From positions 2,542,594 through 2,606,593 of the forward strand of contig CP073749.1 of assembly GCA_024398055.1 (NCBI GenBank): a stretch of DNA of 64,000 nucleotides, in the 5' to 3' direction. The notes beneath the pieces were generated by a model. That model had not been told where the DNA came from and did no database searches. It saw only the letters and a list, made by a program, of their open reading frames with translations. This document shows positions 1-64,000 of this stretch, one piece after another. The stretch comes from a bacterium SCSIO 12741 (lineage in GTDB: Bacteria; Bacteroidota; Bacteroidia; Flavobacteriales_G; Salibacteraceae). The translations under genes were made by a program, and so were the position numbers. How positions within the stretch are numbered: position 1 is the first letter of the stretch; every line of letters begins with the position of its first letter.

Positions 1-2312
1 AGTTCCTTCAATACGAGTAAGAATAACTCCGTCTCCATATTTAGAGTTAAGAATTGTTCCTCCGTTTTGAACTTGAGTTTTGTGTGGAATTGCTTGTACT
101 GGGTTAATTGCTCCAGTAGGAGACTGACGGCTACCTAGGTAAGATCTGTCTCTTGAGTTTCCATTGTATGCGTAGGCGATGGCCATGAAGTAGTAGGCCT
201 TGTTGTTGATCAACTTGTTGTCACCTTCTGCAAAAACGTCTTGAGTAATTTCAAAGGACTTAGAAATTCCTTCGTTGTTACCGTCTACTTCCAGTTTTGG
301 AACTTCAGCGCCAAGGTCAGCATCAAAGTAGAAGTTTACCAAACGAGATACACTGTCTTTAATATCTACCTGAGCGATCAAACGAGCTTTCTCAATGTTA
401 TCCAAGTCGGATGGAGAAACAGTGTTGTCAACAATCTGGTAAATTTTGTATCCCTGGAAACGGTAAGTTTTGTATTCCTTAGAGATTTCAGGAGTAATAG
501 CGATTGATGAGTCTCCATCTGGAACTGAATCCGGAGGAATGATCGTAGGATCTTGCTCATCGTATTCTTCGTTGTAGTTGTTGGAAACGATTGTGTTGTT
601 TAGGTAAAGAACCAATCTGTTTTCAAACTCTTGAATGGTTAAGTCTGGAGCATCAGGACCGTTCAACAGCTGGAAACAGTTGTCAAACAAAGCCTGAGTC
701 TTATCATCTGCTTTACGCATTACTTCAACAGACTCATTCTGGTTACCGTTAGTAGCACGTGCCCATACAACTCCAACTGTAATGTTGTTTACCGCACCTG
801 GCTCCAAAGTAAATGGACCAGCACTCTGCATGAATCGACGGTCACCTTTAGTGTTACCAGCAGTTACCTCTGTCCAAGCTGGCTGTGGATTACCACCAGT
901 ACCCCAACCTACAGGGTCGGTGTTATCTGGGAACATGTAGTCAGCCTGAATGGATCCACCAGATCCAACGTGACCTGTACCACCGTATACCATACGAGAA
1001 CCATCTCTCCAGATACTACGCAAGTAGTTGTAGTACTCAACACCGTTGTTGGGATCTCCACGAACATCCTGTGCGTTGTTGTGGTACAAGAATTTTCTCA
1101 TTCCGAAACGCTCGTTGTCAATAACTCCATCACCGTATCCAATACCGATACCAGCGTAAGGAATACCATCTTGAGCAATTGCTTCAGAGTAATTCAAGGT
1201 AAGCGGGTTATCTTTTCCATCAGGATCCTGGAATGGTCCCTGGAAGAAGTCAACCCCAATAGCTGGAGGAATAGATCCATATCCAGTTGCACCACGACAG
1301 TCTTCGTCGTACTCATCACCGTTGTAGGCAAATCCTAATCCACGTTGAACATCACAACCTACGTAGTCATCCTGAGAACATCCCAAGTCAGCATCTACCC
1401 ACTGGCCGAAGTAAGTTTCGGTCAAGGTAAACGTTGAACGGTTAATCAACTCGTAGTTGTAGAAGGTCATGTTGTTCACTTCATCGTTGGTGGCAAAGGC
1501 GAAAGCCTGAGCGCGGATCTCCATACCAATGGCTCCAGAACCAGTTTCTGTGTGAACGTTTCCTTTATCATTAAATACCCACCACAAGTTTTGGTCACCA
1601 AAAATGTTGATGATCTTAGCCTTACAGTCAGAGGCGTTGCTCAAGTCGTAGGCAGGGTAGTCCCCTTGTGCAGGGTTATAGTTTCCGTCACCATCGCGGT
1701 CCACGAAAGGTGCCAGGTAATAATCTTCATTGTAAGGCTCAAAGTTCCGTCCGTGAGCTGGCCAATCGATGATACTTCTTGGAATGGAGTAGTCAGGGAA
1801 AAGTGTCGCCTGCTTGTTAGTTCCATTCAATGCATCTTCCTGTCCAGCTTCGTACCATGCCACAAATTGTGAAACCTCATTACGAGAAGTCACATAGTGA
1901 ACATCGTAGTCGGCACAGGTAACTTGATCAATTTCCGCATTTACTGTGCTCAATGGACCCGTCCAGAAGTCAACCCCCTGACTACGGAAACGCTGAGCAG
2001 CCACTTTAAGCTGACCGGAGATATCACGTCCCCCAACCAAAGTGCACCAGCAAACAAAGCTGTATGACCTGAGTTCTTTGGAATTTCGTACTGGGCATTT
2101 GTAAAGTCCCACCACATATCACCACCGGTCTGAATTACCGCCCGAGTGTTATTGATATCCAGTTCTGTCGAATAAGCAGATGGAGCACAGTTTGCTGCCA
2201 AGCTGCTGTTCGGCTTTTTACCCCCCCGGGTTGCGTCATCCGGACCAACATGAGCAAAGGTGGAAGTGCTTAAAGCAGATAAAAGAAAAACGCCTAACGT
2301 AAATTTTTTCAT
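1..2312 (-). CDS. Large secreted protein, partial and frameshifted, downstream of a TonB receptor
   Basis: The gene starts at ATG 2312 with a signal peptide (MKKFTLGVFLLSALSTSTFA) and runs leftward past the window edge, so its C-terminus is not visible. An upstream GTG at 2321 is less likely. The frame breaks in a run of five C (2030-2034, plus strand). Adding one base continues the reading as GALWLGGRDISGQLKVAAQRF and then open to base 1, about 770 residues in all. The body contains many Asp/Asn/Gly-rich stretches typical of extracellular calcium-stabilised beta-sandwich proteins. It follows the TonB receptor stop by 29 bp, so the two are probably one operon. Large proteins of this kind in Flavobacteriales often end in a T9SS sorting domain, but that part is outside the window. 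Function unknown. Confidence 0.8.
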
Positions 2313-2341
2313 GTTATACACTTGTGTAATGAAAATGCGAA

Positions 2342-5300
2342 TTAAAATGCTAGTCTAATACCAATACGAGTCTGTCTTGGTAAGTTGTACTGAGTACCAA
2401 CGGAAGTTTTAATTCCGTAAAGTTCACTGAACGATTGAGGGTCGTTCTGACCTTGAATGTCATTTGCCCATTGTGGGTCATTCAGGTAACCGTCATCCTC
2501 GGTAGTACCGGTGTAACGATATACCGAACGAACATTACGGGTGTTCAGTACATTAAGAATTTGTAGGTAAACGGTCATATCCAAGTTTTTGGATTTTTCC
2601 TTACCTACTTTCACAGTAAAGTCTTTGTCGATACGAGCATCCATACGGAAGTTCCATGGAAGACGGTTACCATTAATGCTACCTTTTACGAAGGCATTCC
2701 CCTGATTAGTGGTGAACCCGTTTCCGGTAGACAAAGTCTGACCTGTGTAGGGAGTTCCTGAACCTACATTGGCAGTAAGGTTCATACCAGTGCGGTTCAA
2801 GATTTGACGGTTACCAATTACTGGACCGTTGTAATCTTTTCCTTCTCCATAACGGAAGTCAAATACAACCTGAACAGCGTGACGCTGATCGTAGTTCAAT
2901 GGAGTAGTAATTTTCAAGTTGTCTTTTCCAGCGTTGATCAAAGACTGAGCAGTCGTTTGGTCAGATCCTGTACCTTCAGCAAACTGCAAGGTATAAGATG
3001 CTCTCATGGATACGTTTCCAGTTCTCTTCAACTCATATCCTAAGGTCAAACCTTTAACGGTACCGAAGTCAATGTTGTCAAGAGTAGTGTACTCACGTGG
3101 GTAAGCCTGCTTACGTCTTACAACCTGTACTTGATCACGGAACTCACGGTAGAAAGCAGAAAGCTTCAAAGCACTTGACTTAGTCAACTTTTGCTGGAAA
3201 CCGATTTCGTAATCGATTGTTTTCTCTGGCTTCAAGTCTGGGTTATTTCTAAGACGAGTACCAGAAGTAGTTTCTAAGTACAAGTAGTCTGTAGGATCCA
3301 AACGCTCATATCCTCCAGTAGGACGCTTTGTTAAGATGTCGTAGTGAGCAAAGAACAAAGCTTCATCAGAAATAGGGAAGGAGAATGCGATACGTGGCAT
3401 GAAGTTCGTTTGAGGGCTGTAGTCTTCAAACGCATCAATACCCATGTCACGAGAATTTGTTTTGGTTTTGTCTACCAAAAGAGGAGCGATACCATTAGAA
3501 GTAGCAATAACGTCTGGGTTAGAAATTTCAACCCCTTCAGCGTTGTACCAAGTACTTCCGTCACGGTAACCGCGAATGGCAGTAGGATCGGTTACGTCGT
3601 CTACATATACTACGTAGTCTTCACCGATGTTTTCCGGGTGATTTCCATCAGCCAATTCCAATGCTTCAGCTTCACCAGCTTTAACGGTTGGGAACAATAC
3701 CCATGGATCTTTCAATACTTTTTGGTTCGCATCGTAGCGGTCTATACGAAGACCTACGTTGAAGATAAGGTCATCGATAGAGAACTTATCCTGGATGTAA
3801 CCAGCTACGTAAATCGGACGGAAAGCGTCGATGTTACGTGTAGGGTTTCCGTACTGGTCTCTCTTATTAAAGAAGTCTTCTAAAGAAGAGTTTCCAGAAA
3901 TACGGTTTCCGTGGTGATCAAATCCGTAGTAAGTTACGATAGAGTTACCGTTGTTCAACAGCTCTTCTGCACTGTAGTAGTCAATCTTAAGTTGCTCTGG
4001 AGTCAAGTTGTCAAAGTCAATGAAGTCAGTTCCATCAGGATTCAAACCAAGAGATTGTCTCAAGTTGTAGTCAAAGAATGACTGAGGATCTTCGTAAGTG
4101 TAATCTCCAGGAGCTGCATTCAAACGAGGGTAGGTAAAGGCTGGCCATCCTGGAAGGTAATCCAAGGTGTCGATAATTGGGTTAGCCAGGTCACGCTCAC
4201 TTACGTGGCTGTTTACCAAACTACGTCCCAATCCCCATAGACCAGTAGCACCGTTTCCGTTTGGAGCCGCAATAAATTCGCGGTCTACACGTTGTTCATA
4301 TTCGAATCCAAGCTTAATTTCATGGTCCCCGATATCAACAGCACCTTGAGCCGACAAACGATACTGGTTTTGCTCTCTTTTACTGTAGCGGTTAATTCGC
4401 TCAGCAGGAGAATTCCAAATACCGTAGATCTCATCAGGAATATCACCATTCCAAAGAGCTCCGTTCGTCTGCATTACCGTTCTTTCCGAAAGGTTTTTGT
4501 TGATACGATCAGGATCGTTAGGGTCGGTAGCCAGTTCTTTGTCAAAAACAGGGTTTCCGTCTGAGTCATAACCTTGCCATCCGAATAGTCTATAATAATT
4601 AGATGTATAAGCGGAGGCAGCTGGGTTAGCATCACTTGGGGTGAAACCAATCAAAGTATCACGCCAGGTTTCGTGGATCCAACCGATTTGACCGGTAGAG
4701 GAGTCTGTTCCAAATTGGTAATCGATATCTTGGAAAGTTTTAAACTGACCTACGTAACCATACTTGAAAAGATCGTCTTTGTGATCGCGATCAAAAATAT
4801 CGTCTGTGTTGCGGGTGTAGTCAAACTGAAGACTGTAGAATGCATTCTTAATAATAGAAGCGTCAGATTGCTCACCGCTGTTGTTGAAACGCTGAGTAAA
4901 GCGAACGTAACCACGGTAAGTGTTCCGGATTCTTTTAGGGTTGTTTTCCCAGTTCATCAAGAAGTTCGGGTACAAACGGGTAGAGGCCGTTCCATCATCG
5001 TAGTTCGACATGTTTTGGTCAATACGCGTATACATACCACCAATGGTTAAGTTGGTGTTTTTACCCGTATTTACTTCAATTTTTCCTTGGAGGTTTACAG
5101 AGTGTTGTTGGTTGTTTGGTCTAAGGCGGGTGTTTTCCATATCATTCAAGCGAATGAATTCACCGTTGTGAGCGGTACCAGTTCCGGAAGGGTGATTTCT
5201 TAGAGGCTCATCTTTCAAACTTTGAAGCGCATCATCCTTAACTTTCCAGTATCCGAGGTGAGAAGGGCGTTGGTCAGCCACAAAGTTGTAGTTACCTGCG

Positions 5301-6169
5301 AAGAAGAAACCAAACAATGGATCGGTTTTCTTATTCAAACTATCCTTCTTCCACCAAAGTGGTCCCATGGCACTTACCTCTAAAAGGTTGTATGCATAAG
5401 GGTCAAGACCAACGTAGCTTTTACCATCATTAAAGCGGTAACCCGAAGTAACGTATTCCACACTTCCGTTGTACTGACGAGCAGCACCCTTAGTGGTAAT
5501 ACTAATTACACCCCCGGTAACGTCACCATATTGGGCAGGTACACCACCCAACATAACCGAAATCTGCTCAATAGCAGACTGAGGAAGACTGTTGGCGTTT
5601 GCCCGTACTTTAATACCATCAATATAATAGTAGTTCGCATCGGAACGTGCACCACGAACGTTCAGGTTACCTGAACCATCCGAATATACACCCCCTACCT
5701 GCTGAGCTACACCAGCTGCAGAACGAGTCGCCATACGGTCAATCTCTTCCGAAGTCATGGTACCACCCGAGGTCGTGTTATCCTTCGAAATCAGAGGAAC
5801 TTTGTATTCCACTACCTCAAAGGCTTCCATTTCTACTGCGGTTGTACTCAGGTCAACATCCTTAAAGGTGATCTTATCCGCGTTAACAACCACTCCTGTA
5901 ATCATCAGGGGTTGATACCCTACAAACTTTACCTTTAAATCGTATTTACCTGGAGACAGGGATTTGACAACGTACTTACCATCAAAGTCGGTAGTACTAC
6001 CAGTGACGATCCGCCCATTTTGTTCGACCACCACGTTCACAAATGGAAGCGGCTCCTTGGTCTCGCTGTCTAAAACTTTCCCTTTAATACTTCCTTGTCC
6101 AACTTGCGCATTACTAATGGTAACAATAGCGAATGTTGCCAGAAGTAAGGCAATACATCTCTTGAGCAT
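2342..6169 (-). CDS. TonB-dependent receptor with carboxypeptidase-regulatory-like N-terminal domain
   Basis: A 1275-residue outer-membrane receptor. It has a signal peptide at residues 1-21, then a carboxypeptidase-regulatory-like beta-sandwich (about 25-110, with GKVLDSETKEPLPFVNV and FVGYQPL). A plug domain follows (about 125-230, with NVRGARSDANYYYIDGIKV and GGVPAQYGDVTGGVISITTKG), then a long 22-strand-type barrel. The protein ends in an aromatic residue (RIGIRLAF), as outer-membrane barrels do for BAM recognition. By family knowledge such receptors take up large or scarce nutrients using TonB/ExbBD energy. The substrate cannot be read from sequence. The downstream partner at 2312 is not a recognisable SusD. 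Start ATG 6169 gives the only sensible signal peptide. Confidence 0.93.
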   Translation of the reverse strand: MLKRCIALLLATFAIVTISNAQVGQGSIKGKVLDSETKEPLPFVNVVVEQNGRIVTGSTTDFDGKYVVKSLSPGKYDLKVKFVGYQPLMITGVVVNADKITFKDVDLSTTAVEMEAFEVVEYKVPLISKDNTTSGGTMTSEEIDRMATRSAAGVAQQVGGVYSDGSGNLNVRGARSDANYYYIDGIKVRANANSLPQSAIEQISVMLGGVPAQYGDVTGGVISITTKGAARQYNGSVEYVTSGYRFNDGKSYVGLDPYAYNLLEVSAMGPLWWKKDSLNKKTDPLFGFFFAGNYNFVADQRPSHLGYWKVKDDALQSLKDEPLRNHPSGTGTAHNGEFIRLNDMENTRLRPNNQQHSVNLQGKIEVNTGKNTNLTIGGMYTRIDQNMSNYDDGTASTRLYPNFLMNWENNPKRIRNTYRGYVRFTQRFNNSGEQSDASIIKNAFYSLQFDYTRNTDDIFDRDHKDDLFKYGYVGQFKTFQDIDYQFGTDSSTGQIGWIHETWRDTLIGFTPSDANPAASAYTSNYYRLFGWQGYDSDGNPVFDKELATDPNDPDRINKNLSERTVMQTNGALWNGDIPDEIYGIWNSPAERINRYSKREQNQYRLSAQGAVDIGDHEIKLGFEYEQRVDREFIAAPNGNGATGLWGLGRSLVNSHVSERDLANPIIDTLDYLPGWPAFTYPRLNAAPGDYTYEDPQSFFDYNLRQSLGLNPDGTDFIDFDNLTPEQLKIDYYSAEELLNNGNSIVTYYGFDHHGNRISGNSSLEDFFNKRDQYGNPTRNIDAFRPIYVAGYIQDKFSIDDLIFNVGLRIDRYDANQKVLKDPWVLFPTVKAGEAEALELADGNHPENIGEDYVVYVDDVTDPTAIRGYRDGSTWYNAEGVEISNPDVIATSNGIAPLLVDKTKTNSRDMGIDAFEDYSPQTNFMPRIAFSFPISDEALFFAHYDILTKRPTGGYERLDPTDYLYLETTSGTRLRNNPDLKPEKTIDYEIGFQQKLTKSSALKLSAFYREFRDQVQVVRRKQAYPREYTTLDNIDFGTVKGLTLGYELKRTGNVSMRASYTLQFAEGTGSDQTTAQSLINAGKDNLKITTPLNYDQRHAVQVVFDFRYGEGKDYNGPVIGNRQILNRTGMNLTANVGSGTPYTGQTLSTGNGFTTNQGNAFVKGSINGNRLPWNFRMDARIDKDFTVKVGKEKSKNLDMTVYLQILNVLNTRNVRSVYRYTGTTEDDGYLNDPQWANDIQGQNDPQSFSELYGIKTSVGTQYNLPRQTRIGIRLAF

Positions 6170-6363
6170 ACTTATTTGATTAAAGTTTGAAATATCTATA
6201 ATGAAGCGAATTTCGGCCGGTAAAGATATAAATTATGTGATTCTATTTCCAAATTTTAAATTCTATGTAAAACCTGCGTTATTTAAAGGTTTTAACCACT
6301 TCTTAAAAGGTCAAATTCGTGTCCTTTTTTTTCTTATTATCCCCGGCTTTCTCTGTTTCAATT
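6170..6363. other. Intergenic region upstream of the TonB receptor
   Basis: 194 bp of AT-rich DNA between two minus-strand genes. It must hold the receptor promoter. On the minus strand TATCTTTA (plus 6222-6229) is one base off the TAnnTTTG consensus. I see no convincing operator, terminator or small gene. Confidence 0.4.
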
Positions 6364-6693
6364 TTACTTAAAGATGGATGAAACTTTATACTCAATCCAT
6401 CTCCACCATCGTACGGCAAAAAACTCACGTTTGTGATTGTTGTACCGTTGGGCTTTTCGCTTATTTTTTTTTAAGCGCTTCTTTACTTGCTTTGTTTGGT
6501 TCTTATAGTGCTGTTTTCTAAGCTCTTCCGATACGGCTGCATCGGACTTTTCACTCTTCTCTGCGTGCTTTGCATTCTTCTTCGACTGCTTTTTGAGCTT
6601 TCTTTTCGTCGCAACTTTTTGTGCTTGCACATGTTGAACAGGTGGAACCGCTAAAAAAAGCCCTATGAGTATGTACACTAATTTTAGCCTCAT
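6364..6693 (-). CDS. Small exported lysine-rich basic protein, unknown function
   Basis: 109 residues. The N-terminus (residues 1-24) is a clear signal peptide ending near VQHVQAQ. The mature part is extremely basic, with clusters such as KRKLKKQSKKNAKHAEK and KKRLKKNKRKAQRYNNHKR, and ends in an aromatic patch (FFAVRWWRWIEYKV). It has no cysteines and no enzyme motif. Similar short Lys-rich exported proteins are common but uncharacterised in Flavobacteriales. The start codon lies 17 bp from the divergent gene at 6711, so its own promoter must sit inside that gene. A periplasmic, nucleic-acid- or envelope-binding role would be a guess from charge only. Confidence 0.7.
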   Translation of the reverse strand: MRLKLVYILIGLFLAVPPVQHVQAQKVATKRKLKKQSKKNAKHAEKSEKSDAAVSEELRKQHYKNQTKQVKKRLKKNKRKAQRYNNHKREFFAVRWWRWIEYKVSSIFK

Positions 6694-6698
6694 CCTGT

Positions 6699-6706
6699 TA
6701 CTTTTG
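6699..6706 (+). promoter_or_regulatory. Bacteroidetes -7 promoter element (TACTTTTG)
   Basis: A perfect TAnnTTTG match ends 4 nt before ATG 6711. No TTG (-33) is visible at the usual distance. If the element is used, transcription begins at or within two bases of the start codon, giving a leaderless mRNA. Confidence 0.55.
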
Positions 6707-6710
6707 TACT

Positions 6711-7145
6711 ATGGGCGAAATTAGAAAAATCACTTTGCCATCCCTTATTTTTTTGTTGATTCTTTTGGGTTGCAACAAACAAGATGACATTTATACGGCA
6801 ATTCCTGACGTTCCGGTTAATGTGCAACTAAACCTTAACGAGCCTTCCAATTTCAACTTGACGGTGGTTGGAGGATGGGTTTACGTGAATGGAGGTTCCC
6901 GAGGAATAATCGTTTACCGTACCATTGATGATTTCGTAGCCTTCGAACGGCATACTCCTTATATGTCCGACCAGGACTGCGCCCAGGTGAGTGTAGATTC
7001 TACGGCTACCTACGCTAATGATGGGTGCTCAGAGTCCCAATTCTTTTTGGTGGATGGTTCGGTAGTAAGAGGGCCAGCGCAACTTCCTCTCAAAAGATAC
7101 CAGACGAGTCATACAGCCGACATCTTGGTCATTCGCAATAATTGA
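6711..7145 (+). CDS. Rieske-like lipoprotein with degenerate cluster motifs
   Basis: 144 residues. The start MGEIRKITLPSLIFLLILLGC has a lipobox ending at Cys21, so this is an exported lipoprotein. The C-terminal half resembles a Rieske fold: GGIIVYR-like strands, then CSESQFFLVDGSVVRGPA and QLPLKRYQ, which match the C-terminal box-2 region (C-x2-H ... DG.V..GPA..PL..Y) of Rieske ferredoxins. The ligands are mostly lost. Box 1 reads ERHTPY with no Cys-x-His, and box 2 keeps one Cys but has Ser where the His should be. Binding of a 2Fe-2S cluster is therefore unlikely. Such degenerate Rieske lipoproteins occur in Flavobacteriia. Fold assignment moderate, function unknown. Confidence 0.65.
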   Translation: MGEIRKITLPSLIFLLILLGCNKQDDIYTAIPDVPVNVQLNLNEPSNFNLTVVGGWVYVNGGSRGIIVYRTIDDFVAFERHTPYMSDQDCAQVSVDSTATYANDGCSESQFFLVDGSVVRGPAQLPLKRYQTSHTADILVIRNN

Positions 7146-7166
7146 TTCCCGATTTCTATAAAAAAG

Positions 7167-7218
7167 AAAAGCGGACCCTTTCTGAATCGATCAGAAAAAA
7201 GTCCGCTTCTGTTTTTAT
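7167..7218. terminator. Bidirectional intrinsic terminator
   Basis: Stem AGCGGAC (7170-7176) pairs with GTCCGCT (7201-7207). A T-rich tract follows on the plus strand and an A-rich tract precedes it, which becomes a U-tract on the minus strand. It sits between the convergent lipoprotein gene and ahcY and can serve both. Confidence 0.75.
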
Positions 7219-7249
7219 GAGTTAGGCTTTGTAAGCCCGAACTTGCTAA

Positions 7250-8572
7250 TTAATAGCGGTAGTGTTCTGGTTTGTATGGACCTTCCACTTTAACGCTAAT
7301 GTAATCGGCTTGGTCTTGAGTCAATTCTTCAAGTACAACGCCAATTTTGGCCAAGTGCAAACGAGCAACTTTCTCATCCAGGTGCTTAGGCAAAGTGTAT
7401 ACTTCGTTGTTGTAAGCTTCAGAGTTGTTCCAAAGCTCCAACTGAGCCAAAGTCTGGTTTGTAAAACTGTTAGACATTACGAAAGATGGGTGACCTGTAG
7501 CACAACCCAAGTTTACCAAACGACCTTCAGCCAAAATGATAACTTCATTTCCGCTACCTACGGTGTACTTGTCCACTTGTGGTTTGATGGTGTCTTTAGA
7601 ATCTCCGTAAGTTCCGTCCAACCAAGCCATGTCGATCTCGTTGTCGAAGTGTCCGATGTTACAAACGATTGTCTTGTCGTTCATAGCTTCGAAGTGACGT
7701 CCAACAATGATGTCTTTATTACCTGTTGAAGTAACAACGATGTTAGCTTCTTTTACCGCATCATCCATTTTCTTTACTTCAAATCCGTCCATGGCAGCTT
7801 GAAGTGCACAAATTGGATCAATCTCAGTAACGATAACACGAGCACCAGCACCTCTCAAAGATTCAGCTGATCCTTTACCTACATCACCGTATCCTGCAAC
7901 AACAGCAACTTTACCGGCCATCATTACATCAGTAGCACGACGGATACCGTCAACCAATGATTCACGACAACCATACTTGTTGTCAAATTTAGATTTGGTT
8001 ACAGAGTCGTTTACGTTAATCGCAGGCATTGGAAGAGTTCCATTATTCTGACGCTCATACAAACGGTGAACACCAGTAGTAGTTTCTTCAGAAAGACCTT
8101 TGATGTTTGGTACTAACTCTGGGAAACGATCCAACACCATATTGGTCAAATCACCACCATCGTCCAAAATCATATTTAGGGGCTGGTTGTCTGGGAAAGT
8201 GAAAAGGGTTTGCTCGATACACCAATCAAACTCTTCTTCGGTCATTCCCTTCCAGGCAAATACAGGAATACCAGCAGCGGCAATAGCAGCAGCGGCATGA
8301 TCCTGAGTCGAAAAGATGTTACAAGAAGACCAAGTAACTTCAGCACCTAATTCAACCAATGTTTCGATCAATACTGCAGTTTGGATCGTCATGTGAAGAC
8401 ATCCAGCAATACGAGCTCCAGCCAAAGGTTTAGATCCTCCGTACTCTTCTCTTAGAGACATTAGTCCAGGCATCTCAGCCTCGGCCAATTTTATTTCCTT
8501 TCTACCCCACTCAGCCAAAGAAATGTCTTTTACTTTGTACTTTGGCTTTGTATCAGCATTTGTATTTTCCAT
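7250..8572 (-). CDS. ahcY: Adenosylhomocysteinase
   Basis: Cytosolic NAD-dependent enzyme that reversibly splits S-adenosylhomocysteine into adenosine and homocysteine, keeping SAM-dependent methylation running. 440 residues, the normal bacterial length. Family signatures are present: [16 protein letters not shown] (residues 57-72), [16 protein letters not shown] (82-97), the NAD Rossmann motif GYGDVGKG (227-234), and the conserved C-terminal KPEHYRY. ATG 8572 gives the family N-terminus. A TACTTTTG promoter element lies about 32 nt upstream, and the leader is too short for a SAH riboswitch. The gene diverges from the PPTase-GGGPS operon. Confidence 0.98.
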
Positions 8573-8604
8573 AGAATTTAACGCTTAAATCAATTTTTGA
8601 TGTG

Positions 8605-8612
8605 CAAAAGTA
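8605..8612 (-). promoter_or_regulatory. -7 promoter element for ahcY (TACTTTTG)
   Basis: A perfect TAnnTTTG on the minus strand, 32 nt before ATG 8572. No clean TTG at 17-23 nt upstream. Confidence 0.6.
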
Positions 8613-8661
8613 GTCATAATGATTTGTTTTTGTGGAGAACAGTATTAAATAGGATTAAGTT

Positions 8662-9288
8662 TTGGCCTTAATAGAAAATTTCACGATAAACCACATTCGA
8701 CTGGCTATTTGGCAAATAGAAGAATCCATCCCCGAGCTTTATGAACAGGTCCATTTAAATGAAGAGGAAACGGAACGATACAACCGCTTCTATAGTGATC
8801 GAAGAAAAAGAGAGTGGTTGGCAACCCGGGTGTTGATGAGGCAAATTGGTATTCAAGGAAAAATCAACTACCTGCCCAATGGCAAGCCTTTTTTATTGGA
8901 GCCTTATCATATAAGTATATCTCACAGTCACGATCGAGTGTTTATTGGACTGTCAGAAAAGGAAGAGATTGCGGTTGATGTTGAATTGGTTCGGGAAAAG
9001 ATCTTTAGGATTCAGGATAAATTCTCCTCTCCAAGCGAAATATCCAAGTTGCCGGATCAGGATGCAGAGACGATGACCATTGTTTGGGGAGCTAAGGAGG
9101 TGCTGTACAAAAAGTATTCTGTGATTGAGAGCCTGGAGTTTAAATCGCAAATGACTATTGCTATAGATGAACCCATAAATGGAAAAGGTTTCTTCCGTGC
9201 TCAAGTTCATGGAACGAAGGTTCAGGGAGATCATCAACTTTCTTATTTTATCGAGCATGGCTACGTCCATGTTTATCTCTGTGATTGA
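8662..9288 (+). CDS. 4'-phosphopantetheinyl transferase superfamily protein
   Basis: 208 residues. It transfers the phosphopantetheine arm of CoA to a serine on carrier proteins. The Sfp-type signature is split as AVDVE (residues 104-108, metal-binding Asp and Glu) and WGAKEVLYK (142-150, catalytic Glu and Lys). ISISHSHDRVFIGLS is the usual CoA-binding stretch. The reading frame opens with TTG (8662) after an AGGATT-like purine tract, and no ATG fits the N-terminus. It overlaps the next gene by 4 bp. The partner carrier protein is not in the window. It could be the cell's main holo-ACP synthase-like enzyme or a secondary-metabolism enzyme. Confidence 0.88.
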   Translation: MALIENFTINHIRLAIWQIEESIPELYEQVHLNEEETERYNRFYSDRRKREWLATRVLMRQIGIQGKINYLPNGKPFLLEPYHISISHSHDRVFIGLSEKEEIAVDVELVREKIFRIQDKFSSPSEISKLPDQDAETMTIVWGAKEVLYKKYSVIESLEFKSQMTIAIDEPINGKGFFRAQVHGTKVQGDHQLSYFIEHGYVHVYLCD

Positions 9289-10037
9289 TTAATATTGTAC
9301 CTGTGGTATTAGAAGGTATTCAACATAACCGAAAGAAAGGGCAGAAGTCCTTAGCCGTGTTAATCGATCCGGATCACAGTGACCTACCTGGATTGGTGGA
9401 GCGAGCTCGTTTGGCAAAACAATCGGGGGTAGATTATCTTTTCTTAGGAGGAAGCCTGGTGATGGGAAACGAGACCAACGAGGTGGCTGTCACACTCAAG
9501 CAGCATTGTGACTTACCGGTTATTCTTTTTCCTGGAAGTCCCATGCAAATCTGTTCGGAGGTAGATGCCGTTTTGTTCCTGTCATTAATATCTGGTCGCA
9601 ATCCGGATTACCTAATCGGAAATCAGGTGATTGCAGCTCCTTATATCAAGAAGCTGGGCATCGAAACCTTGCCAACGGGTTACATGTTGGTGGCCAGTGA
9701 CCGGGAAACCACTGCAACTTATATCTCACAAACTAAACCATTACCTCCACATAAACCTGAAATTGCTGCGGCTACGGCCATGGCGGGTGAAATGCTCGGT
9801 TTGCGCATGCTCTATTTAGACATGGGCAGTGGCGCTTCTAACCCAGTACCGTCTGCGCTCATTTCGTCGGTAAGAAAATCGGTGGACATCCCTCTTATTG
9901 TTGGAGGAGGAATCCGAACTGCCGAACAATTGGAAGAAGTATACCAGGCTGGGGCAGATGTTGCCGTGGTAGGTAATGCTATAGAACACGACCATGCACT
10001 CATCGAAGAATTGGGTGCGGTAAAATGGAATTTTTAG
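9285..10037 (+). CDS. Geranylgeranylglyceryl/heptaprenylglyceryl phosphate synthase (PcrB/GGGPS family)
   Basis: 250 residues, a TIM-barrel prenyltransferase that joins a polyprenyl diphosphate to sn-glycerol-1-phosphate through an ether bond. Visible signatures are LIDPDH near residue 27, FLGGSLVMG, ILFPGSPMQI, FLSLISGRNPDYLIG, the glycerol-phosphate site YLDMGSGASNPV, and the C-terminal phosphate site LIVGGGIRTAEQ ... AGADVAVVGNAIE. Bacteroidetes members are biochemically known GGGPS-type enzymes, but the lipid product in vivo is unclear. The start is TTG at 9285, overlapping the upstream stop (TTGA), and the 3' end overlaps the next gene by 13 bp. It is therefore the middle gene of a coupled operon. 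Usual length for the family. Confidence 0.93.
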   Translation: MINIVPVVLEGIQHNRKKGQKSLAVLIDPDHSDLPGLVERARLAKQSGVDYLFLGGSLVMGNETNEVAVTLKQHCDLPVILFPGSPMQICSEVDAVLFLSLISGRNPDYLIGNQVIAAPYIKKLGIETLPTGYMLVASDRETTATYISQTKPLPPHKPEIAAATAMAGEMLGLRMLYLDMGSGASNPVPSALISSVRKSVDIPLIVGGGIRTAEQLEEVYQAGADVAVVGNAIEHDHALIEELGAVKWNF

Positions 10038-10675
10038 TGAAGCTCATTGTTATTTCAAGTCCGAATAAATCTAAATCTGAAATTCGCCACATAATCGGCT
10101 TGTTCGAAGCTGGATTGGAAGTCTTTCACATTAAGAAAAGTGACTTTTCCAGAAAACAGATGAAGGCCTACCTTCAAATGATTCCTCGGAAATATCATGG
10201 GCAATTGGTTTTGCACAGTCATTATGACCTGGCGCCTAAGTTTGGATTGAAAGGTATTCACTTGTCCAAATCCAAGAGACGGAAGAGCGATGTGTTAAGA
10301 GCCATTTCCTTTTGGTATGCCAAGGTATTTACTCCAGGTCTTAAGGTGAGTAAGTCATTTCATTCCATCCAGAGTTTGATCAATGATAAGGGGAAGTATG
10401 AATATGTATTCCTAAGTCCCGTTTTCGATCGTCACGACATTCAAGAGTTTAGTGCTGCTTTTTCGGAGAAGCAATTGAGAAGTGTTTTGTTTAAAACCCA
10501 TCACAAGGTTTTTGCCCTGGGTGGAATCCGGGTTGGTCGGGTAGAGCTGGCACGCAGAACAGGTTTTGATGGAGTGGCGCTTCACAGTGCTATTTGGAAA
10601 GAGAAGAAAGATAAGATGGCTCGATTCAATGAATTGAAAACCGAAGTGGAAAGGGTATCGTCTGATATCAGTTAA
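10025..10675 (+). CDS. TenI/ThiE-like TIM-barrel protein
   Basis: 216 residues with the thiamin-phosphate-synthase superfamily layout: VISSP strand 1, EVFHIKKSDFS (ThiE LRxK region), LHSHYDLAPKFGLKGIHLS (ThiE NDRxDLA...GVHLG region), SKSFHSIQSL, YVFLSPVFDRHDIQEFSAAF and ALGGIRVGRV. Several substrate residues of true ThiE are replaced. The GVHLGQxD motif becomes GIHLSKSK, and the TxTK motif of the pyrophosphate loop is missing. TenI-like regulator or isomerase function, or a diverged ThiE, are both possible. It is third in the PPTase-GGGPS operon, and no other thiamine gene is nearby. Its 3' end overlaps the convergent porin gene by 8 bp. Confidence 0.8.
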   Translation: MEFLVKLIVISSPNKSKSEIRHIIGLFEAGLEVFHIKKSDFSRKQMKAYLQMIPRKYHGQLVLHSHYDLAPKFGLKGIHLSKSKRRKSDVLRAISFWYAKVFTPGLKVSKSFHSIQSLINDKGKYEYVFLSPVFDRHDIQEFSAAFSEKQLRSVLFKTHHKVFALGGIRVGRVELARRTGFDGVALHSAIWKEKKDKMARFNELKTEVERVSSDIS

Positions 10676-12644
10676 CAAACTCCCACTTAACCCCAAACTT
10701 AAAGGCCAGATCATTGAGCGGGTATCCTGGGCTCGCAAAGTAGTTGTAGTTAGGAATCCCTTCCATAACGTTGCTCAGTTTACCAAAGAAGTAAGCGCGG
10801 TCCACATTAACCATAAGAAAGGCTTCCAGCCATGGAAATTCGCCAAGCTTTGTTTGCGTTTGAGAATAGAATTGACGTGTTACCGGATTGTATCCATCAC
10901 CCGTATAAGCTGTCGTGTAGTATAGGTCTACCCCAATACGCATGAGCATGTCTTTCTTAAACAATTCATGCTGGATGTAGAAAGAATTGTAGGAAAGAAA
11001 CTCCGGTACATTGATGATGCCAGCCTGATCAACGAATTGGTATTGCAGCTTCAAGTCAAGGTGAAAAACGGATAACTTAAACTTTTGCTCCAGCCAGATT
11101 TGAGATAATGTAATGGTCGAATTGTATTGATTGAGTTTTTGCAGGGCGTCAAAGTAGATATGATTGCCCAAGGCCTGGTAACGACCACCGATGGAGAACC
11201 CCAATTTTGGTTGGTGAATATTAAGCTCGAGCTTTAGGTTGTTTCTTTTATTCAGAGGTTGGTCGCTGGTATTCCATTGATAAGCTGAAGAAGCGAATTC
11301 TTCCTCCAAAAGTGTTGGGTTAAGGGTCTCCAAAGTCAGCTTCGGCATGAAGTGCCAAGATCCAAGCTGGTGTAGACTTTTGAACTTAAAGATGAGATCG
11401 TTTTGGTCATGTCCGGCAAATACGGTTTTGAGTTGCAAGTGAAACTGATGCTTGCGGTAGACTGAATTGCGCAGCTCTACTCCTCCATACCAGTTGTTGT
11501 AGTAATTGTCAGTGAGCAACCGGTTCTGCTGATCGATGATGCCGTGCTGGGCATATTCTCCATATTGTATTCCGGAAGAGAGTCGAAGTCGAACATCACT
11601 TAGGCTTGAAATATGGGATGGAAAAGGGTAGAGGATAACCCCAAATTGATTGTCCACCGTGTTCACTACTGTGAGGTCAAAGATGTTGGAGCTGGTATCG
11701 GCCAAATTTCCCAACACATAGTTTCTGGCCTGAACATCTTGATCCTCGAAAATGAGTTCTTGCTTTAGGTAATTAACCTGGTGCTCAAATGAAATGCGGG
11801 GCAGGATCTTTTCGCTGATGATGGAATCCACATAGACGGAGTCATTCTCATCCTTGTAGTATTTGATTCTACGTGTGCCAAAATTGAGAAACTGGCGAAA
11901 GCCAAGTCCATAAGATCTACTGAGGTTTTTGGCCTGGAGATAATTGACTTCAAAACTTTTTCTGGTGATCTGTTCGGCCCTGGGAAGATCGGTGAATAGA
12001 GAGTCGTATCTAATTCCTCCGTTTTCTTCGTTGTAGGTGTCGTTGTAGTTAAAGTTGGCTAAGGCGCCGTAGCGATTGTTCTTACTTCTAAAACTTTGAA
12101 AGAAACCAAAGTTGTTATGCGAAGTTTTTTGTCGCTGGTAAAATCCTTCGCTTCCCGTTTTCCGGTATTCGATTCCCGTATTCCATCCGGGACTAACATT
12201 TTGCGAAAACTTGATGTTGATTCCCTCTTCTCGTTGCGCACCGTTGATGTAAAAAATCTTGGCGTAGGGTTGCGATAGATCGTAGAAGCGATTGGTATTG
12301 GTATGAAAACGAAAATCGTCGATTTGGTCAAATTGGGTTTTAAGCCCGATAGGCAAACTATCGTTAGGGCTAAGGTTGATTTGAGCCGTACCGTTGTTTC
12401 CAAGATTCATTTTGAAATTACGCATCTGTGGGGCGTAGTAGTAAAAGTCTTCCAGGGAAGTGTCAATAGGGCTGAGTAGGGTGGTGTCGGTTTGAAAGTT
12501 TTGGTGTGTAAAGTAGTTGAATTGATTTAGTTTCTCACCCCGTTGCGCTTGTGCCGTGGTATCGGTCGTTTGCTGGGCAAGAAGCAGCTGAGGAAAGATC
12601 CCCAGAAATAGGAGTAGAAATGGATGGAGTTTCAAACGTATCAC
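10668..12644 (-). CDS. Putative porin (Porin_10-type outer-membrane protein)
   Basis: 658 residues. A signal peptide ends near QLLLAQQ, followed by a short polar linker (NQFNYFTHQNFQTDTTLLSPID) and a long succession of amphipathic strands. This matches my recollection of the Bacteroidetes 'putative porin' family (QMRNFKMNLGNNGTAQINL, FFYING-type motifs, NFNYNDTYNEENGGI). The last residues are KFGVKWEFVN. The reading frame opens with GTG at 12644; a TTG at 12635 (giving KLHPFLLLFLGIF) is an equally good start. The -7 element at 12655-12662 implies a leader of only a few bases from the GTG. Role inferred as general diffusion or nutrient passage. Monocistronic. Confidence 0.8.
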   Translation of the reverse strand: MIRLKLHPFLLLFLGIFPQLLLAQQTTDTTAQAQRGEKLNQFNYFTHQNFQTDTTLLSPIDTSLEDFYYYAPQMRNFKMNLGNNGTAQINLSPNDSLPIGLKTQFDQIDDFRFHTNTNRFYDLSQPYAKIFYINGAQREEGINIKFSQNVSPGWNTGIEYRKTGSEGFYQRQKTSHNNFGFFQSFRSKNNRYGALANFNYNDTYNEENGGIRYDSLFTDLPRAEQITRKSFEVNYLQAKNLSRSYGLGFRQFLNFGTRRIKYYKDENDSVYVDSIISEKILPRISFEHQVNYLKQELIFEDQDVQARNYVLGNLADTSSNIFDLTVVNTVDNQFGVILYPFPSHISSLSDVRLRLSSGIQYGEYAQHGIIDQQNRLLTDNYYNNWYGGVELRNSVYRKHQFHLQLKTVFAGHDQNDLIFKFKSLHQLGSWHFMPKLTLETLNPTLLEEEFASSAYQWNTSDQPLNKRNNLKLELNIHQPKLGFSIGGRYQALGNHIYFDALQKLNQYNSTITLSQIWLEQKFKLSVFHLDLKLQYQFVDQAGIINVPEFLSYNSFYIQHELFKKDMLMRIGVDLYYTTAYTGDGYNPVTRQFYSQTQTKLGEFPWLEAFLMVNVDRAYFFGKLSNVMEGIPNYNYFASPGYPLNDLAFKFGVKWEFVN

Positions 12645-12654
12645 TTTGCGGCGC

Positions 12655-12687
12655 CAAATTTAAGAAGGGTAGAGCAGAGCAGGGCAA
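12655..12687 (-). promoter_or_regulatory. Promoter of the porin gene (TTG-N22-TAAATTTG)
   Basis: On the minus strand TAAATTTG (plus 12655-12662) matches TAnnTTTG, with TTG (plus 12685-12687) 22 nt upstream, inside the 17-23 nt range. The predicted start of transcription lies within about 8 nt of the GTG start. Confidence 0.55.
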
Positions 12688-12945
12688 CGAAGTAAGGAAG
12701 AATGTCAATTTTAATTCCTGAATTTTAAATTTTTAAGGCAAGGAGGGGTTTTGAATGTTGAATTTCGAATTCTGAATTTTCAACATTCAACATTCAACAT
12801 TCAACGTTCAGGATTCAGGATTAGAATTACGTCCGGAATACGTTTGGCTCAGATTTGAAGATTACCTACGGTGATCGCTACGCTCAGAGTTGAGGATTGG
12901 ATATTGGATATTGAAGATTGAAAGGTAGTTGTAGGGGTATAAAAC
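12688..12945. repeat. Intergenic heptamer repeats and 12-bp inverted repeat
   Basis: This gene-free stretch holds two short arrays with a 7-bp period. The first (12781-12822) has six units: CAACATT three times, CAACGTT, CAGGATT twice. The second (12892-12919) has four units: GAGGATT, GGATATT twice, GAAGATT. A perfect 12-bp inverted repeat, TTGAATGTTGAA (12751-12762) and TTCAACATTCAA (12779-12790), overlaps the first array. I see no ORF. Similar ATTCAAC-type repeats are familiar from Flavobacteriales intergenic DNA, and their role is unknown. Confidence 0.75.
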
Positions 12946-12979
12946 AAAAAAGCCCGACCAAGAATTGGACGGGCTTTTT
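12946..12979 (-). terminator. Terminator of the rRNA operon
   Basis: AAAAAGCCCG ... CGGGCTTTTT forms a strong hairpin with a T-run after it on the minus strand. It lies directly downstream of the 5S gene. Confidence 0.85.
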
Positions 12980-13089
12980 AAAGGTCGGCGACTACCTACT
13001 CTCCCTCGAAAGAAGTACCATCGGCGCAAGTGGGCTTAACTGCTCTGTTCGGAATGGTAAGAGGTGATCCCCACCGCCATAGTCACCGT
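12980..13089 (-). rRNA. rrf: 5S ribosomal RNA
   Basis: The minus-strand sequence begins GGTGACTATGGCGGTGGGG and holds the universal 5S stretch with CCATTCCGAACAG and TTAAGCCCACTTGCGCC. About 110 nt, normal for Bacteroidetes. The ends are placed by the closing helix (GGTGACTA near the 5' end, TAGTCGCC near the 3' end) and are good to a few bases. Confidence 0.93.
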
Positions 13090-13202
13090 AAATCGTTTGA
13101 CTTAGCGTCAGTATTTTAATAACACACTGGACGTTTTGAAGAGAGGCTAAATAAAGGAGTTACAAGAACCCAGATCTTAGCTTATAGAATATTTCGCTGC
13201 GA

Positions 13203-16070
<2,868 letters not shown>

Positions 16071-16399
16071 TCCGCAATTGGCGATATATCCTAAAGCCTT
16101 GATCTAATTGTTTTCTTGTTACTCGTTGTTTTTACTTAGCTTCTCTCTTCTTTCGTCCAATATGTCAAAGAACTTCTTGTTTAGCAGCTTCCCTCTCTGC
16201 GCCTATAACTCCGTGATGTGTAAGAAAGAATAGAGTTATTGATCACTTCCTGAGTAAGCCTTTCTAACGGCTAAACTAAAAGTTGAATTACAAGGAATCG
16301 AACCTTGTTGTTTGCACCAGCAAATTCTGTTATTTAAAGAACATTCGTTGTTTGATTTATCATCTCACAACCTATTCGGCCATCTTTAATGACCTTTTG
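16071..16399 (-). other. 16S-23S spacer, part between tRNA-Ala and 23S
   Basis: About 330 bp with no gene. It contains two boxA-like antitermination motifs on the minus strand (GTTCTTTAA at plus 16334-16342, GTTCTTTGACA at plus 16163-16173). It also contains an isolated hairpin at 16290-16308 that looks exactly like a tRNA T-arm (stem ACAAGG/CCTTGT, loop TTCGATT). The remaining sequence probably forms the processing stem of 23S. Confidence 0.6.
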
Positions 16400-16472
16400 T
16401 GGAGAATATCGGAGTCGAACCGATGACCTCCTGCGTGCAAGGCAGGCGCTCTAGCCAGCTGAGCTAATCCCC
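16400..16472 (-). tRNA. tRNA-Ala (anticodon TGC)
   Basis: 73 nt without encoded CCA. It starts GGGGATTAGCTCAGC, has the anticodon loop CTTGCAC (TGC) and the T-loop TTCGACT, and ends CTCCA. It lies in the 16S-23S spacer, as usual. Confidence 0.97.
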
Positions 16473-16548
16473 GGACAATCAGTATCGAGTTTGAGTTCGA
16501 GTGCGAGGTTTTCCTCGTTCTCTTTCTCTTATCTCGCTGCTGAGATTG

Positions 16549-16622
16549 TAGTCCCGGGCAGACTTGAACTGCCGACCCCTACATTATCAGTGTAGTGCTC
16601 TAACCAGCTGAGCTACGGGACT
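16549..16622 (-). tRNA. tRNA-Ile (anticodon GAT)
   Basis: 74 nt. It starts AGTCCCGTAGCTCAGC, has the anticodon loop CTGATAA (GAT) and the T-loop TTCAAGT, and its acceptor stem AGTCCCG/CGGGACT is perfect with discriminator A. First tRNA of the spacer. Confidence 0.97.
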
Positions 16623-16757
16623 CTAAAAAGAGTGTAACCCCTCCGGTGGGAGCTTGGCTCACTCTGCACCAAAATTTTAAAAAGTTAAATAAGCACCAGA
16701 CAGCTCTTTCATTGGAATTCATTGTTCTTATCCTTTTTGAAAGAGTATTTGTCTCTA

Positions 16758-18277
<1,520 letters not shown>

Positions 18278-18521
18278 TATAAAAGTGTTTAAAACTGACT
18301 CCCTCAAGAAATCGATAAGAGAATCCTAATGATTCGCTATCTAGTGCTATTCAACTTTTTCAAAGAACTTCTTCTGATTCGAAAACCAGAAATGTTCACT
18401 TATATCAATCTACACAACCCTTTCTCTTCAATTCAATTCTCTCGCCTCAATCAATCTCTCAATCTTCAGCTGTGTTGTGTGTCTTAATCTTTCGTAGAAC
18501 GTTTCCCCTTAAACGGGCCGG
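18278..18521 (-). promoter_or_regulatory. rRNA operon leader with boxA-like motif
   Basis: About 240 nt between promoter and mature 16S. A boxA-like GTTCTTTG (plus 18361-18368, minus strand) is placed where NusB/S10 antitermination signals are expected. The rest should pair with spacer sequence to form the 16S processing stem. No ORF. Confidence 0.5.
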
Positions 18522-18551
18522 CAAAAGTAAGAAGGTTTTCTTAATAACCAA
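18522..18551 (-). promoter_or_regulatory. rRNA promoter, copy nearest 16S (TTG-N19-TACTTTTG)
   Basis: On the minus strand, TTG (plus 18549-18551) and TACTTTTG (plus 18522-18529) are separated by exactly 19 nt, a full Bacteroidetes sigma-70 promoter. Downstream of it the sequence can form a hairpin (CGTTT...AAACG). Confidence 0.85.
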
Positions 18552-18577
18552 GTAACTTTCTAAAAATATTTTTTTTC

Positions 18578-18736
18578 GCCGATTTGTTTAAGAACGATAC
18601 CCGTTTCGAACGGGGCGGCAAAAGTAAGAAGGTTTTTTTAATCACCAACTGTCTTTTGAGAAATATTTTTTGTCTGCCGATTTGTTTAAGAACGATACCC
18701 GTTTCGAACGGGGCGGCAAAAGTAAGAAGGTTTTTT
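18578..18736 (-). repeat. Two perfect 61-bp direct repeats carrying rRNA promoters
   Basis: Bases 18578-18638 and 18676-18736 are identical over 61 bp. Each copy contains the -7 element TACTTTTG and, just downstream in the transcript, a short hairpin (CCCGTT/AACGGG). The 98-bp offset places the promoters at the same spacing as the third, more diverged copy. Confidence 0.9.
18619..18648 (-). promoter_or_regulatory. rRNA promoter, middle copy
   Basis: TTG (plus 18646-18648), 19 nt spacer, TACTTTTG (plus 18619-18626) on the minus strand. Confidence 0.85.
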
Positions 18737-18746
18737 AGTTGAACAA
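18717..18746 (-). promoter_or_regulatory. rRNA promoter, distal copy
   Basis: TTG (plus 18744-18746), 19 nt spacer, TACTTTTG (plus 18717-18724) on the minus strand. It is the most upstream of three tandem promoters. Confidence 0.85.
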
Positions 18747-18810
18747 GCTTTTCTTAAAAAATACCTGGAAAATTTTAATTCTATCCCAAATAGCGGAGCC
18801 TCTTTTAGCC

Positions 18811-18818
18811 TACTTTTG
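18811..18818 (+). promoter_or_regulatory. -7 promoter element (TACTTTTG)
   Basis: A perfect TAnnTTTG on the plus strand, 30 nt before ATG 18849. It shows that a TTG at 18816 cannot be the start of the gene, since that codon lies inside the promoter. Confidence 0.65.
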
Positions 18819-18848
18819 GGGATACACAGAACATATATACCTGTTAGT

Positions 18849-19463
18849 ATGAAATATTGGTTTACTTTTTTTGTTGTAATGAGTTTTTCATTTACCGCTG
18901 TTGCTCAGGCTCCTGAGGCATCGGATTCCACTTATGTACAGGAACCTCAAAAGGAAAAGAAGCCGAAGGCTAATTATAAAAAGGTCTTTTTGGGTGGCGG
19001 AATTGGATTGGGGATATCCTCTAATAGCGGAAGTATCAATATTTCTCCCATGGTGGGATATAATGTGACTAAGAATTTGCAAACCGCTGTTCGATTTACC
19101 TATTGGTATCAGTGGGGGAGAGCATGGGATGCTCGCGGTCGTCAGCATAACTACAGTGGTAATATTTATGCAACCAGTGTATTTGCCCGGTATGTTTTGT
19201 TTAAAGGATTGTTTGCTCATGTAGAGCCAGAGTGGATGAACTTGCCTACCTATTATTGGAAGGCGAATTCTATTTCTCCGGTAGAGTATGAACTGGTTGA
19301 GGAACGGGTTGATGCATTCAACTTTTATCTGGGAGGTGGTTTCTACCAAGGATTCAGTGGCAACTCGGGTGCATTCTTCATGATTCTATACAATTTGAAC
19401 GAAACCGAAAACTCTTTTTATTCCAATCCCTACTTCCAGGTAGGTTTTGCCGTAGGAATTTAG
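18849..19463 (+). CDS. Outer-membrane beta-barrel protein
   Basis: 204 residues from ATG 18849: MKYWFTFFVVMSFSFTAVAQ is a signal peptide. A short charged linker (PQKEKKPKANYKK) precedes repeated amphipathic strands with alternating aromatic residues (VFLGGGIGLGISSNSGSINI, AVRFTYWYQWG, NFYLGGGFYQGF). The last strand ends YFQVGFAVGI. The size fits an 8-stranded small barrel. It has no enzyme motif. It diverges from the rRNA promoters and is followed 27 bp later by the DUF3667 gene. Function unknown. Confidence 0.75.
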   Translation: MKYWFTFFVVMSFSFTAVAQAPEASDSTYVQEPQKEKKPKANYKKVFLGGGIGLGISSNSGSINISPMVGYNVTKNLQTAVRFTYWYQWGRAWDARGRQHNYSGNIYATSVFARYVLFKGLFAHVEPEWMNLPTYYWKANSISPVEYELVEERVDAFNFYLGGGFYQGFSGNSGAFFMILYNLNETENSFYSNPYFQVGFAVGI

Positions 19464-19490
19464 GCTAACCAAGTAGATCAATCCTATATA

Positions 19491-20438
19491 ATGGAAAGCC
19501 ATTCGGAGGAATGCAAAAACTGTGGTCATGTATACCAGGGTAATTTCTGCCCTGAGTGTGGCCAGTCATCAAAAGATCTAAATCGTCCCTTAAGTGTTTT
19601 GATCTATGACTTGGTCGGAACCTTATTCGCTTTTGATACCCGATTATTGAATACGACTAAAACGGTATTCATTCAACCGGGAAGGTATCCTGAAGATCTT
19701 TTGGACGGACGCAGAGCCAAACACGTACCTCCTTTCCGTTTGTTTGTATTTGCCAGTTTCATTTTCTTTTTACTTCTATCTATAAGAGGTAATCAGATTA
19801 TAGATGATTCAGATTTTGAAAATAGTGAGCTACCTGTCCAGACCACCAATGATTCCATAGCGAGAATTGATTCTATCCAATTGGATTCGGCTTACCTTGA
19901 AATTGCCGCTGATTCGATTTCGTTTAATGTAGGCAACGAGCCGATGGGGGCAAAACTCGTAAAGGAAGAAATTCGGAAAAGTTTGAGGGAGGAAAACCTG
20001 TCCCGCTCGCAGCAAGTGTTTTATCGAAGAGTGCTTCGGGTACTTGACTATCCGGAATTGTTCTTTTCGAAGTTTGTGCGTTACCTGTCCTGGTCTTTTT
20101 TCTTATTAATGCCCTTTTATGCTTTTTTGCTCTGGCTGGTTTTTCGCAAGAAGCGGAGACTGTACATCGGGCATTTGATTTTCTCCTTATCGGTACACAC
20201 TTTTCTCTTTGCCGTGTTTGCTGTAATCGTACTAATCCAACTTGTAGTGAGCTGGGAACTTCAACCCGAATGGTACTTACTCCTTACTATCCCTGTCTAT
20301 TTTTGGTTGGCGAGCAAGCGATTTTACCACGAGAGTAATTTTAAGCTCATCTTAAAATCCCTCTTTTTAACGGTAAGCTATTTAACGACGGTACTCGTGT
20401 CAACGATCCTAATCTTGTACTTGTCTCTTGTTTACTAA
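19491..20438 (+). CDS. DUF3667 domain membrane protein with N-terminal zinc ribbon
   Basis: 315 residues. The N-terminus has a four-cysteine zinc ribbon, CKNCGHVYQGNFCPECGQ (residues 8-25). The DUF3667 core follows (LIYDLVGTLFAFDTRLLNTT, then PGRYPEDLLDGRRAKHVPPF). About five membrane segments follow, near residues 80-98, 195-215, 225-250, 258-275 and 290-312. A polar loop of about 90 residues separates the first from the second. The family is restricted mostly to Bacteroidetes and has no known function. No ATP or catalytic motif is visible. Confidence 0.85.
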   Translation: MESHSEECKNCGHVYQGNFCPECGQSSKDLNRPLSVLIYDLVGTLFAFDTRLLNTTKTVFIQPGRYPEDLLDGRRAKHVPPFRLFVFASFIFFLLLSIRGNQIIDDSDFENSELPVQTTNDSIARIDSIQLDSAYLEIAADSISFNVGNEPMGAKLVKEEIRKSLREENLSRSQQVFYRRVLRVLDYPELFFSKFVRYLSWSFFLLMPFYAFLLWLVFRKKRRLYIGHLIFSLSVHTFLFAVFAVIVLIQLVVSWELQPEWYLLLTIPVYFWLASKRFYHESNFKLILKSLFLTVSYLTTVLVSTILILYLSLVY

Positions 20439-20448
20439 TTGTTGGAGA

Positions 20449-21459
20449 TCAGTACAGATCATTTTTTACAATCCGGTCCATCAGTTTAGTTAGTTCTTGC
20501 TGCACTTTTCCGAAGTATTGATTCCTCTCCTTTTCACGGGTGTTGCTTAGGTTTATGGATTTCTGAATTTGGGCATGGAACCAAAAGTCCATTTCGTCGC
20601 AAAATTCGGGATCGGTTGTGGTGGTGAAGTTGAAGTAAGCGAAGCTTTGGAAGAATATTTTTCTTTCCGGTTGAACGAGAAGAGCTGAATTCTCCATGAC
20701 CAATAGCTCATTAAAATAGAGCTCATATGGGATGTTGGTCAACTTTACCGGATCATTGGGGTGAATCTTGCAATTATAGACGGCTTGCTTTTCGATCACT
20801 TCAAACAGGGCCTTGTACTGCTCGCAGATGTTTAGGGCGGTTTGTTTGTTTCGGATCAATCGAGCATCAAAATAATATTCCAACTGTCTAATAAAATTGA
20901 GAACTGCTATTTCGGACCAAATCTCAATTCCTGGAATTTGAGAAAAACTGTCCATCATACCCTTCCATTGATCCTGAAAGAAGTCGATAAATTCTTCTGG
21001 TCTGAAATGTTTATTCTCTTCATTCAACGCTCCAACCGAGTTGAGCCAGGTGAATACCTTGAAGGCAGCTAAGTCGGGATAGGCAAAATGATAAAGTACC
21101 GGAATGTCTTTGGTGGAGTAGTACACACGACCATCAGGAAATTGGAGTTGGGCTTTCATCATCATTAACATGTCGCCCAAGTTGGTTTTAATATCCTCTA
21201 AGTTTCGAATGATTTTTCTCCGAGAAAAAGGAATGGCAACATCCTCTTTGGGAGCTGAGGGAAAAACCTGGTACTTTTCGTTGAGAATGGCGGCTTCTTC
21301 AAAAGACAAGTCACTTTTACCGTTCATTCTGCGGTAAGCACCATGGATGCTAATTCCCAAATTTTGAGCTAAAACTTCCGATAGTTTCTGATTATCAGGA
21401 ATAATTTGTTCCAATCGAGCTAAAAAAGCCAATTGATTTTCCTTCGATTTTGATGTCAT
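20449..21459 (-). CDS. Helix-turn-helix regulator-like protein
   Basis: 336 residues. The N-terminal about 65 residues read as an HTH (LSEVLAQNLGISIHGAYRRMNGKSDLSFEEAAIL), close to XRE-type helices with one insertion. The rest is helical, hydrophilic and without a recognised domain, with a cluster of aromatic residues (RQLEYYFDARLI, FFQSFAYFNFTTTTDPEF). Proteins with this plan occur across Bacteroidetes and are annotated only as HTH proteins. An imperfect 18-bp inverted repeat 34-90 bp upstream of its start could be its own operator. It converges with the DUF3667 gene (10 bp apart). Target unknown. Confidence 0.65.
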   Translation of the reverse strand: MTSKSKENQLAFLARLEQIIPDNQKLSEVLAQNLGISIHGAYRRMNGKSDLSFEEAAILNEKYQVFPSAPKEDVAIPFSRRKIIRNLEDIKTNLGDMLMMMKAQLQFPDGRVYYSTKDIPVLYHFAYPDLAAFKVFTWLNSVGALNEENKHFRPEEFIDFFQDQWKGMMDSFSQIPGIEIWSEIAVLNFIRQLEYYFDARLIRNKQTALNICEQYKALFEVIEKQAVYNCKIHPNDPVKLTNIPYELYFNELLVMENSALLVQPERKIFFQSFAYFNFTTTTDPEFCDEMDFWFHAQIQKSINLSNTREKERNQYFGKVQQELTKLMDRIVKNDLY

Positions 21460-21492
21460 TCGCGATTAGGGATTACTTATTATCAAAAAATA

Positions 21493-21549
21493 TTTGCAAA
21501 AATCGCAATCAATCGTGTGATCGAGTTCAAAGATTGCGAAAAATGCAAA
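21493..21549. promoter_or_regulatory. Imperfect inverted repeat, candidate operator of the HTH gene
   Basis: Left arm 21493-21510 (TTTGCAAAAATCGCAATC) and right arm 21532-21549 (GATTGCGAAAAATGCAAA) match in their outer 6 and inner 8 bases, with an A-tract/T-tract mismatch in the middle. It lies 34-90 bp upstream of ATG 21459, where an autoregulatory site would be expected. Confidence 0.4.
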
Positions 21550-21704
21550 ACCCTCGGTTACGAAATTTGAGACTTTCATCCACATGGGGGAGAAATGTCG
21601 TCCGGCATGATGCAATCCTTGCGAGAAATGAGATTGATCATTTGGCCATAGAGCTGATGGTGATTTGTGCAAATCGAATCGCCCCTAATTATTCAAACCT
21701 TTGA

Positions 21705-21836
21705 CCTGTACCCATCGATGATGGAGAAGGGAAAATACCTACTGGGATCATAGACAATGCTTGGCTAAAGCCCTTCCCGTTCTTCCATCTTCGATTTTAT
21801 GACGACAAGCTGGGCCCAATTAGCCAGGAATTGTAA
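21705..21836 (+). pseudogene. Short coding remnant, possibly aldose-1-epimerase-like
   Basis: 43 codons with no start codon and a TAA end. The translation begins PVPIDDGEGKIPTGIID and ends FYDDKLGPISQEL. The segment (I)PTG followed by a PF.FF stretch recalls the GalM motif region (PVD..IPTG ... TPFDF). It is too short to be a gene and may be coincidence. Confidence 0.25.
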
Positions 21837-21837
21837 G

Positions 21838-21866
21838 ACTCGGAGCTTAAAAGCTCTGAGTTTTCA
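21838..21866 (+). terminator. Terminator-like hairpin before the OleD-like gene
   Basis: ACTCGGAGCTT pairs with AAGCTCTGAGT (one internal mismatch) and is followed by TTTT. It may end an upstream transcript or act as an attenuator for the operon starting 62 bp later. Confidence 0.5.
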
Positions 21867-21927
21867 TTCCATTTGATTCGACACCGAAAGGGAATGTCAT
21901 CACGTAAATCCCTTTAATTCAGATAAA

Positions 21928-22950
21928 GTGAAATTGGAAAACCATAACAAGAGAACGATTTTAATCACGGGAGCTACAGGTTTCTTGGGATCTCGAATCG
22001 TGGAGTACTTTGCCGGCTCAGGTGAATTCGATCATTTGATCGCAACCGGCCGAAAGTTCTCTTCCAACAATCGGGTGGATCATTCCAAGGTCAAGTATGT
22101 ATTGGGTGATTTGTCAGACCGATCTTTTGTGGAATCCCTCTTTTTGCAAAACATCAGCGTGGTGGTCAACTGTGCAAGCCTTTCGTCTCCATGGGGAGAG
22201 GAGGAGGCTTTTTACTCAGCAAATGTGAAAACACAGGAGCATTTGATTGCCATGAGTGAAGTGGCGGATGTAGAGCGCTTCGTTTATATATCTACTCCGG
22301 GTATCTATTTCAACTTTCAGGATGCGATGGGATTGGTAGAGGATTCGCCTTTGCCACAGAAAATGGTAAATGCCTATGCCGAAACTAAGTGGAAGGCGGA
22401 GTGCCTTTTGCGAAAATCCAATTTACCCTTTGTGATTCTGCGCCCCAGAGGATTAATCGGTCGTGGAGATACGGTAATTATGCCACGATTGGTGAGGGCT
22501 TGTGAAGAAAAGCGATTAAAAATGGTGGGGGATGGTCGCAACGTGGTGGACTTAACATCGGTACTTAATATGGTACAAGCGGTGGAACTTGCCATCAAGA
22601 CTCCGCATGTCAATGAATCGTACAACATCTCTAACGGTGAACCGGTGAATTTATGGGATTCGATTTTTTCAGTTTTAGAAGCTATCGGAATTCCAAAGCC
22701 CACCAAGCGCATTCCATATAAAGCTTTGCTGTGGATTGCTGGTTTGCTTGAATTTAAAGCCCGAGTGTGGGGTGGGCGTGAGCCAGTATTAACCAAGTAC
22801 TCGGTTGGCGTATTGGCTACCTCCTTCGTTTTTGATATTCGAAAGGCTCGGGAAAAACTGGGTTATCGTCCGACACAAACCACAGCAGAGGCGATGAATG
22901 AATTTGTTCAATGGTATTTAGCAAAACAACATGGTAGAAGTAAAGTTTGA
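21928..22950 (+). CDS. OleD-like NAD(P)-dependent epimerase/dehydratase (extended SDR)
   Basis: 340 residues, first gene of the five-gene operon. Rossmann motif GATGFLG (15-21), catalytic Ser122 in YISTPGIYF, and YAETK (Tyr150, Lys154). The C-terminal half (PRLVRACEEKRLKMVGDG, VVDLTSVLNMVQA, YNISNGEPVNLW) follows the 3-beta-HSD/OleD pattern closely as I recall it. OleD reduces the beta-ketoacid made by OleA to a beta-hydroxyacid. By analogy this enzyme would reduce the product of the FabH/OleA-like protein at 25013. GTG start, as no ATG fits. The 3' end overlaps the next gene by 20 bp. A nucleotide-sugar epimerase is the alternative, but no sugar genes are near. Confidence 0.8.
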   Translation: MKLENHNKRTILITGATGFLGSRIVEYFAGSGEFDHLIATGRKFSSNNRVDHSKVKYVLGDLSDRSFVESLFLQNISVVVNCASLSSPWGEEEAFYSANVKTQEHLIAMSEVADVERFVYISTPGIYFNFQDAMGLVEDSPLPQKMVNAYAETKWKAECLLRKSNLPFVILRPRGLIGRGDTVIMPRLVRACEEKRLKMVGDGRNVVDLTSVLNMVQAVELAIKTPHVNESYNISNGEPVNLWDSIFSVLEAIGIPKPTKRIPYKALLWIAGLLEFKARVWGGREPVLTKYSVGVLATSFVFDIRKAREKLGYRPTQTTAEAMNEFVQWYLAKQHGRSKV

Positions 22951-23758
22951 ATTGAGATCGGCAGGTTATTGCGAAGCCAAAGAATCACAGGCTTTGAGAG
23001 GTAGGCCCAATAATCCCATGAAGTTTTATGCTACCTATGCTCACATTGAACATCCGGTTCATGGACACATCCTATTTGATACGGGATATACCCGCCGTTT
23101 TTATGAAGGCACTCAAGAACTTCCTTTAAAGATATACGCCAACGTCACTAAGGTTTTCATCACCGAGGAAGAAGAGGCGAAAAATGCGCTGCAAGAAAGT
23201 GGCATTGATCCAGCCGCAATTAAGTACATAATTGTATCCCATTTTCACGCCGACCATATCGGAGGCCTCAAGGATTTTCCTAATGCTCAATTTATTTGCT
23301 CCAAGGAGGGCTTTGAAGATGTGATTGGAAAAACGGGCTTCTCTGCTTTGAGAAGAGGCTTCGTTCCTAACCTCCTTCCCGATGATTTTTCGGAAAGAGC
23401 TCATTTCGTTTCCTTCGATCGAGCCACCAAGAAGGTATATGGTCTGGGCAATGTGATTGATTTTTTTGGGGATGATTCTCTGATAATCTGTCGGCTTAAC
23501 GGACACGTCAAAGGGCAAATTGGTCTCTTGCTTCAAGCGGAAAAACGGATACTGCTTATTTCTGACGCTGCCTGGTTGACGGAGAATTACAAAGACCTGC
23601 ATCTGCCCAGCCCCATGGTGCGGTTGTTTTTTCATTCCTGGCGTGCCTACAAAGAGAGTCTTTACCGTGTTCATGCCTACCACAAGAGGAATCCGGAAAC
23701 TGAGATTATCCCCTGTCATTGCGAACAAACCTTTAGAAGGATAACCGGAAAAACATGA
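22931..23758 (+). CDS. MBL-fold metallo-hydrolase, AHL-lactonase-like
   Basis: 275 residues with a complete dinuclear zinc site: HFHADH (His104, His106, Asp108, His109), His192 in NGHVKGQ, Asp212 in SDAAW and His263 in PCHCE. The N-terminal HPVHGHILFDTGYTRRF strand and the spacing of ligands resemble the N-acyl-homoserine-lactonase branch of the superfamily. No signal peptide, so cytosolic. In the operon it occupies the place where Ole clusters carry the OleB alpha/beta hydrolase. A lactone or thioester substrate from the same pathway is a reasonable inference. It overlaps its neighbours by 20 bp and 4 bp (ATGA). Confidence 0.85.
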   Translation: MVEVKFELRSAGYCEAKESQALRGRPNNPMKFYATYAHIEHPVHGHILFDTGYTRRFYEGTQELPLKIYANVTKVFITEEEEAKNALQESGIDPAAIKYIIVSHFHADHIGGLKDFPNAQFICSKEGFEDVIGKTGFSALRRGFVPNLLPDDFSERAHFVSFDRATKKVYGLGNVIDFFGDDSLIICRLNGHVKGQIGLLLQAEKRILLISDAAWLTENYKDLHLPSPMVRLFFHSWRAYKESLYRVHAYHKRNPETEIIPCHCEQTFRRITGKT

Positions 23759-25035
23759 AACTATCCAAACCAGCCATCATCAAACACTTCCTAACCTTTC
23801 GCCTTTCTCGTCTCATGAGATCGAATTGGGTTGGATCAGCCAGGAAGAAAACATGGAAGAAAAACCTTTCGAGGTCACCTTTCTATAGTTCTCTTGTATC
23901 CTCGGGTGAATTTCCATTGATGAATAAGGAGCTCTTTATGGAGAACTTCGATTCTATCAATACGGTGGGAATAAAAAAGGAAGAAGCTTTTGCCCTTGCT
24001 CAAGAAAGTGAAAAATCCAGGGATTTTGCTCCAGCCATTCGGGGTATTAGTATCGGTCTTTCATCCGGAACCAGCGGAAATCGTGGAATATTTTTAACCA
24101 GTAAGCGGGAGAAGGAGTTATGGGTAGCAGCCGTTTTGGATCGGGTGATTGGAATTTCCTGGAAGAAACGGAAGGTAGCCTTTTTTCTTCGAGCGAATAA
24201 TAACCTCTATGAAGCGGTCCAATCCAGATTACTGGCCTTTCATTTTTTCGATATCAAGATTCCTCTAACCAACCACTTTCCAAATCTGATAGATCTGGAT
24301 CCTGATATTTTGGTAGGGCAGCCTTCTGTACTGGTCGCCCTGGCTCAACATTACGTGCGAATTGGAAAGAAGGCGGACTTTACGAAGGTTGTTTCAGTGG
24401 CTGAAGTCTTGGAAGAAGATCAACGAGATTTTTTGACTCAGGTTTTTGGGTGCAACATAAGTCAGGTCTATCAATGTACCGAAGGCTTTTTGGCATACAC
24501 CTGCCGGGAAGGGCACTTGCACCTAAATGAGGATTGGCTGGAAATTGAAAAAAGGTATTTGGATGATTCGAAGACTCGTTTTCATCCCATCATTACCGAT
24601 TACTTAAGAAGCTCTCAACCTGTGGTTCGGTATGAACTCAACGACATATTGCACGAAGGACCACCCTGCAGTTGCGGTTCGAAATCGACAGTACTGAGTA
24701 AAATCGAAGGTCGATCGGATGATGTTTTTCGATTTGAACAAGGAAATGCGGCTGTCGATATTTATCCGGATTTCATTCGAAGATCGGTCCTGTTGGCTTC
24801 TGAAGATATCGTCAACTACCGGGTAACCCGAATAGGTGAAAAAAAACTGAGCGTATTTCTGGAGGTGTTAAAGCCAGAAAAGCGGGAAATGCTATTTCAA
24901 CGGGTGCAAAAAGAATTGAAAGTCCTGTTTTCCACTTATGGAATAGAGGGCATGGAAATAATTAAAGCGGATTTGAATCACAATCCAATGAACAAATTCA
25001 AAAGGGTGAAAAATGAATATTCAAAGAACGTTTAG
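23755..25035 (+). CDS. F390-synthetase/PaaK-like adenylate-forming enzyme
   Basis: 426 residues, shorter than acyl-CoA ligases of the FadD type. The ATP-binding P-loop is LSSGTSGNRG (102-111). VYQCTEGFLAYTC is the A5-like region. PVVRYELNDILHEGPPCSCGS carries the Cys-rich turn typical of the phenylacetate-CoA-ligase/F390-synthetase branch, and GRSDDVFRF the A8-like hinge. The C-terminal lid ends NHNPMNKFKRVKNEY with the catalytic-type Lys. It would activate a carboxylate as acyl-AMP. In Ole pathways OleC uses adenylation to close a beta-lactone; this protein is from a different subfamily but could take that place. Coupled to both neighbours (ATGA upstream, 23 bp overlap downstream). Confidence 0.82.
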   Translation: MKLSKPAIIKHFLTFRLSRLMRSNWVGSARKKTWKKNLSRSPFYSSLVSSGEFPLMNKELFMENFDSINTVGIKKEEAFALAQESEKSRDFAPAIRGISIGLSSGTSGNRGIFLTSKREKELWVAAVLDRVIGISWKKRKVAFFLRANNNLYEAVQSRLLAFHFFDIKIPLTNHFPNLIDLDPDILVGQPSVLVALAQHYVRIGKKADFTKVVSVAEVLEEDQRDFLTQVFGCNISQVYQCTEGFLAYTCREGHLHLNEDWLEIEKRYLDDSKTRFHPIITDYLRSSQPVVRYELNDILHEGPPCSCGSKSTVLSKIEGRSDDVFRFEQGNAAVDIYPDFIRRSVLLASEDIVNYRVTRIGEKKLSVFLEVLKPEKREMLFQRVQKELKVLFSTYGIEGMEIIKADLNHNPMNKFKRVKNEYSKNV

Positions 25036-26014
25036 CATAAAAGGGGTAGGGAAATACCTGCCGAAAACCTCGGTGCATAGTCACGAGATTGAAGATGAAT
25101 TGGGCTTGCCCAAAGGATACATCTATAAAAATGTGGGTGTAGAGGTGCGTCATAAAGCTCGGGTAGAGTCAAATTCCTACATGGGAGAGCAGGCGTTGAG
25201 GGCCGCATTGGCCGATGCCAACATGACCATCGGCGATATTGATTGCCTTATTGGAGCCTCAGCTACATTCGACTACATCATTCCGAATCGGAGTTCGATG
25301 ATCAAACATCAATTTCCGGAAGCAAATAGCCTTGATTTTCCCTGTATTGATATCAATACGGTTTGCACCAGTTTTATCTCTGCTCTGGATTATGCCTCTT
25401 TTTTACTCTCTACCGGGACCTATAAGAATGTAGCTATCGTCAGCTCTGAGCGCAGCTTGAAGGGATTGAACCCAGATGATGCTGAAACATTCGGCCTTTT
25501 TGGAGATGGTGCGGCAGCTGTTATTCTGAATTCGGCCAGAGAAGGGGGATTGATCAAACACTCCTGGAAGACCTATAGTGAGGGTGCGAAGTACACCATT
25601 ATTGAAGGGGGCGGAAATGAGAATCATCCGCAGGAGGTTCCTTACGATTCATCGTTGTACTCCTTTAAAATGCAAGGTAGCAAGTTGCTCAAGTGTGCTA
25701 TGGAAACTTTGCCCCGATACCTCAAGGATTTTTTTGGGAAGTTGAATCTTTCTTTACCCGATGTTGATCTCATCGTTCCTCACCAAGCCAGTAAACTGGG
25801 GTTGCGTATGTTGGCATCTTTGAATAACGGTTCTTCGCACAACATTTTTGACCATCTCGCTCATCATGGAAACTGCATTGCGGCATCGATTCCCATTGCT
25901 TTGGTGACGAGCATAAAGAATCAGAGACTTAAGGAAGGGGATACTTGTTTTCTATTGGGTACTGCTGCCGGAGTTTCGATAGGTGGATTACTCTTTAAAT
26001 ATACCCGGACATGA
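25013..26014 (+). CDS. FabH/OleA-like 3-oxoacyl synthase III (thiolase superfamily)
   Basis: 333 residues. Catalytic triad Cys118 (DINTVCTSF), His257 (VPHQAS) and Asn287 (HHGNCIA), with FGDGAAAVIL and the terminal glycine-rich LGTAAGVSIGGLLF loop. All features for Claisen condensation are intact. The N-terminal half is diverged from housekeeping FabH (GLPKGYIYKNVGVEVRH, IGASATFDYIIP). It sits in an operon without ACP or other fab genes, which favours a dedicated role like OleA, joining two acyl chains. Start ATG 25013 lies inside the preceding gene, and the stop overlaps the next ATG (ATGA). Confidence 0.88.
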   Translation: MNIQRTFSIKGVGKYLPKTSVHSHEIEDELGLPKGYIYKNVGVEVRHKARVESNSYMGEQALRAALADANMTIGDIDCLIGASATFDYIIPNRSSMIKHQFPEANSLDFPCIDINTVCTSFISALDYASFLLSTGTYKNVAIVSSERSLKGLNPDDAETFGLFGDGAAAVILNSAREGGLIKHSWKTYSEGAKYTIIEGGGNENHPQEVPYDSSLYSFKMQGSKLLKCAMETLPRYLKDFFGKLNLSLPDVDLIVPHQASKLGLRMLASLNNGSSHNIFDHLAHHGNCIAASIPIALVTSIKNQRLKEGDTCFLLGTAAGVSIGGLLFKYTRT

Positions 26015-27153
26015 ATTTGGTATTGGCCAATGGAATGCTGCTCGTGCTGGTCTTAGTAGAGTTGGGCTTTCTTCTATTTGTCCGGAAAGAAAAGGTCCCT
26101 TGGAAAGAGGTGGTCTTTAACCTAAATAGTGGTCATATATTTATGTGGGTTCTCCGTGGAATAGAGATTTCGGCTTTTCTATTCATTGCCAAGCACTGGA
26201 GTTTTTCCTGGATTGAAAGCTGGCCTTATGTCTTGAAATGGGTATTTGCTTTTCTTGCCTGGGATTTTTGTTTTTACTGGCTTCATCGACTTCATCATAA
26301 ATTTCCGTTGCTTTGGGCGGTACACGTTGTCCATCACGAAGGAGAGCATTTTAGCTTGTCGCTCGGCATTCGAAATTCCTGGTATTCCTCCCTAACCTCA
26401 CTTCCCTTTTTTGTGGCACTCGCCTTGATCGGAGTTCCGGTGGAAATTTTCATTGCTACTTCAAGCATTCATTATTTTATTCAATTCTACAACCACAATC
26501 GGGTGGTAGGGAAGAGCGGTTGGTTAGAGAAAATCATGATTACTCCCTCCCATCATCGGGTGCACCACGGAAAAAATCCGGAGTACTTGGATCGGAATTT
26601 TGGCGGAACTCTGGTGATTTGGGATAAGCTCTTTGGAACTTTTCAGGCCGAGATAAATTCTGTGCCCATTGAATTTGGTGTGAAGGATTATAAAACCAAT
26701 TACAATGTCCTTTGGGCAAATAACCTGCCCTTCTTCAAATTGTTGGGGATTAGAAACGAGAACGGTAAGCCCCAATCCTTCATTTATCGGGTATCGGATT
26801 ACTTGATCGGAACGGGTGGGCTTTTACTTTTTGGCCTGCTTCTATTCTACATTTCCATTGAAGGTAGGGTACCTGTAATTGACCAGGCGGGATTATTTGC
26901 CATCATCTTTTTAGGAACAATTGCCTTAGGAGGAATGTCTGAAGGAAAATTATGGGGGCTGTCTATTTGGGGATTCGTTTTTGGAATCCTATTTCCAGCC
27001 CTTCTTTTCTACCAGCAAATTTCCGATGCCATTCTCTGGGTGCTTTCCGGACTAATGGTCATTCACAGTTTAGTCACCGTGATTACCACCAGCAAGTATC
27101 CGATTGGAGAATTGCCTTCCCAAAAAATGGATGAATCTAATATTCTGCCTTAG
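26011..27153 (+). CDS. Sterol desaturase/fatty acid hydroxylase family membrane protein
   Basis: 380 residues. The three histidine boxes of membrane di-iron oxygenases are intact: HRLHH (92-96), HVVHH (105-109) and HHRVHH (181-186). Membrane helices lie near 5-24, 48-62, 74-91 and 130-150. After the catalytic part (to about 250) there is an extra C-terminal membrane unit of about four helices (270-365), found in one branch of this family. The enzyme would hydroxylate or desaturate a lipid with O2. As the last gene of the operon it probably modifies the condensed product. Its stop overlaps the convergent purL stop by 4 bp (TTAG). Confidence 0.87.
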   Translation: MNLVLANGMLLVLVLVELGFLLFVRKEKVPWKEVVFNLNSGHIFMWVLRGIEISAFLFIAKHWSFSWIESWPYVLKWVFAFLAWDFCFYWLHRLHHKFPLLWAVHVVHHEGEHFSLSLGIRNSWYSSLTSLPFFVALALIGVPVEIFIATSSIHYFIQFYNHNRVVGKSGWLEKIMITPSHHRVHHGKNPEYLDRNFGGTLVIWDKLFGTFQAEINSVPIEFGVKDYKTNYNVLWANNLPFFKLLGIRNENGKPQSFIYRVSDYLIGTGGLLLFGLLLFYISIEGRVPVIDQAGLFAIIFLGTIALGGMSEGKLWGLSIWGFVFGILFPALLFYQQISDAILWVLSGLMVIHSLVTVITTSKYPIGELPSQKMDESNILP

Positions 27154-30100
27154 GCGTTCGTTTCAACCCAGCTGCGTGCATTCACAAAGGCTTCGATCCA
27201 AGGGCTCAGCACATCATCGCGCTGATCTGCTGGGTAATGAGCCCAGTTCCATGGAAATACCGATCTCTCGAAGTGAGGCATAATGGATAGGTGTCTACCA
27301 TCGGCACTGGCAATTCCAGCAGCGTGGTAGTCAGATCCATTTGGATTCCCAGGATAGCCCGTGTGGCTGTACTTGGCAATGATGTTGTAATCTGCTTCCG
27401 ACTGTGGAAGGTCAAAATTCCCTTCACCGTGAGCTACCCAAATTCCAAGGCGCTTTCCAGATAGAGATCCAAGCATTACGGAATTGTTTTCGGGAATGTC
27501 TACGTTTACAAAACCAGATTCAAATTTTCCGGATTCGTTGTGCAGTAGCTTCGGATGATTTTCATGATCTGGATACAAAAGCTCCAATTCATTCATCAAT
27601 TGACAACCGTTGCAAATTCCAAGAGACAGGGTGTTCGGACGGGCATAGAAATTATCCAGAGCCTTTTTTGCTTTTTCATTGTGCAAGAATGCTCCTGCCC
27701 AACCTTTCGCTGAACCGAGTACATCTGAATTCGAGAATCCACCAACAAATGCGATGAAGTTGACATCCGAAAGATCTTCAGCTCCCGAAATCAAATCAGT
27801 CATGTGAATGTCTTTCACATCAAAACCGGCCAGGTGCATGGCATAGGCCATTTCCCGATCACCGTTCACACCTTTCTCACGAATGATAGCGGCTTTAACT
27901 CCAGTTTTATTTTTACGATCTGGATCTAAGCCAAGAACGTCGTATTGCCCTTTGAAATCTGCTGGGAAGCGGAATTCCAAAGCTTGGTTTTTATAGTTGT
28001 TGAAACGCTCAGTAGCCAATGATTCTCCACTCTGCTTCTTGTCTAACAGATGAGAAGTTTTGTACCAAGTGTCTCTTAAACTTTTAATGTCAAAGCGGTA
28101 GTCGTTGCCTTTGGTTTTTATCGCTACTTCACTTCCGGCTTGATAGCTTCCTGCTTTGTACCAGGTCGCATTAATCTGATTCAATGTTTCACTTACGGCA
28201 TCCATCTGAGCCGCATCTACTTGAATCAGGATTCCTGCTTTTTCAGAGAACAACAATTGAATGTCGTCACCAGCAGGAATTTCGGATAGGTCTAAGTTCC
28301 AACCTGAATTTGTTTCAGCAAAAGTCATTTCGAGCAAAGCGGTAATCATACCTCCAGCTGAAATATCATGACCTGCCAGGATTTTTCCTTCGCTAATCAA
28401 CCCTTGAACCGCATTGAACGTGGCTGCAAATTTCTTAGCATCCAAAATGGCAGGAGCTTGAGAACCAATTTTATTAACTACCTGAGCGAAACTACTTCCA
28501 CCCAATTTGAAATCGTCTTCTGAAAGATCGACATAGATTAAGCTGGATCCTTCAACAGGCTGAACAACCGGTTCTACGATTCGTCTCAAATCAGAAACTT
28601 CACCCACAGCACTGATAATTACTGTACCTGGAGCGTATACCGTTTCGTTCGGGTATTTCTGAGCCATGGAAAGAGAATCCTTTCCGGTTGGAATATTGAG
28701 TCCCAACTCACAAGCAAAATCACTTACTCCTTGAACAGCGTCGTATAGTCGGGCATTTTCACCTTCATTTTTGGCAGGCCACATCCAGTTTGCACTAAGC
28801 GATACTCCTTTAATCCCATCTTGGATAGGAGCCCAAATCAAATTGGTAAGGGCTTCGGCAATGGATGCTTGAGAACCCGCAATCGGATCAATCAAAGCTG
28901 ATACTGGAGCGTGCCCGATAGAAGTTGCAATTCCTTTCTTTCCGCGGTAATCCAAAGCCATCACTCCCACATTATTCAGAGGAAGTTGGATAGGACCAGC
29001 TGTTTGCTGTTTGGCAACGCGACCGGTTACGCAGCGATCTACTTTATTGGTCAACCAGTCTTTACAAGCTACAGCCTCCAATTGCAAAACAGCATTGAGG
29101 TAAGTAGAGAGTTTTTCGGCCTGGTAGCTTACCGCATCAAAATTGCTGGCTTGGCGCTTATCTTCCAAAATGGTTTTAGGCGATGAGCCAAACATGTGGG
29201 TGAGATCCCAATCCATCGGATTGGTGCCACTTTCTTTATTTTCAAATCGGAACTCGTGTTTTCCGGTAGTTTCTCCAACTACGTAGATTGGAGCACGCTC
29301 ACGAGTTGCAATTTTTTGAAGCAATTCAAGATCCTCTTTTTTGAGGATAAGTCCCATTCGTTCCTGAGACTCGTTGCCAATAATTTCTTTGTCAGATAGA
29401 GTAGGGTCACCAACAGGAAGTTTCTTTACGTCAATGATTCCACCGGTTTCTTCCACCAATTCAGACAAGCAGTTCAAGTGTCCACCAGCTCCATGGTCAT
29501 GGATGGATACAATCGGATTCTTCTCCAATTCGGCCATGGCTCGAATGGCGTTGTAAACCCGTTTTTGCATTTCCGGATTCGAACGTTGAATGGCGTTTAG
29601 TTCAATACCACTGGAAAATTCACCGGTAGCTACTGAAGACACAGCTCCACCTCCCATTCCAATGCGGTAGTTGTCTCCACCCATAACTACGATTTGATCG
29701 CCAGCATCTGGAGTATCTTTTAAGGCTTCTTGCTTTTTACCGTATCCAATTCCACCGGCCAGCATGATTACCTTATCAAATCCGAATTTCTTTTCGCCTT
29801 CTTCGTGTTCAAAGGTGAGTACCGATCCATTAATCAACGGCTGGCCAAACTTGTTTCCAAAATCGGAAGCACCATCAGATGCTTTAATCAGGATATCCAT
29901 CGGAGTTTGGTACAACCATTTTCTCTCATCCATGTTTTCCCAGTTCCGGTCATTTTCCAGGCGGGAATAGGAAGTCATGTATACGGCGGTTCCGGCCAAA
30001 GGCATAGATCCTTTTCCACCGGCCATTCTATCGCGAATCTCTCCACCACTTCCGGTTGCAGCCCCGTTAAAGGGCTCAACGGTTGTTGGGAAGTTATGGG

Positions 30101-30842
30101 TTTCCGCTTTGAGCGAAATCACAGAATCAAATTCTGAGGTAACGAAAGTGGAAGACTCATCTTGGCGCTCAGGGGCGAATTGCTCGGCTTTGGGTCCTTC
30201 GATAAAGGCTACATTGTCTTTGTAGGCGCTAACAATTCGATTCGGATTTTCGGCCGAGGTTTTCTTGATCAGTTTGAATAGAGAAGAAGGCATTTCTTCA
30301 CCGTCGATGATAAACTGACCGTTAAATATTTTATGACGGCAGTGCTCTGAATTAACCTGGGAGAATCCAAAGATCTCGCTATCGGTCAATTTTCTGCCCA
30401 GTTGTTCAGCTACATCACGTAGGTAGGCAATTTCTTCGCCGCTAAGGGCCAGCCCTTCCTGCTTGTTGTAAGCTTCAATATCTTCAATATACTCAACCTG
30501 ATCAGGCTGCTTGTCAATGGTAAACAGGGATTGATCCAGGTTTTGGTAGAGAACTTCCAGCATCGGATCATGGTCTGCCGATTCATTTTCCACCTGAAAG
30601 AATTCTTCAATTCGTTCGATTCCTTCAACACCCATGTTTTGGGTAATTTCAACTGCATTGGTACTCCAAGGGGTAATCATCTCCCGGCGTGGGCCTACAA
30701 AAAAACCTTCTACCGTTTCGGTATCGAGGGGAGTAGCATTTCCAAAAAGCCAGGTGAGTTTGGAGAGGTCGGCTTCTGATAATTTTCCGGAGAGACCCAC
30801 TGCGTAAAATTTAGTGGAATCGGAAGCGAAGAACTGAATCAT
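27150..30842 (-). CDS. purL: Phosphoribosylformylglycinamidine synthase
   Basis: 1230 residues from ATG 30842 (MIQFFASDSTKFYAVG). An upstream in-frame start at 30884 would add 14 residues (MILRDRKQGK...) and is less likely. This is the large single-chain purine enzyme converting FGAR to FGAM with glutamine and ATP. Visible parts are an N-terminal PurS-like region, two AIRS-type halves (SEHCRHKIFNG, ETHNFPTTVEPFNGAATGSGG, GGDNYRIGMGGGA, HDHGAGGHLN), and a C-terminal glutaminase with the nucleophile in LGICNGCQLMNEL and a later His/Glu pair (MPHFERSVFPWNW). Full family length. A TACTTTTG element lies about 70 nt upstream. Confidence 0.97.
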   Translation of the reverse strand: MIQFFASDSTKFYAVGLSGKLSEADLSKLTWLFGNATPLDTETVEGFFVGPRREMITPWSTNAVEITQNMGVEGIERIEEFFQVENESADHDPMLEVLYQNLDQSLFTIDKQPDQVEYIEDIEAYNKQEGLALSGEEIAYLRDVAEQLGRKLTDSEIFGFSQVNSEHCRHKIFNGQFIIDGEEMPSSLFKLIKKTSAENPNRIVSAYKDNVAFIEGPKAEQFAPERQDESSTFVTSEFDSVISLKAETHNFPTTVEPFNGAATGSGGEIRDRMAGGKGSMPLAGTAVYMTSYSRLENDRNWENMDERKWLYQTPMDILIKASDGASDFGNKFGQPLINGSVLTFEHEEGEKKFGFDKVIMLAGGIGYGKKQEALKDTPDAGDQIVVMGGDNYRIGMGGGAVSSVATGEFSSGIELNAIQRSNPEMQKRVYNAIRAMAELEKNPIVSIHDHGAGGHLNCLSELVEETGGIIDVKKLPVGDPTLSDKEIIGNESQERMGLILKKEDLELLQKIATRERAPIYVVGETTGKHEFRFENKESGTNPMDWDLTHMFGSSPKTILEDKRQASNFDAVSYQAEKLSTYLNAVLQLEAVACKDWLTNKVDRCVTGRVAKQQTAGPIQLPLNNVGVMALDYRGKKGIATSIGHAPVSALIDPIAGSQASIAEALTNLIWAPIQDGIKGVSLSANWMWPAKNEGENARLYDAVQGVSDFACELGLNIPTGKDSLSMAQKYPNETVYAPGTVIISAVGEVSDLRRIVEPVVQPVEGSSLIYVDLSEDDFKLGGSSFAQVVNKIGSQAPAILDAKKFAATFNAVQGLISEGKILAGHDISAGGMITALLEMTFAETNSGWNLDLSEIPAGDDIQLLFSEKAGILIQVDAAQMDAVSETLNQINATWYKAGSYQAGSEVAIKTKGNDYRFDIKSLRDTWYKTSHLLDKKQSGESLATERFNNYKNQALEFRFPADFKGQYDVLGLDPDRKNKTGVKAAIIREKGVNGDREMAYAMHLAGFDVKDIHMTDLISGAEDLSDVNFIAFVGGFSNSDVLGSAKGWAGAFLHNEKAKKALDNFYARPNTLSLGICNGCQLMNELELLYPDHENHPKLLHNESGKFESGFVNVDIPENNSVMLGSLSGKRLGIWVAHGEGNFDLPQSEADYNIIAKYSHTGYPGNPNGSDYHAAGIASADGRHLSIMPHFERSVFPWNWAHYPADQRDDVLSPWIEAFVNARSWVETNA

Positions 30843-30913
30843 AAATCGTATTGTTTTTCCTTGTTTTCTATCCCGAAGGATCATACAACGAATACGTCTG
30901 TTTTTAGAAGAGG

Positions 30914-30921
30914 CAAAAGTA
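30914..30921 (-). promoter_or_regulatory. -7 promoter element for purL (TACTTTTG)
   Basis: Perfect TAnnTTTG on the minus strand, 71 nt before ATG 30842. No clear TTG at the canonical distance. Confidence 0.55.
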
Positions 30922-30981
30922 ATTATTAGCCCTGACAGGCTCTACATTTACTCCGATTATTATTAACATTGCCACGCGATT

Positions 30982-32274
30982 ATGAGCTTCTGGGAGGGAA
31001 TCTATTTTTTGTCGGCAACGGCGATGCTTTTTTTGGTTACCGGAAGACTCCGAGTAGTCCGCAATTCCTCTTTGTCTCCACGCCTGGTTCAGCTCATTTA
31101 TTTGGTTAAGGTAGCTACGGGATTGGTCCTGGCAGCTTTGTACCATTATTACTACCGCAATTCGGATATCCATCGGTACTTGAGTGATGGTATTATTATA
31201 GGTCAGGTTTTCTTCGAAGATCCTTTGACCTACTTTAAGATTTTGCTCTCCGTTGATATGCAGTCGCCGGAGGTACAGGCCACCTTACAAAACCTGAATC
31301 ATTGGTCTCGGGTTCATCATTACGGTCTCTTCAATGATAACATGACCATTGTGCGGTTCAATGCCTTGCTCTATCCCTTTACCGGAGGAAATATTGCGGT
31401 GCACACAGCTGTGGTCAATTTTTTATCCCTGTTCGGAATCATGGGGTTAATCCGGGCTTTTGAAAAGAATGGAATTCGAAATCACCAGGTACTGGTGGCG
31501 CTATTCTTATTTCCTGAAGTGTTGCTTTGGTCTTCAGGTCTGTTGAAAGAGGGGCTGCTTTTTATGGCCATGGGAGGTTATGTTTTTGTGTTTTTCCAAT
31601 GGATTGGCCGATCCTTTGCCTGGCGCTATGTGTTGGTGTTTGCCCTGAGTTTTGCTTTGGGACTAATCATTAAGCCCTACGTATTGCTTTGTATGATTCC
31701 TGGAAGTTTAACCGTCGTGCTTAACCGGGCTTTTCCTAAGTTGGGTCTTGGGAAGGCTTTGGTATTCGTTTTTGTGCTTGGCGTTGCAGGATTATTTCTG
31801 CTCGATCTGGTTGGTATAGATGTACCGAATAACATTTACCAAAAACAGCAGGACTTTCTGCTCCTTGCTCCAGAATCGGGAAGCTTTTTCCAATCCTTCG
31901 CCCTTGAACCAAACTGGACAAGTCTTTTGCTTCATGCACCTGAAGCATTATGGAATACCTTCTCAAGACCAATGCCCTGGAATGCCCACAATCTGATCTC
32001 CTGGATTCCGGCGATCGAGAATCTGTTGGTTTTGGTATTGCTCTTTTTGGCCGTTATTTTCCCTTCCCGTGAAATTGGAAAGCGAAAGGAACTCTTGGTT
32101 TTTTCTGTACTCTTTGTATTGATCTTGTTTTTGGTAGTAGGCTGGGTTACGCCCATTTCAGGAGCATTGGTTAGGTACAAAGTTCCGGGTTTACCCTTCC
32201 TTTTGGTGAGCCTCTACTTACTGGTCGATCAAAAACGTTTGCAGGAAGGAATTAGGAAAATACTTGGAAAGTAA
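30982..32274 (+). CDS. Polytopic inner-membrane protein, unknown (glycosyltransferase-like topology)
   Basis: 430 residues with roughly ten membrane helices spread over the whole length. The periplasmic loop after helix 2 holds polar motifs (YHYYYRNSDIHRYLSDG, NMTIVRFNALLYPFTGGN). LLKEGLLFMAMGGYVFVFF and MPWNAHNLISWIPAIENLL are other notable stretches. The general layout, with Asp/His in the first large loop, resembles GT-C or EpsG/Wzy-like membrane proteins, but I cannot name the family. It diverges from purL (no shared operon), and its 3' end overlaps feoB by 23 bp. Confidence 0.7.
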   Translation: MSFWEGIYFLSATAMLFLVTGRLRVVRNSSLSPRLVQLIYLVKVATGLVLAALYHYYYRNSDIHRYLSDGIIIGQVFFEDPLTYFKILLSVDMQSPEVQATLQNLNHWSRVHHYGLFNDNMTIVRFNALLYPFTGGNIAVHTAVVNFLSLFGIMGLIRAFEKNGIRNHQVLVALFLFPEVLLWSSGLLKEGLLFMAMGGYVFVFFQWIGRSFAWRYVLVFALSFALGLIIKPYVLLCMIPGSLTVVLNRAFPKLGLGKALVFVFVLGVAGLFLLDLVGIDVPNNIYQKQQDFLLLAPESGSFFQSFALEPNWTSLLLHAPEALWNTFSRPMPWNAHNLISWIPAIENLLVLVLLFLAVIFPSREIGKRKELLVFSVLFVLILFLVVGWVTPISGALVRYKVPGLPFLLVSLYLLVDQKRLQEGIRKILGK

Positions 32275-34291
32275 TCAACGCAAGTACGTAAGCTGATGCG
32301 GTCATAAATCCCAGTTGAATCATAGGCCATTTCCAACCACCGGTCTCTTTTTTCATCACAGCCAGAGTGCTGATGCATTGCATGGCCAGGGCATAAAACA
32401 CAAGAAGCGAAAGAATAACGGCCAGGGAATAAACCGGTTCGCCTGCTTCATTTTTATCCTCCCTCAGTTTTTCTACAATGGGACTTACATCATCACCTGC
32501 ATCTTCCAGGGCGTAGATGGTGGACAGCGTTCCCACAAAAACTTCGCGAGCAGCGAATGAGGTGATCAGCGAAATGCCAATTTTCCAATCATAACCCAAG
32601 GGTTTGATCGCCGGTTCGATAAACTTTCCGGCCTGTCCTATTAAGCTGTTTTCCAATTTAAGTTGAGCCAGTTCCTGTTCGTTATACTGAGCCGTTAACT
32701 CGGGGTCGTTGTTTTGGATTTTCTGAAAGGTCGAGTTAAATCCTACACTCGACATGATGTATAGAATCAACGAAACAATCAGAATGACTTTACCCGCTTG
32801 AACCACAAAAGATCGACTCTTTTCAAACATGGTAAGCGTCACATTTCTAAGTCCCGGAACTTTGTAGTCGGGAAGTTCCAAAAGAAGCATCGAGCGTCCA
32901 CCACTTTTCATCAATTTGCTGATGATCCATGCAGTTAGAAAAGAAATGAAGGCGCCAAAGAAATAGAGGCCAAGTAGTAAAAGTCCCTGGATATTGAAGG
33001 GGCCAAAGTGGGCTTCTGGAGACACCAACAAGGCTATCAGCGTGGCATATACAGGTATCCGGGCCGAACAAGTCATAAACGGGATGACCAACATGGTGAT
33101 CAATTTTTCCCGAGGATGTTTTAAGGTACGTGTGGCCATAATCGCAGGAATAGCGCAGGCATATCCGGATATGAGTGGAACTACACTTCTTCCTGAGAGC
33201 CCAAAAGGCTTAACCAATCGATCCATTAAATAGACCACCCGGCTCATGTAACCGGATTCTTCAAACAAGGCTATGAATAAAAAGAGCAGGGCTATCTGAG
33301 GAACGAAAATGACAATGCCACCAATTCCAGGAATGATTCCATCGGTAATGGCTCGGGTAAACCAGTTGCTGGGTAGCGTTTTCGCAGACCATTCTCCCAG
33401 CCATGCAAATCCGGCGTCGATCCAATCCATCGGGTAGGAGGCCCAGGAAAATACCGACTGAAAAACCAAAAGCAGTAAAACCCCAAACAGGACATAGCCC
33501 CAAAAAGGGTGTACCAAAAGTTTATCCAATCGATTGGATCTGGTATCAAAAGGCTTTTCTTCCCGAGTAATAGCCTCCGGTGTTTTTAAAAGGTCGATAC
33601 GCTCCAATCTATCTCGTAAATCCTGAGTGATTTTGAGCGTAACTTCTTTGGGCGGTCTACTGTCCTCTTTGCGATAGGCCAGGCACATGGCAACCCAATC
33701 CGAATAGGCGATGGGCTCCTTCATCGAAGGGATCGATCCGGATTGAAATTCGAGTTCCTTTTTAGCTGGAATGGGCGTTTGTTTGGATTTACTCAAAACA
33801 TTCTTGAGCTCGTTGACTCCTTCGCCGGTTTCAGCATTGCAGGGAATAAAAGGAATGTCAAACTCCTTTTTCAGCATTTCAATCCAGTGCTTCACTTCCT
33901 GTATGTCCGACTTCTTGCGGTAGTTGAATGCTCCGATTACCGGAATACCTAAATCCAACAATTGGGAAAGGATCAGCAGGTTTTTGTGCGGATTCTTCCA
34001 TTCTACCAGGCAGACGTAAACGGTGTCAGGCGATTCTTTGTGATGCTCAAGAATGCGTTCTACTCCAATACGCTCATCATCACTTCCGGGGTATAAGCTG
34101 TATATCCCAGGAAGATCGGTAACATGAATGGTTTGCTCCTGATGTACAAAACTTCCAGAACGATGGTCTACGGTGATTCCAGGATAATTCCCAGTCCGCT
34201 GATTCATTCCGGTCAACCGGTTAAATAAGGAGGTTTTTCCCGAATTCGGGTTACCTGCCAAAACCACTTCTATAGGAGATGTACTACTCAA
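32252..34291 (-). CDS. feoB: Ferrous iron transport protein B
   Basis: 679 residues. The N-terminal G domain has GNPNSGKTSLFN (G1, residues 13-24), DLPGIYSL (G3) and a GDI region. The C-terminal transmembrane core has the two Gate repeats, with the conserved Cys motifs GYACAIPAIMATR and MTCSARIPVYATL. FeoB moves Fe2+ across the inner membrane. Start TTG at 34291 overlaps the feoA stop by 8 bp (TTGAGTAG), and no ATG fits. Slightly short relative to E. coli FeoB because the G-domain spacer is compact. Confidence 0.95.
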   Translation of the reverse strand: MSSTSPIEVVLAGNPNSGKTSLFNRLTGMNQRTGNYPGITVDHRSGSFVHQEQTIHVTDLPGIYSLYPGSDDERIGVERILEHHKESPDTVYVCLVEWKNPHKNLLILSQLLDLGIPVIGAFNYRKKSDIQEVKHWIEMLKKEFDIPFIPCNAETGEGVNELKNVLSKSKQTPIPAKKELEFQSGSIPSMKEPIAYSDWVAMCLAYRKEDSRPPKEVTLKITQDLRDRLERIDLLKTPEAITREEKPFDTRSNRLDKLLVHPFWGYVLFGVLLLLVFQSVFSWASYPMDWIDAGFAWLGEWSAKTLPSNWFTRAITDGIIPGIGGIVIFVPQIALLFLFIALFEESGYMSRVVYLMDRLVKPFGLSGRSVVPLISGYACAIPAIMATRTLKHPREKLITMLVIPFMTCSARIPVYATLIALLVSPEAHFGPFNIQGLLLLGLYFFGAFISFLTAWIISKLMKSGGRSMLLLELPDYKVPGLRNVTLTMFEKSRSFVVQAGKVILIVSLILYIMSSVGFNSTFQKIQNNDPELTAQYNEQELAQLKLENSLIGQAGKFIEPAIKPLGYDWKIGISLITSFAAREVFVGTLSTIYALEDAGDDVSPIVEKLREDKNEAGEPVYSLAVILSLLVFYALAMQCISTLAVMKKETGGWKWPMIQLGFMTASAYVLALITFQVFS

Positions 34292-34526
34292 AATCTACTT
34301 GTACCAATTGGGCTTCTTCTCGCCGAATCACAAACTGATAACGATCACACTGAATCATTAAAGGTCCTTTGAAGGGAGCTTTACGAATAACTCGGCAATG
34401 GCGATTTTGCCCCAGCCCGAATTCCAGCAATTTGATGGCTAACTCTGAATCTTCAATGCGAGTAACCCGCAACATTTTCTGTTGGGGAGCATTGGCGAGA
34501 TTATAATGGAACGAATCCTTTTTCAA
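34284..34526 (-). CDS. feoA: Ferrous iron transport protein A
   Basis: 80 residues, an SH3-like cytosolic partner of FeoB. Family features: LANAPQQKMLRVTRI at the start, LLEFGLGQNRHCRVI in the middle, KGPLMIQCDRYQFVIRREEAQLVQV at the end. The open frame begins with TTG at 34526, and no ATG lies near the family N-terminus. A perfect palindrome lies 7 bp upstream, suggesting iron control of both genes. Confidence 0.92.
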   Translation of the reverse strand: MKKDSFHYNLANAPQQKMLRVTRIEDSELAIKLLEFGLGQNRHCRVIRKAPFKGPLMIQCDRYQFVIRREEAQLVQVDFE

Positions 34527-34532
34527 TATTGT

Positions 34533-34547
34533 TTAGAATCATTCTAA
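34533..34547. promoter_or_regulatory. 15-bp palindrome, candidate Fur/DtxR-type operator of feoAB
   Basis: TTAGAATCATTCTAA is a perfect 7-1-7 inverted repeat immediately upstream of feoA. Its geometry fits Fur (7-1-7) and its ends (TTAG...CTAA) also recall DtxR-family boxes. Which regulator binds cannot be decided here. Confidence 0.6.
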
Positions 34548-34653
34548 CTTAGCTGCGAAATTAACGCAAAATATACCCTGATAGCTACCTACAGTTAGGT
34601 ATTTTCTCATGGGCATTCAAAACCATCTTCTACCTTTACACCGCCTAATTTTA

Positions 34654-35805
34654 ATGCCTATGAAATCCGTCCTTCGAGGAATCTTTTGTGTCGTGCTGAT
34701 TGCCACTGGTCTGGCTTCTTGCGTGAGTACAGAAGAAGTTGATTTGGTGGTACACAATGCTTCCATCTTTACCCTGAATGATCAGAACGAAGTATTCAGC
34801 GCTATGGCTATTCGTCAAGGGCGAATTGTTGAGATTGGCCCAGAGCATCAAATTTTGAACAAGTACCATGCTGATGAATTTCTGGATTTAAGAAAACGTC
34901 CGGTTTTACCTGGGTTTGTGGATGCGGCATCCAGAGCCCATTTTGAATACTTTCAAAACCTGGAACGTGAAGTTCATGATACATCCTGGACTCGACTTTT
35001 TGACCAGTGGAGTAGCCTGGGCTATACCGGAATAACATTAATGGATGCCAATGCTAACTATCGGGATCAGTGGAATCGTGATTCCATTCCGGTTAGGATG
35101 AACCTAATGTTGCATGCGGATTCGTTGAACTGGCAATGGCTGAATCGAAATGGAGGATTGCCCGATTCTTTAATTCAGCTGAACGGTCTATCCTTTATGG
35201 ACTGGAGTGAAACTACTACCGGTGTTTTTTTCGATTCTTCCGCTGAAGTGTCGATTGCTGAAATTGCAGATGTACTGGATCAGATGAACTGTTGGGTTAA
35301 CCTGGGGGTACACTCAGATTCTCTATATAAAATGGCTCAAGGGGTATATGCTGAGGTGTTGGCCGAAGTGAATGACAAGCGTTGGTCCCTTACTTCCTAT
35401 TCACCGGATAGGGTCTCGCCAAAGTGGTTGAAAAAGCACTCGGTTTTGCCGTTAATTGCTCCAGTTGATTTTCGTCCTGAAAAAGTAGATTGGTTAGCGC
35501 TATGGAAGGCCAATCATTTTTTAGCAGCGGGTTCTACCGGAATGATTCCACAACACCCCATGGAAGCCTACGTTCATTTGGTACAGGCCGGCCTGGATCG
35601 CAATGAATCTTACAAGGCCTTGAGTCGGTACCCGGCATTGTTGGCCGGTTGGGATCAATGCGGTCGATTAGAAGCCGGCTACTGGGCCGATTTTATCATC
35701 ACCAATAGAGATCCCTTTAATGCTCCCTTGGAAGAGCTAACTCAAATTGAAATTCGTCGAACCTTTGTCGGCGGTAAACCCATTTACTCTTCCAGTCGTA
35801 AATAA
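34654..35805 (+). CDS. Amidohydrolase-like lipoprotein lacking metal ligands
   Basis: 383 residues from ATG 34654 (ATG 34660 is equally possible; TTG/ATG codons upstream give no signal peptide). The lipobox LIATGLASC makes it an exported lipoprotein. The amidohydrolase-superfamily frame is visible: VDLVVHNASIFTLND, AMAIRQGRIVEIGP, RPVLPGFVDA, and the C-terminal GRLEAGYWADFIITNRDPF. The metal-binding HxH after PGFVDA is replaced (AASRAH), and the final Asp region reads LAAGSTG instead of GSD. It is also much shorter than YtcJ-type enzymes (about 550). Likely a non-catalytic derivative. Ligand unknown. Confidence 0.75.
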   Translation: MPMKSVLRGIFCVVLIATGLASCVSTEEVDLVVHNASIFTLNDQNEVFSAMAIRQGRIVEIGPEHQILNKYHADEFLDLRKRPVLPGFVDAASRAHFEYFQNLEREVHDTSWTRLFDQWSSLGYTGITLMDANANYRDQWNRDSIPVRMNLMLHADSLNWQWLNRNGGLPDSLIQLNGLSFMDWSETTTGVFFDSSAEVSIAEIADVLDQMNCWVNLGVHSDSLYKMAQGVYAEVLAEVNDKRWSLTSYSPDRVSPKWLKKHSVLPLIAPVDFRPEKVDWLALWKANHFLAAGSTGMIPQHPMEAYVHLVQAGLDRNESYKALSRYPALLAGWDQCGRLEAGYWADFIITNRDPFNAPLEELTQIEIRRTFVGGKPIYSSSRK

Positions 35806-35867
35806 ACCGGGAGAAAATCCGTTTGTACGTCCAGAAATCGGCTCCGTCACCTGGAGCGATTTTAGTT

Positions 35868-35875
35868 TATATTTG
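35868..35875 (+). promoter_or_regulatory. -7 promoter element for the acyl-CoA ligase (TATATTTG)
   Basis: A perfect TAnnTTTG 23 nt before ATG 35899. No good TTG upstream. Confidence 0.5.
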
Positions 35876-35898
35876 GTTGAATTGCAAAATGTGCCGTT

Positions 35899-37668
35899 AT
35901 GTTTGATGAGGTTAAAAGACTGTTTGATGTCCACCGTTACCAGCTAAAACACTATCCGAAAAGTGATGCCCTTGGGGCAAAAATTGATGGTAAATGGGTC
36001 ACTACCAGTATTGAATCCACCGTTGATCAGGCCAATCAGGTGAGCCGTGCCTTGCTGAGTATGGGTATTGGTAAAGGCGATAAAATTGCTTTGATATCCA
36101 ACAACCGCCCCGAATGGGTGATTATGGATTGCGGTATTTTGCAAGTAGGTGCAGTGGATGTGCCTATTTATCCCACCATTTCTGAAGAAGATTACAAGTA
36201 CATATTCAACGATTCTGAGGTTAAGCTCTGTTTTGTGAGCGATCAGGAATTGTATGATAAAGTTAATTCCATCCGCGATCAGGTTCCAACCCTGCAGGAA
36301 GTGTATTCATTCGATCAGTTACCCGGAGTGAAACATTGGTCGGAGTTTGTTTCTCAGAATCAAACAGCCACTCAAGATCAGGTGGAGGCCATTATGGCTG
36401 AAATTACGGAAGACGATTTGGCTACCCTAATCTATACTTCAGGTACAACTGGAGTGCCGAAGGGAGTAATGCTTTCTCATAAAAACATTGCCTCCAACGC
36501 CAAGAGCTGTGAAGAACGCCTTCCGGTGGATTCTACTGCTACATCGCTGAGTTTTCTTCCCGTATGTCACGTTTACGAGCGGATGCTTATTTACCTCTAT
36601 CTGTTAACTGGTGTTTCGGTCTACTTTGCCGAATCCATGGAGACCATTGGGGATAACCTTCGGGAAGTAAAACCGGATGTGTTTACCGCGGTTCCACGTC
36701 TATTGGAAAAGGTATATGACAAGATTGTAAATAAAGGAGCGGAGCTTACCGGCATTAAAAGAGCACTTTTCTTTTGGGCCTTGGCCTTAGGAGAAAAATA
36801 TGAACCTTATGGTGCCAATGGAGGCTGGTATGAATTCCAATTAAAAATCGCACGAAAAATAATCTTTAGTAAATGGCAGGAAGCCTTGGGTGGTAATGTA
36901 AAAGCCGTTGCCTCGGGTAGTGCCGCTCTGCAACCTCGACTGGCTCGGGTGTTTAATGCCGCCGGAATTCCAGTGATGGAAGGTTATGGATTGACCGAAA
37001 CTTCTCCTGTGGCTTCTGTGAATTGCGAAGGCAAAAAGGGATTGATGATCGGAACCGTTGGGCGACCCATTGATGGGGTAGAAGTAAAGATTGCCGCTGA
37101 TGGAGAAATCCTGATCAAAGGACCCAATGTGATGCAAGGGTATTACAAAAAGCCCGAGAAAACCCGTGAAGTGCTGACTGAGGACGGTTGGTTCCATACC
37201 GGTGATATCGGAAAAATGGTAGGCGATGGCTTTCTCAAAATTACCGATCGTAAAAAAGAAATCTTTAAAACTTCAGGAGGTAAGTATATTGCACCCCAGG
37301 TAATGGAGAATAAGTTCAAAGAGAGCCGATTCATTGAGCAAATCATGGTGATCGGTGAAGGAAAGAAACATCCTGCCGCTTTGATTGTTCCCAATTTTGA
37401 ATTCGTGGAAGAATGGTGCGCTCGCAAAGGGCATACTTATGGTTCCAAAGAAGAGGTCATTCGATTAGAGGCATTTGCCAATCGGGTGGCTCGGGAAGTG
37501 GAAGAGTTTAACGCGGAGTTTGGGAAGTGGGAGCAGATCAAGAAATTTGAGCTTATTGATCATGAATGGTCAGTGGATACCAAAGAATTGACTCCAACCC
37601 TCAAATTGAAGCGAAAAGTAATATTGAGCAAATATGCCGATCTCATTCAAAAGATATATGAAGAATAG
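35899..37668 (+). CDS. Long-chain fatty acid-CoA ligase (AMP-dependent synthetase)
   Basis: 589 residues. ATP-binding IYTSGTTGVPKGVMLSH (A3), EGYGLTETSPVASVN (A5), GWFHTGDIG (A7), KEIFKTSGGKYIAPQ with the catalytic hinge, and a C-terminal LTPTLKLKRKVI with the A10 lysine. The overall plan (COG1022 type, FadD15-like) indicates activation of long-chain fatty acids to acyl-CoA, on the inner face of the membrane. Substrate chain length is not readable. Its end overlaps the M1 peptidase start by 11 bp. It could in principle feed acyl-CoA to the OleA-like enzyme, but it is 9 kb away and separately transcribed. Confidence 0.92.
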   Translation: MFDEVKRLFDVHRYQLKHYPKSDALGAKIDGKWVTTSIESTVDQANQVSRALLSMGIGKGDKIALISNNRPEWVIMDCGILQVGAVDVPIYPTISEEDYKYIFNDSEVKLCFVSDQELYDKVNSIRDQVPTLQEVYSFDQLPGVKHWSEFVSQNQTATQDQVEAIMAEITEDDLATLIYTSGTTGVPKGVMLSHKNIASNAKSCEERLPVDSTATSLSFLPVCHVYERMLIYLYLLTGVSVYFAESMETIGDNLREVKPDVFTAVPRLLEKVYDKIVNKGAELTGIKRALFFWALALGEKYEPYGANGGWYEFQLKIARKIIFSKWQEALGGNVKAVASGSAALQPRLARVFNAAGIPVMEGYGLTETSPVASVNCEGKKGLMIGTVGRPIDGVEVKIAADGEILIKGPNVMQGYYKKPEKTREVLTEDGWFHTGDIGKMVGDGFLKITDRKKEIFKTSGGKYIAPQVMENKFKESRFIEQIMVIGEGKKHPAALIVPNFEFVEEWCARKGHTYGSKEEVIRLEAFANRVAREVEEFNAEFGKWEQIKKFELIDHEWSVDTKELTPTLKLKRKVILSKYADLIQKIYEE

Positions 37669-40653
37669 AATCAATCAAATATTTCCTATTACAGGGCTGG
37701 CTACAGCCCTTTTTTTATGGGCAATGAGCACCTCTGCACAAGAGAAACGGCCCTATTTTCAGCAACAAGTAGACTATGTTATTGATGTAACGCTCGATGA
37801 TGAAAAGCATGAGCTAAGGGCTTTTGAGCGAATAACCTACCTCAATAATTCAAGATCCACTTTGGATACGCTGTATTTTCACCTCTGGCCCAATGCCTAT
37901 AAAAATGAGGAAACGGCTCTGGCGAAGCAACTCTACCAAAATTCGAATACCGTATTTCAGTTTTCAGAAGAATCGGACCTGGGTTACATTGACTCACTCG
38001 ATTTTTTGGTGGACGACAAACGAGTTCGCTGGGAATATCATCCGGAGCACCAGGATATTTGCTTGCTCATCCTAAACGAACCATTGGCTCCATCAGAATC
38101 CATCGAAATTACGACCCCATTTCGTGTCAAAATTCCAGTGGGTAAGTTTTCCCGGTTGGGGCACGATGATCAGGCTTATCAAATTACACAGTGGTATCCC
38201 AAACCGGCGGTATACGATCGCGAAGGTTGGCATGCTATGCCCTATCTTGACTTGGGAGAATTCTATTCGGAGTACGGATCTTTTGATGTCCGACTTACAC
38301 TTCCGTCCAACTATGTGGTAGGGGCCACTGGGGACCTTCAAAATGCAGAAGAGCGGGATTGGCTTTTAGAAAAGGTAAAGAAAACCGAAGCCATTACAAG
38401 CTATGGTGAAGACCGTGAGTTTCCAGCCTCTTCTAAGGAAACCAAGACCTTGCGTTACAAGCAGAACAACATTCATGACTTTGGCTGGTTTGCTGATAAG
38501 CGCTATCACGTATTAAGAGGATCGGTACAATTGCCCAATTCAACCGATTCGGTAGAGACTTGGGTGATGTACACCAATTTGGAAGCCGACCTTTGGAAGG
38601 ATGCCATTCCTTATGTCAACCAATCCATTTACTACTATTCGCTGTGGAATGGAAATTACCCTTACAAGCAAATGACCGCCGTTCAAGGGGCCTTGAATGC
38701 TGGGGTGGAATGGAATACCCCAATGTAACGGTTATTGCTGAAGCGGGAAGTGCTTCTCTACTTGATAACGTTATTGCTCACGAAACTGGGCACAATTGGT
38801 TTTATGGAATCTTGGGATTTAACGAACGACGTTATCCTTTTCTGGATGAGGGTATCAATTCCTTCTACGAGTTAAGGTACATGGATACGCGCTACCCCGA
38901 TCGCAGTATGGCCGATGATATTGTCTCTTCGCCATTTCTTCAAAAGTGGCTTAATTTCCATCATTTTGCCCATCGGGATATCAACCATTTTGCCTACTTG
39001 AGCGCAGCACGATCCAATACGGATCAGCCTATGACGATTCCCGCGGATGAATACACTTCTGCCAACTATGGAAACATCGTTTACATGAAAACCGCCATTT
39101 CCGTGGAAACCTTAAGGGCCCATTTGGGGGATTCCATTTTCGATAAGGGAATGAAAACCTTTTTTGAACGATGGAAATTTAAACACCCGGGTCCCGATGA
39201 TTGGCGCCAGGTAATGGAAGAGGTATCAGGTCAGGATTTATCCTGGTATTATGGAAGGTTGATCAATTCGACGGATAAGGCCGATTTGAAGGTAAAGAAA
39301 ATTAAAAAAGATGGGGATAACGTTCAGTTGACCGTAAAGAACACCGGTAAGCTTACCACACCTGTTTTGGTAACTACCCGGAGCAATGGAGAAGATTTGA
39401 ATACCTACCAATTTGGATTGCTTGCTCAAGGGGAAAAGAACACGTTTACCCTCAAAAAAGATGGTGCTACCGAATACCGAATCGATGGGGAACGTAGCAT
39501 TCTGGACATCAACAGAAGAAACAACACCATCAAAGACCGAGGGTTGTTTAAGAAAATGGAGCCTCTTCAGTTACGGCTATTAACCAGTACAGAGAATCCT
39601 CAAAAAACACAGCTATTCGTTACTCCTTTGGTAGGATGGAATACCAGTGATCAATTCATGCTTGGGCTTGGTGTTCACAACAAATCCTTTACTGAAAAGC
39701 CTTTTGAGTTCTTTTTGGGCCCTATGTATTCTTTCAAACGGGAAGAATTGACTGGTATTACTGATTTGAGCTATCATTTTTATTTCCCACAGTTCGTCCG
39801 TCGAATGACCGTAAACTTCAACTGGATGAGGTTTAGCTATGATCATCCTTATGCAGGAAATCCAACGGTATTCAATCGTTACTACCCCAAAGTATCTTTC
39901 CAATTCAAACCTAAAAATGCGAATTCACCGATCTATCATGATCTGCAATTGGGGGCCATCATTGTGGAGGAAGATATTATCCGGGAAGGTGCTCCTAATG
40001 TGGAACAGGATAAGACCTATGCCACTATCCGTTACCGCATTGGTCGAAGAACGGCCCTCCATTCTTTAGGGTTTACCGCATATTCGTTGACGGATGAAGA
40101 TATTTCCATGTTATCAGGTACTTTGCGGTATTCTTATCGGTACAATGAGCGGAGAAATCGAGTGTCTGTCAAGCTATTTGGTGGTACTTCCTTGTATAAC
40201 AACACCAACAATCCTCGCTACAATTGGAGAATGGATGGTCAGTCGGGCTGGCATGATTTTACCTTTAGTCAGGTGTTCCTCGATCGTGGACAAACCCATG
40301 ATGTATGGAGCCAGCAGATGAATGATAATATGGGAGGGTTTAAAACGCCAACCTCCGTGGGGCAATCCAAATACTGGCTTCTGGCTGCCAATGTCAAGCT
40401 TGAAGCACCTATTGTTGTTCCTATTGGTGGTTATGTGGACTTGGGAACATCGGGCTCAGAAGATTTTATGGCAAGCGGTGGATTGTATTTTAGGGTAATT
40501 CGCGATGCTATGGAAGTCTATTTCCCCTTGTTCTGGTCACAGAATATTTTGGATGAATACGATGCAATTGATAGACCCTACGCCGAGCGTATCCGCTTTA
40601 CACTAAATTTGCCGGCAGTTAATCCTTATCGGATTATTCAGCAATTGTTTTAG
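37658..40653 (+). CDS. M1-family aminopeptidase-like protein, frameshifted
   Basis: About 1000 residues when one G is restored in the run at 38702-38705. The two halves then join as ALNAGGGMEYPNVTVI, the GxMEN-type motif of M1 peptidases. Start ATG 37658 gives a signal peptide (MKNRINQIFPITGLATALFL, then STSAQ); ATG 37634 would lie within the ligase gene. The N-terminal M1 beta domain has RAFERITYLNNS and QWYPKPAVYD. The catalytic zinc site is HETGHNW ... FLDEGINSFYE, complete. After the peptidase there is a C-terminal beta-rich, barrel-like region of about 350 residues (ends NPYRIIQQLF), suggesting outer-membrane placement. As read, the protein would stop before the zinc site. Confidence 0.88.
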
Positions 40654-40656
40654 GTA

Positions 40657-41409
40657 GTGGAGCCGGGAAAGAAAATATATTTTGCTTCGGATTTTCATCT
40701 GGGTGTGCCGGATAAGGCCTCCAGTTTGGAAAGGGAGAGAAGGGTTATTCGTTGGTTAGACGAGGCCCAAAAAGACGCTCAGGAAATATTTCTTGTGGGC
40801 GATGTGTTTGACTTTTGGTTCGAATACAAAAAGGCAATTCCCAAAGGTTTTGCTCGGCTTCAAGGTAAGATTGCTGAAATTACCGACTCCGGAATTCCGG
40901 TCCATTTCTTTATTGGTAACCACGATATGTGGGCTTTCGGCTATTTTGAGGAAGAGCTGGGTGTAAAAATGTACCGCGATAATGCCACCTTCGATTTTGG
41001 AGGTAAGAAGTTTTTAGTAGGACATGGTGACGGTTTAGGTCCAGGTGATCATGGGTATAAATTCATCAAGAAGGTTTTTGCGAATCCATTTTTACAATGG
41101 GCCTTTGGGTGGATTCATCCCAATATTGGCATTGGACTGGCCAATTTTTTTAGTGGTCGTAGCCGCCAGGCAAATCAAATGGAAGATCAGATTTTTCTGG
41201 GTGAAGAAAACGAATGGTTAGTTTCCTATTGCAAGGATAAGCTCAAAGAGGAGTATTTTGACTACTTCATTTTTGGTCACCGCCATTTGCCTCTGGATAT
41301 TGAGGTGGGGCAGGGTAGCCGTTACATCAATTTAGGAGAATGGGTTTTCAATAACACCTATGCCGTGTTTGACGGAAAGGAGTTGAAATTGCTGAAATAC
41401 GAAAAGTAG
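40657..41409 (+). CDS. lpxH: UDP-2,3-diacylglucosamine diphosphatase (LpxH-like)
   Basis: 250 residues, a calcineurin-like phosphoesterase acting in lipid A synthesis (UDP-diacylglucosamine to lipid X). All metal motifs are present: SDFHLG, VGDVFDFWFEYKK, IGNHDMW, VGHGDG and FGHRHLP. It is slightly longer than the E. coli enzyme and keeps the insert typical of Bacteroidetes (RLQGKIAEI, GWIHPNIGIGLANFFSGRSRQ). GTG start 40657, 3 bp after the M1 peptidase stop, so probably co-transcribed. The 3' end is 6 bp from the convergent gap stop. Confidence 0.9.
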   Translation: MEPGKKIYFASDFHLGVPDKASSLERERRVIRWLDEAQKDAQEIFLVGDVFDFWFEYKKAIPKGFARLQGKIAEITDSGIPVHFFIGNHDMWAFGYFEEELGVKMYRDNATFDFGGKKFLVGHGDGLGPGDHGYKFIKKVFANPFLQWAFGWIHPNIGIGLANFFSGRSRQANQMEDQIFLGEENEWLVSYCKDKLKEEYFDYFIFGHRHLPLDIEVGQGSRYINLGEWVFNNTYAVFDGKELKLLKYEK

Positions 41410-41415
41410 GCTTGC

Positions 41416-42429
41416 TTAGCTCATGGCTCTCAACTTGAGCAGTAAATCAATCAAACGGTTGGAATAACCAATTTCATTGTCGTACCATCCAACCAGCTTT
41501 ACCATTCGACCAATAACCGAAGTCAGCAAAGAATCATAAACACAGGAGTAGGGGTTCCCCAGAATGTCAACTGATACGATTGGATCGGTCTCGTATTTCA
41601 ATACTCCTTTCATCGGGCCATCAGCATAGCGCTTTATACAGGCGTTCAATTCTTCAACTGTGGTGTTCTTTTTGACAATAAAGCTGATATCTGAAAGAGA
41701 TCCATTGGGAACAGGAACCCGAATTCCGCAACCTCCCACTTTTCCTTCCAATTGTGGAAGAATGCGGGTAATGGCTTTGGCCGCCCCAGTTGTGGTAGGT
41801 ACTATTGACTGGGTTGCCGCTCGTGCCCGACGCAAATCCTTGTGTGGGGCATCATGAAGCCGTTGATCGGAAGTAAAACTATGAACGGTGGTCACGTAAG
41901 CCGATTCTATTCCGAATTCGTCTTCCAGTATCTTGAAGAGCGGGGCGATGTTGTTTGTGGTACAGGAAGCATTGGAAATTACATCCTCTTTACCGGTAAG
42001 GATAGATTCATTCACCCCTAAAACTACCGATGGTATATCCCGATCTTGAGCCGGGGCAGAGAGCAGTACTTGTTTGGCGCCAGCCCGCAAATGTTGAGAG
42101 GCCAATTCCCGGGTTCTAAATAGGCCCGTAGATTCCAAAACGAGATCTACTTCCAGTTCTTTCCAAGGTAAATTGGCTGGAGATTTTTCATTCAAAATTT
42201 TGATTGCCTTACCCTGAATGATCAATTGATCTTCCTGCACTTCTAAAGATTCAGGAAAACTTCGATGCACCGAATCATACTTGAGCAAGTGAGCCAAAGT
42301 TTCAGAAGGTGCAAGGTCGTTGATCGCAACTACTTCGATTTCCTGTTGCGCATTTCTGCGAAACAATTCCCGTAGAAAATTTCTTCCAATTCGACCAAAT
42401 CCGTTAATCGCAATTCGTGTTGTACCCAT
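41416..42429 (-). CDS. gap: Glyceraldehyde-3-phosphate dehydrogenase
   Basis: 337 residues, glycolytic NAD(P)-dependent enzyme. Rossmann start INGFGRIGRNFLREL, catalytic Cys in SNASCTTNNIAPL, His in TTVHSFTSDQRLHDAPHKDLRRARAA (shown only as a landmark), and WYDNEIGYSNRL near the end. The N-terminal NDLAPSETLAHLLKYDSVH pattern is ordinary. Normal length. A TAACTTTG promoter element lies 17 nt upstream of the ATG, so the gene has its own start. Confidence 0.97.
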   Translation of the reverse strand: MGTTRIAINGFGRIGRNFLRELFRRNAQQEIEVVAINDLAPSETLAHLLKYDSVHRSFPESLEVQEDQLIIQGKAIKILNEKSPANLPWKELEVDLVLESTGLFRTRELASQHLRAGAKQVLLSAPAQDRDIPSVVLGVNESILTGKEDVISNASCTTNNIAPLFKILEDEFGIESAYVTTVHSFTSDQRLHDAPHKDLRRARAATQSIVPTTTGAAKAITRILPQLEGKVGGCGIRVPVPNGSLSDISFIVKKNTTVEELNACIKRYADGPMKGVLKYETDPIVSVDILGNPYSCVYDSLLTSVIGRMVKLVGWYDNEIGYSNRLIDLLLKLRAMS

Positions 42430-42445
42430 AGCTCTATTCTTGGGC

Positions 42446-42453
42446 CAAAGTTA
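42446..42453 (-). promoter_or_regulatory. -7 promoter element for gap (TAACTTTG)
   Basis: Perfect TAnnTTTG on the minus strand, 16-17 nt before ATG 42429. It follows the terminator of the upstream secreted-protein gene. Confidence 0.6.
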
Positions 42454-42496
42454 GCTAAGATTAGCAGCTGGATCTGTTAAATTGCTTGAAACGAAA

Positions 42497-42528
42497 AACC
42501 CCACCCCATCCGAGGATAGGGCAGGGTT
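42497..42528 (-). terminator. Intrinsic terminator of the 42549 gene
   Basis: On the minus strand a 15-bp stem with a few wobble pairs (plus arms 42497-42511 and 42514-42528) is followed by TTTTT. It separates the propeller-protein gene from gap. Confidence 0.75.
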
Positions 42529-42548
42529 GCTGCGAATTATTATTCGGG

Positions 42549-45500
42549 CTACGGCCTAATTTTTACAAATCGGGATACCTGTGCACTTTGCCCATTGCCC
42601 ACTGATATTAAGTAGGTTCCAGGAGTTAAGTTTTCTGTTGGAACGGTCAATATTTGCTCACCTTCGGCCAAGGTGCTGTTTTGTTCCTGATGCATTCTTC
42701 CGTTAAGATCATAAATTCGGAGGGTGACTCGCTCTCCAGAGTTTGCTTGAAGTTCTACCTGAAGATCGCCAGCCACGGGATTGGGAAAGCATTTTATTCC
42801 TGATTCGGGTGAAGAAGAAGCGTTGGAGTAGTACTCGTCTGTACTTACCAAGGTTTCCGATTTCCAAATACCTCGACCATGGGTGGCCAAATAAATCGCA
42901 CCATGGTTGCTTGCCTGGGTATGATCTCCGGTTTGTTGATCAATGTCGAAGACGGGAATGTTGCCAAAATCCTCTTTACTCCACACCACGTCACTCGCAT
43001 GAATATTGGAGGTAGAATACACCCCGAGATCCGTTGCCAGGATCACTTGATCACCATTTCCAGCTGCAAAAATGGCATCATACACCGGCATGTATTCAGG
43101 TAAGCCGGACCCTTGAACGGATTTGGATTTATAACCTGGAATGTTTTGATCATATTCAACCAGATAAACATGATCTTGAACTCCGTAATTTCCAACGGTC
43201 ACCAGAAGCTCATCCGGATTCTTAGGATTTAGAACCAAGCCTGTAATGGTACCCAAAGCTGGTAGAGAAAAAACGGCCTTTAGGTAGTTTGAATTGTCGG
43301 CGTCTTCCTGACTATAAATATCCTGAAGTCCGGTGATTTTGAGTACCCTTCTGTCTCGGATAAAGAAAAGTTCGTTGCCATCCTCTGAGAATACCATTTC
43401 CCGTGTGTTTCCAACGCCAAAATGGATCCATTGCGGGTTCTCACCCAATACCAAAGCCCGACGTGCAATGATAATTCCAGGAGTAGATTCTGTGCAATCA
43501 TTGGTCAAAGTGCCACCGGTAAAACTCGGTTTACATTTTCTATTGGTCTGCATGGCCATCATGGACTGAACCGGATCCTGGATTTTTACCTTATCACCTG
43601 GAACTAAGTTGGTGGTCAGTACATGGTGAATGTTCCGATTATCCGTGGCACTTTTAACTACTATGAGCGAACCGGCATCGTAGGTTGCTGTGAAAAATGC
43701 ACTTACCCTTGAATTAAGTGGAGGGGCGGTATTCAAATGGATTTCGAAGTCCATGGTCTTTTCGTTCAGCGTTCCATAACCGTCTCCGGTAAATTTTCCA
43801 TTCCCGTCATAGGTCAATCGGTTGGTGGCAGTTCCAATGCTAAGGGTGGAATAATCGATCTTGGCAGATGCCTGTTCAGGGTAATGGTTCCTTTAAAGGT
43901 GGTTTGAGTTCCTGAACCCAGGGCAAAGTTGTCCTCTTCGAGGGCTACGGTAAACTCGATCGAATCTTTGCTCGATGCATCGTTTTCATTCTCATAAAAG
44001 GCGGTATAGGTATAGAATCCGGAAAGACCACAATAAGGTTCGCACCAGCCACTTCCTTGCGAGCTGTTGATCTTGCCACGACCCAGGTTGCCTTGTTGGG
44101 CAGTTGTAAACTTTAAGTCTACAATAGACGATACGGCACAATCGAACCCATCACCATTTAGTACTCCTTCGTTGTAGGTTATTTTTCCATAATCAGGATT
44201 ACCGGTTTGATAGGGGGAAAGGGAGATACATCCATTATCTTGGGTTCCACCCACGACATAGTCGAAGTTGGCGGCCTGAATGCTGTAAAATTGGGTGGTT
44301 TGATAGCCTTTATTGATATCGAAGAACTCATAACCTCCATCCAGGGATTTGTGAATTCCTCCGTCGTTTAGAAAGTAAATGGTAGATGGATTTGTGGGAT
44401 CCTGCAGGCAGAAATGATGATCGGCATGTACATAGGTTCCTTCATGCTCATTGGTAAATCTTCCGCTGGTCGCTGCCATGGTCCAGTTGCCATCATAGCG
44501 CCACAATTGAACCGCTCCTACGAAGAGCATATCTTCATTTGGGTCCTGGGGATTTTTCACCGCTGTAAAAAGCTGGTTGTAGGTTTTAGGATTACCACCG
44601 AAGATATCAAAATGGCTTACGCTTGAGGGCATTGGTGGATTAAACACCTTCCACGATTTTCCGTAGTCCAGAGATTGAAAGAGGGTAGGCTTATCGGATG
44701 AATCAGCATAACAGGCATATACTCCTGCTGAATGGGTAGGCGATGCCGATAACGTCATTCTGCTGAATCTATTAACTGAAATTTGGGTTACTTGCTTAAA
44801 CGAGCAGTCATTGAGATAATCATCCGAATAGAATAGAGCACCATTGGAAAGCCCAACGTAGAGTGCTTTTCCATCTTTCGAAAATTCGATGCTATAGATG
44901 GGGGCCAGTATCGGAGTTCCACCTCCGTTGCACAAGATTTTATCCGTCCAGGTATTACCCTTATCAGTACTGAGCAATAAACCTTTTTCTGTGGCTGCAA
45001 CCACTAAGTCTGATTGAGTAGGGTGAGAGGCAATTTCATTTACGGACCAAAATGCGGGATTGGTGTTTGGATCTGTGGATGGAATGATTTTCCAGGATAC
45101 ACCTCGATCTTCTGAAATATAGATTCCTTCTCCTCGTCCTGAAGGGGTGCCACCTTTGAGCGGTATGGTGCCGAGAATTTCAAATTGACTGCCCGTTGAG
45201 GCAAATAGGGTTCCATCGTTAGCTTGGGTCATGGATGATATGTGTAACCATCCTTGGTTGTCGAAGTTGGATGTCCAGGAGTTTCCGCCATTCGTAGAAA
45301 TAAAAATGCCTCCGGTTACCGATCCCAGGTATAAACGATCTGAGTTTTTGTTATCGATGACAAGGGCTCGTGATCTACCTCCAATATTGCTGGGTCCCAT
45401 TGGGGCAAAGTTGAGGTCCAGGGCCCCGCCTCGCATGGCGACTTGGTGTTTGGCTCGGCTCAAGGCTTGGTCATACAACTTGGGATCTACTTCTCCTGTT

Positions 45501-45688
45501 TGAACATCTCCCCGAATCGAGGCTATGTATTCTTGAGCACCCTGAATGGAGGATTCGATTTTTGAACCCACGTTTTGATCCCTCGGGGTGTACTTCGGTG
45601 AAGGTGAATGAGACTGTTGATAGATCATTCCCAATCCGATAATCAGGGATAAGGATGCTAATGCAAAAAGCGAGAGGCGGTTTTTCAT
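42549..45688 (-). CDS. T9SS-secreted BNR/sortilin-like propeller protein, copy B, frameshifted
   Basis: About 1045 residues when one base is restored at 43879-43881 (GGG on the plus strand). The frame then reads GTITPEQASAKIDYSTLSIG, matching GTIVPTQATAKLDYGSISIG in the neighbouring paralogue. It has an N-terminal signal or anchor (MKNRLSLFALASLSLIIGLG). Asp-box beta-propeller motifs include STNGGNSWT, SEDRGVSWK, STDKGNTWT and SLDYGKSWK. The C-terminal type A T9SS sorting domain starts CFPNPVAGDLQVEL and ends VSRFVKIRP. Expected to be exported by Sec, moved out by T9SS and anchored at or released from the cell surface. Ligand or substrate unknown. As read, the sorting domain is lost from the first half. 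Confidence 0.88.
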
Positions 45689-45806
45689 GGCGTCATAATT
45701 TAAGTAGGAGTGAACTACTTCAAGATAAGCTTTTGTAGTGGGGTTGGGCGGCTATCCCTTTTGATCGGTGGTATCATTTATTTAAATGGTTTGGCCTAAA
45801 ATAAAA
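45689..45806. other. Spacer between tandem paralogues
   Basis: Upstream region of copy B. AT-rich, with no exact TAnnTTTG element. It must contain the copy B promoter if that gene is transcribed separately from copy A, as the terminator at 45807 suggests. Confidence 0.4.
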
Positions 45807-45837
45807 AAAGCCCCTTGATCCAAGACCAAGGGGCTTT
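45807..45837 (-). terminator. Strong intrinsic terminator of copy A
   Basis: AAAGCCCCTTG (45807-45817) pairs perfectly with CAAGGGGCTTT (45827-45837), with T-runs on both sides in transcript sense. It lies 21 bp after the stop of the 45858 gene. Confidence 0.9.
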
Positions 45838-45857
45838 CATTTATGACTGATTCTGAA

Positions 45858-48800
45858 TTACTGCTGAATCTTAACGAACTTGGCAACTTTTTGAGAGTTT
45901 CCGTCTCTTAGAGTTACGAAGTAAGTACCGTTAGGTAGTTCGCTGGTAGAGATGGATACTGTATTTTCTCCAGCTACCATAGCAGGTCTAATTGTTTGCA
46001 TCATTTGACCGTTCAAGTTGAAGATTTGAAGTTGAGCATCTTCAGCGTTGTTCACGGTGAAGTTCAAGTTCAGGTTATCGCGAACTGGGTTAGGATAAAC
46101 ATCCAATGTAGCTTCCCATTCTTTACGATCGCGGTTGTGAGCAATTTCTTCAACACCAACCAAGGTTTCCGATTTCCAAATACCACGTCCGTGAGTACCT
46201 AAGTAAATAACACCATGGTTTGCAGCTTTGGTGTGATCACCTGTCTGCTGATCGATATCGAATACTGGAATATTTCCGAAGTCTTCTTTAGTCCAGTTAA
46301 TTGCTCCTGTAGCATGGATGTCATTGGTAGAATAAATACCAAGGTCAGTACCCAAAATAACTTGGCTTCCGTTTCCAGCGGCGAAGATCGCATCGTAAAC
46401 TGGCATTCCATCAGGAAGACCTGAACCTTGAACGTTTTTGAATGACCACTGATCGGTAGTAGAGTTACGGGTTACCAAGAAAACGTGATCGGTTACACCG
46501 TAAGTACCAACTGTTACAATCATCTCATCAGGATTGTTAGGATTGAAAGACAAGTTGGTAATCATACCTTGTCCTGGCAAGCTAAATACACTTGTTACAG
46601 GATTTGTATTCATTAAGCTATCTGCTTGATCTTGGTTGTAAACCGCGTTCAATCCTTTCAAACGACGGATAGAACGACCATTAGCACTGTAGAATAGCTC
46701 GTTTCCATCAGCAGAGAAAACCATTTCACGAGTGTTTCCAAGAGCGAAGTGCATCCACTCAGGGTTAGTACCCAAAATGATGGCTTTACGAGCGATAATA
46801 ACACCAGGGCTTTGAGTTTCGCAGTTTACTACGATACTACCACCTTGCATTTGCTCCTCACACTTGCGGTAAGTCTGCATAGCTACCAAAGATTGAATCG
46901 GATCTTGGATGCTAACCTGATCTCCAGGCTCAAGGTTTGTAGTCAACACGTGGTTAATTGGACGATTGTCCGTAGCACTTTCTACGATGATCAAATCTCC
47001 AGCGTCGTAGGATACAGTATAGTATGCATTGATACGAGCGTTAAGAGCAGGTGCATCGTTGAAGGTTACTTTAAATTCATTGGTAGTTTCATCGAAAGTA
47101 CCAGAACCGTTACCCGTAAATCCACCGTTTCCATCGTAAATCAAACGATCGTCAAAAGTTCCGATAGAAATAGAACCGTAATCCAACTTAGCTGTGGCTT
47201 GAGTAGGAACGATGGTTCCTTCGAAAGTTGTACGAATTCCAGTTCCTAAATCAACATTGTCTTCTGTAGTATCTACTTTGAAAATAATGTAGTCACGGCT
47301 GGTCAAGTCATTAGCGCTTTCCCAAAGAGTAACGTGGCTGTAGAAGTCAGAGAAACCACAGTAAGGTTCACAGGCTCCACTACCTTGTCTGGAAGTAATT
47401 CCTCCACGACCCAAGTTACCTTCCTGAGCGGTGGTATATTTCAAGTCTACGATTTCGGAAATAACACAGTCAAATCCATCACCGTTCAAAATACCTTCGT
47501 TGAATACAACTGCACCATAATCAGGGTTACCTGGACGATATGGAGTTACGAAAATACATCCGTTATCCTGAGTACCACCGATAGCGTAATCGAAGTTAGC
47601 GTGGTCTATACTGTAGTACTGCGAAGTTTGGTATCCTTTATTCACGTCAAAGAATTCGTAACCACCATCTAAGGTTTTGTAAACACCACCATCATTCAAG
47701 AAGTAAATCACACTTGGATTGTTTGGGTCTTGAACACAAAGGTGGTTATCCACGTGTACCACTGTGGAGTTGTGCTGATTCGCTGTACGTCCTCCAGTAG
47801 AAGCCATGGTCCAGTTACCATCATATCTCCAAAGCTGAACAGCACCAACAAATAGGTTATCCTGAGTAGGATCCTTTGAGCTTACAACTGCCTTAAACAA
47901 CTGGTTGTAGATGATCGGGTTTTGACCGAATAGGTCAAAGTGAGTTGCACTTTGTGGCATGGGTGGGTTAAACTCGTTCCAGTTTTTTCCACCGTCGATA
48001 GAAATGTGAATTTTAGGAGTACGATCGGTATTTCCTTCAAAAATGTAAACCTTATCGTTATCGGTAGGAGATGCCGAAATGGTCATACGAGTATAGTTGG
48101 CGATCACAAAATCGTCATCAGATTTCTCGAAAGAACAATCGGTTAAGTAGTCTTCTGAACGGTAGAATGTACCATTGGAAAAACCAGCGTAAAGAACATT
48201 TCCATCTTTGGAAAAGTCAACACTGTGAACACTCGCTGGAAGAGGATTTCCAGGAGTAAGACATACGGTCAATCCATTCCAGGTATCACCACCATCTTTA
48301 CTGATTTTCAAACCGCGACCTGTACCAGCAACAATAATCTTAGGGTCAGTCGGGTGAGAAACCATAACATTAATGTATCTAAAGTCTGCGTTGTTGTCAG
48401 GATCAGTAGAAGCGATCGTAGTCCAGGTAGAACCACGGTCGGTAGAACGGTAAATTCCGTTTCCAGCACCTTCAGGGGCTCCTGCCTTCTGGCTACCTAC
48501 TTCAAAATCAGATCCGGTTCCTGCGAACAAAACGCCGTCGGAAGACTGAGTCATGGTAGAAATACCAATCCATCCTTGATTATCAAAGTTTGTTGTCCAG
48601 GAGTTACCACCGTTGGTAGAAACAAAAATACCACCGGATACAGAACCGATGTATAGACGATTTGGATCTTCGTTATCGATAACGAAAGCACGAGTACGAC
48701 CACCGATGTTAGCCGGACCCATTGGGCCAAACTGTAAGCCCAGTGCACCTGCTCTTGAAGCTTGATGCTGACGAGCTTGATTCAATGCTTTTTGGTAAAC

Positions 48801-49016
48801 CTCAGGGTCCACAACGCCGGTATTCATATCCCCACGAATCGAGGCGATATATTGTTGCGCACCTACAATTGCAGAATTGTAAGAGGTGTTTTGCTCACTT
48901 CTTGGTTTGTAGTGAGCTTGAATTTGATCATCTTTCTGTTGGAAAATACCACTGAAGAAAACGGCTGCCGATCCAGCAATTGCGCCCAGTGCGAGTATTC
49001 TTACTTTCATATCCAT
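45858..49016 (-). CDS. T9SS-secreted BNR/sortilin-like propeller protein, copy A
   Basis: 1052 residues, intact (ATG 49016; ATG 49010 also possible). N-terminal hydrophobic export signal (VRILALGAIAGSAAVFFSG), a conserved region NIGGRTRAFVIDNEDPNRLY, then repeated Asp-box propeller motifs (STNGGNSWT, STDRGSTWT, SKDGGDTWN, SIDGGKNWN). A middle beta domain follows (DYGSISIGTFDDRLIYDGN), then a second propeller half with GNIPVFDIDQQTGDH and THGRGIWKSETLV. It ends in a type A T9SS sorting domain (VYPNPVRDNLNLNF ... VAKFVKIQQ). Collinear with copy B over its full length, clearly a tandem duplication. Function unknown; the VPS10/exo-sialidase fold suggests binding or glycan-related roles, but no sialidase catalytic triad is evident. 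Confidence 0.92.
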   Translation of the reverse strand: MDMKVRILALGAIAGSAAVFFSGIFQQKDDQIQAHYKPRSEQNTSYNSAIVGAQQYIASIRGDMNTGVVDPEVYQKALNQARQHQASRAGALGLQFGPMGPANIGGRTRAFVIDNEDPNRLYIGSVSGGIFVSTNGGNSWTTNFDNQGWIGISTMTQSSDGVLFAGTGSDFEVGSQKAGAPEGAGNGIYRSTDRGSTWTTIASTDPDNNADFRYINVMVSHPTDPKIIVAGTGRGLKISKDGGDTWNGLTVCLTPGNPLPASVHSVDFSKDGNVLYAGFSNGTFYRSEDYLTDCSFEKSDDDFVIANYTRMTISASPTDNDKVYIFEGNTDRTPKIHISIDGGKNWNEFNPPMPQSATHFDLFGQNPIIYNQLFKAVVSSKDPTQDNLFVGAVQLWRYDGNWTMASTGGRTANQHNSTVVHVDNHLCVQDPNNPSVIYFLNDGGVYKTLDGGYEFFDVNKGYQTSQYYSIDHANFDYAIGGTQDNGCIFVTPYRPGNPDYGAVVFNEGILNGDGFDCVISEIVDLKYTTAQEGNLGRGGITSRQGSGACEPYCGFSDFYSHVTLWESANDLTSRDYIIFKVDTTEDNVDLGTGIRTTFEGTIVPTQATAKLDYGSISIGTFDDRLIYDGNGGFTGNGSGTFDETTNEFKVTFNDAPALNARINAYYTVSYDAGDLIIVESATDNRPINHVLTTNLEPGDQVSIQDPIQSLVAMQTYRKCEEQMQGGSIVVNCETQSPGVIIARKAIILGTNPEWMHFALGNTREMVFSADGNELFYSANGRSIRRLKGLNAVYNQDQADSLMNTNPVTSVFSLPGQGMITNLSFNPNNPDEMIVTVGTYGVTDHVFLVTRNSTTDQWSFKNVQGSGLPDGMPVYDAIFAAGNGSQVILGTDLGIYSTNDIHATGAINWTKEDFGNIPVFDIDQQTGDHTKAANHGVIYLGTHGRGIWKSETLVGVEEIAHNRDRKEWEATLDVYPNPVRDNLNLNFTVNNAEDAQLQIFNLNGQMMQTIRPAMVAGENTVSISTSELPNGTYFVTLRDGNSQKVAKFVKIQQ

Positions 49017-49139
49017 GTACAGTTTATCTGCTGCTTAAAAATCGAGGGCAAGTTAAGTCATTTTAACTTTTTAATAAAATCAATTTATTCGTTCGGTATT
49101 ATACAGAAAATAACCGGTCCTTTTTTTTGTTTAAACGTG

Positions 49140-50009
49140 TTAGAACAGGTGCTTTTCTGCATGATAACTGGATCTTACCAATGGGCCGCTCTCGACATAC
49201 TTAAAGCCCATATCCAATCCAATTTGTTTGTATTCGGCAAATTTTGCCGGTTTGATGAAGTCCTGAACGGGAAGGTGTTTCGTAGTAGGTTGTAAATATT
49301 GTCCCAAGGTTACGATATCCACGCCTACTGATCGCAAGTCTTCCAATGCTTCGATAACTTCTTCTTCTGTTTCCCCTAAGCCAAGCATGATTCCTGACTT
49401 AGTTCTCATTCCTCCCTTCTTCAATCGACGCAATACTTCCAGACTTCGGTCGTATTTTGCTTGAATTCGAACTTCTTTGGTTAAGCGTCTAACGGTTTCC
49501 AGGTTGTGAGACACAATTTCTGGAGCTACATCTATTAACCGTTGAAGGTTTTCCCATTTTCCGGCAAAATCCGGAATCAGGGTTTCCATAGTCGTTTCGG
49601 GACTCAAACGACGCACGGCGTTTACGGTGGCGGCCCAGGTTTCTGAACCACCATCTTTTAGGTCATCGCGGTCTACTGAGGTGATAACACAGTGTTTTAC
49701 CCCCATAAGTTTAACCGATTTAGCTACTCGCAGTGGCTCAAATGGATCCACTCGGTCAGGCCGACCGGTCAATACATTACAAAAGCCACAACTCCGGGTG
49801 CATATATTTCCCAGAATCATAAAAGTAGCGGTACCGGCTCCCCAGCATTCGCCCATATTGGGGCAATTACCACTTTCACATATTGTATGAAGTTTGTGCT
49901 CACTAACCAGGCTTCTTACACGCTTGTAACTTTCCCCGGTAGGTAGTTTGACACGTAGCCAACTCGGTTTTTTAACCGGCACTTTTTTCTCCTCCACAAG
50001 TTCTTCCAT
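49140..50009 (-). CDS. lipA: Lipoyl synthase
   Basis: 289 residues, radical-SAM enzyme inserting two sulfurs into octanoyl groups on carrier domains of dehydrogenase complexes. Auxiliary cluster Cys44, Cys49 and Cys55 ([12 protein letters not shown]), radical-SAM cluster Cys70, Cys74 and Cys77 (CTRSCGFC), and the C-terminal RSSYHAEK with the serine ligand. All ligands present, normal length. ATG 50009, 11 bp after the barrel-protein stop, so likely the second gene of a pair. Confidence 0.97.
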
Positions 50010-50020
50010 CTACAACTCCT

Positions 50021-50776
50021 CTACAGATAGCTTTTCTTTCCGAATACAAAATTGATGTAAACGTTCATCAGAATTTGATGATACTCGTTGTGTGCCATAA
50101 TGGGCATGGGCTTCATAAAAGCATCCACGTTGATTCCCGTTTCAATGGCCTTGATTTTATCTTCTTTGGGTGAAAATTCAAAATTCAATCCGAACTTAGC
50201 ACTTAGTCCTGGTACCACTTCCATTTGGTTGAACCCACTTAGAAAAGGACCTTTTCCTACTATTTCATCGTAGCGGTGTTCTCCCGGATCATACCTTTCG
50301 GTACTGATAACTTGCTGGTCGTTTCTTTCAGTTAATACCTCTAGATAGACCGGCTTTAAGAAGCCCAGCGTCAAGTTCGCATTGTACACCGTACTAATCT
50401 GAACTCCCCGAATTACATCTTTAGAAAACAGAATACGCTGGTGACCCACTCCTCCTTTCATAATGAATAGGAAATTGAGCTTGCCGTAAATAAAACTGTT
50501 CGATTCGTCTCCACCTGGATTATAGGTTCTTTGCTCTTTGTTGTGACGGTAGTTATACATTTCCACCGTAAAGAAGTTCTTTCTGAGCGCGGTACGGTAA
50601 CGTTCTTTCCGAAAGTTAACCCCTATTCCGTGTGTGTGAAGAATGAAGCCCGCATTCCAGCTTTTCCGATAAATAGATCGGTTTACTGAAGACGCAGTCG
50701 TGTCCTTCTGAGCCGTGGCTCCGATGGACCAGATTATCAAACCTGCTAAAAGACCGTATTTTAAACGCAAACTCAT
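50021..50776 (-). CDS. Putative outer-membrane beta-barrel protein
   Basis: 251 residues from ATG 50776 (a TTG at 50782 is also in frame). Signal peptide MSLRLKYGLLAGLIIWSIGATA. The mature protein is rich in alternating strands (WNAGFILHTHGIGVNF, NFFTVEMYNYRHNKEQ, SFIYGKLNFLFIMKGGVG) and ends YINFVFGKKSYL. I cannot assign a family, though similar proteins occur next to lipA in other Flavobacteriales as I recall. Role unknown, perhaps envelope related. Confidence 0.7.
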   Translation of the reverse strand: MSLRLKYGLLAGLIIWSIGATAQKDTTASSVNRSIYRKSWNAGFILHTHGIGVNFRKERYRTALRKNFFTVEMYNYRHNKEQRTYNPGGDESNSFIYGKLNFLFIMKGGVGHQRILFSKDVIRGVQISTVYNANLTLGFLKPVYLEVLTERNDQQVISTERYDPGEHRYDEIVGKGPFLSGFNQMEVVPGLSAKFGLNFEFSPKEDKIKAIETGINVDAFMKPMPIMAHNEYHQILMNVYINFVFGKKSYL

Positions 50777-50965
50777 CCCCAAAAAAGAAGTCTACAAATA
50801 TAATGATTATAACACCTGAAATAGGCGATTGGTTGGCAGCGAACAGAATATAAACGTTAAACTTCCAACCAGAAGGTAAACGAATCGCTTATCGGAAACT
50901 TATAGGGGAGTTCCGAAAAAGAAGTAAACGGCAGTAAATGGAGGGGAAAACGGTAGTCGTTTGCC

Positions 50966-52129
50966 TTAAAACTGGCAAGCTTCGTTCGGGGTATTAGCCA
51001 CCTCAGGATCAATACAAAAACCTTTTGCTGCGGTACCACCTTCCAATCCACGGCTTAGGTGATGCTGCGTAGCCCGATTCAGCTTCATGCTCAATCGACC
51101 TGCTTCGTATAGGTTTTCTCCACTACGGGCTAAGAAATCAACCAGACTCAACTCCATACGGGCAGCGATAATACCGATACCTGTACTCAAGTTGGTGAAG
51201 TTAGGCTTGTCTTGGTTCAAGTCATCAGAGGGCTGAGTAACCTGACGGTAGTAGTAAAAGTCTTCGTTTCCGGCGATGAAAATAAAGTCACAATGGCCAG
51301 CCATACGGAATTCGAGGTTCGGCGTATTGGCAGCATCCGGAACAGAGGTGGCAATTTTATTGAAGAACTGACCACCAGTGAGTACAAATTCCTGCATCGC
51401 GGTAGCCTCAGTAATGGGGTTGTCAAAGATCAGCTGACCAAAGTCGTAAACAAGGGTATGCTGTTCTTCCTGACGTTGACCATTTACTAATAGGTAGTCG
51501 GTGTAGTTAAAAATCATTTTTAGTTGAGCCACTTTAGAGCGGTATGGAAGACGTCCTTCAATGGTCATGTCCAAAAGTTTCTCACCGTTAGCAAAGCTAA
51601 GTCCAGTTGAGTGCTCATTCCAGATACCCAACCAACCTCTTGATTTGAAGTAACCCGGAGAGGCATCAAAAAGAAGAGCGGTTTCAGCACTTACTTCTAC
51701 GCCATCCAAATTAGCGTTGAAGTAGTACTTAGACTCTTGATTCAAGTATTGGTAGTTGCTCTGAATGTTTCGTTGAGCAAATTGATAAATAACCTGATTC
51801 GGATTGAAAAAAGTTCCCGGCTCTTTATTAGTGACCACCCGTGGGTACAAATCAAACTTGCGATTGGAAGATCCTTCCGTTACCGTTGCAGAAACTTCCG
51901 AAAAATAACTTGAATCCGGAATGGCTGCGTAGGTATTTGGGTTTTCGTCTCCAATGAAGGTTTTAGTAATCTTAAAGCTCTGAATTGAATCGTACTGATT
52001 GATCAACCCGTAGATAACAGGAGTTTTGTCGTAATCGGCATTAATTTCCAAGTCGTTTTTACAAGAGGACAACGCAAGCCCAGCTGCAAGAACTACGGTA
52101 AGTGAACGAACCAATTTTTTTGCTTTCAT
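50966..52129 (-). CDS. DUF4249 domain lipoprotein
   Basis: 387 residues from ATG 52129 (MKAKKLVRSLTVVLAAGLALSSC, lipobox Cys23). A TTG at 52153 adds nothing useful. DUF4249 features: NADYDKTPVIYGLINQYDS, FKITKTFIGDENPN and GIWNEHSTGLSFANGEKL. The C-terminus ends TPNEACQF. These lipoproteins are usually found with TonB-dependent receptors, but no receptor is adjacent here. Likely surface or periplasmic, function unknown. A TACTTTTG element lies about 55 nt upstream. Confidence 0.88.
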   Translation of the reverse strand: MKAKKLVRSLTVVLAAGLALSSCKNDLEINADYDKTPVIYGLINQYDSIQSFKITKTFIGDENPNTYAAIPDSSYFSEVSATVTEGSSNRKFDLYPRVVTNKEPGTFFNPNQVIYQFAQRNIQSNYQYLNQESKYYFNANLDGVEVSAETALLFDASPGYFKSRGWLGIWNEHSTGLSFANGEKLLDMTIEGRLPYRSKVAQLKMIFNYTDYLLVNGQRQEEQHTLVYDFGQLIFDNPITEATAMQEFVLTGGQFFNKIATSVPDAANTPNLEFRMAGHCDFIFIAGNEDFYYYRQVTQPSDDLNQDKPNFTNLSTGIGIIAARMELSLVDFLARSGENLYEAGRLSMKLNRATQHHLSRGLEGGTAAKGFCIDPEVANTPNEACQF

Positions 52130-52184
52130 TAGAATGATTTGGTCAAGCGACAACTATTTATATTTGTCAACTTAATTCGGGCCA

Positions 52185-52192
52185 CAAAAGTA
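52185..52192 (-). promoter_or_regulatory. -7 promoter element for the DUF4249 gene (TACTTTTG)
   Basis: Perfect TAnnTTTG on the minus strand, 55 nt before ATG 52129. Confidence 0.55.
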
Positions 52193-52268
52193 GCAAAAAA
52201 GGAAAGGTCTTATTTTTAAATTGACGAATGGGCAAAATCCCTTTGTCAATGGTGATAAATCAAAGAAC

Positions 52269-53096
52269 ATGGAAGAGCTGAAACCAGTAAGTGGGAAGGT
52301 GAAAAAAGTTACCACCCACGTTTTGATGGAGATGAAAAGCAAAGGCGAAAGAATCGCTATGCTCACTGCTTATGACTACAGTATGGCCCGGTTGCTCGAT
52401 CAGGCTGGGGTGGATGTTATTTTGGTGGGAGATTCAGCCTCGAATGTGATGGCTGGTAACGAAACCACTTTGCCCATTACACTGGATCAAATGATCTATC
52501 ATGCCTCATCGGTTATTCGTGCAGTGGAGAATGCATTGGTGGTGGTTGATCTTCCTTTTGGAACCTATCAAGGTAACTCCAAAGAAGCGCTGAACTCCTC
52601 TATTCGCATTATGAAAGAAAGTGGAGCCCATGCCGTGAAAATGGAAGGCGGAGTCGAAATTCGTGAATCAGTAGAGCGAATTGTTTCAGCGGGTATCCCA
52701 GTTATGGGTCACCTTGGATTAATGCCGCAGTCCATTTATAAATATGGTACCTACGTAGTAAGAGCCAAAGAATCTGACGAAGCGGATAAGCTGTTATCTG
52801 ATGCTAAAGTGCTGGAAGAATCGGGTTGCTTTGCTTTGGTTTTGGAAAAGATTCCTGCCGACCTTGCAACCAAAGTGGCTTCTGAAGTGTCTATTCCTGT
52901 GATCGGTATCGGAGCGGGTTCTGGTGTGGATGGTCAGGTTTTGGTGATTCACGATATGCTAGGCATTACTCAGGAATTCTCTCCTCGATTTTTAAGACGT
53001 TACCACAATTTGGCGGAAGAAATTCGCGGAGCAGTGGGAGCTTATATAACAGATGTAAAACGGAGGGATTTTCCCAACGAAAAGGAACAATACTAG
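52269..53096 (+). CDS. panB: 3-methyl-2-oxobutanoate hydroxymethyltransferase
   Basis: 275 residues from ATG 52269 ([17 protein letters not shown]). A TTG at 52221 would add 16 poorly conserved residues. First step of pantothenate synthesis: transfer of hydroxymethyl from methylene-THF to ketoisovalerate. Signatures: [57 protein letters not shown] and [15 protein letters not shown]. Mg and substrate residues conserved. The stop TAG overlaps the GTG of the next gene by one base, giving a coupled pair. Confidence 0.96.
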
Positions 53097-53785
53097 TGAA
53101 CCTGGAAGAACGGATTCTCTACGAAGACAACCACCTTATTGCTGTCAACAAGCTATCTTCTGAAATAGTTCAGGGAGATATTACGGGTGACGAACCCCTT
53201 TCAGAAATGGTTCGGTCACTGGTGAAGCGTAAGTACAATAAGCCTGGGAATGTCTTTATGGGGGTTCCCCATCGCTTAGATCGGCCTACCAGTGGCTTGG
53301 TCCTGTTTGCTAAAACCAGTAAGGCCTTGAGCCGGTTAAACGATCTTTTTCGAAACAAGGAAGTTCAAAAAGTGTATTGGGCGGTAGTCAAGAATTGCCC
53401 TCAAAGTCCCTCAGGTACACTGGTAGATTATCTGGTGAGAAATCCTGCAAAAAACAAGTCTTTTGTCGCTCAAAAGGATAAGCCGGGAGCCAAGTATTCG
53501 GAACTCGATTATCAGGTTTTGGCTCGGTCAGACCGTTATTACCTTCTTGAAATTAGACCCAAAACAGGTCGCCATCATCAAATTAGGGTTCAGTTGTCGA
53601 ACCAGGGATGGCCTATCAAAGGTGACTTGAAGTATGGATTTCCCAGAAGTAATAAAGGTGGTTCAATTCACCTGCACGCTCGCCGGGTCGAGTTTATTCA
53701 TCCAGTTAAAAAGGAGCCCGTTGTTATCGAGGCTCCAGTGCCACAAGAATCTCTTTGGCAAGCTCTAAGCCAATCGTTGGATTAG
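53096..53785 (+). CDS. RluA-family RNA pseudouridine synthase
   Basis: 229 residues. Catalytic motif PHRLDRPTSGLVLFAKT with the conserved Asp, KVYWAVVKN, and LEIRPKTGRHHQIRVQLS. It lacks an S4 RNA-binding domain, so it resembles the short RluA-like enzymes rather than RluD. It isomerises uridine in rRNA or tRNA; the site is not predictable. GTG start overlapping the panB stop. The 3' end overlaps the convergent gene by 4 bp (TTAG). Confidence 0.92.
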   Translation: MNLEERILYEDNHLIAVNKLSSEIVQGDITGDEPLSEMVRSLVKRKYNKPGNVFMGVPHRLDRPTSGLVLFAKTSKALSRLNDLFRNKEVQKVYWAVVKNCPQSPSGTLVDYLVRNPAKNKSFVAQKDKPGAKYSELDYQVLARSDRYYLLEIRPKTGRHHQIRVQLSNQGWPIKGDLKYGFPRSNKGGSIHLHARRVEFIHPVKKEPVVIEAPVPQESLWQALSQSLD

Positions 53786-55010
53786 TCCTGATCGTAGTAG
53801 CTTACCAAAACACTACCTCCATATTCCATCACCATTCCATTGGCTTCGGTTACTCGGGCAACCCAGAGGTACATTTCGCCATTAGGCGCTTTTTGTTTGG
53901 CCGAATTTAAGTCTGAACCGTCCCATTCTTTATTGGCATCGTTAGACGTAAATACCACTTCACCGTTAGGATTAAGAACCTGGAGTTCAAATTTGTTTTT
54001 GTTACCCTTCAATCCAATTGGCATCCACTTTTCCTTTTCTGGATTGAATACCGCCGAAGCCATCAAGTTGTAGGCACGTAGGATCCTGATAGTTTGTACA
54101 CTGGAGTCTTTACAGCCGTTTTCGTTTTCTGTAACGAGTTTTACGGAGTAGCGTCCTTTGTTTCGGAACAGGTAACTGGTTTCAGCATCTTCGCTCACCA
54201 ACTCTTCATCGATATACCACTTGTTTTGTGGGTTAGAAGTTGAGCTGTTAAACGCAACGACTGGAGCTTTGTAGTCCTTTTGCTTGTCGTAGGTAAAATC
54301 TGCACCACCGTTGGCATGAACCGTAATTTTCTTGGTGTCAAGCTTACGCCATTTTTTATCCACTTTGCGAGCCAGGGCCAATTCGAATGATCCGGCTTTA
54401 TTAAAGGTGAAGCTTTTCTTCTTGGTGTCAATCTTTCGATCGTTAAGCAACACAATCAAATCTTTAGAATCAGCGGCGCTAATGCTCCAATCTACTGTTT
54501 CTCCTTGACAAACCTTTTGATGGCTTACTTGCCAGTTAGCAGCAGCAATAGCTGGTTTTTCCAAATGATCATCCTGAGGTGGGGTAGGGGTTGGCGCCTT
54601 AACAGCCTTAGTTGCTTTTTGCTCCACTTGAGGGGTAGCTTTCACAGCGGCCTGTAGTTCAGTGGACTCTTCTTTTTGAGTAGTACCATCCTCTTCCTGT
54701 TTAGGCTGAATTAGCGCAGCCATTTCCGAAGAGTTTTCCGATGGAGTAGGAGTGTTTATTTCAGGTTGAGCCAATTCTGGGCGGAGGAACCTTCAGAAAA
54801 TGGATTAACCCACCATGCAGCAACAGCGATACCGATACCGGCAACTGCCAATGCAGCTTTCGAATAATTCTGTCTACGGTTTTGGCGGAGATGAGACTCA
54901 TTGTTGGCCAAAACACGGCTTTCAATAGCATTCCAGGCTTCGGCGGCTCCTCCGGGCTCAAAACCTTCCAGGCTATTTTTTATGCTTTCTTCAAATGGAT
55001 CAGGACGCAT
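53782..55010 (-). CDS. Membrane-anchored anti-sigma-like protein with gliding-motility C-terminal domain, frameshifted
   Basis: About 409 residues when one base is restored at 54779-54781. The upstream part (MRPDPFEESIKNSLEGFEPGG, then a membrane helix AALAVAGIGIAVAAWW) then continues through SEGSSAPELAQPEINTPTPS into the downstream part. The second frame has only a TTG and no ribosome site, so it is not a separate gene. Layout: cytoplasmic N-terminus of about 50 residues, one membrane helix, a Pro/Thr/Glu-rich periplasmic linker, PKD-like modules, and a C-terminal domain resembling the gliding-motility/T9SS type B region (WDGSDLNSAKQKAPNGEMYLW). It overlaps the ECF sigma gene by 11 bp, so an anti-sigma role is likely. 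Confidence 0.82.
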
Positions 55011-55590
55011 GTTTTCTGTTTAATACTTTTTGCAATTCTTTTCTCAACTTAGCCTTTGCCTTAGATAGGTTCGATTTGGATGTGCCTTCAGAAATCCCCA
55101 ATTCTTCGGCAATTTCCCGATGGGTAAATCCTTCAAACACATACATATTAAATACCGATCGGTAAACTGGGGGCAGATTACGTATTTCTTCCAGAATCTT
55201 TTCTCGGCCCAGTAGTTCCACCCATTCCGTTTCCCGGTTTGGCGTATCATCATCCTGGCCTTCTAATTCATGGTAGTAATCATCCTGGTCCATACTAATG
55301 AACTGAACCTTCTTCTTACGAAGTTGATCCAATGCTACATTAATAAAGAACCTTCTGATCCAGTTGTCAAACGATCCGGTATCGTTGAATTTATCTATCC
55401 GGTCAAAGAGCTTAATGAATCCTTCCTGAACCACATCCTGTGTTTCATCGCGATCACTTCCGCAATAGCGAAAGCAGATTCCCATCATTTTACCATAGTA
55501 AACTTCAAAGAGTTTCTTCTGGCATTCAGGGTCCCTTTTTTTACATCCATCGATGAGATCCGGTATGTGCACATTCAGCAAGAGCTTCAT
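55000..55590 (-). CDS. ECF-family RNA polymerase sigma factor
   Basis: 196 residues. Region 2 has ETQDVVQEGFIKLFDRI and DNWIRRFFINVALDQLRK. Region 4 has LPPVYRSVFNMYVFEGFTHREIAEELGISEGTSKSNLSKAKAKLRK, an evident HTH. It is first in a two-gene operon with the membrane-anchored protein that follows. Such pairs in Bacteroidetes couple transcription to envelope signals. The regulon is not visible here. Confidence 0.94.
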   Translation of the reverse strand: MKLLLNVHIPDLIDGCKKRDPECQKKLFEVYYGKMMGICFRYCGSDRDETQDVVQEGFIKLFDRIDKFNDTGSFDNWIRRFFINVALDQLRKKKVQFISMDQDDYYHELEGQDDDTPNRETEWVELLGREKILEEIRNLPPVYRSVFNMYVFEGFTHREIAEELGISEGTSKSNLSKAKAKLRKELQKVLNRKHAS

Positions 55591-55727
55591 TCTTCTGCTT
55601 TAAGACGCATATATTACGTTGAGGTTGCCTGTGTATTATACACTCTTCAAAATTAACCATTTATAAGTTTAAAGGTTGGGTTTGGGGCTTCAGGAAAACA
55701 TCCTGTAATCCGGGGAGCATAAAATGT

Positions 55728-55735
55728 TACTTTTG
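55728..55735 (+). promoter_or_regulatory. -7 promoter element for mdh (TACTTTTG)
   Basis: Perfect TAnnTTTG 43 nt before ATG 55779. A CTG 22 nt upstream could be a weak -33 element. Confidence 0.6.
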
Positions 55736-55778
55736 CGCTTTCTTAAAACGTAAACTTTAACAGTTAAATCATAAAATA

Positions 55779-56705
55779 ATGAAAGTATCAGTTGTTGGAG
55801 CAGGAGCAGTAGGAGCAAGTTGTGCCGAATATATTGCGATGAAGAACTTTGCTTCTGAAGTAGTGATTCTTGATATCAAAGAAGGTGTTGCTGAAGGTAA
55901 AGCAATGGATTTAATGCAATGTGCTTCACTAAACGGTTTTGACACTAAAATTACAGGAAGTACTAACGATTATTCCAAAACTGCAAATAGCGATGTTTGT
56001 GTGATTACGTCTGGGATTCCAAGAAAGCCTGGAATGACCCGTGAGGAGTTAATTGGAATTAATGCTGGAATTGTAAAGGCTGTATCTGCAAACCTTGTAG
56101 AGCATTCTCCTAACACCATTTTAATTGTGGTGAGTAACCCAATGGATACCATGACCTACTTGGCACACAAATCCACCAATTTACCTAAGAATAAAATCAT
56201 TGGAATGGGTGGCGCGTTGGATTCTGCTCGTTTCAAGTACAGACTTGCTGAAGCTTTGGAAGCACCCATTAGCGATGTTGATGGAATGGTTATCGGAGGA
56301 CACAGCGATAAAGGTATGGTGCCATTAACCTCCCATGCAACAAGAAACAGTATTAATGTTTCTGAGTTTATCTCTGAAGAAAGATTAAATCAGGTTAAAG
56401 AAGATACTAAGGTAGGAGGAGCTACATTAACTAAATTATTAGGAACTTCCGCATGGTATGCTCCAGGAGCAGCCGTTTCTGCTTTGGTTCAGGCCATTGC
56501 TTGTGATCAGAAGAAGATGTTTCCATGCTCTGCCTTGTTAGATGGAGAATATGGATTAAGTGACCTCTGCATCGGAGTTCCCGTGATTTTGGGTAAAAAG
56601 GGAATTGAAAAAATCGTTGATGTTCCTTTAAGTGATGCTGAAAAAGCGCATATGGCAGAAAGTGCCGAAGGCGTTAAGAAAACCAATGGTTTGTTAGCAT
56701 TGTAA
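55779..56705 (+). CDS. mdh: Malate dehydrogenase
   Basis: 308 residues, TCA-cycle enzyme interconverting malate and oxaloacetate with NAD. VVGAGAVGASCAEYIA (Rossmann), TSGIPRKPGMTREEL (Arg substrate loop), VVSNPMDTMTYLA, GALDSARFKYRLAE, and the catalytic His in VIGGHSDKGMVPL. The LDH-like type 3 subfamily, as in other Flavobacteriia. Normal length, own promoter. Confidence 0.96.
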   Translation: MKVSVVGAGAVGASCAEYIAMKNFASEVVILDIKEGVAEGKAMDLMQCASLNGFDTKITGSTNDYSKTANSDVCVITSGIPRKPGMTREELIGINAGIVKAVSANLVEHSPNTILIVVSNPMDTMTYLAHKSTNLPKNKIIGMGGALDSARFKYRLAEALEAPISDVDGMVIGGHSDKGMVPLTSHATRNSINVSEFISEERLNQVKEDTKVGGATLTKLLGTSAWYAPGAAVSALVQAIACDQKKMFPCSALLDGEYGLSDLCIGVPVILGKKGIEKIVDVPLSDAEKAHMAESAEGVKKTNGLLAL

Positions 56706-56730
56706 TCGTCTGAAATAAATTTTTAGATAA

Positions 56731-56862
56731 GCACAACCATCTTTTAACGGAATTGAAACAATCAAAGAATTGGATTTGAACGAAGGCTGGAGAGTCTCCT
56801 TGAACGAATCTGCCACAGTGGTATGGGGCGTTCGGGGAATCTTGGTCGAAATGAAAATCTAA
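56731..56862 (+). pseudogene. Short coding remnant or tiny gene
   Basis: 43 codons ending in TAA. The stretch reads IKELDLNEGWRVSLNESAT and then VVWGVRGILVEMKI, with a regular beta-strand-like pattern. It has no ATG; TTG codons inside could start a 30-residue peptide. It may be the end of a lost gene. Family not recognised. Confidence 0.25.
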
Positions 56863-56883
56863 TCCAGTTAAAATACCTACAGG

Positions 56884-56921
56884 AGGACCGGTTCGCGATT
56901 TAAGCAACCGGTCCTTTTTAC
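56884..56921 (+). terminator. Intrinsic terminator after mdh
   Basis: AGGACCGGTT (56884-56893) pairs with AACCGGTCCT (56906-56915), a perfect 10-bp stem followed by TTTTT. Confidence 0.85.
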
Positions 56922-56956
56922 TTATAAACCAGCAAATTGCACCAAGAAAATTCGAA

Positions 56957-56987
56957 TTGGCAAAATAGAATTGAAGTTCTATATTTG
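56957..56987 (+). promoter_or_regulatory. secDF promoter (TTG-N20-TATATTTG)
   Basis: TTG at 56957-56959 and TATATTTG at 56980-56987 with a 20-nt spacer, a complete Bacteroidetes promoter 36 nt before ATG 57024. Confidence 0.8.
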
Positions 56988-57023
56988 CAGCCTTTTAAAT
57001 TTTAACTAAATTCTGGATAAAAC

Positions 57024-60000
57024 ATGCAGAACAAAACCGCTCTGTGGATTTTTACTGTTTTACTCGCCCTTGCTTGTGTACGCGAATTGTCGTTTACTTG
57101 GGTGACCAACAGTGTGGAGAAGGATGCTGCTGAAGTAGCGATGAGCAAGTTGGATTCGGCCTTGGCTGAAACCCCGGACATGCCATCAGCTGATTCAGTA
57201 ATGTTGTTGAACAAGTTTGAGTCCGACTACCTTTTCTCCAAAAACAACGAAGAGGTTTATCCGCTTTTAGGCTATACTTACAGTCAGTGTAAGCAACGGG
57301 AGTTGAACAAGGGTCTTGACCTCCAAGGGGGTATGAACGTAACTCTTGAAGTTTCCGTAGTTGAATTGATCGAAGAACTAGCCGACAAGAGCAACGATCC
57401 GACCTTTCGTCAAGCCATTAACAACGCCAAAGAAGCCCAGAAAAGTGGAAGCGACAACTTTGTATCCCTTTTTGGACAAGAAATTAACAAGATTGACCCA
57501 AGCTTTCAGCTGACTTCAATTTTCTCAACTCGTCAGAACAAGGAAATGTTCCCAAGTACGGCGACAAATGAGGAAGTTCTTCAGATCATTCGTGAGCAGT
57601 CGGAAGCAGCCGTGAAGAATACCGAAGAGGTACTTCGTAAGCGTATCGATAACTTGGGTGTGGTTCAGCCAAAAATTCAAAGACTGAGCGCTACCGATCG
57701 TATTGTGGTTGAGCTTCCTGGTGTTAAGGATCCTGCTCGGGTTCGTAAAATTCTTCAAGGAACAGCTAAGTTGGAGTTCTGGGAAACCTATGATGTAGGT
57801 GAAGTTCTTGGATCTTTCGATCAGGCTAATACCTATTTAAAAGGGTTGATCGAATTGGAAGGAGCTCCTGAAGAAACTGCTGAAGCAGGTTTAGGACTTG
57901 ATTCTAACTCGGTTGATACGAATCAGGTTGTAGAAGCTGATTTGAACGAAGAGTTGGCTACTGCCGATGCGGATTCATCAGAAGAAGATAATCTGTTGGA
58001 CGCTTTGGCCAGTGATTCTGATACGGCAAGTGAAGGGCTGGATGCTCAACTTACGGATGCGGAATTTGCTCGTAAAAATCCATTGATTTCTAAAGTTCGT
58101 TTCAACTACTACCAAGATGCTCAAGGTAATCCTGTTGCTGAAGGGCCTGTTGTAGGTTATGTGTTGGAACGCAACATGAAAGACTTGAAGCAATTGTTGA
58201 GAGATGAAAAAGTACTTCGCTTTTTCCCAAAAAACATTCGCTTCTACTATGCAGCTAAGCCTGCTTTGAATCGCGACAACCAGCCTTTGTTTGAGGATGG
58301 TGATAGCTATGCTCTTTACGCTATTCGTGTATTGAAGCGTGATGGTACTGCTCGCCTGGAAGGTGATGCGGTAACCAATGCTAAAGTAACCAGTGACCAA
58401 ATGGGTAATCCTGAGGTTAACTTGGTGATGAATCCTTCTGGAGCTAAAATGTGGCGTACCATGACCCGTGAAGCAGCAGAGGAAAAGAAATCAATCGCGG
58501 TTGTGTTGGATAGCCTGGTTTACTCGGCTCCAAGTGTAAATGAAGAAATTAAAGGTGGTAGCTCATCTATCTCTGGTCGTTTTACTCAGCAGGAAGCTGC
58601 TGACCTTGCCAGTGTATTGAAAGCGGGTAAGCTACCTGTATCAGCTCAGATTATTGAAGAAGCAGTTGTAGGACCATCGCTTGGTGAAGAAGCTATTTCA
58701 GACGGTATCATGTCATTCTTGATTGCCTTTGCTTTGATCCTTGTTTACATGGTATTCTACTACGCTCGTGCAGGGGTTGTTGCCGACATTGCTTTGATTG
58801 CAAACATCTTCTTTGTATTCGGAGTATTGACCGGTTTGGGTGCAACACTTACCCTCCCTGGTATCGCAGGTATCGTATTGACCATTGGTATGTCGGTGGA
58901 TGCGAACGTTCTGATTTATGAGCGTATTCGGGAAGAACTTGCCGCTGGAAAAGGAATTAAACTGGCCATCGCTGATGGTTACAACAGTGCGTATAGCTCG
59001 ATCATTGATGCGAACGTTACTACCTTGTTGACAGGTATTGTATTGGCCGTGTTTGGAACAGGACCTATCCAAGGTTTTGCTACGACATTAATCATTGGTA
59101 TCTGTACCTCTTTGTTCTCCGCTATTTTCATTACTCGATTGATTTTCGAATGGCAGATGAAGAGCAAAGACAACTTCTCGTTTGCTACAAGTATTACGGA
59201 TGGTGCGTTCAAAAACATCAACTGGCAGATCGTAGCCAAGAGAAAAACGTACTACATCATTTCTGGATTGATCATCGTTGCCGGTGTGGTTTCTATGGCC
59301 ACTAAAGGATTTGATTTGGGTGTTGACTTCTCAGGTGGACGTACTTACATCGTTCGTTTCGAAAACCCAGCTGATGTATCTGAAGTGAGTAAAGCACTTT
59401 CTGCTGTATTTGTAGATGAGAATGGAGTAGCTGACGTTCCGGAAGTGAAAACTTTTGGTGAGTCTAATCAGGTGAAAATTACCACCAACTTCATGATCGA
59501 CTCGGATTCTAAAGATGCGGATGACCAAGTAGAAAAAATTATGTTCCAGGGATTGAATGCCATGGGTGACAAGTTTGAGAAAATGAGTTCTCAAAAGGTT
59601 GGTCCTACCATTGCAGACGACATTAAGCAGTCTGCTTTCTGGGCTGTATTGGTTTCCTTGATCGCTATTTTCGCTTATATCGTAGCTCGATTCCGTAAAC
59701 TTCAGTTTGGAGTTGGAGCCTTGGTTGCTATGGCGCACGACGTTTTAGTGGTGTTGGGTATCTTCTCCATCTTCTATGGAATCGCTCCATGGTCTATGGA
59801 AATTGATCAAGCCTTTATCGCTGCTATCCTTACTGTTGTGGGGTACTCGATTAACGATACCGTGGTTGTGTTTGACCGTATTCGTGAATACGTAGGTCTA
59901 CACAAAAACAGACCTTACAAGCAAGTGGTAAACGAAGCATTGAACAGTACTTTGAGTCGTACGATCAATACCTCTTTGAGTACTTTCTTGGTATTGTTGA

Positions 60001-60149
60001 TGATCTTCGCCTTCGGTGGTGAGGTTATTCGTGGGTTTGTATTTGCCTTGATGGTTGGGGTTGTAGTAGGTACCTACTCCTCTCTATGTGTTGCAACTCC
60101 TGCGGTTATTGACTTGACCAAGGATGAGGATGAAAAGAAAGACGCTTAA
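57024..60149 (+). CDS. secDF: Fused protein translocase subunits SecD and SecF
   Basis: 1041 residues. An N-terminal membrane helix, then GLDLQGGMNVTLEV (SecD D1). The periplasmic P1 domain carries an unusually acidic insertion around residues 280-345 (many Glu/Asp). SecD helices follow with IVLTIGMSVDANVLIYERIREE (D5/D6 region). SecF begins near residue 750 with GVDFSGGRTYIVRF and ends with SINDTVVVFDRIREYVG. Using the proton motive force, SecDF helps pull exported proteins across the membrane, relevant here because many T9SS clients pass through Sec. The fused form is standard in Bacteroidetes. Own promoter and terminator. Confidence 0.97.
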   Translation: MQNKTALWIFTVLLALACVRELSFTWVTNSVEKDAAEVAMSKLDSALAETPDMPSADSVMLLNKFESDYLFSKNNEEVYPLLGYTYSQCKQRELNKGLDLQGGMNVTLEVSVVELIEELADKSNDPTFRQAINNAKEAQKSGSDNFVSLFGQEINKIDPSFQLTSIFSTRQNKEMFPSTATNEEVLQIIREQSEAAVKNTEEVLRKRIDNLGVVQPKIQRLSATDRIVVELPGVKDPARVRKILQGTAKLEFWETYDVGEVLGSFDQANTYLKGLIELEGAPEETAEAGLGLDSNSVDTNQVVEADLNEELATADADSSEEDNLLDALASDSDTASEGLDAQLTDAEFARKNPLISKVRFNYYQDAQGNPVAEGPVVGYVLERNMKDLKQLLRDEKVLRFFPKNIRFYYAAKPALNRDNQPLFEDGDSYALYAIRVLKRDGTARLEGDAVTNAKVTSDQMGNPEVNLVMNPSGAKMWRTMTREAAEEKKSIAVVLDSLVYSAPSVNEEIKGGSSSISGRFTQQEAADLASVLKAGKLPVSAQIIEEAVVGPSLGEEAISDGIMSFLIAFALILVYMVFYYARAGVVADIALIANIFFVFGVLTGLGATLTLPGIAGIVLTIGMSVDANVLIYERIREELAAGKGIKLAIADGYNSAYSSIIDANVTTLLTGIVLAVFGTGPIQGFATTLIIGICTSLFSAIFITRLIFEWQMKSKDNFSFATSITDGAFKNINWQIVAKRKTYYIISGLIIVAGVVSMATKGFDLGVDFSGGRTYIVRFENPADVSEVSKALSAVFVDENGVADVPEVKTFGESNQVKITTNFMIDSDSKDADDQVEKIMFQGLNAMGDKFEKMSSQKVGPTIADDIKQSAFWAVLVSLIAIFAYIVARFRKLQFGVGALVAMAHDVLVVLGIFSIFYGIAPWSMEIDQAFIAAILTVVGYSINDTVVVFDRIREYVGLHKNRPYKQVVNEALNSTLSRTINTSLSTFLVLLMIFAFGGEVIRGFVFALMVGVVVGTYSSLCVATPAVIDLTKDEDEKKDA

Positions 60150-60192
60150 GTCTTTAAACATATATAGGATTCTCGTTTATCGGGATCCAGAT

Positions 60193-60220
60193 AAAGGGGT
60201 GCTTTGGCACCCCTTTTTAT
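60193..60220 (+). terminator. Intrinsic terminator of secDF
   Basis: AAAGGGGTGC (60193-60202) pairs with GCACCCCTTT (60207-60216) around loop TTTG, followed by T-rich sequence. Confidence 0.85.
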
Positions 60221-60222
60221 TT

Positions 60223-60230
60223 TAATTTTG
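60223..60230 (+). promoter_or_regulatory. -7 promoter element for tatA (TAATTTTG)
   Basis: A perfect TAnnTTTG ending 4 nt before ATG 60235, implying a leaderless transcript. A TTG 16 nt upstream (60204-60206) sits in the loop of the secDF terminator. Confidence 0.5.
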
Positions 60231-60234
60231 TGGC

Positions 60235-60498
60235 ATGATTTACAATGCGGTATTTCTATTCCTAAATGGAATTGGTGGAGGAGAGGTCTTTATCATCTTT
60301 TTGGTAATCCTTCTGTTGTTTGGTTCGAAGCGGATTCCAGAATTTGCTCGAGGACTTGGAAAAGGGATTAGGCAATTTAAAGATGCTGCCAACGATATTC
60401 AGCGCGATATTCACGATAGCGTAAAAGATGTTCAGGAGGACATTGAAAAGACGAAAAAAGAGATTGAAGAAAATGTTTCTTCACGCAAACCCCAATAA
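60235..60498 (+). CDS. tatA: Twin-arginine translocase subunit TatA/MttA
   Basis: 87 residues. A short N-terminal membrane helix (GGGEVFIIFLVILLLFGS), the hinge and amphipathic helix KRIPEFARGLGKGIRQFKDA, then a charged coiled tail (VQEDIEKTKKEIEENV). TatA forms the pore for folded twin-arginine proteins. tatC is not adjacent. Flanked by terminators on both sides, so a monocistronic unit. Confidence 0.93.
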   Translation: MIYNAVFLFLNGIGGGEVFIIFLVILLLFGSKRIPEFARGLGKGIRQFKDAANDIQRDIHDSVKDVQEDIEKTKKEIEENVSSRKPQ

Positions 60499-60506
60499 AA
60501 AATTTG

Positions 60507-60532
60507 AAAGGCCTGAATGAAGGCCTTTTTTT
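60507..60532 (+). terminator. Intrinsic terminator of tatA
   Basis: AAAGGCCT (60507-60514) and AGGCCTTT (60521-60528) with a six-base loop, followed by a T-run. Confidence 0.85.
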
Positions 60533-60710
60533 ATGGCCAAAATTTACATTTGGCTCCTGGTGACTCAAAAAATAGGGGGTTAGATTCTTGAAAATGTGAT
60601 TTTGGTTAGTTTTTTGAGATGAAAATAGGGGGTTTGAGTAATTTTTTTGCAAAATATACCGACTTGCCCCCAAAAATACCCACCTTTGCCGGAAATCTAA
60701 ACAAAATACT

Positions 60711-62900
60711 ATGGCAACGCTCAGATTTTCGGCCCTTGAACAGGTTTTTAACCGCGAACCCAATTGGCCAACCCCTCCATCTGATTTGATTTCTGATTAC
60801 TTCGGAGAGAATGTCTTCAACGTAGAAAAAATGAAGCAATTCCTTTCAGGTGAGGCTTACACCAGTGTAATCGACTCCATGGAGAAGGGAACTCGAATTG
60901 ATCGCAACATAGCCGATCAGGTGGCCTCAGCAATGAAGGCTTGGGCGTTATCCAAAAAGGTAACTCATTACACGCACTGGTTTCAGCCATTGACCGGGCG
61001 TACTGCTGAAAAGCATGATTCCTTTGCCGTTCCATCTGGTGGTGGCAAGGCCATTGAGAAATTTGGTGGGGGACAATTGGTACAGCAAGAGCCAGACGCC
61101 TCGAGCTTTCCGAACGGGGGAATTCGTAACACCTTTGAAGCACGTGGATATACGGCTTGGGATCCTACATCTCCTGCTTTTATCATTGGGAAGACCCTTT
61201 GTATTCCGACCATTTTTGTTTCCTACACCGGAGAAGCTTTGGATTACAAGGCTCCTTTGATGAAGTCGAGCGTTGCAGTGGAAAAAGCGGCTTTGGCCGT
61301 TATGAAATATTTTGACCGAAACGTTTCTCGCGTAGTTCCTACCTTGGGTTGGGAGCAGGAGTACTTCTTGGTAGATTCCGCTTTGTTTATGGCTCGCCCT
61401 GACTTGGTGATGACCGGAAGAACCTTGTTTGGTCATTCTTCCTCTAAAGGACAGCAATTGGATGACCATTACTTTGGATCCATTCCTGATCGTGCCATGG
61501 CCTTTATGCAGGACTTTGAGACCGAATCATTGTTATTGGGTATTCCGGTTACTACTCGCCACAATGAGGTAGCGCCTAATCAGTTTGAGGTTGCACCCAT
61601 GTTCGAAGAGGTGAATAGCGCTGTAGATCACAACCAGTTGATCATGGATCTTTTGGAAAAAGTAGCCGCTAAGCACAATTTTCACGTGTTGATGCACGAG
61701 AAGCCCTTCCAGGGAATGAACGGCTCAGGAAAGCATAATAACTGGTCCTTGGGTACCGATACCGGAATTAACCTGTTGAGCCCGGGAGCAAACCCAAAGA
61801 CGAATTTGAGGTTTTTGACCTTCTTCGTGAATACCATTGCTGCCGTAAACCGTCATGCGAACCTTTTAAGAGCCATTATCGCTTCTGCTGGTAATGATCA
61901 TCGTTTGGGTGCCAATGAGGCGCCTCCGGCCATTATTTCCACCTTTATCGGATCGCAGCTGTCTGCTATTCTCGATGAAATTGAAGAAAAAGTTGGAAAA
62001 GGAAAGTTGACCCCGGATGAAAAGACGGATTTAAAACTTCGTATCGGGAAAATTCCAGACATCATGTTGGACAATACCGATCGTAACCGAACTTCTCCTT
62101 TTGCATTTACTGGAAATAAATTTGAGTTCCGGGCAGTTGGTTCAGCTTCTAACTGTGCCTCTGCGATGATTGCTTTGAACACGATTATGGCTGAGCAATT
62201 GACCCGATTCAAAAAGGATGTTGATGCCCTCGTTAAAAACGAAGGATTGAAGAAAGATGATGCGATTTTTAACGTATTAAAAACCTATATCGTGGAGTCT
62301 AAAAAGATTCGTTTCGAAGGAGATGGATACAGCCAGGAGTGGGTTGAAGAAGCGGAGAGTAGAGGGCTATCTAATGTAAAAACAACGCCTTACGCATTGG
62401 ATTTCTTAGTTGCTGATGAGGTGAAATCTTTGTTCTCCAACTACAATGTTTTCTCCGAAGTTGAATTGGAAGCTCGTTACGAAATTGCTCAGGAATTCTA
62501 CCGCATGAAGATTCAAATTGAGTCTCGTTGTTTGCAGGATATGGTGCTGAATCAGATTATTCCTTCTGCCCTGGAATACCAAAACAAGCTGGTGCAGAAC
62601 GTTCAGGGAATGAAAGAAATTTTTGGAAATGATTTCAAGCGGGTAGCCTCAAGTCAAATTGAAACCCTCGAAAAGATTTCTGAAAAAGTAAATATTCTCC
62701 AAACCCGAGTAGAAGAAATGCGGTTAGCCCGTAAAGAAGCCAACAAAATCGAAGATGCTGCTGAACAAGCAAAAGCATACTGCGATAATGTGGTGAAGTT
62801 CTTTGAGGAAATCAGGTATAATGTGGATAATCTTGAGATTATCGTTGATAATGAGTTGTGGCCGGTACCCAAATACCGGGAGATGTTGTTTACGAAATAG
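60711..62900 (+). CDS. glnN: Glutamine synthetase type III
   Basis: 729 residues, far longer than GS I, with the GS III pattern: RNTFEARGYTAWDPTSP, GWEQEYFLVD, TTRHNEVAPNQFEVAP, HVLMHEKPFQGMNGSGKHNNWS, and DNTDRNRTSPFAFTGNKFEFRAVGS (landmarks cut short). It makes glutamine from glutamate and ammonia. GS III is the usual form in Bacteroidetes. ATG 60711 gives MATLRFSALEQVFN, typical of the family. Upstream there is no exact TAnnTTTG (CACCTTTG at 60681-60688 is one base off). Confidence 0.96.
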   Translation: MATLRFSALEQVFNREPNWPTPPSDLISDYFGENVFNVEKMKQFLSGEAYTSVIDSMEKGTRIDRNIADQVASAMKAWALSKKVTHYTHWFQPLTGRTAEKHDSFAVPSGGGKAIEKFGGGQLVQQEPDASSFPNGGIRNTFEARGYTAWDPTSPAFIIGKTLCIPTIFVSYTGEALDYKAPLMKSSVAVEKAALAVMKYFDRNVSRVVPTLGWEQEYFLVDSALFMARPDLVMTGRTLFGHSSSKGQQLDDHYFGSIPDRAMAFMQDFETESLLLGIPVTTRHNEVAPNQFEVAPMFEEVNSAVDHNQLIMDLLEKVAAKHNFHVLMHEKPFQGMNGSGKHNNWSLGTDTGINLLSPGANPKTNLRFLTFFVNTIAAVNRHANLLRAIIASAGNDHRLGANEAPPAIISTFIGSQLSAILDEIEEKVGKGKLTPDEKTDLKLRIGKIPDIMLDNTDRNRTSPFAFTGNKFEFRAVGSASNCASAMIALNTIMAEQLTRFKKDVDALVKNEGLKKDDAIFNVLKTYIVESKKIRFEGDGYSQEWVEEAESRGLSNVKTTPYALDFLVADEVKSLFSNYNVFSEVELEARYEIAQEFYRMKIQIESRCLQDMVLNQIIPSALEYQNKLVQNVQGMKEIFGNDFKRVASSQIETLEKISEKVNILQTRVEEMRLARKEANKIEDAAEQAKAYCDNVVKFFEEIRYNVDNLEIIVDNELWPVPKYREMLFTK

Positions 62901-62957
62901 AGAGGGTGAATTTCCTTAATTAATGGGGTGTATATCCTATGAAAATCATATAAAAGT

Positions 62958-62996
62958 ACAGAAACAGGGGCCTGCCGCAGCGCCCCTGTTCTGTTT
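62958..62996 (+). terminator. Intrinsic terminator of glnN
   Basis: ACAGGGGC (62964-62971) pairs with GCCCCTGT (62982-62989), extended by flanking CAGA/TCTG, followed by TTTTT. Confidence 0.85.
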
Positions 62997-63093
62997 TTGA
63001 GCCACTTATGCCTTGTATTTTAACTCTTTGAATTCAATAAAATAATTGTTTAATTTGTCCACCATTCGACTCGGATCGATATTATTGGAATCT

Positions 63094-64000
63094 ATGAAAG
63101 GAACTAAAAGCGCTATTTTATTAACGTTCGTTGCTCTGTTGTTTACTACAGGGTTATTTGCCCAAAGAGACTTTACCAACGAAGCCGATGTAGCCTACCA
63201 AAGCGAATCCTACTACGAGGCGGTAGATCTGTACAAGAAAGCCTACTCCAAGGAAAAAGACAAAGCCGAAAAAATTCGGATCGTATACCGCATTGGGGAT
63301 TGCTACCGAAGAATTGAAAATGCAGAATTGGCCGAGGAGTGGTTGAGCAAGGCTGAAAGAGCCAAGTACACAGAGCAGGAAACCAAGGTTTACCTGTACC
63401 TGGCCGATGTGATGCGAATCCAGGGTAAGTATACCGAGGCCAAAGAAAAATACCAGAAATACATGGAGGTTCAACCCGACGACCCGCGCGGTCAGGAAGG
63501 GGTGAGGAGCTGTGAGCTCGCTGAAAAATGGACCGACAACCCATCCACATTCATTGTAGAAAATGTGTCTCAATTGAACTCCAAGCAGTTCGATTATTCC
63601 CCAGTAATTACTGGCCGGAAAAATGATGACATCATCTTCGTATCATCTCGTCCTGATGCATCGGGTAACGAAATTGACATGCGAAGTGGAGAAGGCTTCA
63701 CCGATATTTTTACGGCTGAAATGGACCGTAAGGGTAAGTGGAGTATTCCTAAAGCCATGCCAGAACCTATCAGTACGGAGTACAATGAAGGTCCTGTTAC
63801 GGTTACCAAAAAGGACAAGGAAATGTACTACACCCACTGTCCAATTAACAAGAACAAATACGCCGGATGTAAAATCTGGAAGGCGACAAAAAGAGGAACC
63901 GAGTGGGCTGAACCCGTACAGGTTGACTTTTTTGCCGATACCATTTCTGTAGGTCACCCTTCTATTTCTAAAGACGATCAGATGTTGTTTTTCAGCGCTG
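63094..64000 (+). CDS. TPR and PD40 propeller protein, partial (PorE/OmpA-family-like)
   Basis: 302 codons are visible from ATG 63094, and the gene runs past the right edge. Signal peptide MKGTKSAILLTFVALLFTTG to about residue 25. A TPR-like helical region lies at about 30-140 (YYEAVDLYKKAYSKEKDK, YLADVMRIQGKYTEAKEKY). The first blades of a PD40-type propeller begin near 150 (QFDYSPVITGRKNDDIIFVSS, GPVTVTKKDKEMYYTH, GHPSISKDDQMLFF). This TPR - propeller order followed by CRD and OmpA domains is that of PorE-type T9SS envelope proteins, but the later domains are not visible. Many OmpA-family proteins in Bacteroidetes share the layout. Confidence 0.8.
   Translation, partial: MKGTKSAILLTFVALLFTTGLFAQRDFTNEADVAYQSESYYEAVDLYKKAYSKEKDKAEKIRIVYRIGDCYRRIENAELAEEWLSKAERAKYTEQETKVYLYLADVMRIQGKYTEAKEKYQKYMEVQPDDPRGQEGVRSCELAEKWTDNPSTFIVENVSQLNSKQFDYSPVITGRKNDDIIFVSSRPDASGNEIDMRSGEGFTDIFTAEMDRKGKWSIPKAMPEPISTEYNEGPVTVTKKDKEMYYTHCPINKNKYAGCKIWKATKRGTEWAEPVQVDFFADTISVGHPSISKDDQMLFFSA

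Follow-up and report, generated by a model that had tools for sequence, protein, structure and literature searches.

A cassette of four genes, encoding a short-chain dehydrogenase/reductase (SDR), a metallo-β-lactamase (MBL)-fold hydrolase, an adenylate-forming enzyme (ADE) and a β-ketoacyl synthase III (KAS), was identified in a 64,000-nucleotide stretch of a Salibacteraceae genome (hereafter, the window). The four core genes constitute a conserved, patchily distributed and co-inherited unit, whose probable role is to synthesize a hydroxylated fatty acid and to decorate it. We estimate a probability of about one half that this unit is a stand-alone lipid pathway, in which a four-enzyme core would make a β-hydroxy lipid acid that exchangeable tailoring genes would then modify. 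Should this be correct, a class of lipids has escaped notice even in organisms studied as well as Escherichia coli.

Gene organization in the window

The ORF call gave five intact plus-strand ORFs between positions 21928 and 27153 of the window, preceded by an intergenic stretch:

21460-21927, + strand: intergenic stretch ahead of the SDR gene, presumably the promoter region (from the ORF call)
21928-22950, + strand: first core gene, an OleD-like ketoreductase of the extended, NAD(P)-dependent SDR type; OleD models score highest
22931-23758, + strand: MBL-fold hydrolase, AttM/pyridoxolactonase-like, core gene; Lactamase_B, zinc ligands kept
23755-25035, + strand: ADE, TIGR02304 adenylate-forming enzyme with a PaaK fold, core hallmark gene; 420.5 bits
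25013-26014, + strand: KAS, FabH/MxnB-like condensing enzyme, core gene; FabH family with Cys/His/Asn
26011-27153, + strand: FAH, di-iron membrane enzyme of the fatty-acid-hydroxylase/sterol-desaturase family, accessory tailoring gene; PF04116

The successive overlaps are 20, 4, 23 and 4 bases, in agreement with the original prediction of five genes coupled by overlaps of 4-23 bp. The window thus holds a compact five-gene form of the cassette. The upstream intergenic stretch was searched for the promoter motif TAnnTTTG, which was not found. A gene at 20449-21459, encoding 336 aa, was considered as a conserved divergent regulator and rejected, since none of the fetched loci carries a relative.

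Conservation and co-inheritance of the core genes

Matches to TIGR02304 above the cut-off are sparse among related genomes (1/35 in the family, 2/42 in the order, 9/395 in the class and 6/247 in the phylum, each count including the genome of the window), and conservation was therefore judged by locus instead of among close relatives. The four core genes occur together in 28 of the 34 fetched loci, which belong to four phyla according to their record labels; from the plasmid collection, 7 of 61 matching records were fetched. The order SDR, MBL, ADE is the same in all 31 loci in which all three were found, and KAS lies either first or last. At least one core gene is missing from the remaining six, namely L043 (at a contig edge), L040 (fragments), L027, L042, L049 and L050. 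KAS was not found in L027 and L042, and L049 and L050 are TIGR02304 paralogues above the cut-off that have no partner gene nearer than about 6 kb and were counted among the 34 and excluded from the residue counts. L051 and L052, whose TIGR02304 matches lie below the cut-off and lack partners, stand outside both.

The distance trees of the four core proteins agree, with tree distances correlating at r values of 0.63-0.83, and none of 2000 permutations reached any observed value. This test covered 24 of the 28 complete loci, leaving out L033, whose SDR is truncated, as well as L037, L041 and L048, which are near-duplicates. The original prediction of a lipid operon, coupled and containing both a condensing enzyme and a reductase of the OleD kind, is supported, and the neighborhoods elsewhere keep the core genes together as a unit. 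In the literature searched, with most subscription journals outside its coverage, no description of the cassette was found.

Of 5426 complete E. coli genomes, 672 also carry the cassette. One of them is that of the probiotic strain Nissle 1917, where narI flanks it on one side and the tyrosine tRNA genes on the other; the corresponding site of K-12 lacks it. The E. coli cassette carries three further lipid-type genes, encoding a PAP2 protein, a sterol-desaturase family protein and an acyl-CoA desaturase.

The reductase and the MBL-fold hydrolase

The window SDR belongs to the Epimerase family (PF01370), and the NCBIfam OleD models NF042422/NF042423 scored highest, with 165.3 and 161.5 bits, far below their cut-off of 580. 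In a genome-wide search with the OleD models (E <= 1e-20), it was the sole match, again under the cut-off. The OleD models were the best match for all four SDRs scanned, ahead of the sugar-epimerase models, and gave best scores of 154-270 bits for the SDRs of the three other loci. By model scores, the four SDRs scanned lie nearer to OleD than to the sugar epimerases, and their description as OleD-like stands. Y150 of the YxxxK motif is conserved in 31/31 aligned loci and K154 in 30/31, with one gap.

The MBL is a Lactamase_B protein whose highest-scoring model is that of the AttM-type lactonases. It scores closest to acyl-homoserine lactonases and pyridoxolactonase, not to thioesterases, which is a point against the release step proposed below. 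It shares the zinc-ligand set HxHxDH-H-D-H with the AHL lactonases AttM and AiiA; five of these positions are conserved in 31/31 sequences, whereas H109 is replaced by Gln in one sequence and H263 falls in a gap in one. In contrast to these lactonases, the cassette enzymes have Trp (30/31; Tyr in one) at position 215, which we take to be the site of the lactonase catalytic Tyr following the bridging Asp, and the window MBL reaches 78.1 bits against a curated cut-off of 390.

The condensing enzyme

The window KAS belongs to the FabH family. Each of the four cassette KASs scanned matched best to NF005541/PRK07204 ("beta-ketoacyl-ACP synthase III"), a model whose name gives no pathway. Its cut-off of 402 bits was passed by the Pontibacillus KAS (L026, 444.9) and not by those of the window (309.9), E. 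coli (333.4), Fusobacterium (303.1) and L045 (237.3). Although clearly homologous to FabH, with the same fold and the Cys-His-Asn triad, which is intact in 29/29 cassette sequences (including three near-identical pairs), the window KAS remains under the FabH cut-offs (TIGR00747, 183.7 versus 292.1 bits; NF006829, 199.2 versus 249 bits). The cassette KASs have HQxS where FabH has HQxN (29/29), and none of the 29 has Arg at the position of FabH Arg249, a carrier-docking residue. A second KAS III with FabH residues is encoded elsewhere in the same genome, and this protein and the FabH references form a clade separate from the cassette KASs (98.1/100). In this tree, the synthase does not lie within housekeeping FabH.

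At the position of OleA Glu117, the cassette KASs have Ile (23), Leu (5) or Val (1) and in no case Glu (0/29), whereas OleA has Glu in the same alignment. Passages of PMC4578411 describe this Glu as the base that reaches the partner monomer, and part of PMC7064751 gives p-nitrophenyl hexanoate hydrolysis as an OleA trait that is not common to FabH. Among solved structures, the nearest relatives of the window KAS by sequence were MxnB and CorB (171 and 170 bits) and FabH (133), with OleA at about 48 bits over part of the protein. In the structure comparison, MxnB ranked first (Z 38.5), in effect level with Aquifex FabH (37.6, less than 1 lower), and OleA was 3.4 Z below MxnB. Of the predicted OleA/FabH-like synthase, the FabH kinship and the intact triad stand; the OleA chemistry is not supported. 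A PRK09258 search of the genome for authentic ole genes returned five matches, none above the cut-off.

The adenylate-forming enzyme and the accessory genes

The window ADE is a full member of TIGR02304 ("F390 synthetase-related protein"; 420.5 bits, cut-off 251.9), an NCBIfam name without known function that denotes one protein and not the cassette. The ATP-loop, YQ.TE, D297, R320 and K414 residues are kept in 32/32 sequences; at one ATP-loop position, 22 sequences have Ser and 10 have Thr. By its structure match to PaaK1 (Z 26.5, rmsd 4.0 over 373), the ADE is a PaaK-type enzyme within the broad adenylate-forming superfamily. OleC also lies within this superfamily; its absence among the structure matches listed counts neither for nor against kinship. 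The view that OleB and OleC had been replaced by unrelated families is thus borne out for the hydrolase, whose fold differs from that of OleB, and is too strong for the ADE.

The fifth gene of the window encodes a 380-aa FA_hydroxylase protein (FAH; PF04116, 101.5 bits, cut-off 31), which shares this domain and the His motifs with OlsE-type lipid hydroxylases but scores 76 bits against the OlsE cut-off of 475. Nine of ten tested His-motif positions are invariant in 6/6 sequences, the tenth being Leu in one. Relatives at E <= 1e-50 were found in 2/295 genomes, both inside the cassette. FAH is present in 6/34 loci, so that only the four core genes of the predicted five-gene unit are kept as such, and the hydroxylase is accessory. 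Other loci carry ATP-grasp (nine loci), acetyltransferase or sulfotransferase genes (three loci, one also with an APS kinase); several have no recognised accessory gene, and many cassette neighbors match families without an evident lipid role. A product bearing a carboxyl, a hydroxyl and a chain fits the ATP-grasp and sulfotransferase genes as well as the desaturase and PAP2 genes of E. coli.

Proposed pathway and alternative explanations

From the observed gene content, catalytic residues, conservation and co-inheritance, we infer each of the following reactions, their order and the product. KAS would load an acyl chain on its cysteine and form one C-C bond by Claisen condensation. The partner is most likely of the decarboxylating malonyl- or β-ketoacyl-type, because KAS has Cys-His-Asn but not the base with which OleA deprotonates a plain acyl chain; malonyl-ACP in particular is not assured, since Arg249 is missing. 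Since the core contains neither an ACP nor a dehydratase, enoyl reductase or acyltransferase, KAS is expected to condense only once. The SDR would then turn the β-ketone into a β-hydroxyl, the MBL would release the hydroxy acid by hydrolysing its thioester (or a lactone), and the ADE would convert this acid to an acyl-adenylate, leading to a CoA thioester, amide, ester or lactone. In the window version, the membrane di-iron enzyme may hydroxylate the chain. The six loci that lack core genes and the many neighbors without an evident lipid role in other loci count against this pathway.

The cassette resembles OleABCD in having a condensing enzyme, an OleD-like reductase, an adenylate-forming enzyme and a hydrolase in one operon, but differs in the PaaK type of its ADE, in the MBL (not α/β) fold of its hydrolase and in the hydroxylase or other tailoring genes of some loci. 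A true Ole route, in which KAS joins two plain acyl chains head-to-head, the SDR reduces the product, the ADE forms a β-lactone and the MBL takes the part of OleB by opening or decarboxylating this lactone, would give each Ole step one functional counterpart and would suit the SDR being nearest to OleD, the HQxS shared by KAS and OleA, and an α/β hydrolase gene a few genes downstream in L067. We nevertheless regard it as quite unlikely: Glu117 is absent from all 29 KASs, the window KAS lies nearer to MxnB and FabH by sequence and structure, the SDR is far under the OleD cut-off, and none of the five window genes encodes an α/β hydrolase. The variant Ole pathway originally predicted is supported in its reductase and its conserved unit, and not in the OleA chemistry of its synthase. 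Somewhat better, though still unlikely, is a condensation of two β-ketoacyl chains into a pyrone, a butenolide-like ring or a branched β-diketone, reshaped by the SDR and MBL. The myxopyronin and corallopyronin synthases MxnB and CorB share with the cassette KASs the triad, an aliphatic residue for Glu and HQxS, and with the window KAS also the GNC (or ANC) motif, and they are its nearest solved relatives; we know of no SDR-MBL-ADE partners for them. Passages of PMC4578411 report Val in place of the Glu in both enzymes and a tree in which they fall inside the FabH clade, and part of PMC5724707 describes them as joining two polyketide chains from large PKS systems. Our trees likewise argue against this reading, placing MxnB/CorB weakly on the FabH/OleA side (80.7/53, and 88.2/42 in a second tree) and not with the cassette KASs. 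This placement was not firm across three trees. In the 88.2/42 tree the long branch own_L053 drew L031 to itself, and the tree giving 80.7/53 and 98.1/100 left out own_L053, own_L055, L030, L037, L041 and L048.

The MBL being closest to acyl-homoserine lactonases and pyridoxolactonase, together with the patchy distribution, could also suggest a hydroxylated or lactonised diffusible signal that the MBL tunes or recycles. This appears improbable, given the Trp at the presumed catalytic Tyr site, the low lactonase score and the membrane-type accessory enzymes, which would fit a lipid better. A chance grouping of housekeeping genes would accord with the FabH superfamily and epimerase family membership of KAS and SDR, but it is contradicted by the set being kept in 28/34 loci and by the separate FabH of the genome, and we give it almost no credence. 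Beyond the hydroxy-acid pathway that we favor, a broader reading seems plausible at somewhat below even odds: an undescribed lipid class may be made by an old four-enzyme route that follows the Ole logic (condense, reduce, release, activate) with separately assembled enzymes, spread over at least four phyla and about one-eighth of complete E. coli genomes, with lineage-specific tailoring of head group and chain.

Operon organization and surroundings

Five ORFs on the + strand at positions 21928-27153, with successive overlaps of 20, 4, 23, and 4 bases, were assigned as follows.

Gene 1, + strand: extended SDR; top curated models OleD, 165.3 and 161.5 bits (cut-off 580)
Gene 2, + strand: metallo-beta-lactamase-fold hydrolase (MBL); nearest to AttM-type lactonases, 78.1 bits (cut-off 390)
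Gene 3, + strand: adenylate-forming enzyme (ADE); TIGR02304 'F390 synthetase-related protein', 420.5 bits (cut-off 251.9)
Gene 4, + strand: ketosynthase III (KAS); nearest to NF005541/PRK07204, 309.9 bits (cut-off 402)
Gene 5, + strand: PF04116 fatty-acid hydroxylase

The SDR scored 115.5 bits against the hopanoid epimerase HpnA model. Among named organisms, the ADE was closest to sequences from Flavobacteriaceae, Marivirga, and Saprospiraceae (61-63%), and on this basis the window, like the genomes searched as its phylum, is assigned to Bacteroidota. Full-text searches of an open library directed at the cassette turned up no description of it. Genes with F390-synthetase names, which may or may not belong to TIGR02304, appear in three papers: an F390-synthetase-annotated gene within a Desulfotalea fatty-acid cluster (PMC2649909), and genes named 'Coenzyme F390 synthetase' in a transposon-mutant table of Pseudomonas syringae pv. 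actinidiae (PMC9823363) and in Acinetobacter (PMC5501837).

The operon start is separated by 468 bases from an upstream divergent gene (20449-21459, − strand), whose 336-aa product matched nothing in Pfam or NCBIfam at E 0.01 and had no relatives in the other fetched loci; its N-terminus appears helix-turn-helix-like by eye. On the other side, a 1244-aa gene (27150-30884, − strand) that by eye resembles a fused FGAM synthase (PurL) converges on the hydroxylase gene and overlaps it by 4 bases. A complete rRNA operon (16S, tRNA-Ile, tRNA-Ala, 23S, and 5S) occupies 12983-18278 on the − strand; a number of the ORFs called in this region must be spurious.

Conservation and spread of the four-gene core

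We examined 34 loci, each carrying a strong TIGR02304 relative. Sixteen of them scored above the curated cut-off and came from genomes of the same phylum as the window, 7 were fetched from among 61 matching records of a plasmid collection, and 11 of 11 came from a named genome collection. The complete core of SDR, MBL, ADE, and KAS genes occurred together in 28 loci (13/16, 6/7, and 9/11, respectively), counting the Marivirga locus L033, in which the contig end truncates the SDR. Six loci were exceptions: L043, incomplete at a contig edge; L027, the Campylobacterota locus L042, and L040 of Brevibacillus invocatus, in which no KAS was found; and L049 and L050, second ADE copies with no partner gene within about 6 kb. 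L040 (6976-9476) has the look of a cassette in decay, with an ADE alongside fragments of the SDR, MBL, and acetyltransferase genes. The second TIGR02304-like copies in L049, L050, and L051, from three genomes of the window's phylum, scored 270, 252, and 236 bits, and their SDR, MBL, and KAS partners were absent.

Wherever all three genes were detected (31 loci), they followed the order SDR, MBL, ADE, although the SDR of L027, 4.6 kb upstream, is possibly a different gene. The KAS gene leads the cassette in loci of Bacillota and Pseudomonadota, as well as in L064 and L066, and closes it in the remaining complete Bacteroidota loci and in Fusobacterium. By record label, complete cassettes are present in four phyla (Bacteroidota, Bacillota, Pseudomonadota, and Fusobacteriota). 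The ADE alone exceeded its cut-off in the Deinobacterium control genome. The Fusobacterium vincentii record (L030), a 2.1-Mb 'plasmid', looks like a mislabelled chromosome or chromosome piece.

In a co-inheritance test with 24 of the 28 complete loci, the tree distances of the four core proteins correlated at 0.63-0.83, and none of 2000 permutations reached any of the six values. Occurrence was patchy (1/35 genomes of the family and 9/395 of the class). The KAS tree mostly tracks phyla (Bacillota plus Pseudomonadota, 94.4/91; Bacteroidota, 98.8/95); therefore, the patchiness may owe as much to loss as to transfer.

Properties of the core proteins and proposed chemistry

The ADE is PaaK-like as judged from its predicted structure (pLDDT 83.0), which matched PaaK1 with Z 26.5 and an rmsd of 4.0 over 373 residues; Foldseek and a profile search concur. 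Its ATP-binding residues tested and Lys414 are present in 32 of 32 sequences, one position being Ser or Thr. The MBL retains its zinc ligands and the SDR its YxxxK motif. The Tyr that plays a role in lactonases is replaced by Trp in 30 of 31 cassette MBLs, and lactonases still came first in the MBL profile search.

Together, these core proteins would be capable of a single C-C bond formation, a single ketone reduction, a single hydrolysis (of a thioester or a lactone), and a single acid activation. The most probable outcome is a beta-hydroxy lipid acid in activated form, ready for transfer, and we give the proposed order of steps toward it a probability of roughly 0.5. Two other reactions of the KAS were weighed: an OleA-type joining of two plain chains (on OleA, see PMC4578411 and PMC7064751) and an MxnB-type joining of two beta-ketoacyl chains (on MxnB, see PMC5724707). 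All 29 cassette KASs, a set that includes three near-identical pairs, retain Cys, His, and Asn. The position of OleA Glu117 is Ile, Leu, or Val in every one of them. A Glu at this position has been proposed as the base in OleA, and its loss abolished PpyS activity (PMC4578411). OleA gave about 48 bits with the window KAS, over part of the protein only, and in comparisons with the predicted KAS structure (mean pLDDT 82.9) the best OleA ranked below MxnB, Aquifex FabH, and CorB, at Z 35.1 and an rmsd of 2.5 over 300. Even with OleD as the top SDR model, the joining of two plain chains appears improbable.

The MxnB-type reaction, slightly less improbable, is still doubtful. MxnB and CorB carry Val at the Glu117 position (same source), and they are the nearest solved proteins to the window KAS by sequence (171 and 170 bits, then FabH at 133). 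By structure, MxnB (Z 38.5, rmsd 2.0 over 303) was tied with Aquifex FabH (Z 37.6, 2.3 over 301), followed by CorB (Z 37.4, 2.3 over 305). In trees that included a single OleA, MxnB/CorB fell weakly on the FabH/OleA side (80.7/53; 88.2/42), outside the cassette KASs, which speaks against close MxnB kinship. FabH and the genome's own FabH formed a separate clade (98.1/100; 98.8/98 with own_L055). Differing from FabH, all 29 cassette KASs have HQxS in place of HQxN and lack Arg249. The Pontibacillus KAS (L026) passes the NF005541 cut-off of 402 with 444.9; those of the window and three other loci are under it.

Accessory genes

The hydroxylase gene adjoins the cassette in 6 of the 34 loci (the window, Marivirga L033, L063, L064, E. 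coli L028, and L066, the last in divergent orientation); L032 ends 58 bases past the KAS, so that its presence there is not judgeable. When 295 genomes of the class were searched once, relatives at E <= 1e-50 occurred in two, the window's own genome and G514, inside the cassette both times. Because of these distributions, the hydroxylase is an accessory, yet apparently a dedicated one.

ATP-grasp relatives were found in nine loci (L025, L026, L036, L039, L041, L042, L044, L068, and, 2.3 kb away, L027), and a PF13480 acetyltransferase relative in L025, L036, L039, L041, L044, and L068, with a weak match in L042 and the fragment in L040. Sulfotransferase domains adjoin the core in L043, L064 (additionally with an APS kinase), and L067, and a sulfotransferase lies on the opposite strand in Paracoccus L029. 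A Rieske oxygenase is present in L068, and an alpha/beta hydrolase farther along in L067. Where present, these accessories suggest that the product of the core bears a carboxyl and a hydroxyl group and is decorated differently by lineage. Among 30 neighbouring proteins scanned, 8 were without a Pfam match, and several others belong by their matches to families without an evident lipid role (RtcB, RNase PH/Ham1, SUKH, DUF4143, and HNH); several complete loci had no recognised tailoring gene. These neighbours and loci speak against a uniform accessory pattern.

The E. coli version

The E. coli version additionally contains PAP2, hydroxylase, and acyl-CoA desaturase genes, and was located as follows.

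L028 (E. coli KE48), 4125-11006: seven-gene cassette
L072 (E. coli Nissle 1917), 5001-11882: seven-gene cassette

This 6.9-kb cluster was found in 672 of 5426 complete E. coli genomes, 671 of which had at least 80% of it. In both records inspected (Nissle 1917 and KE48) it lies between narI and purU, and in Nissle 1917, where the tRNA genes are annotated, it takes up the gap that separates narI from the tyrosine tRNA genes. In K-12 MG1655 the cluster is absent from that gap, which holds only ychS, rttR, and tpr. Carriers by name include Nissle 1917, Seattle 1946, and O25b:H4-ST131, which we take to be phylogroup B2. The cluster positions were chromosomal in 671 cases and on records called plasmids in two; the KE48 'plasmid', with narGHJI and purU, looks like a mislabelled chromosome or chromosome piece.
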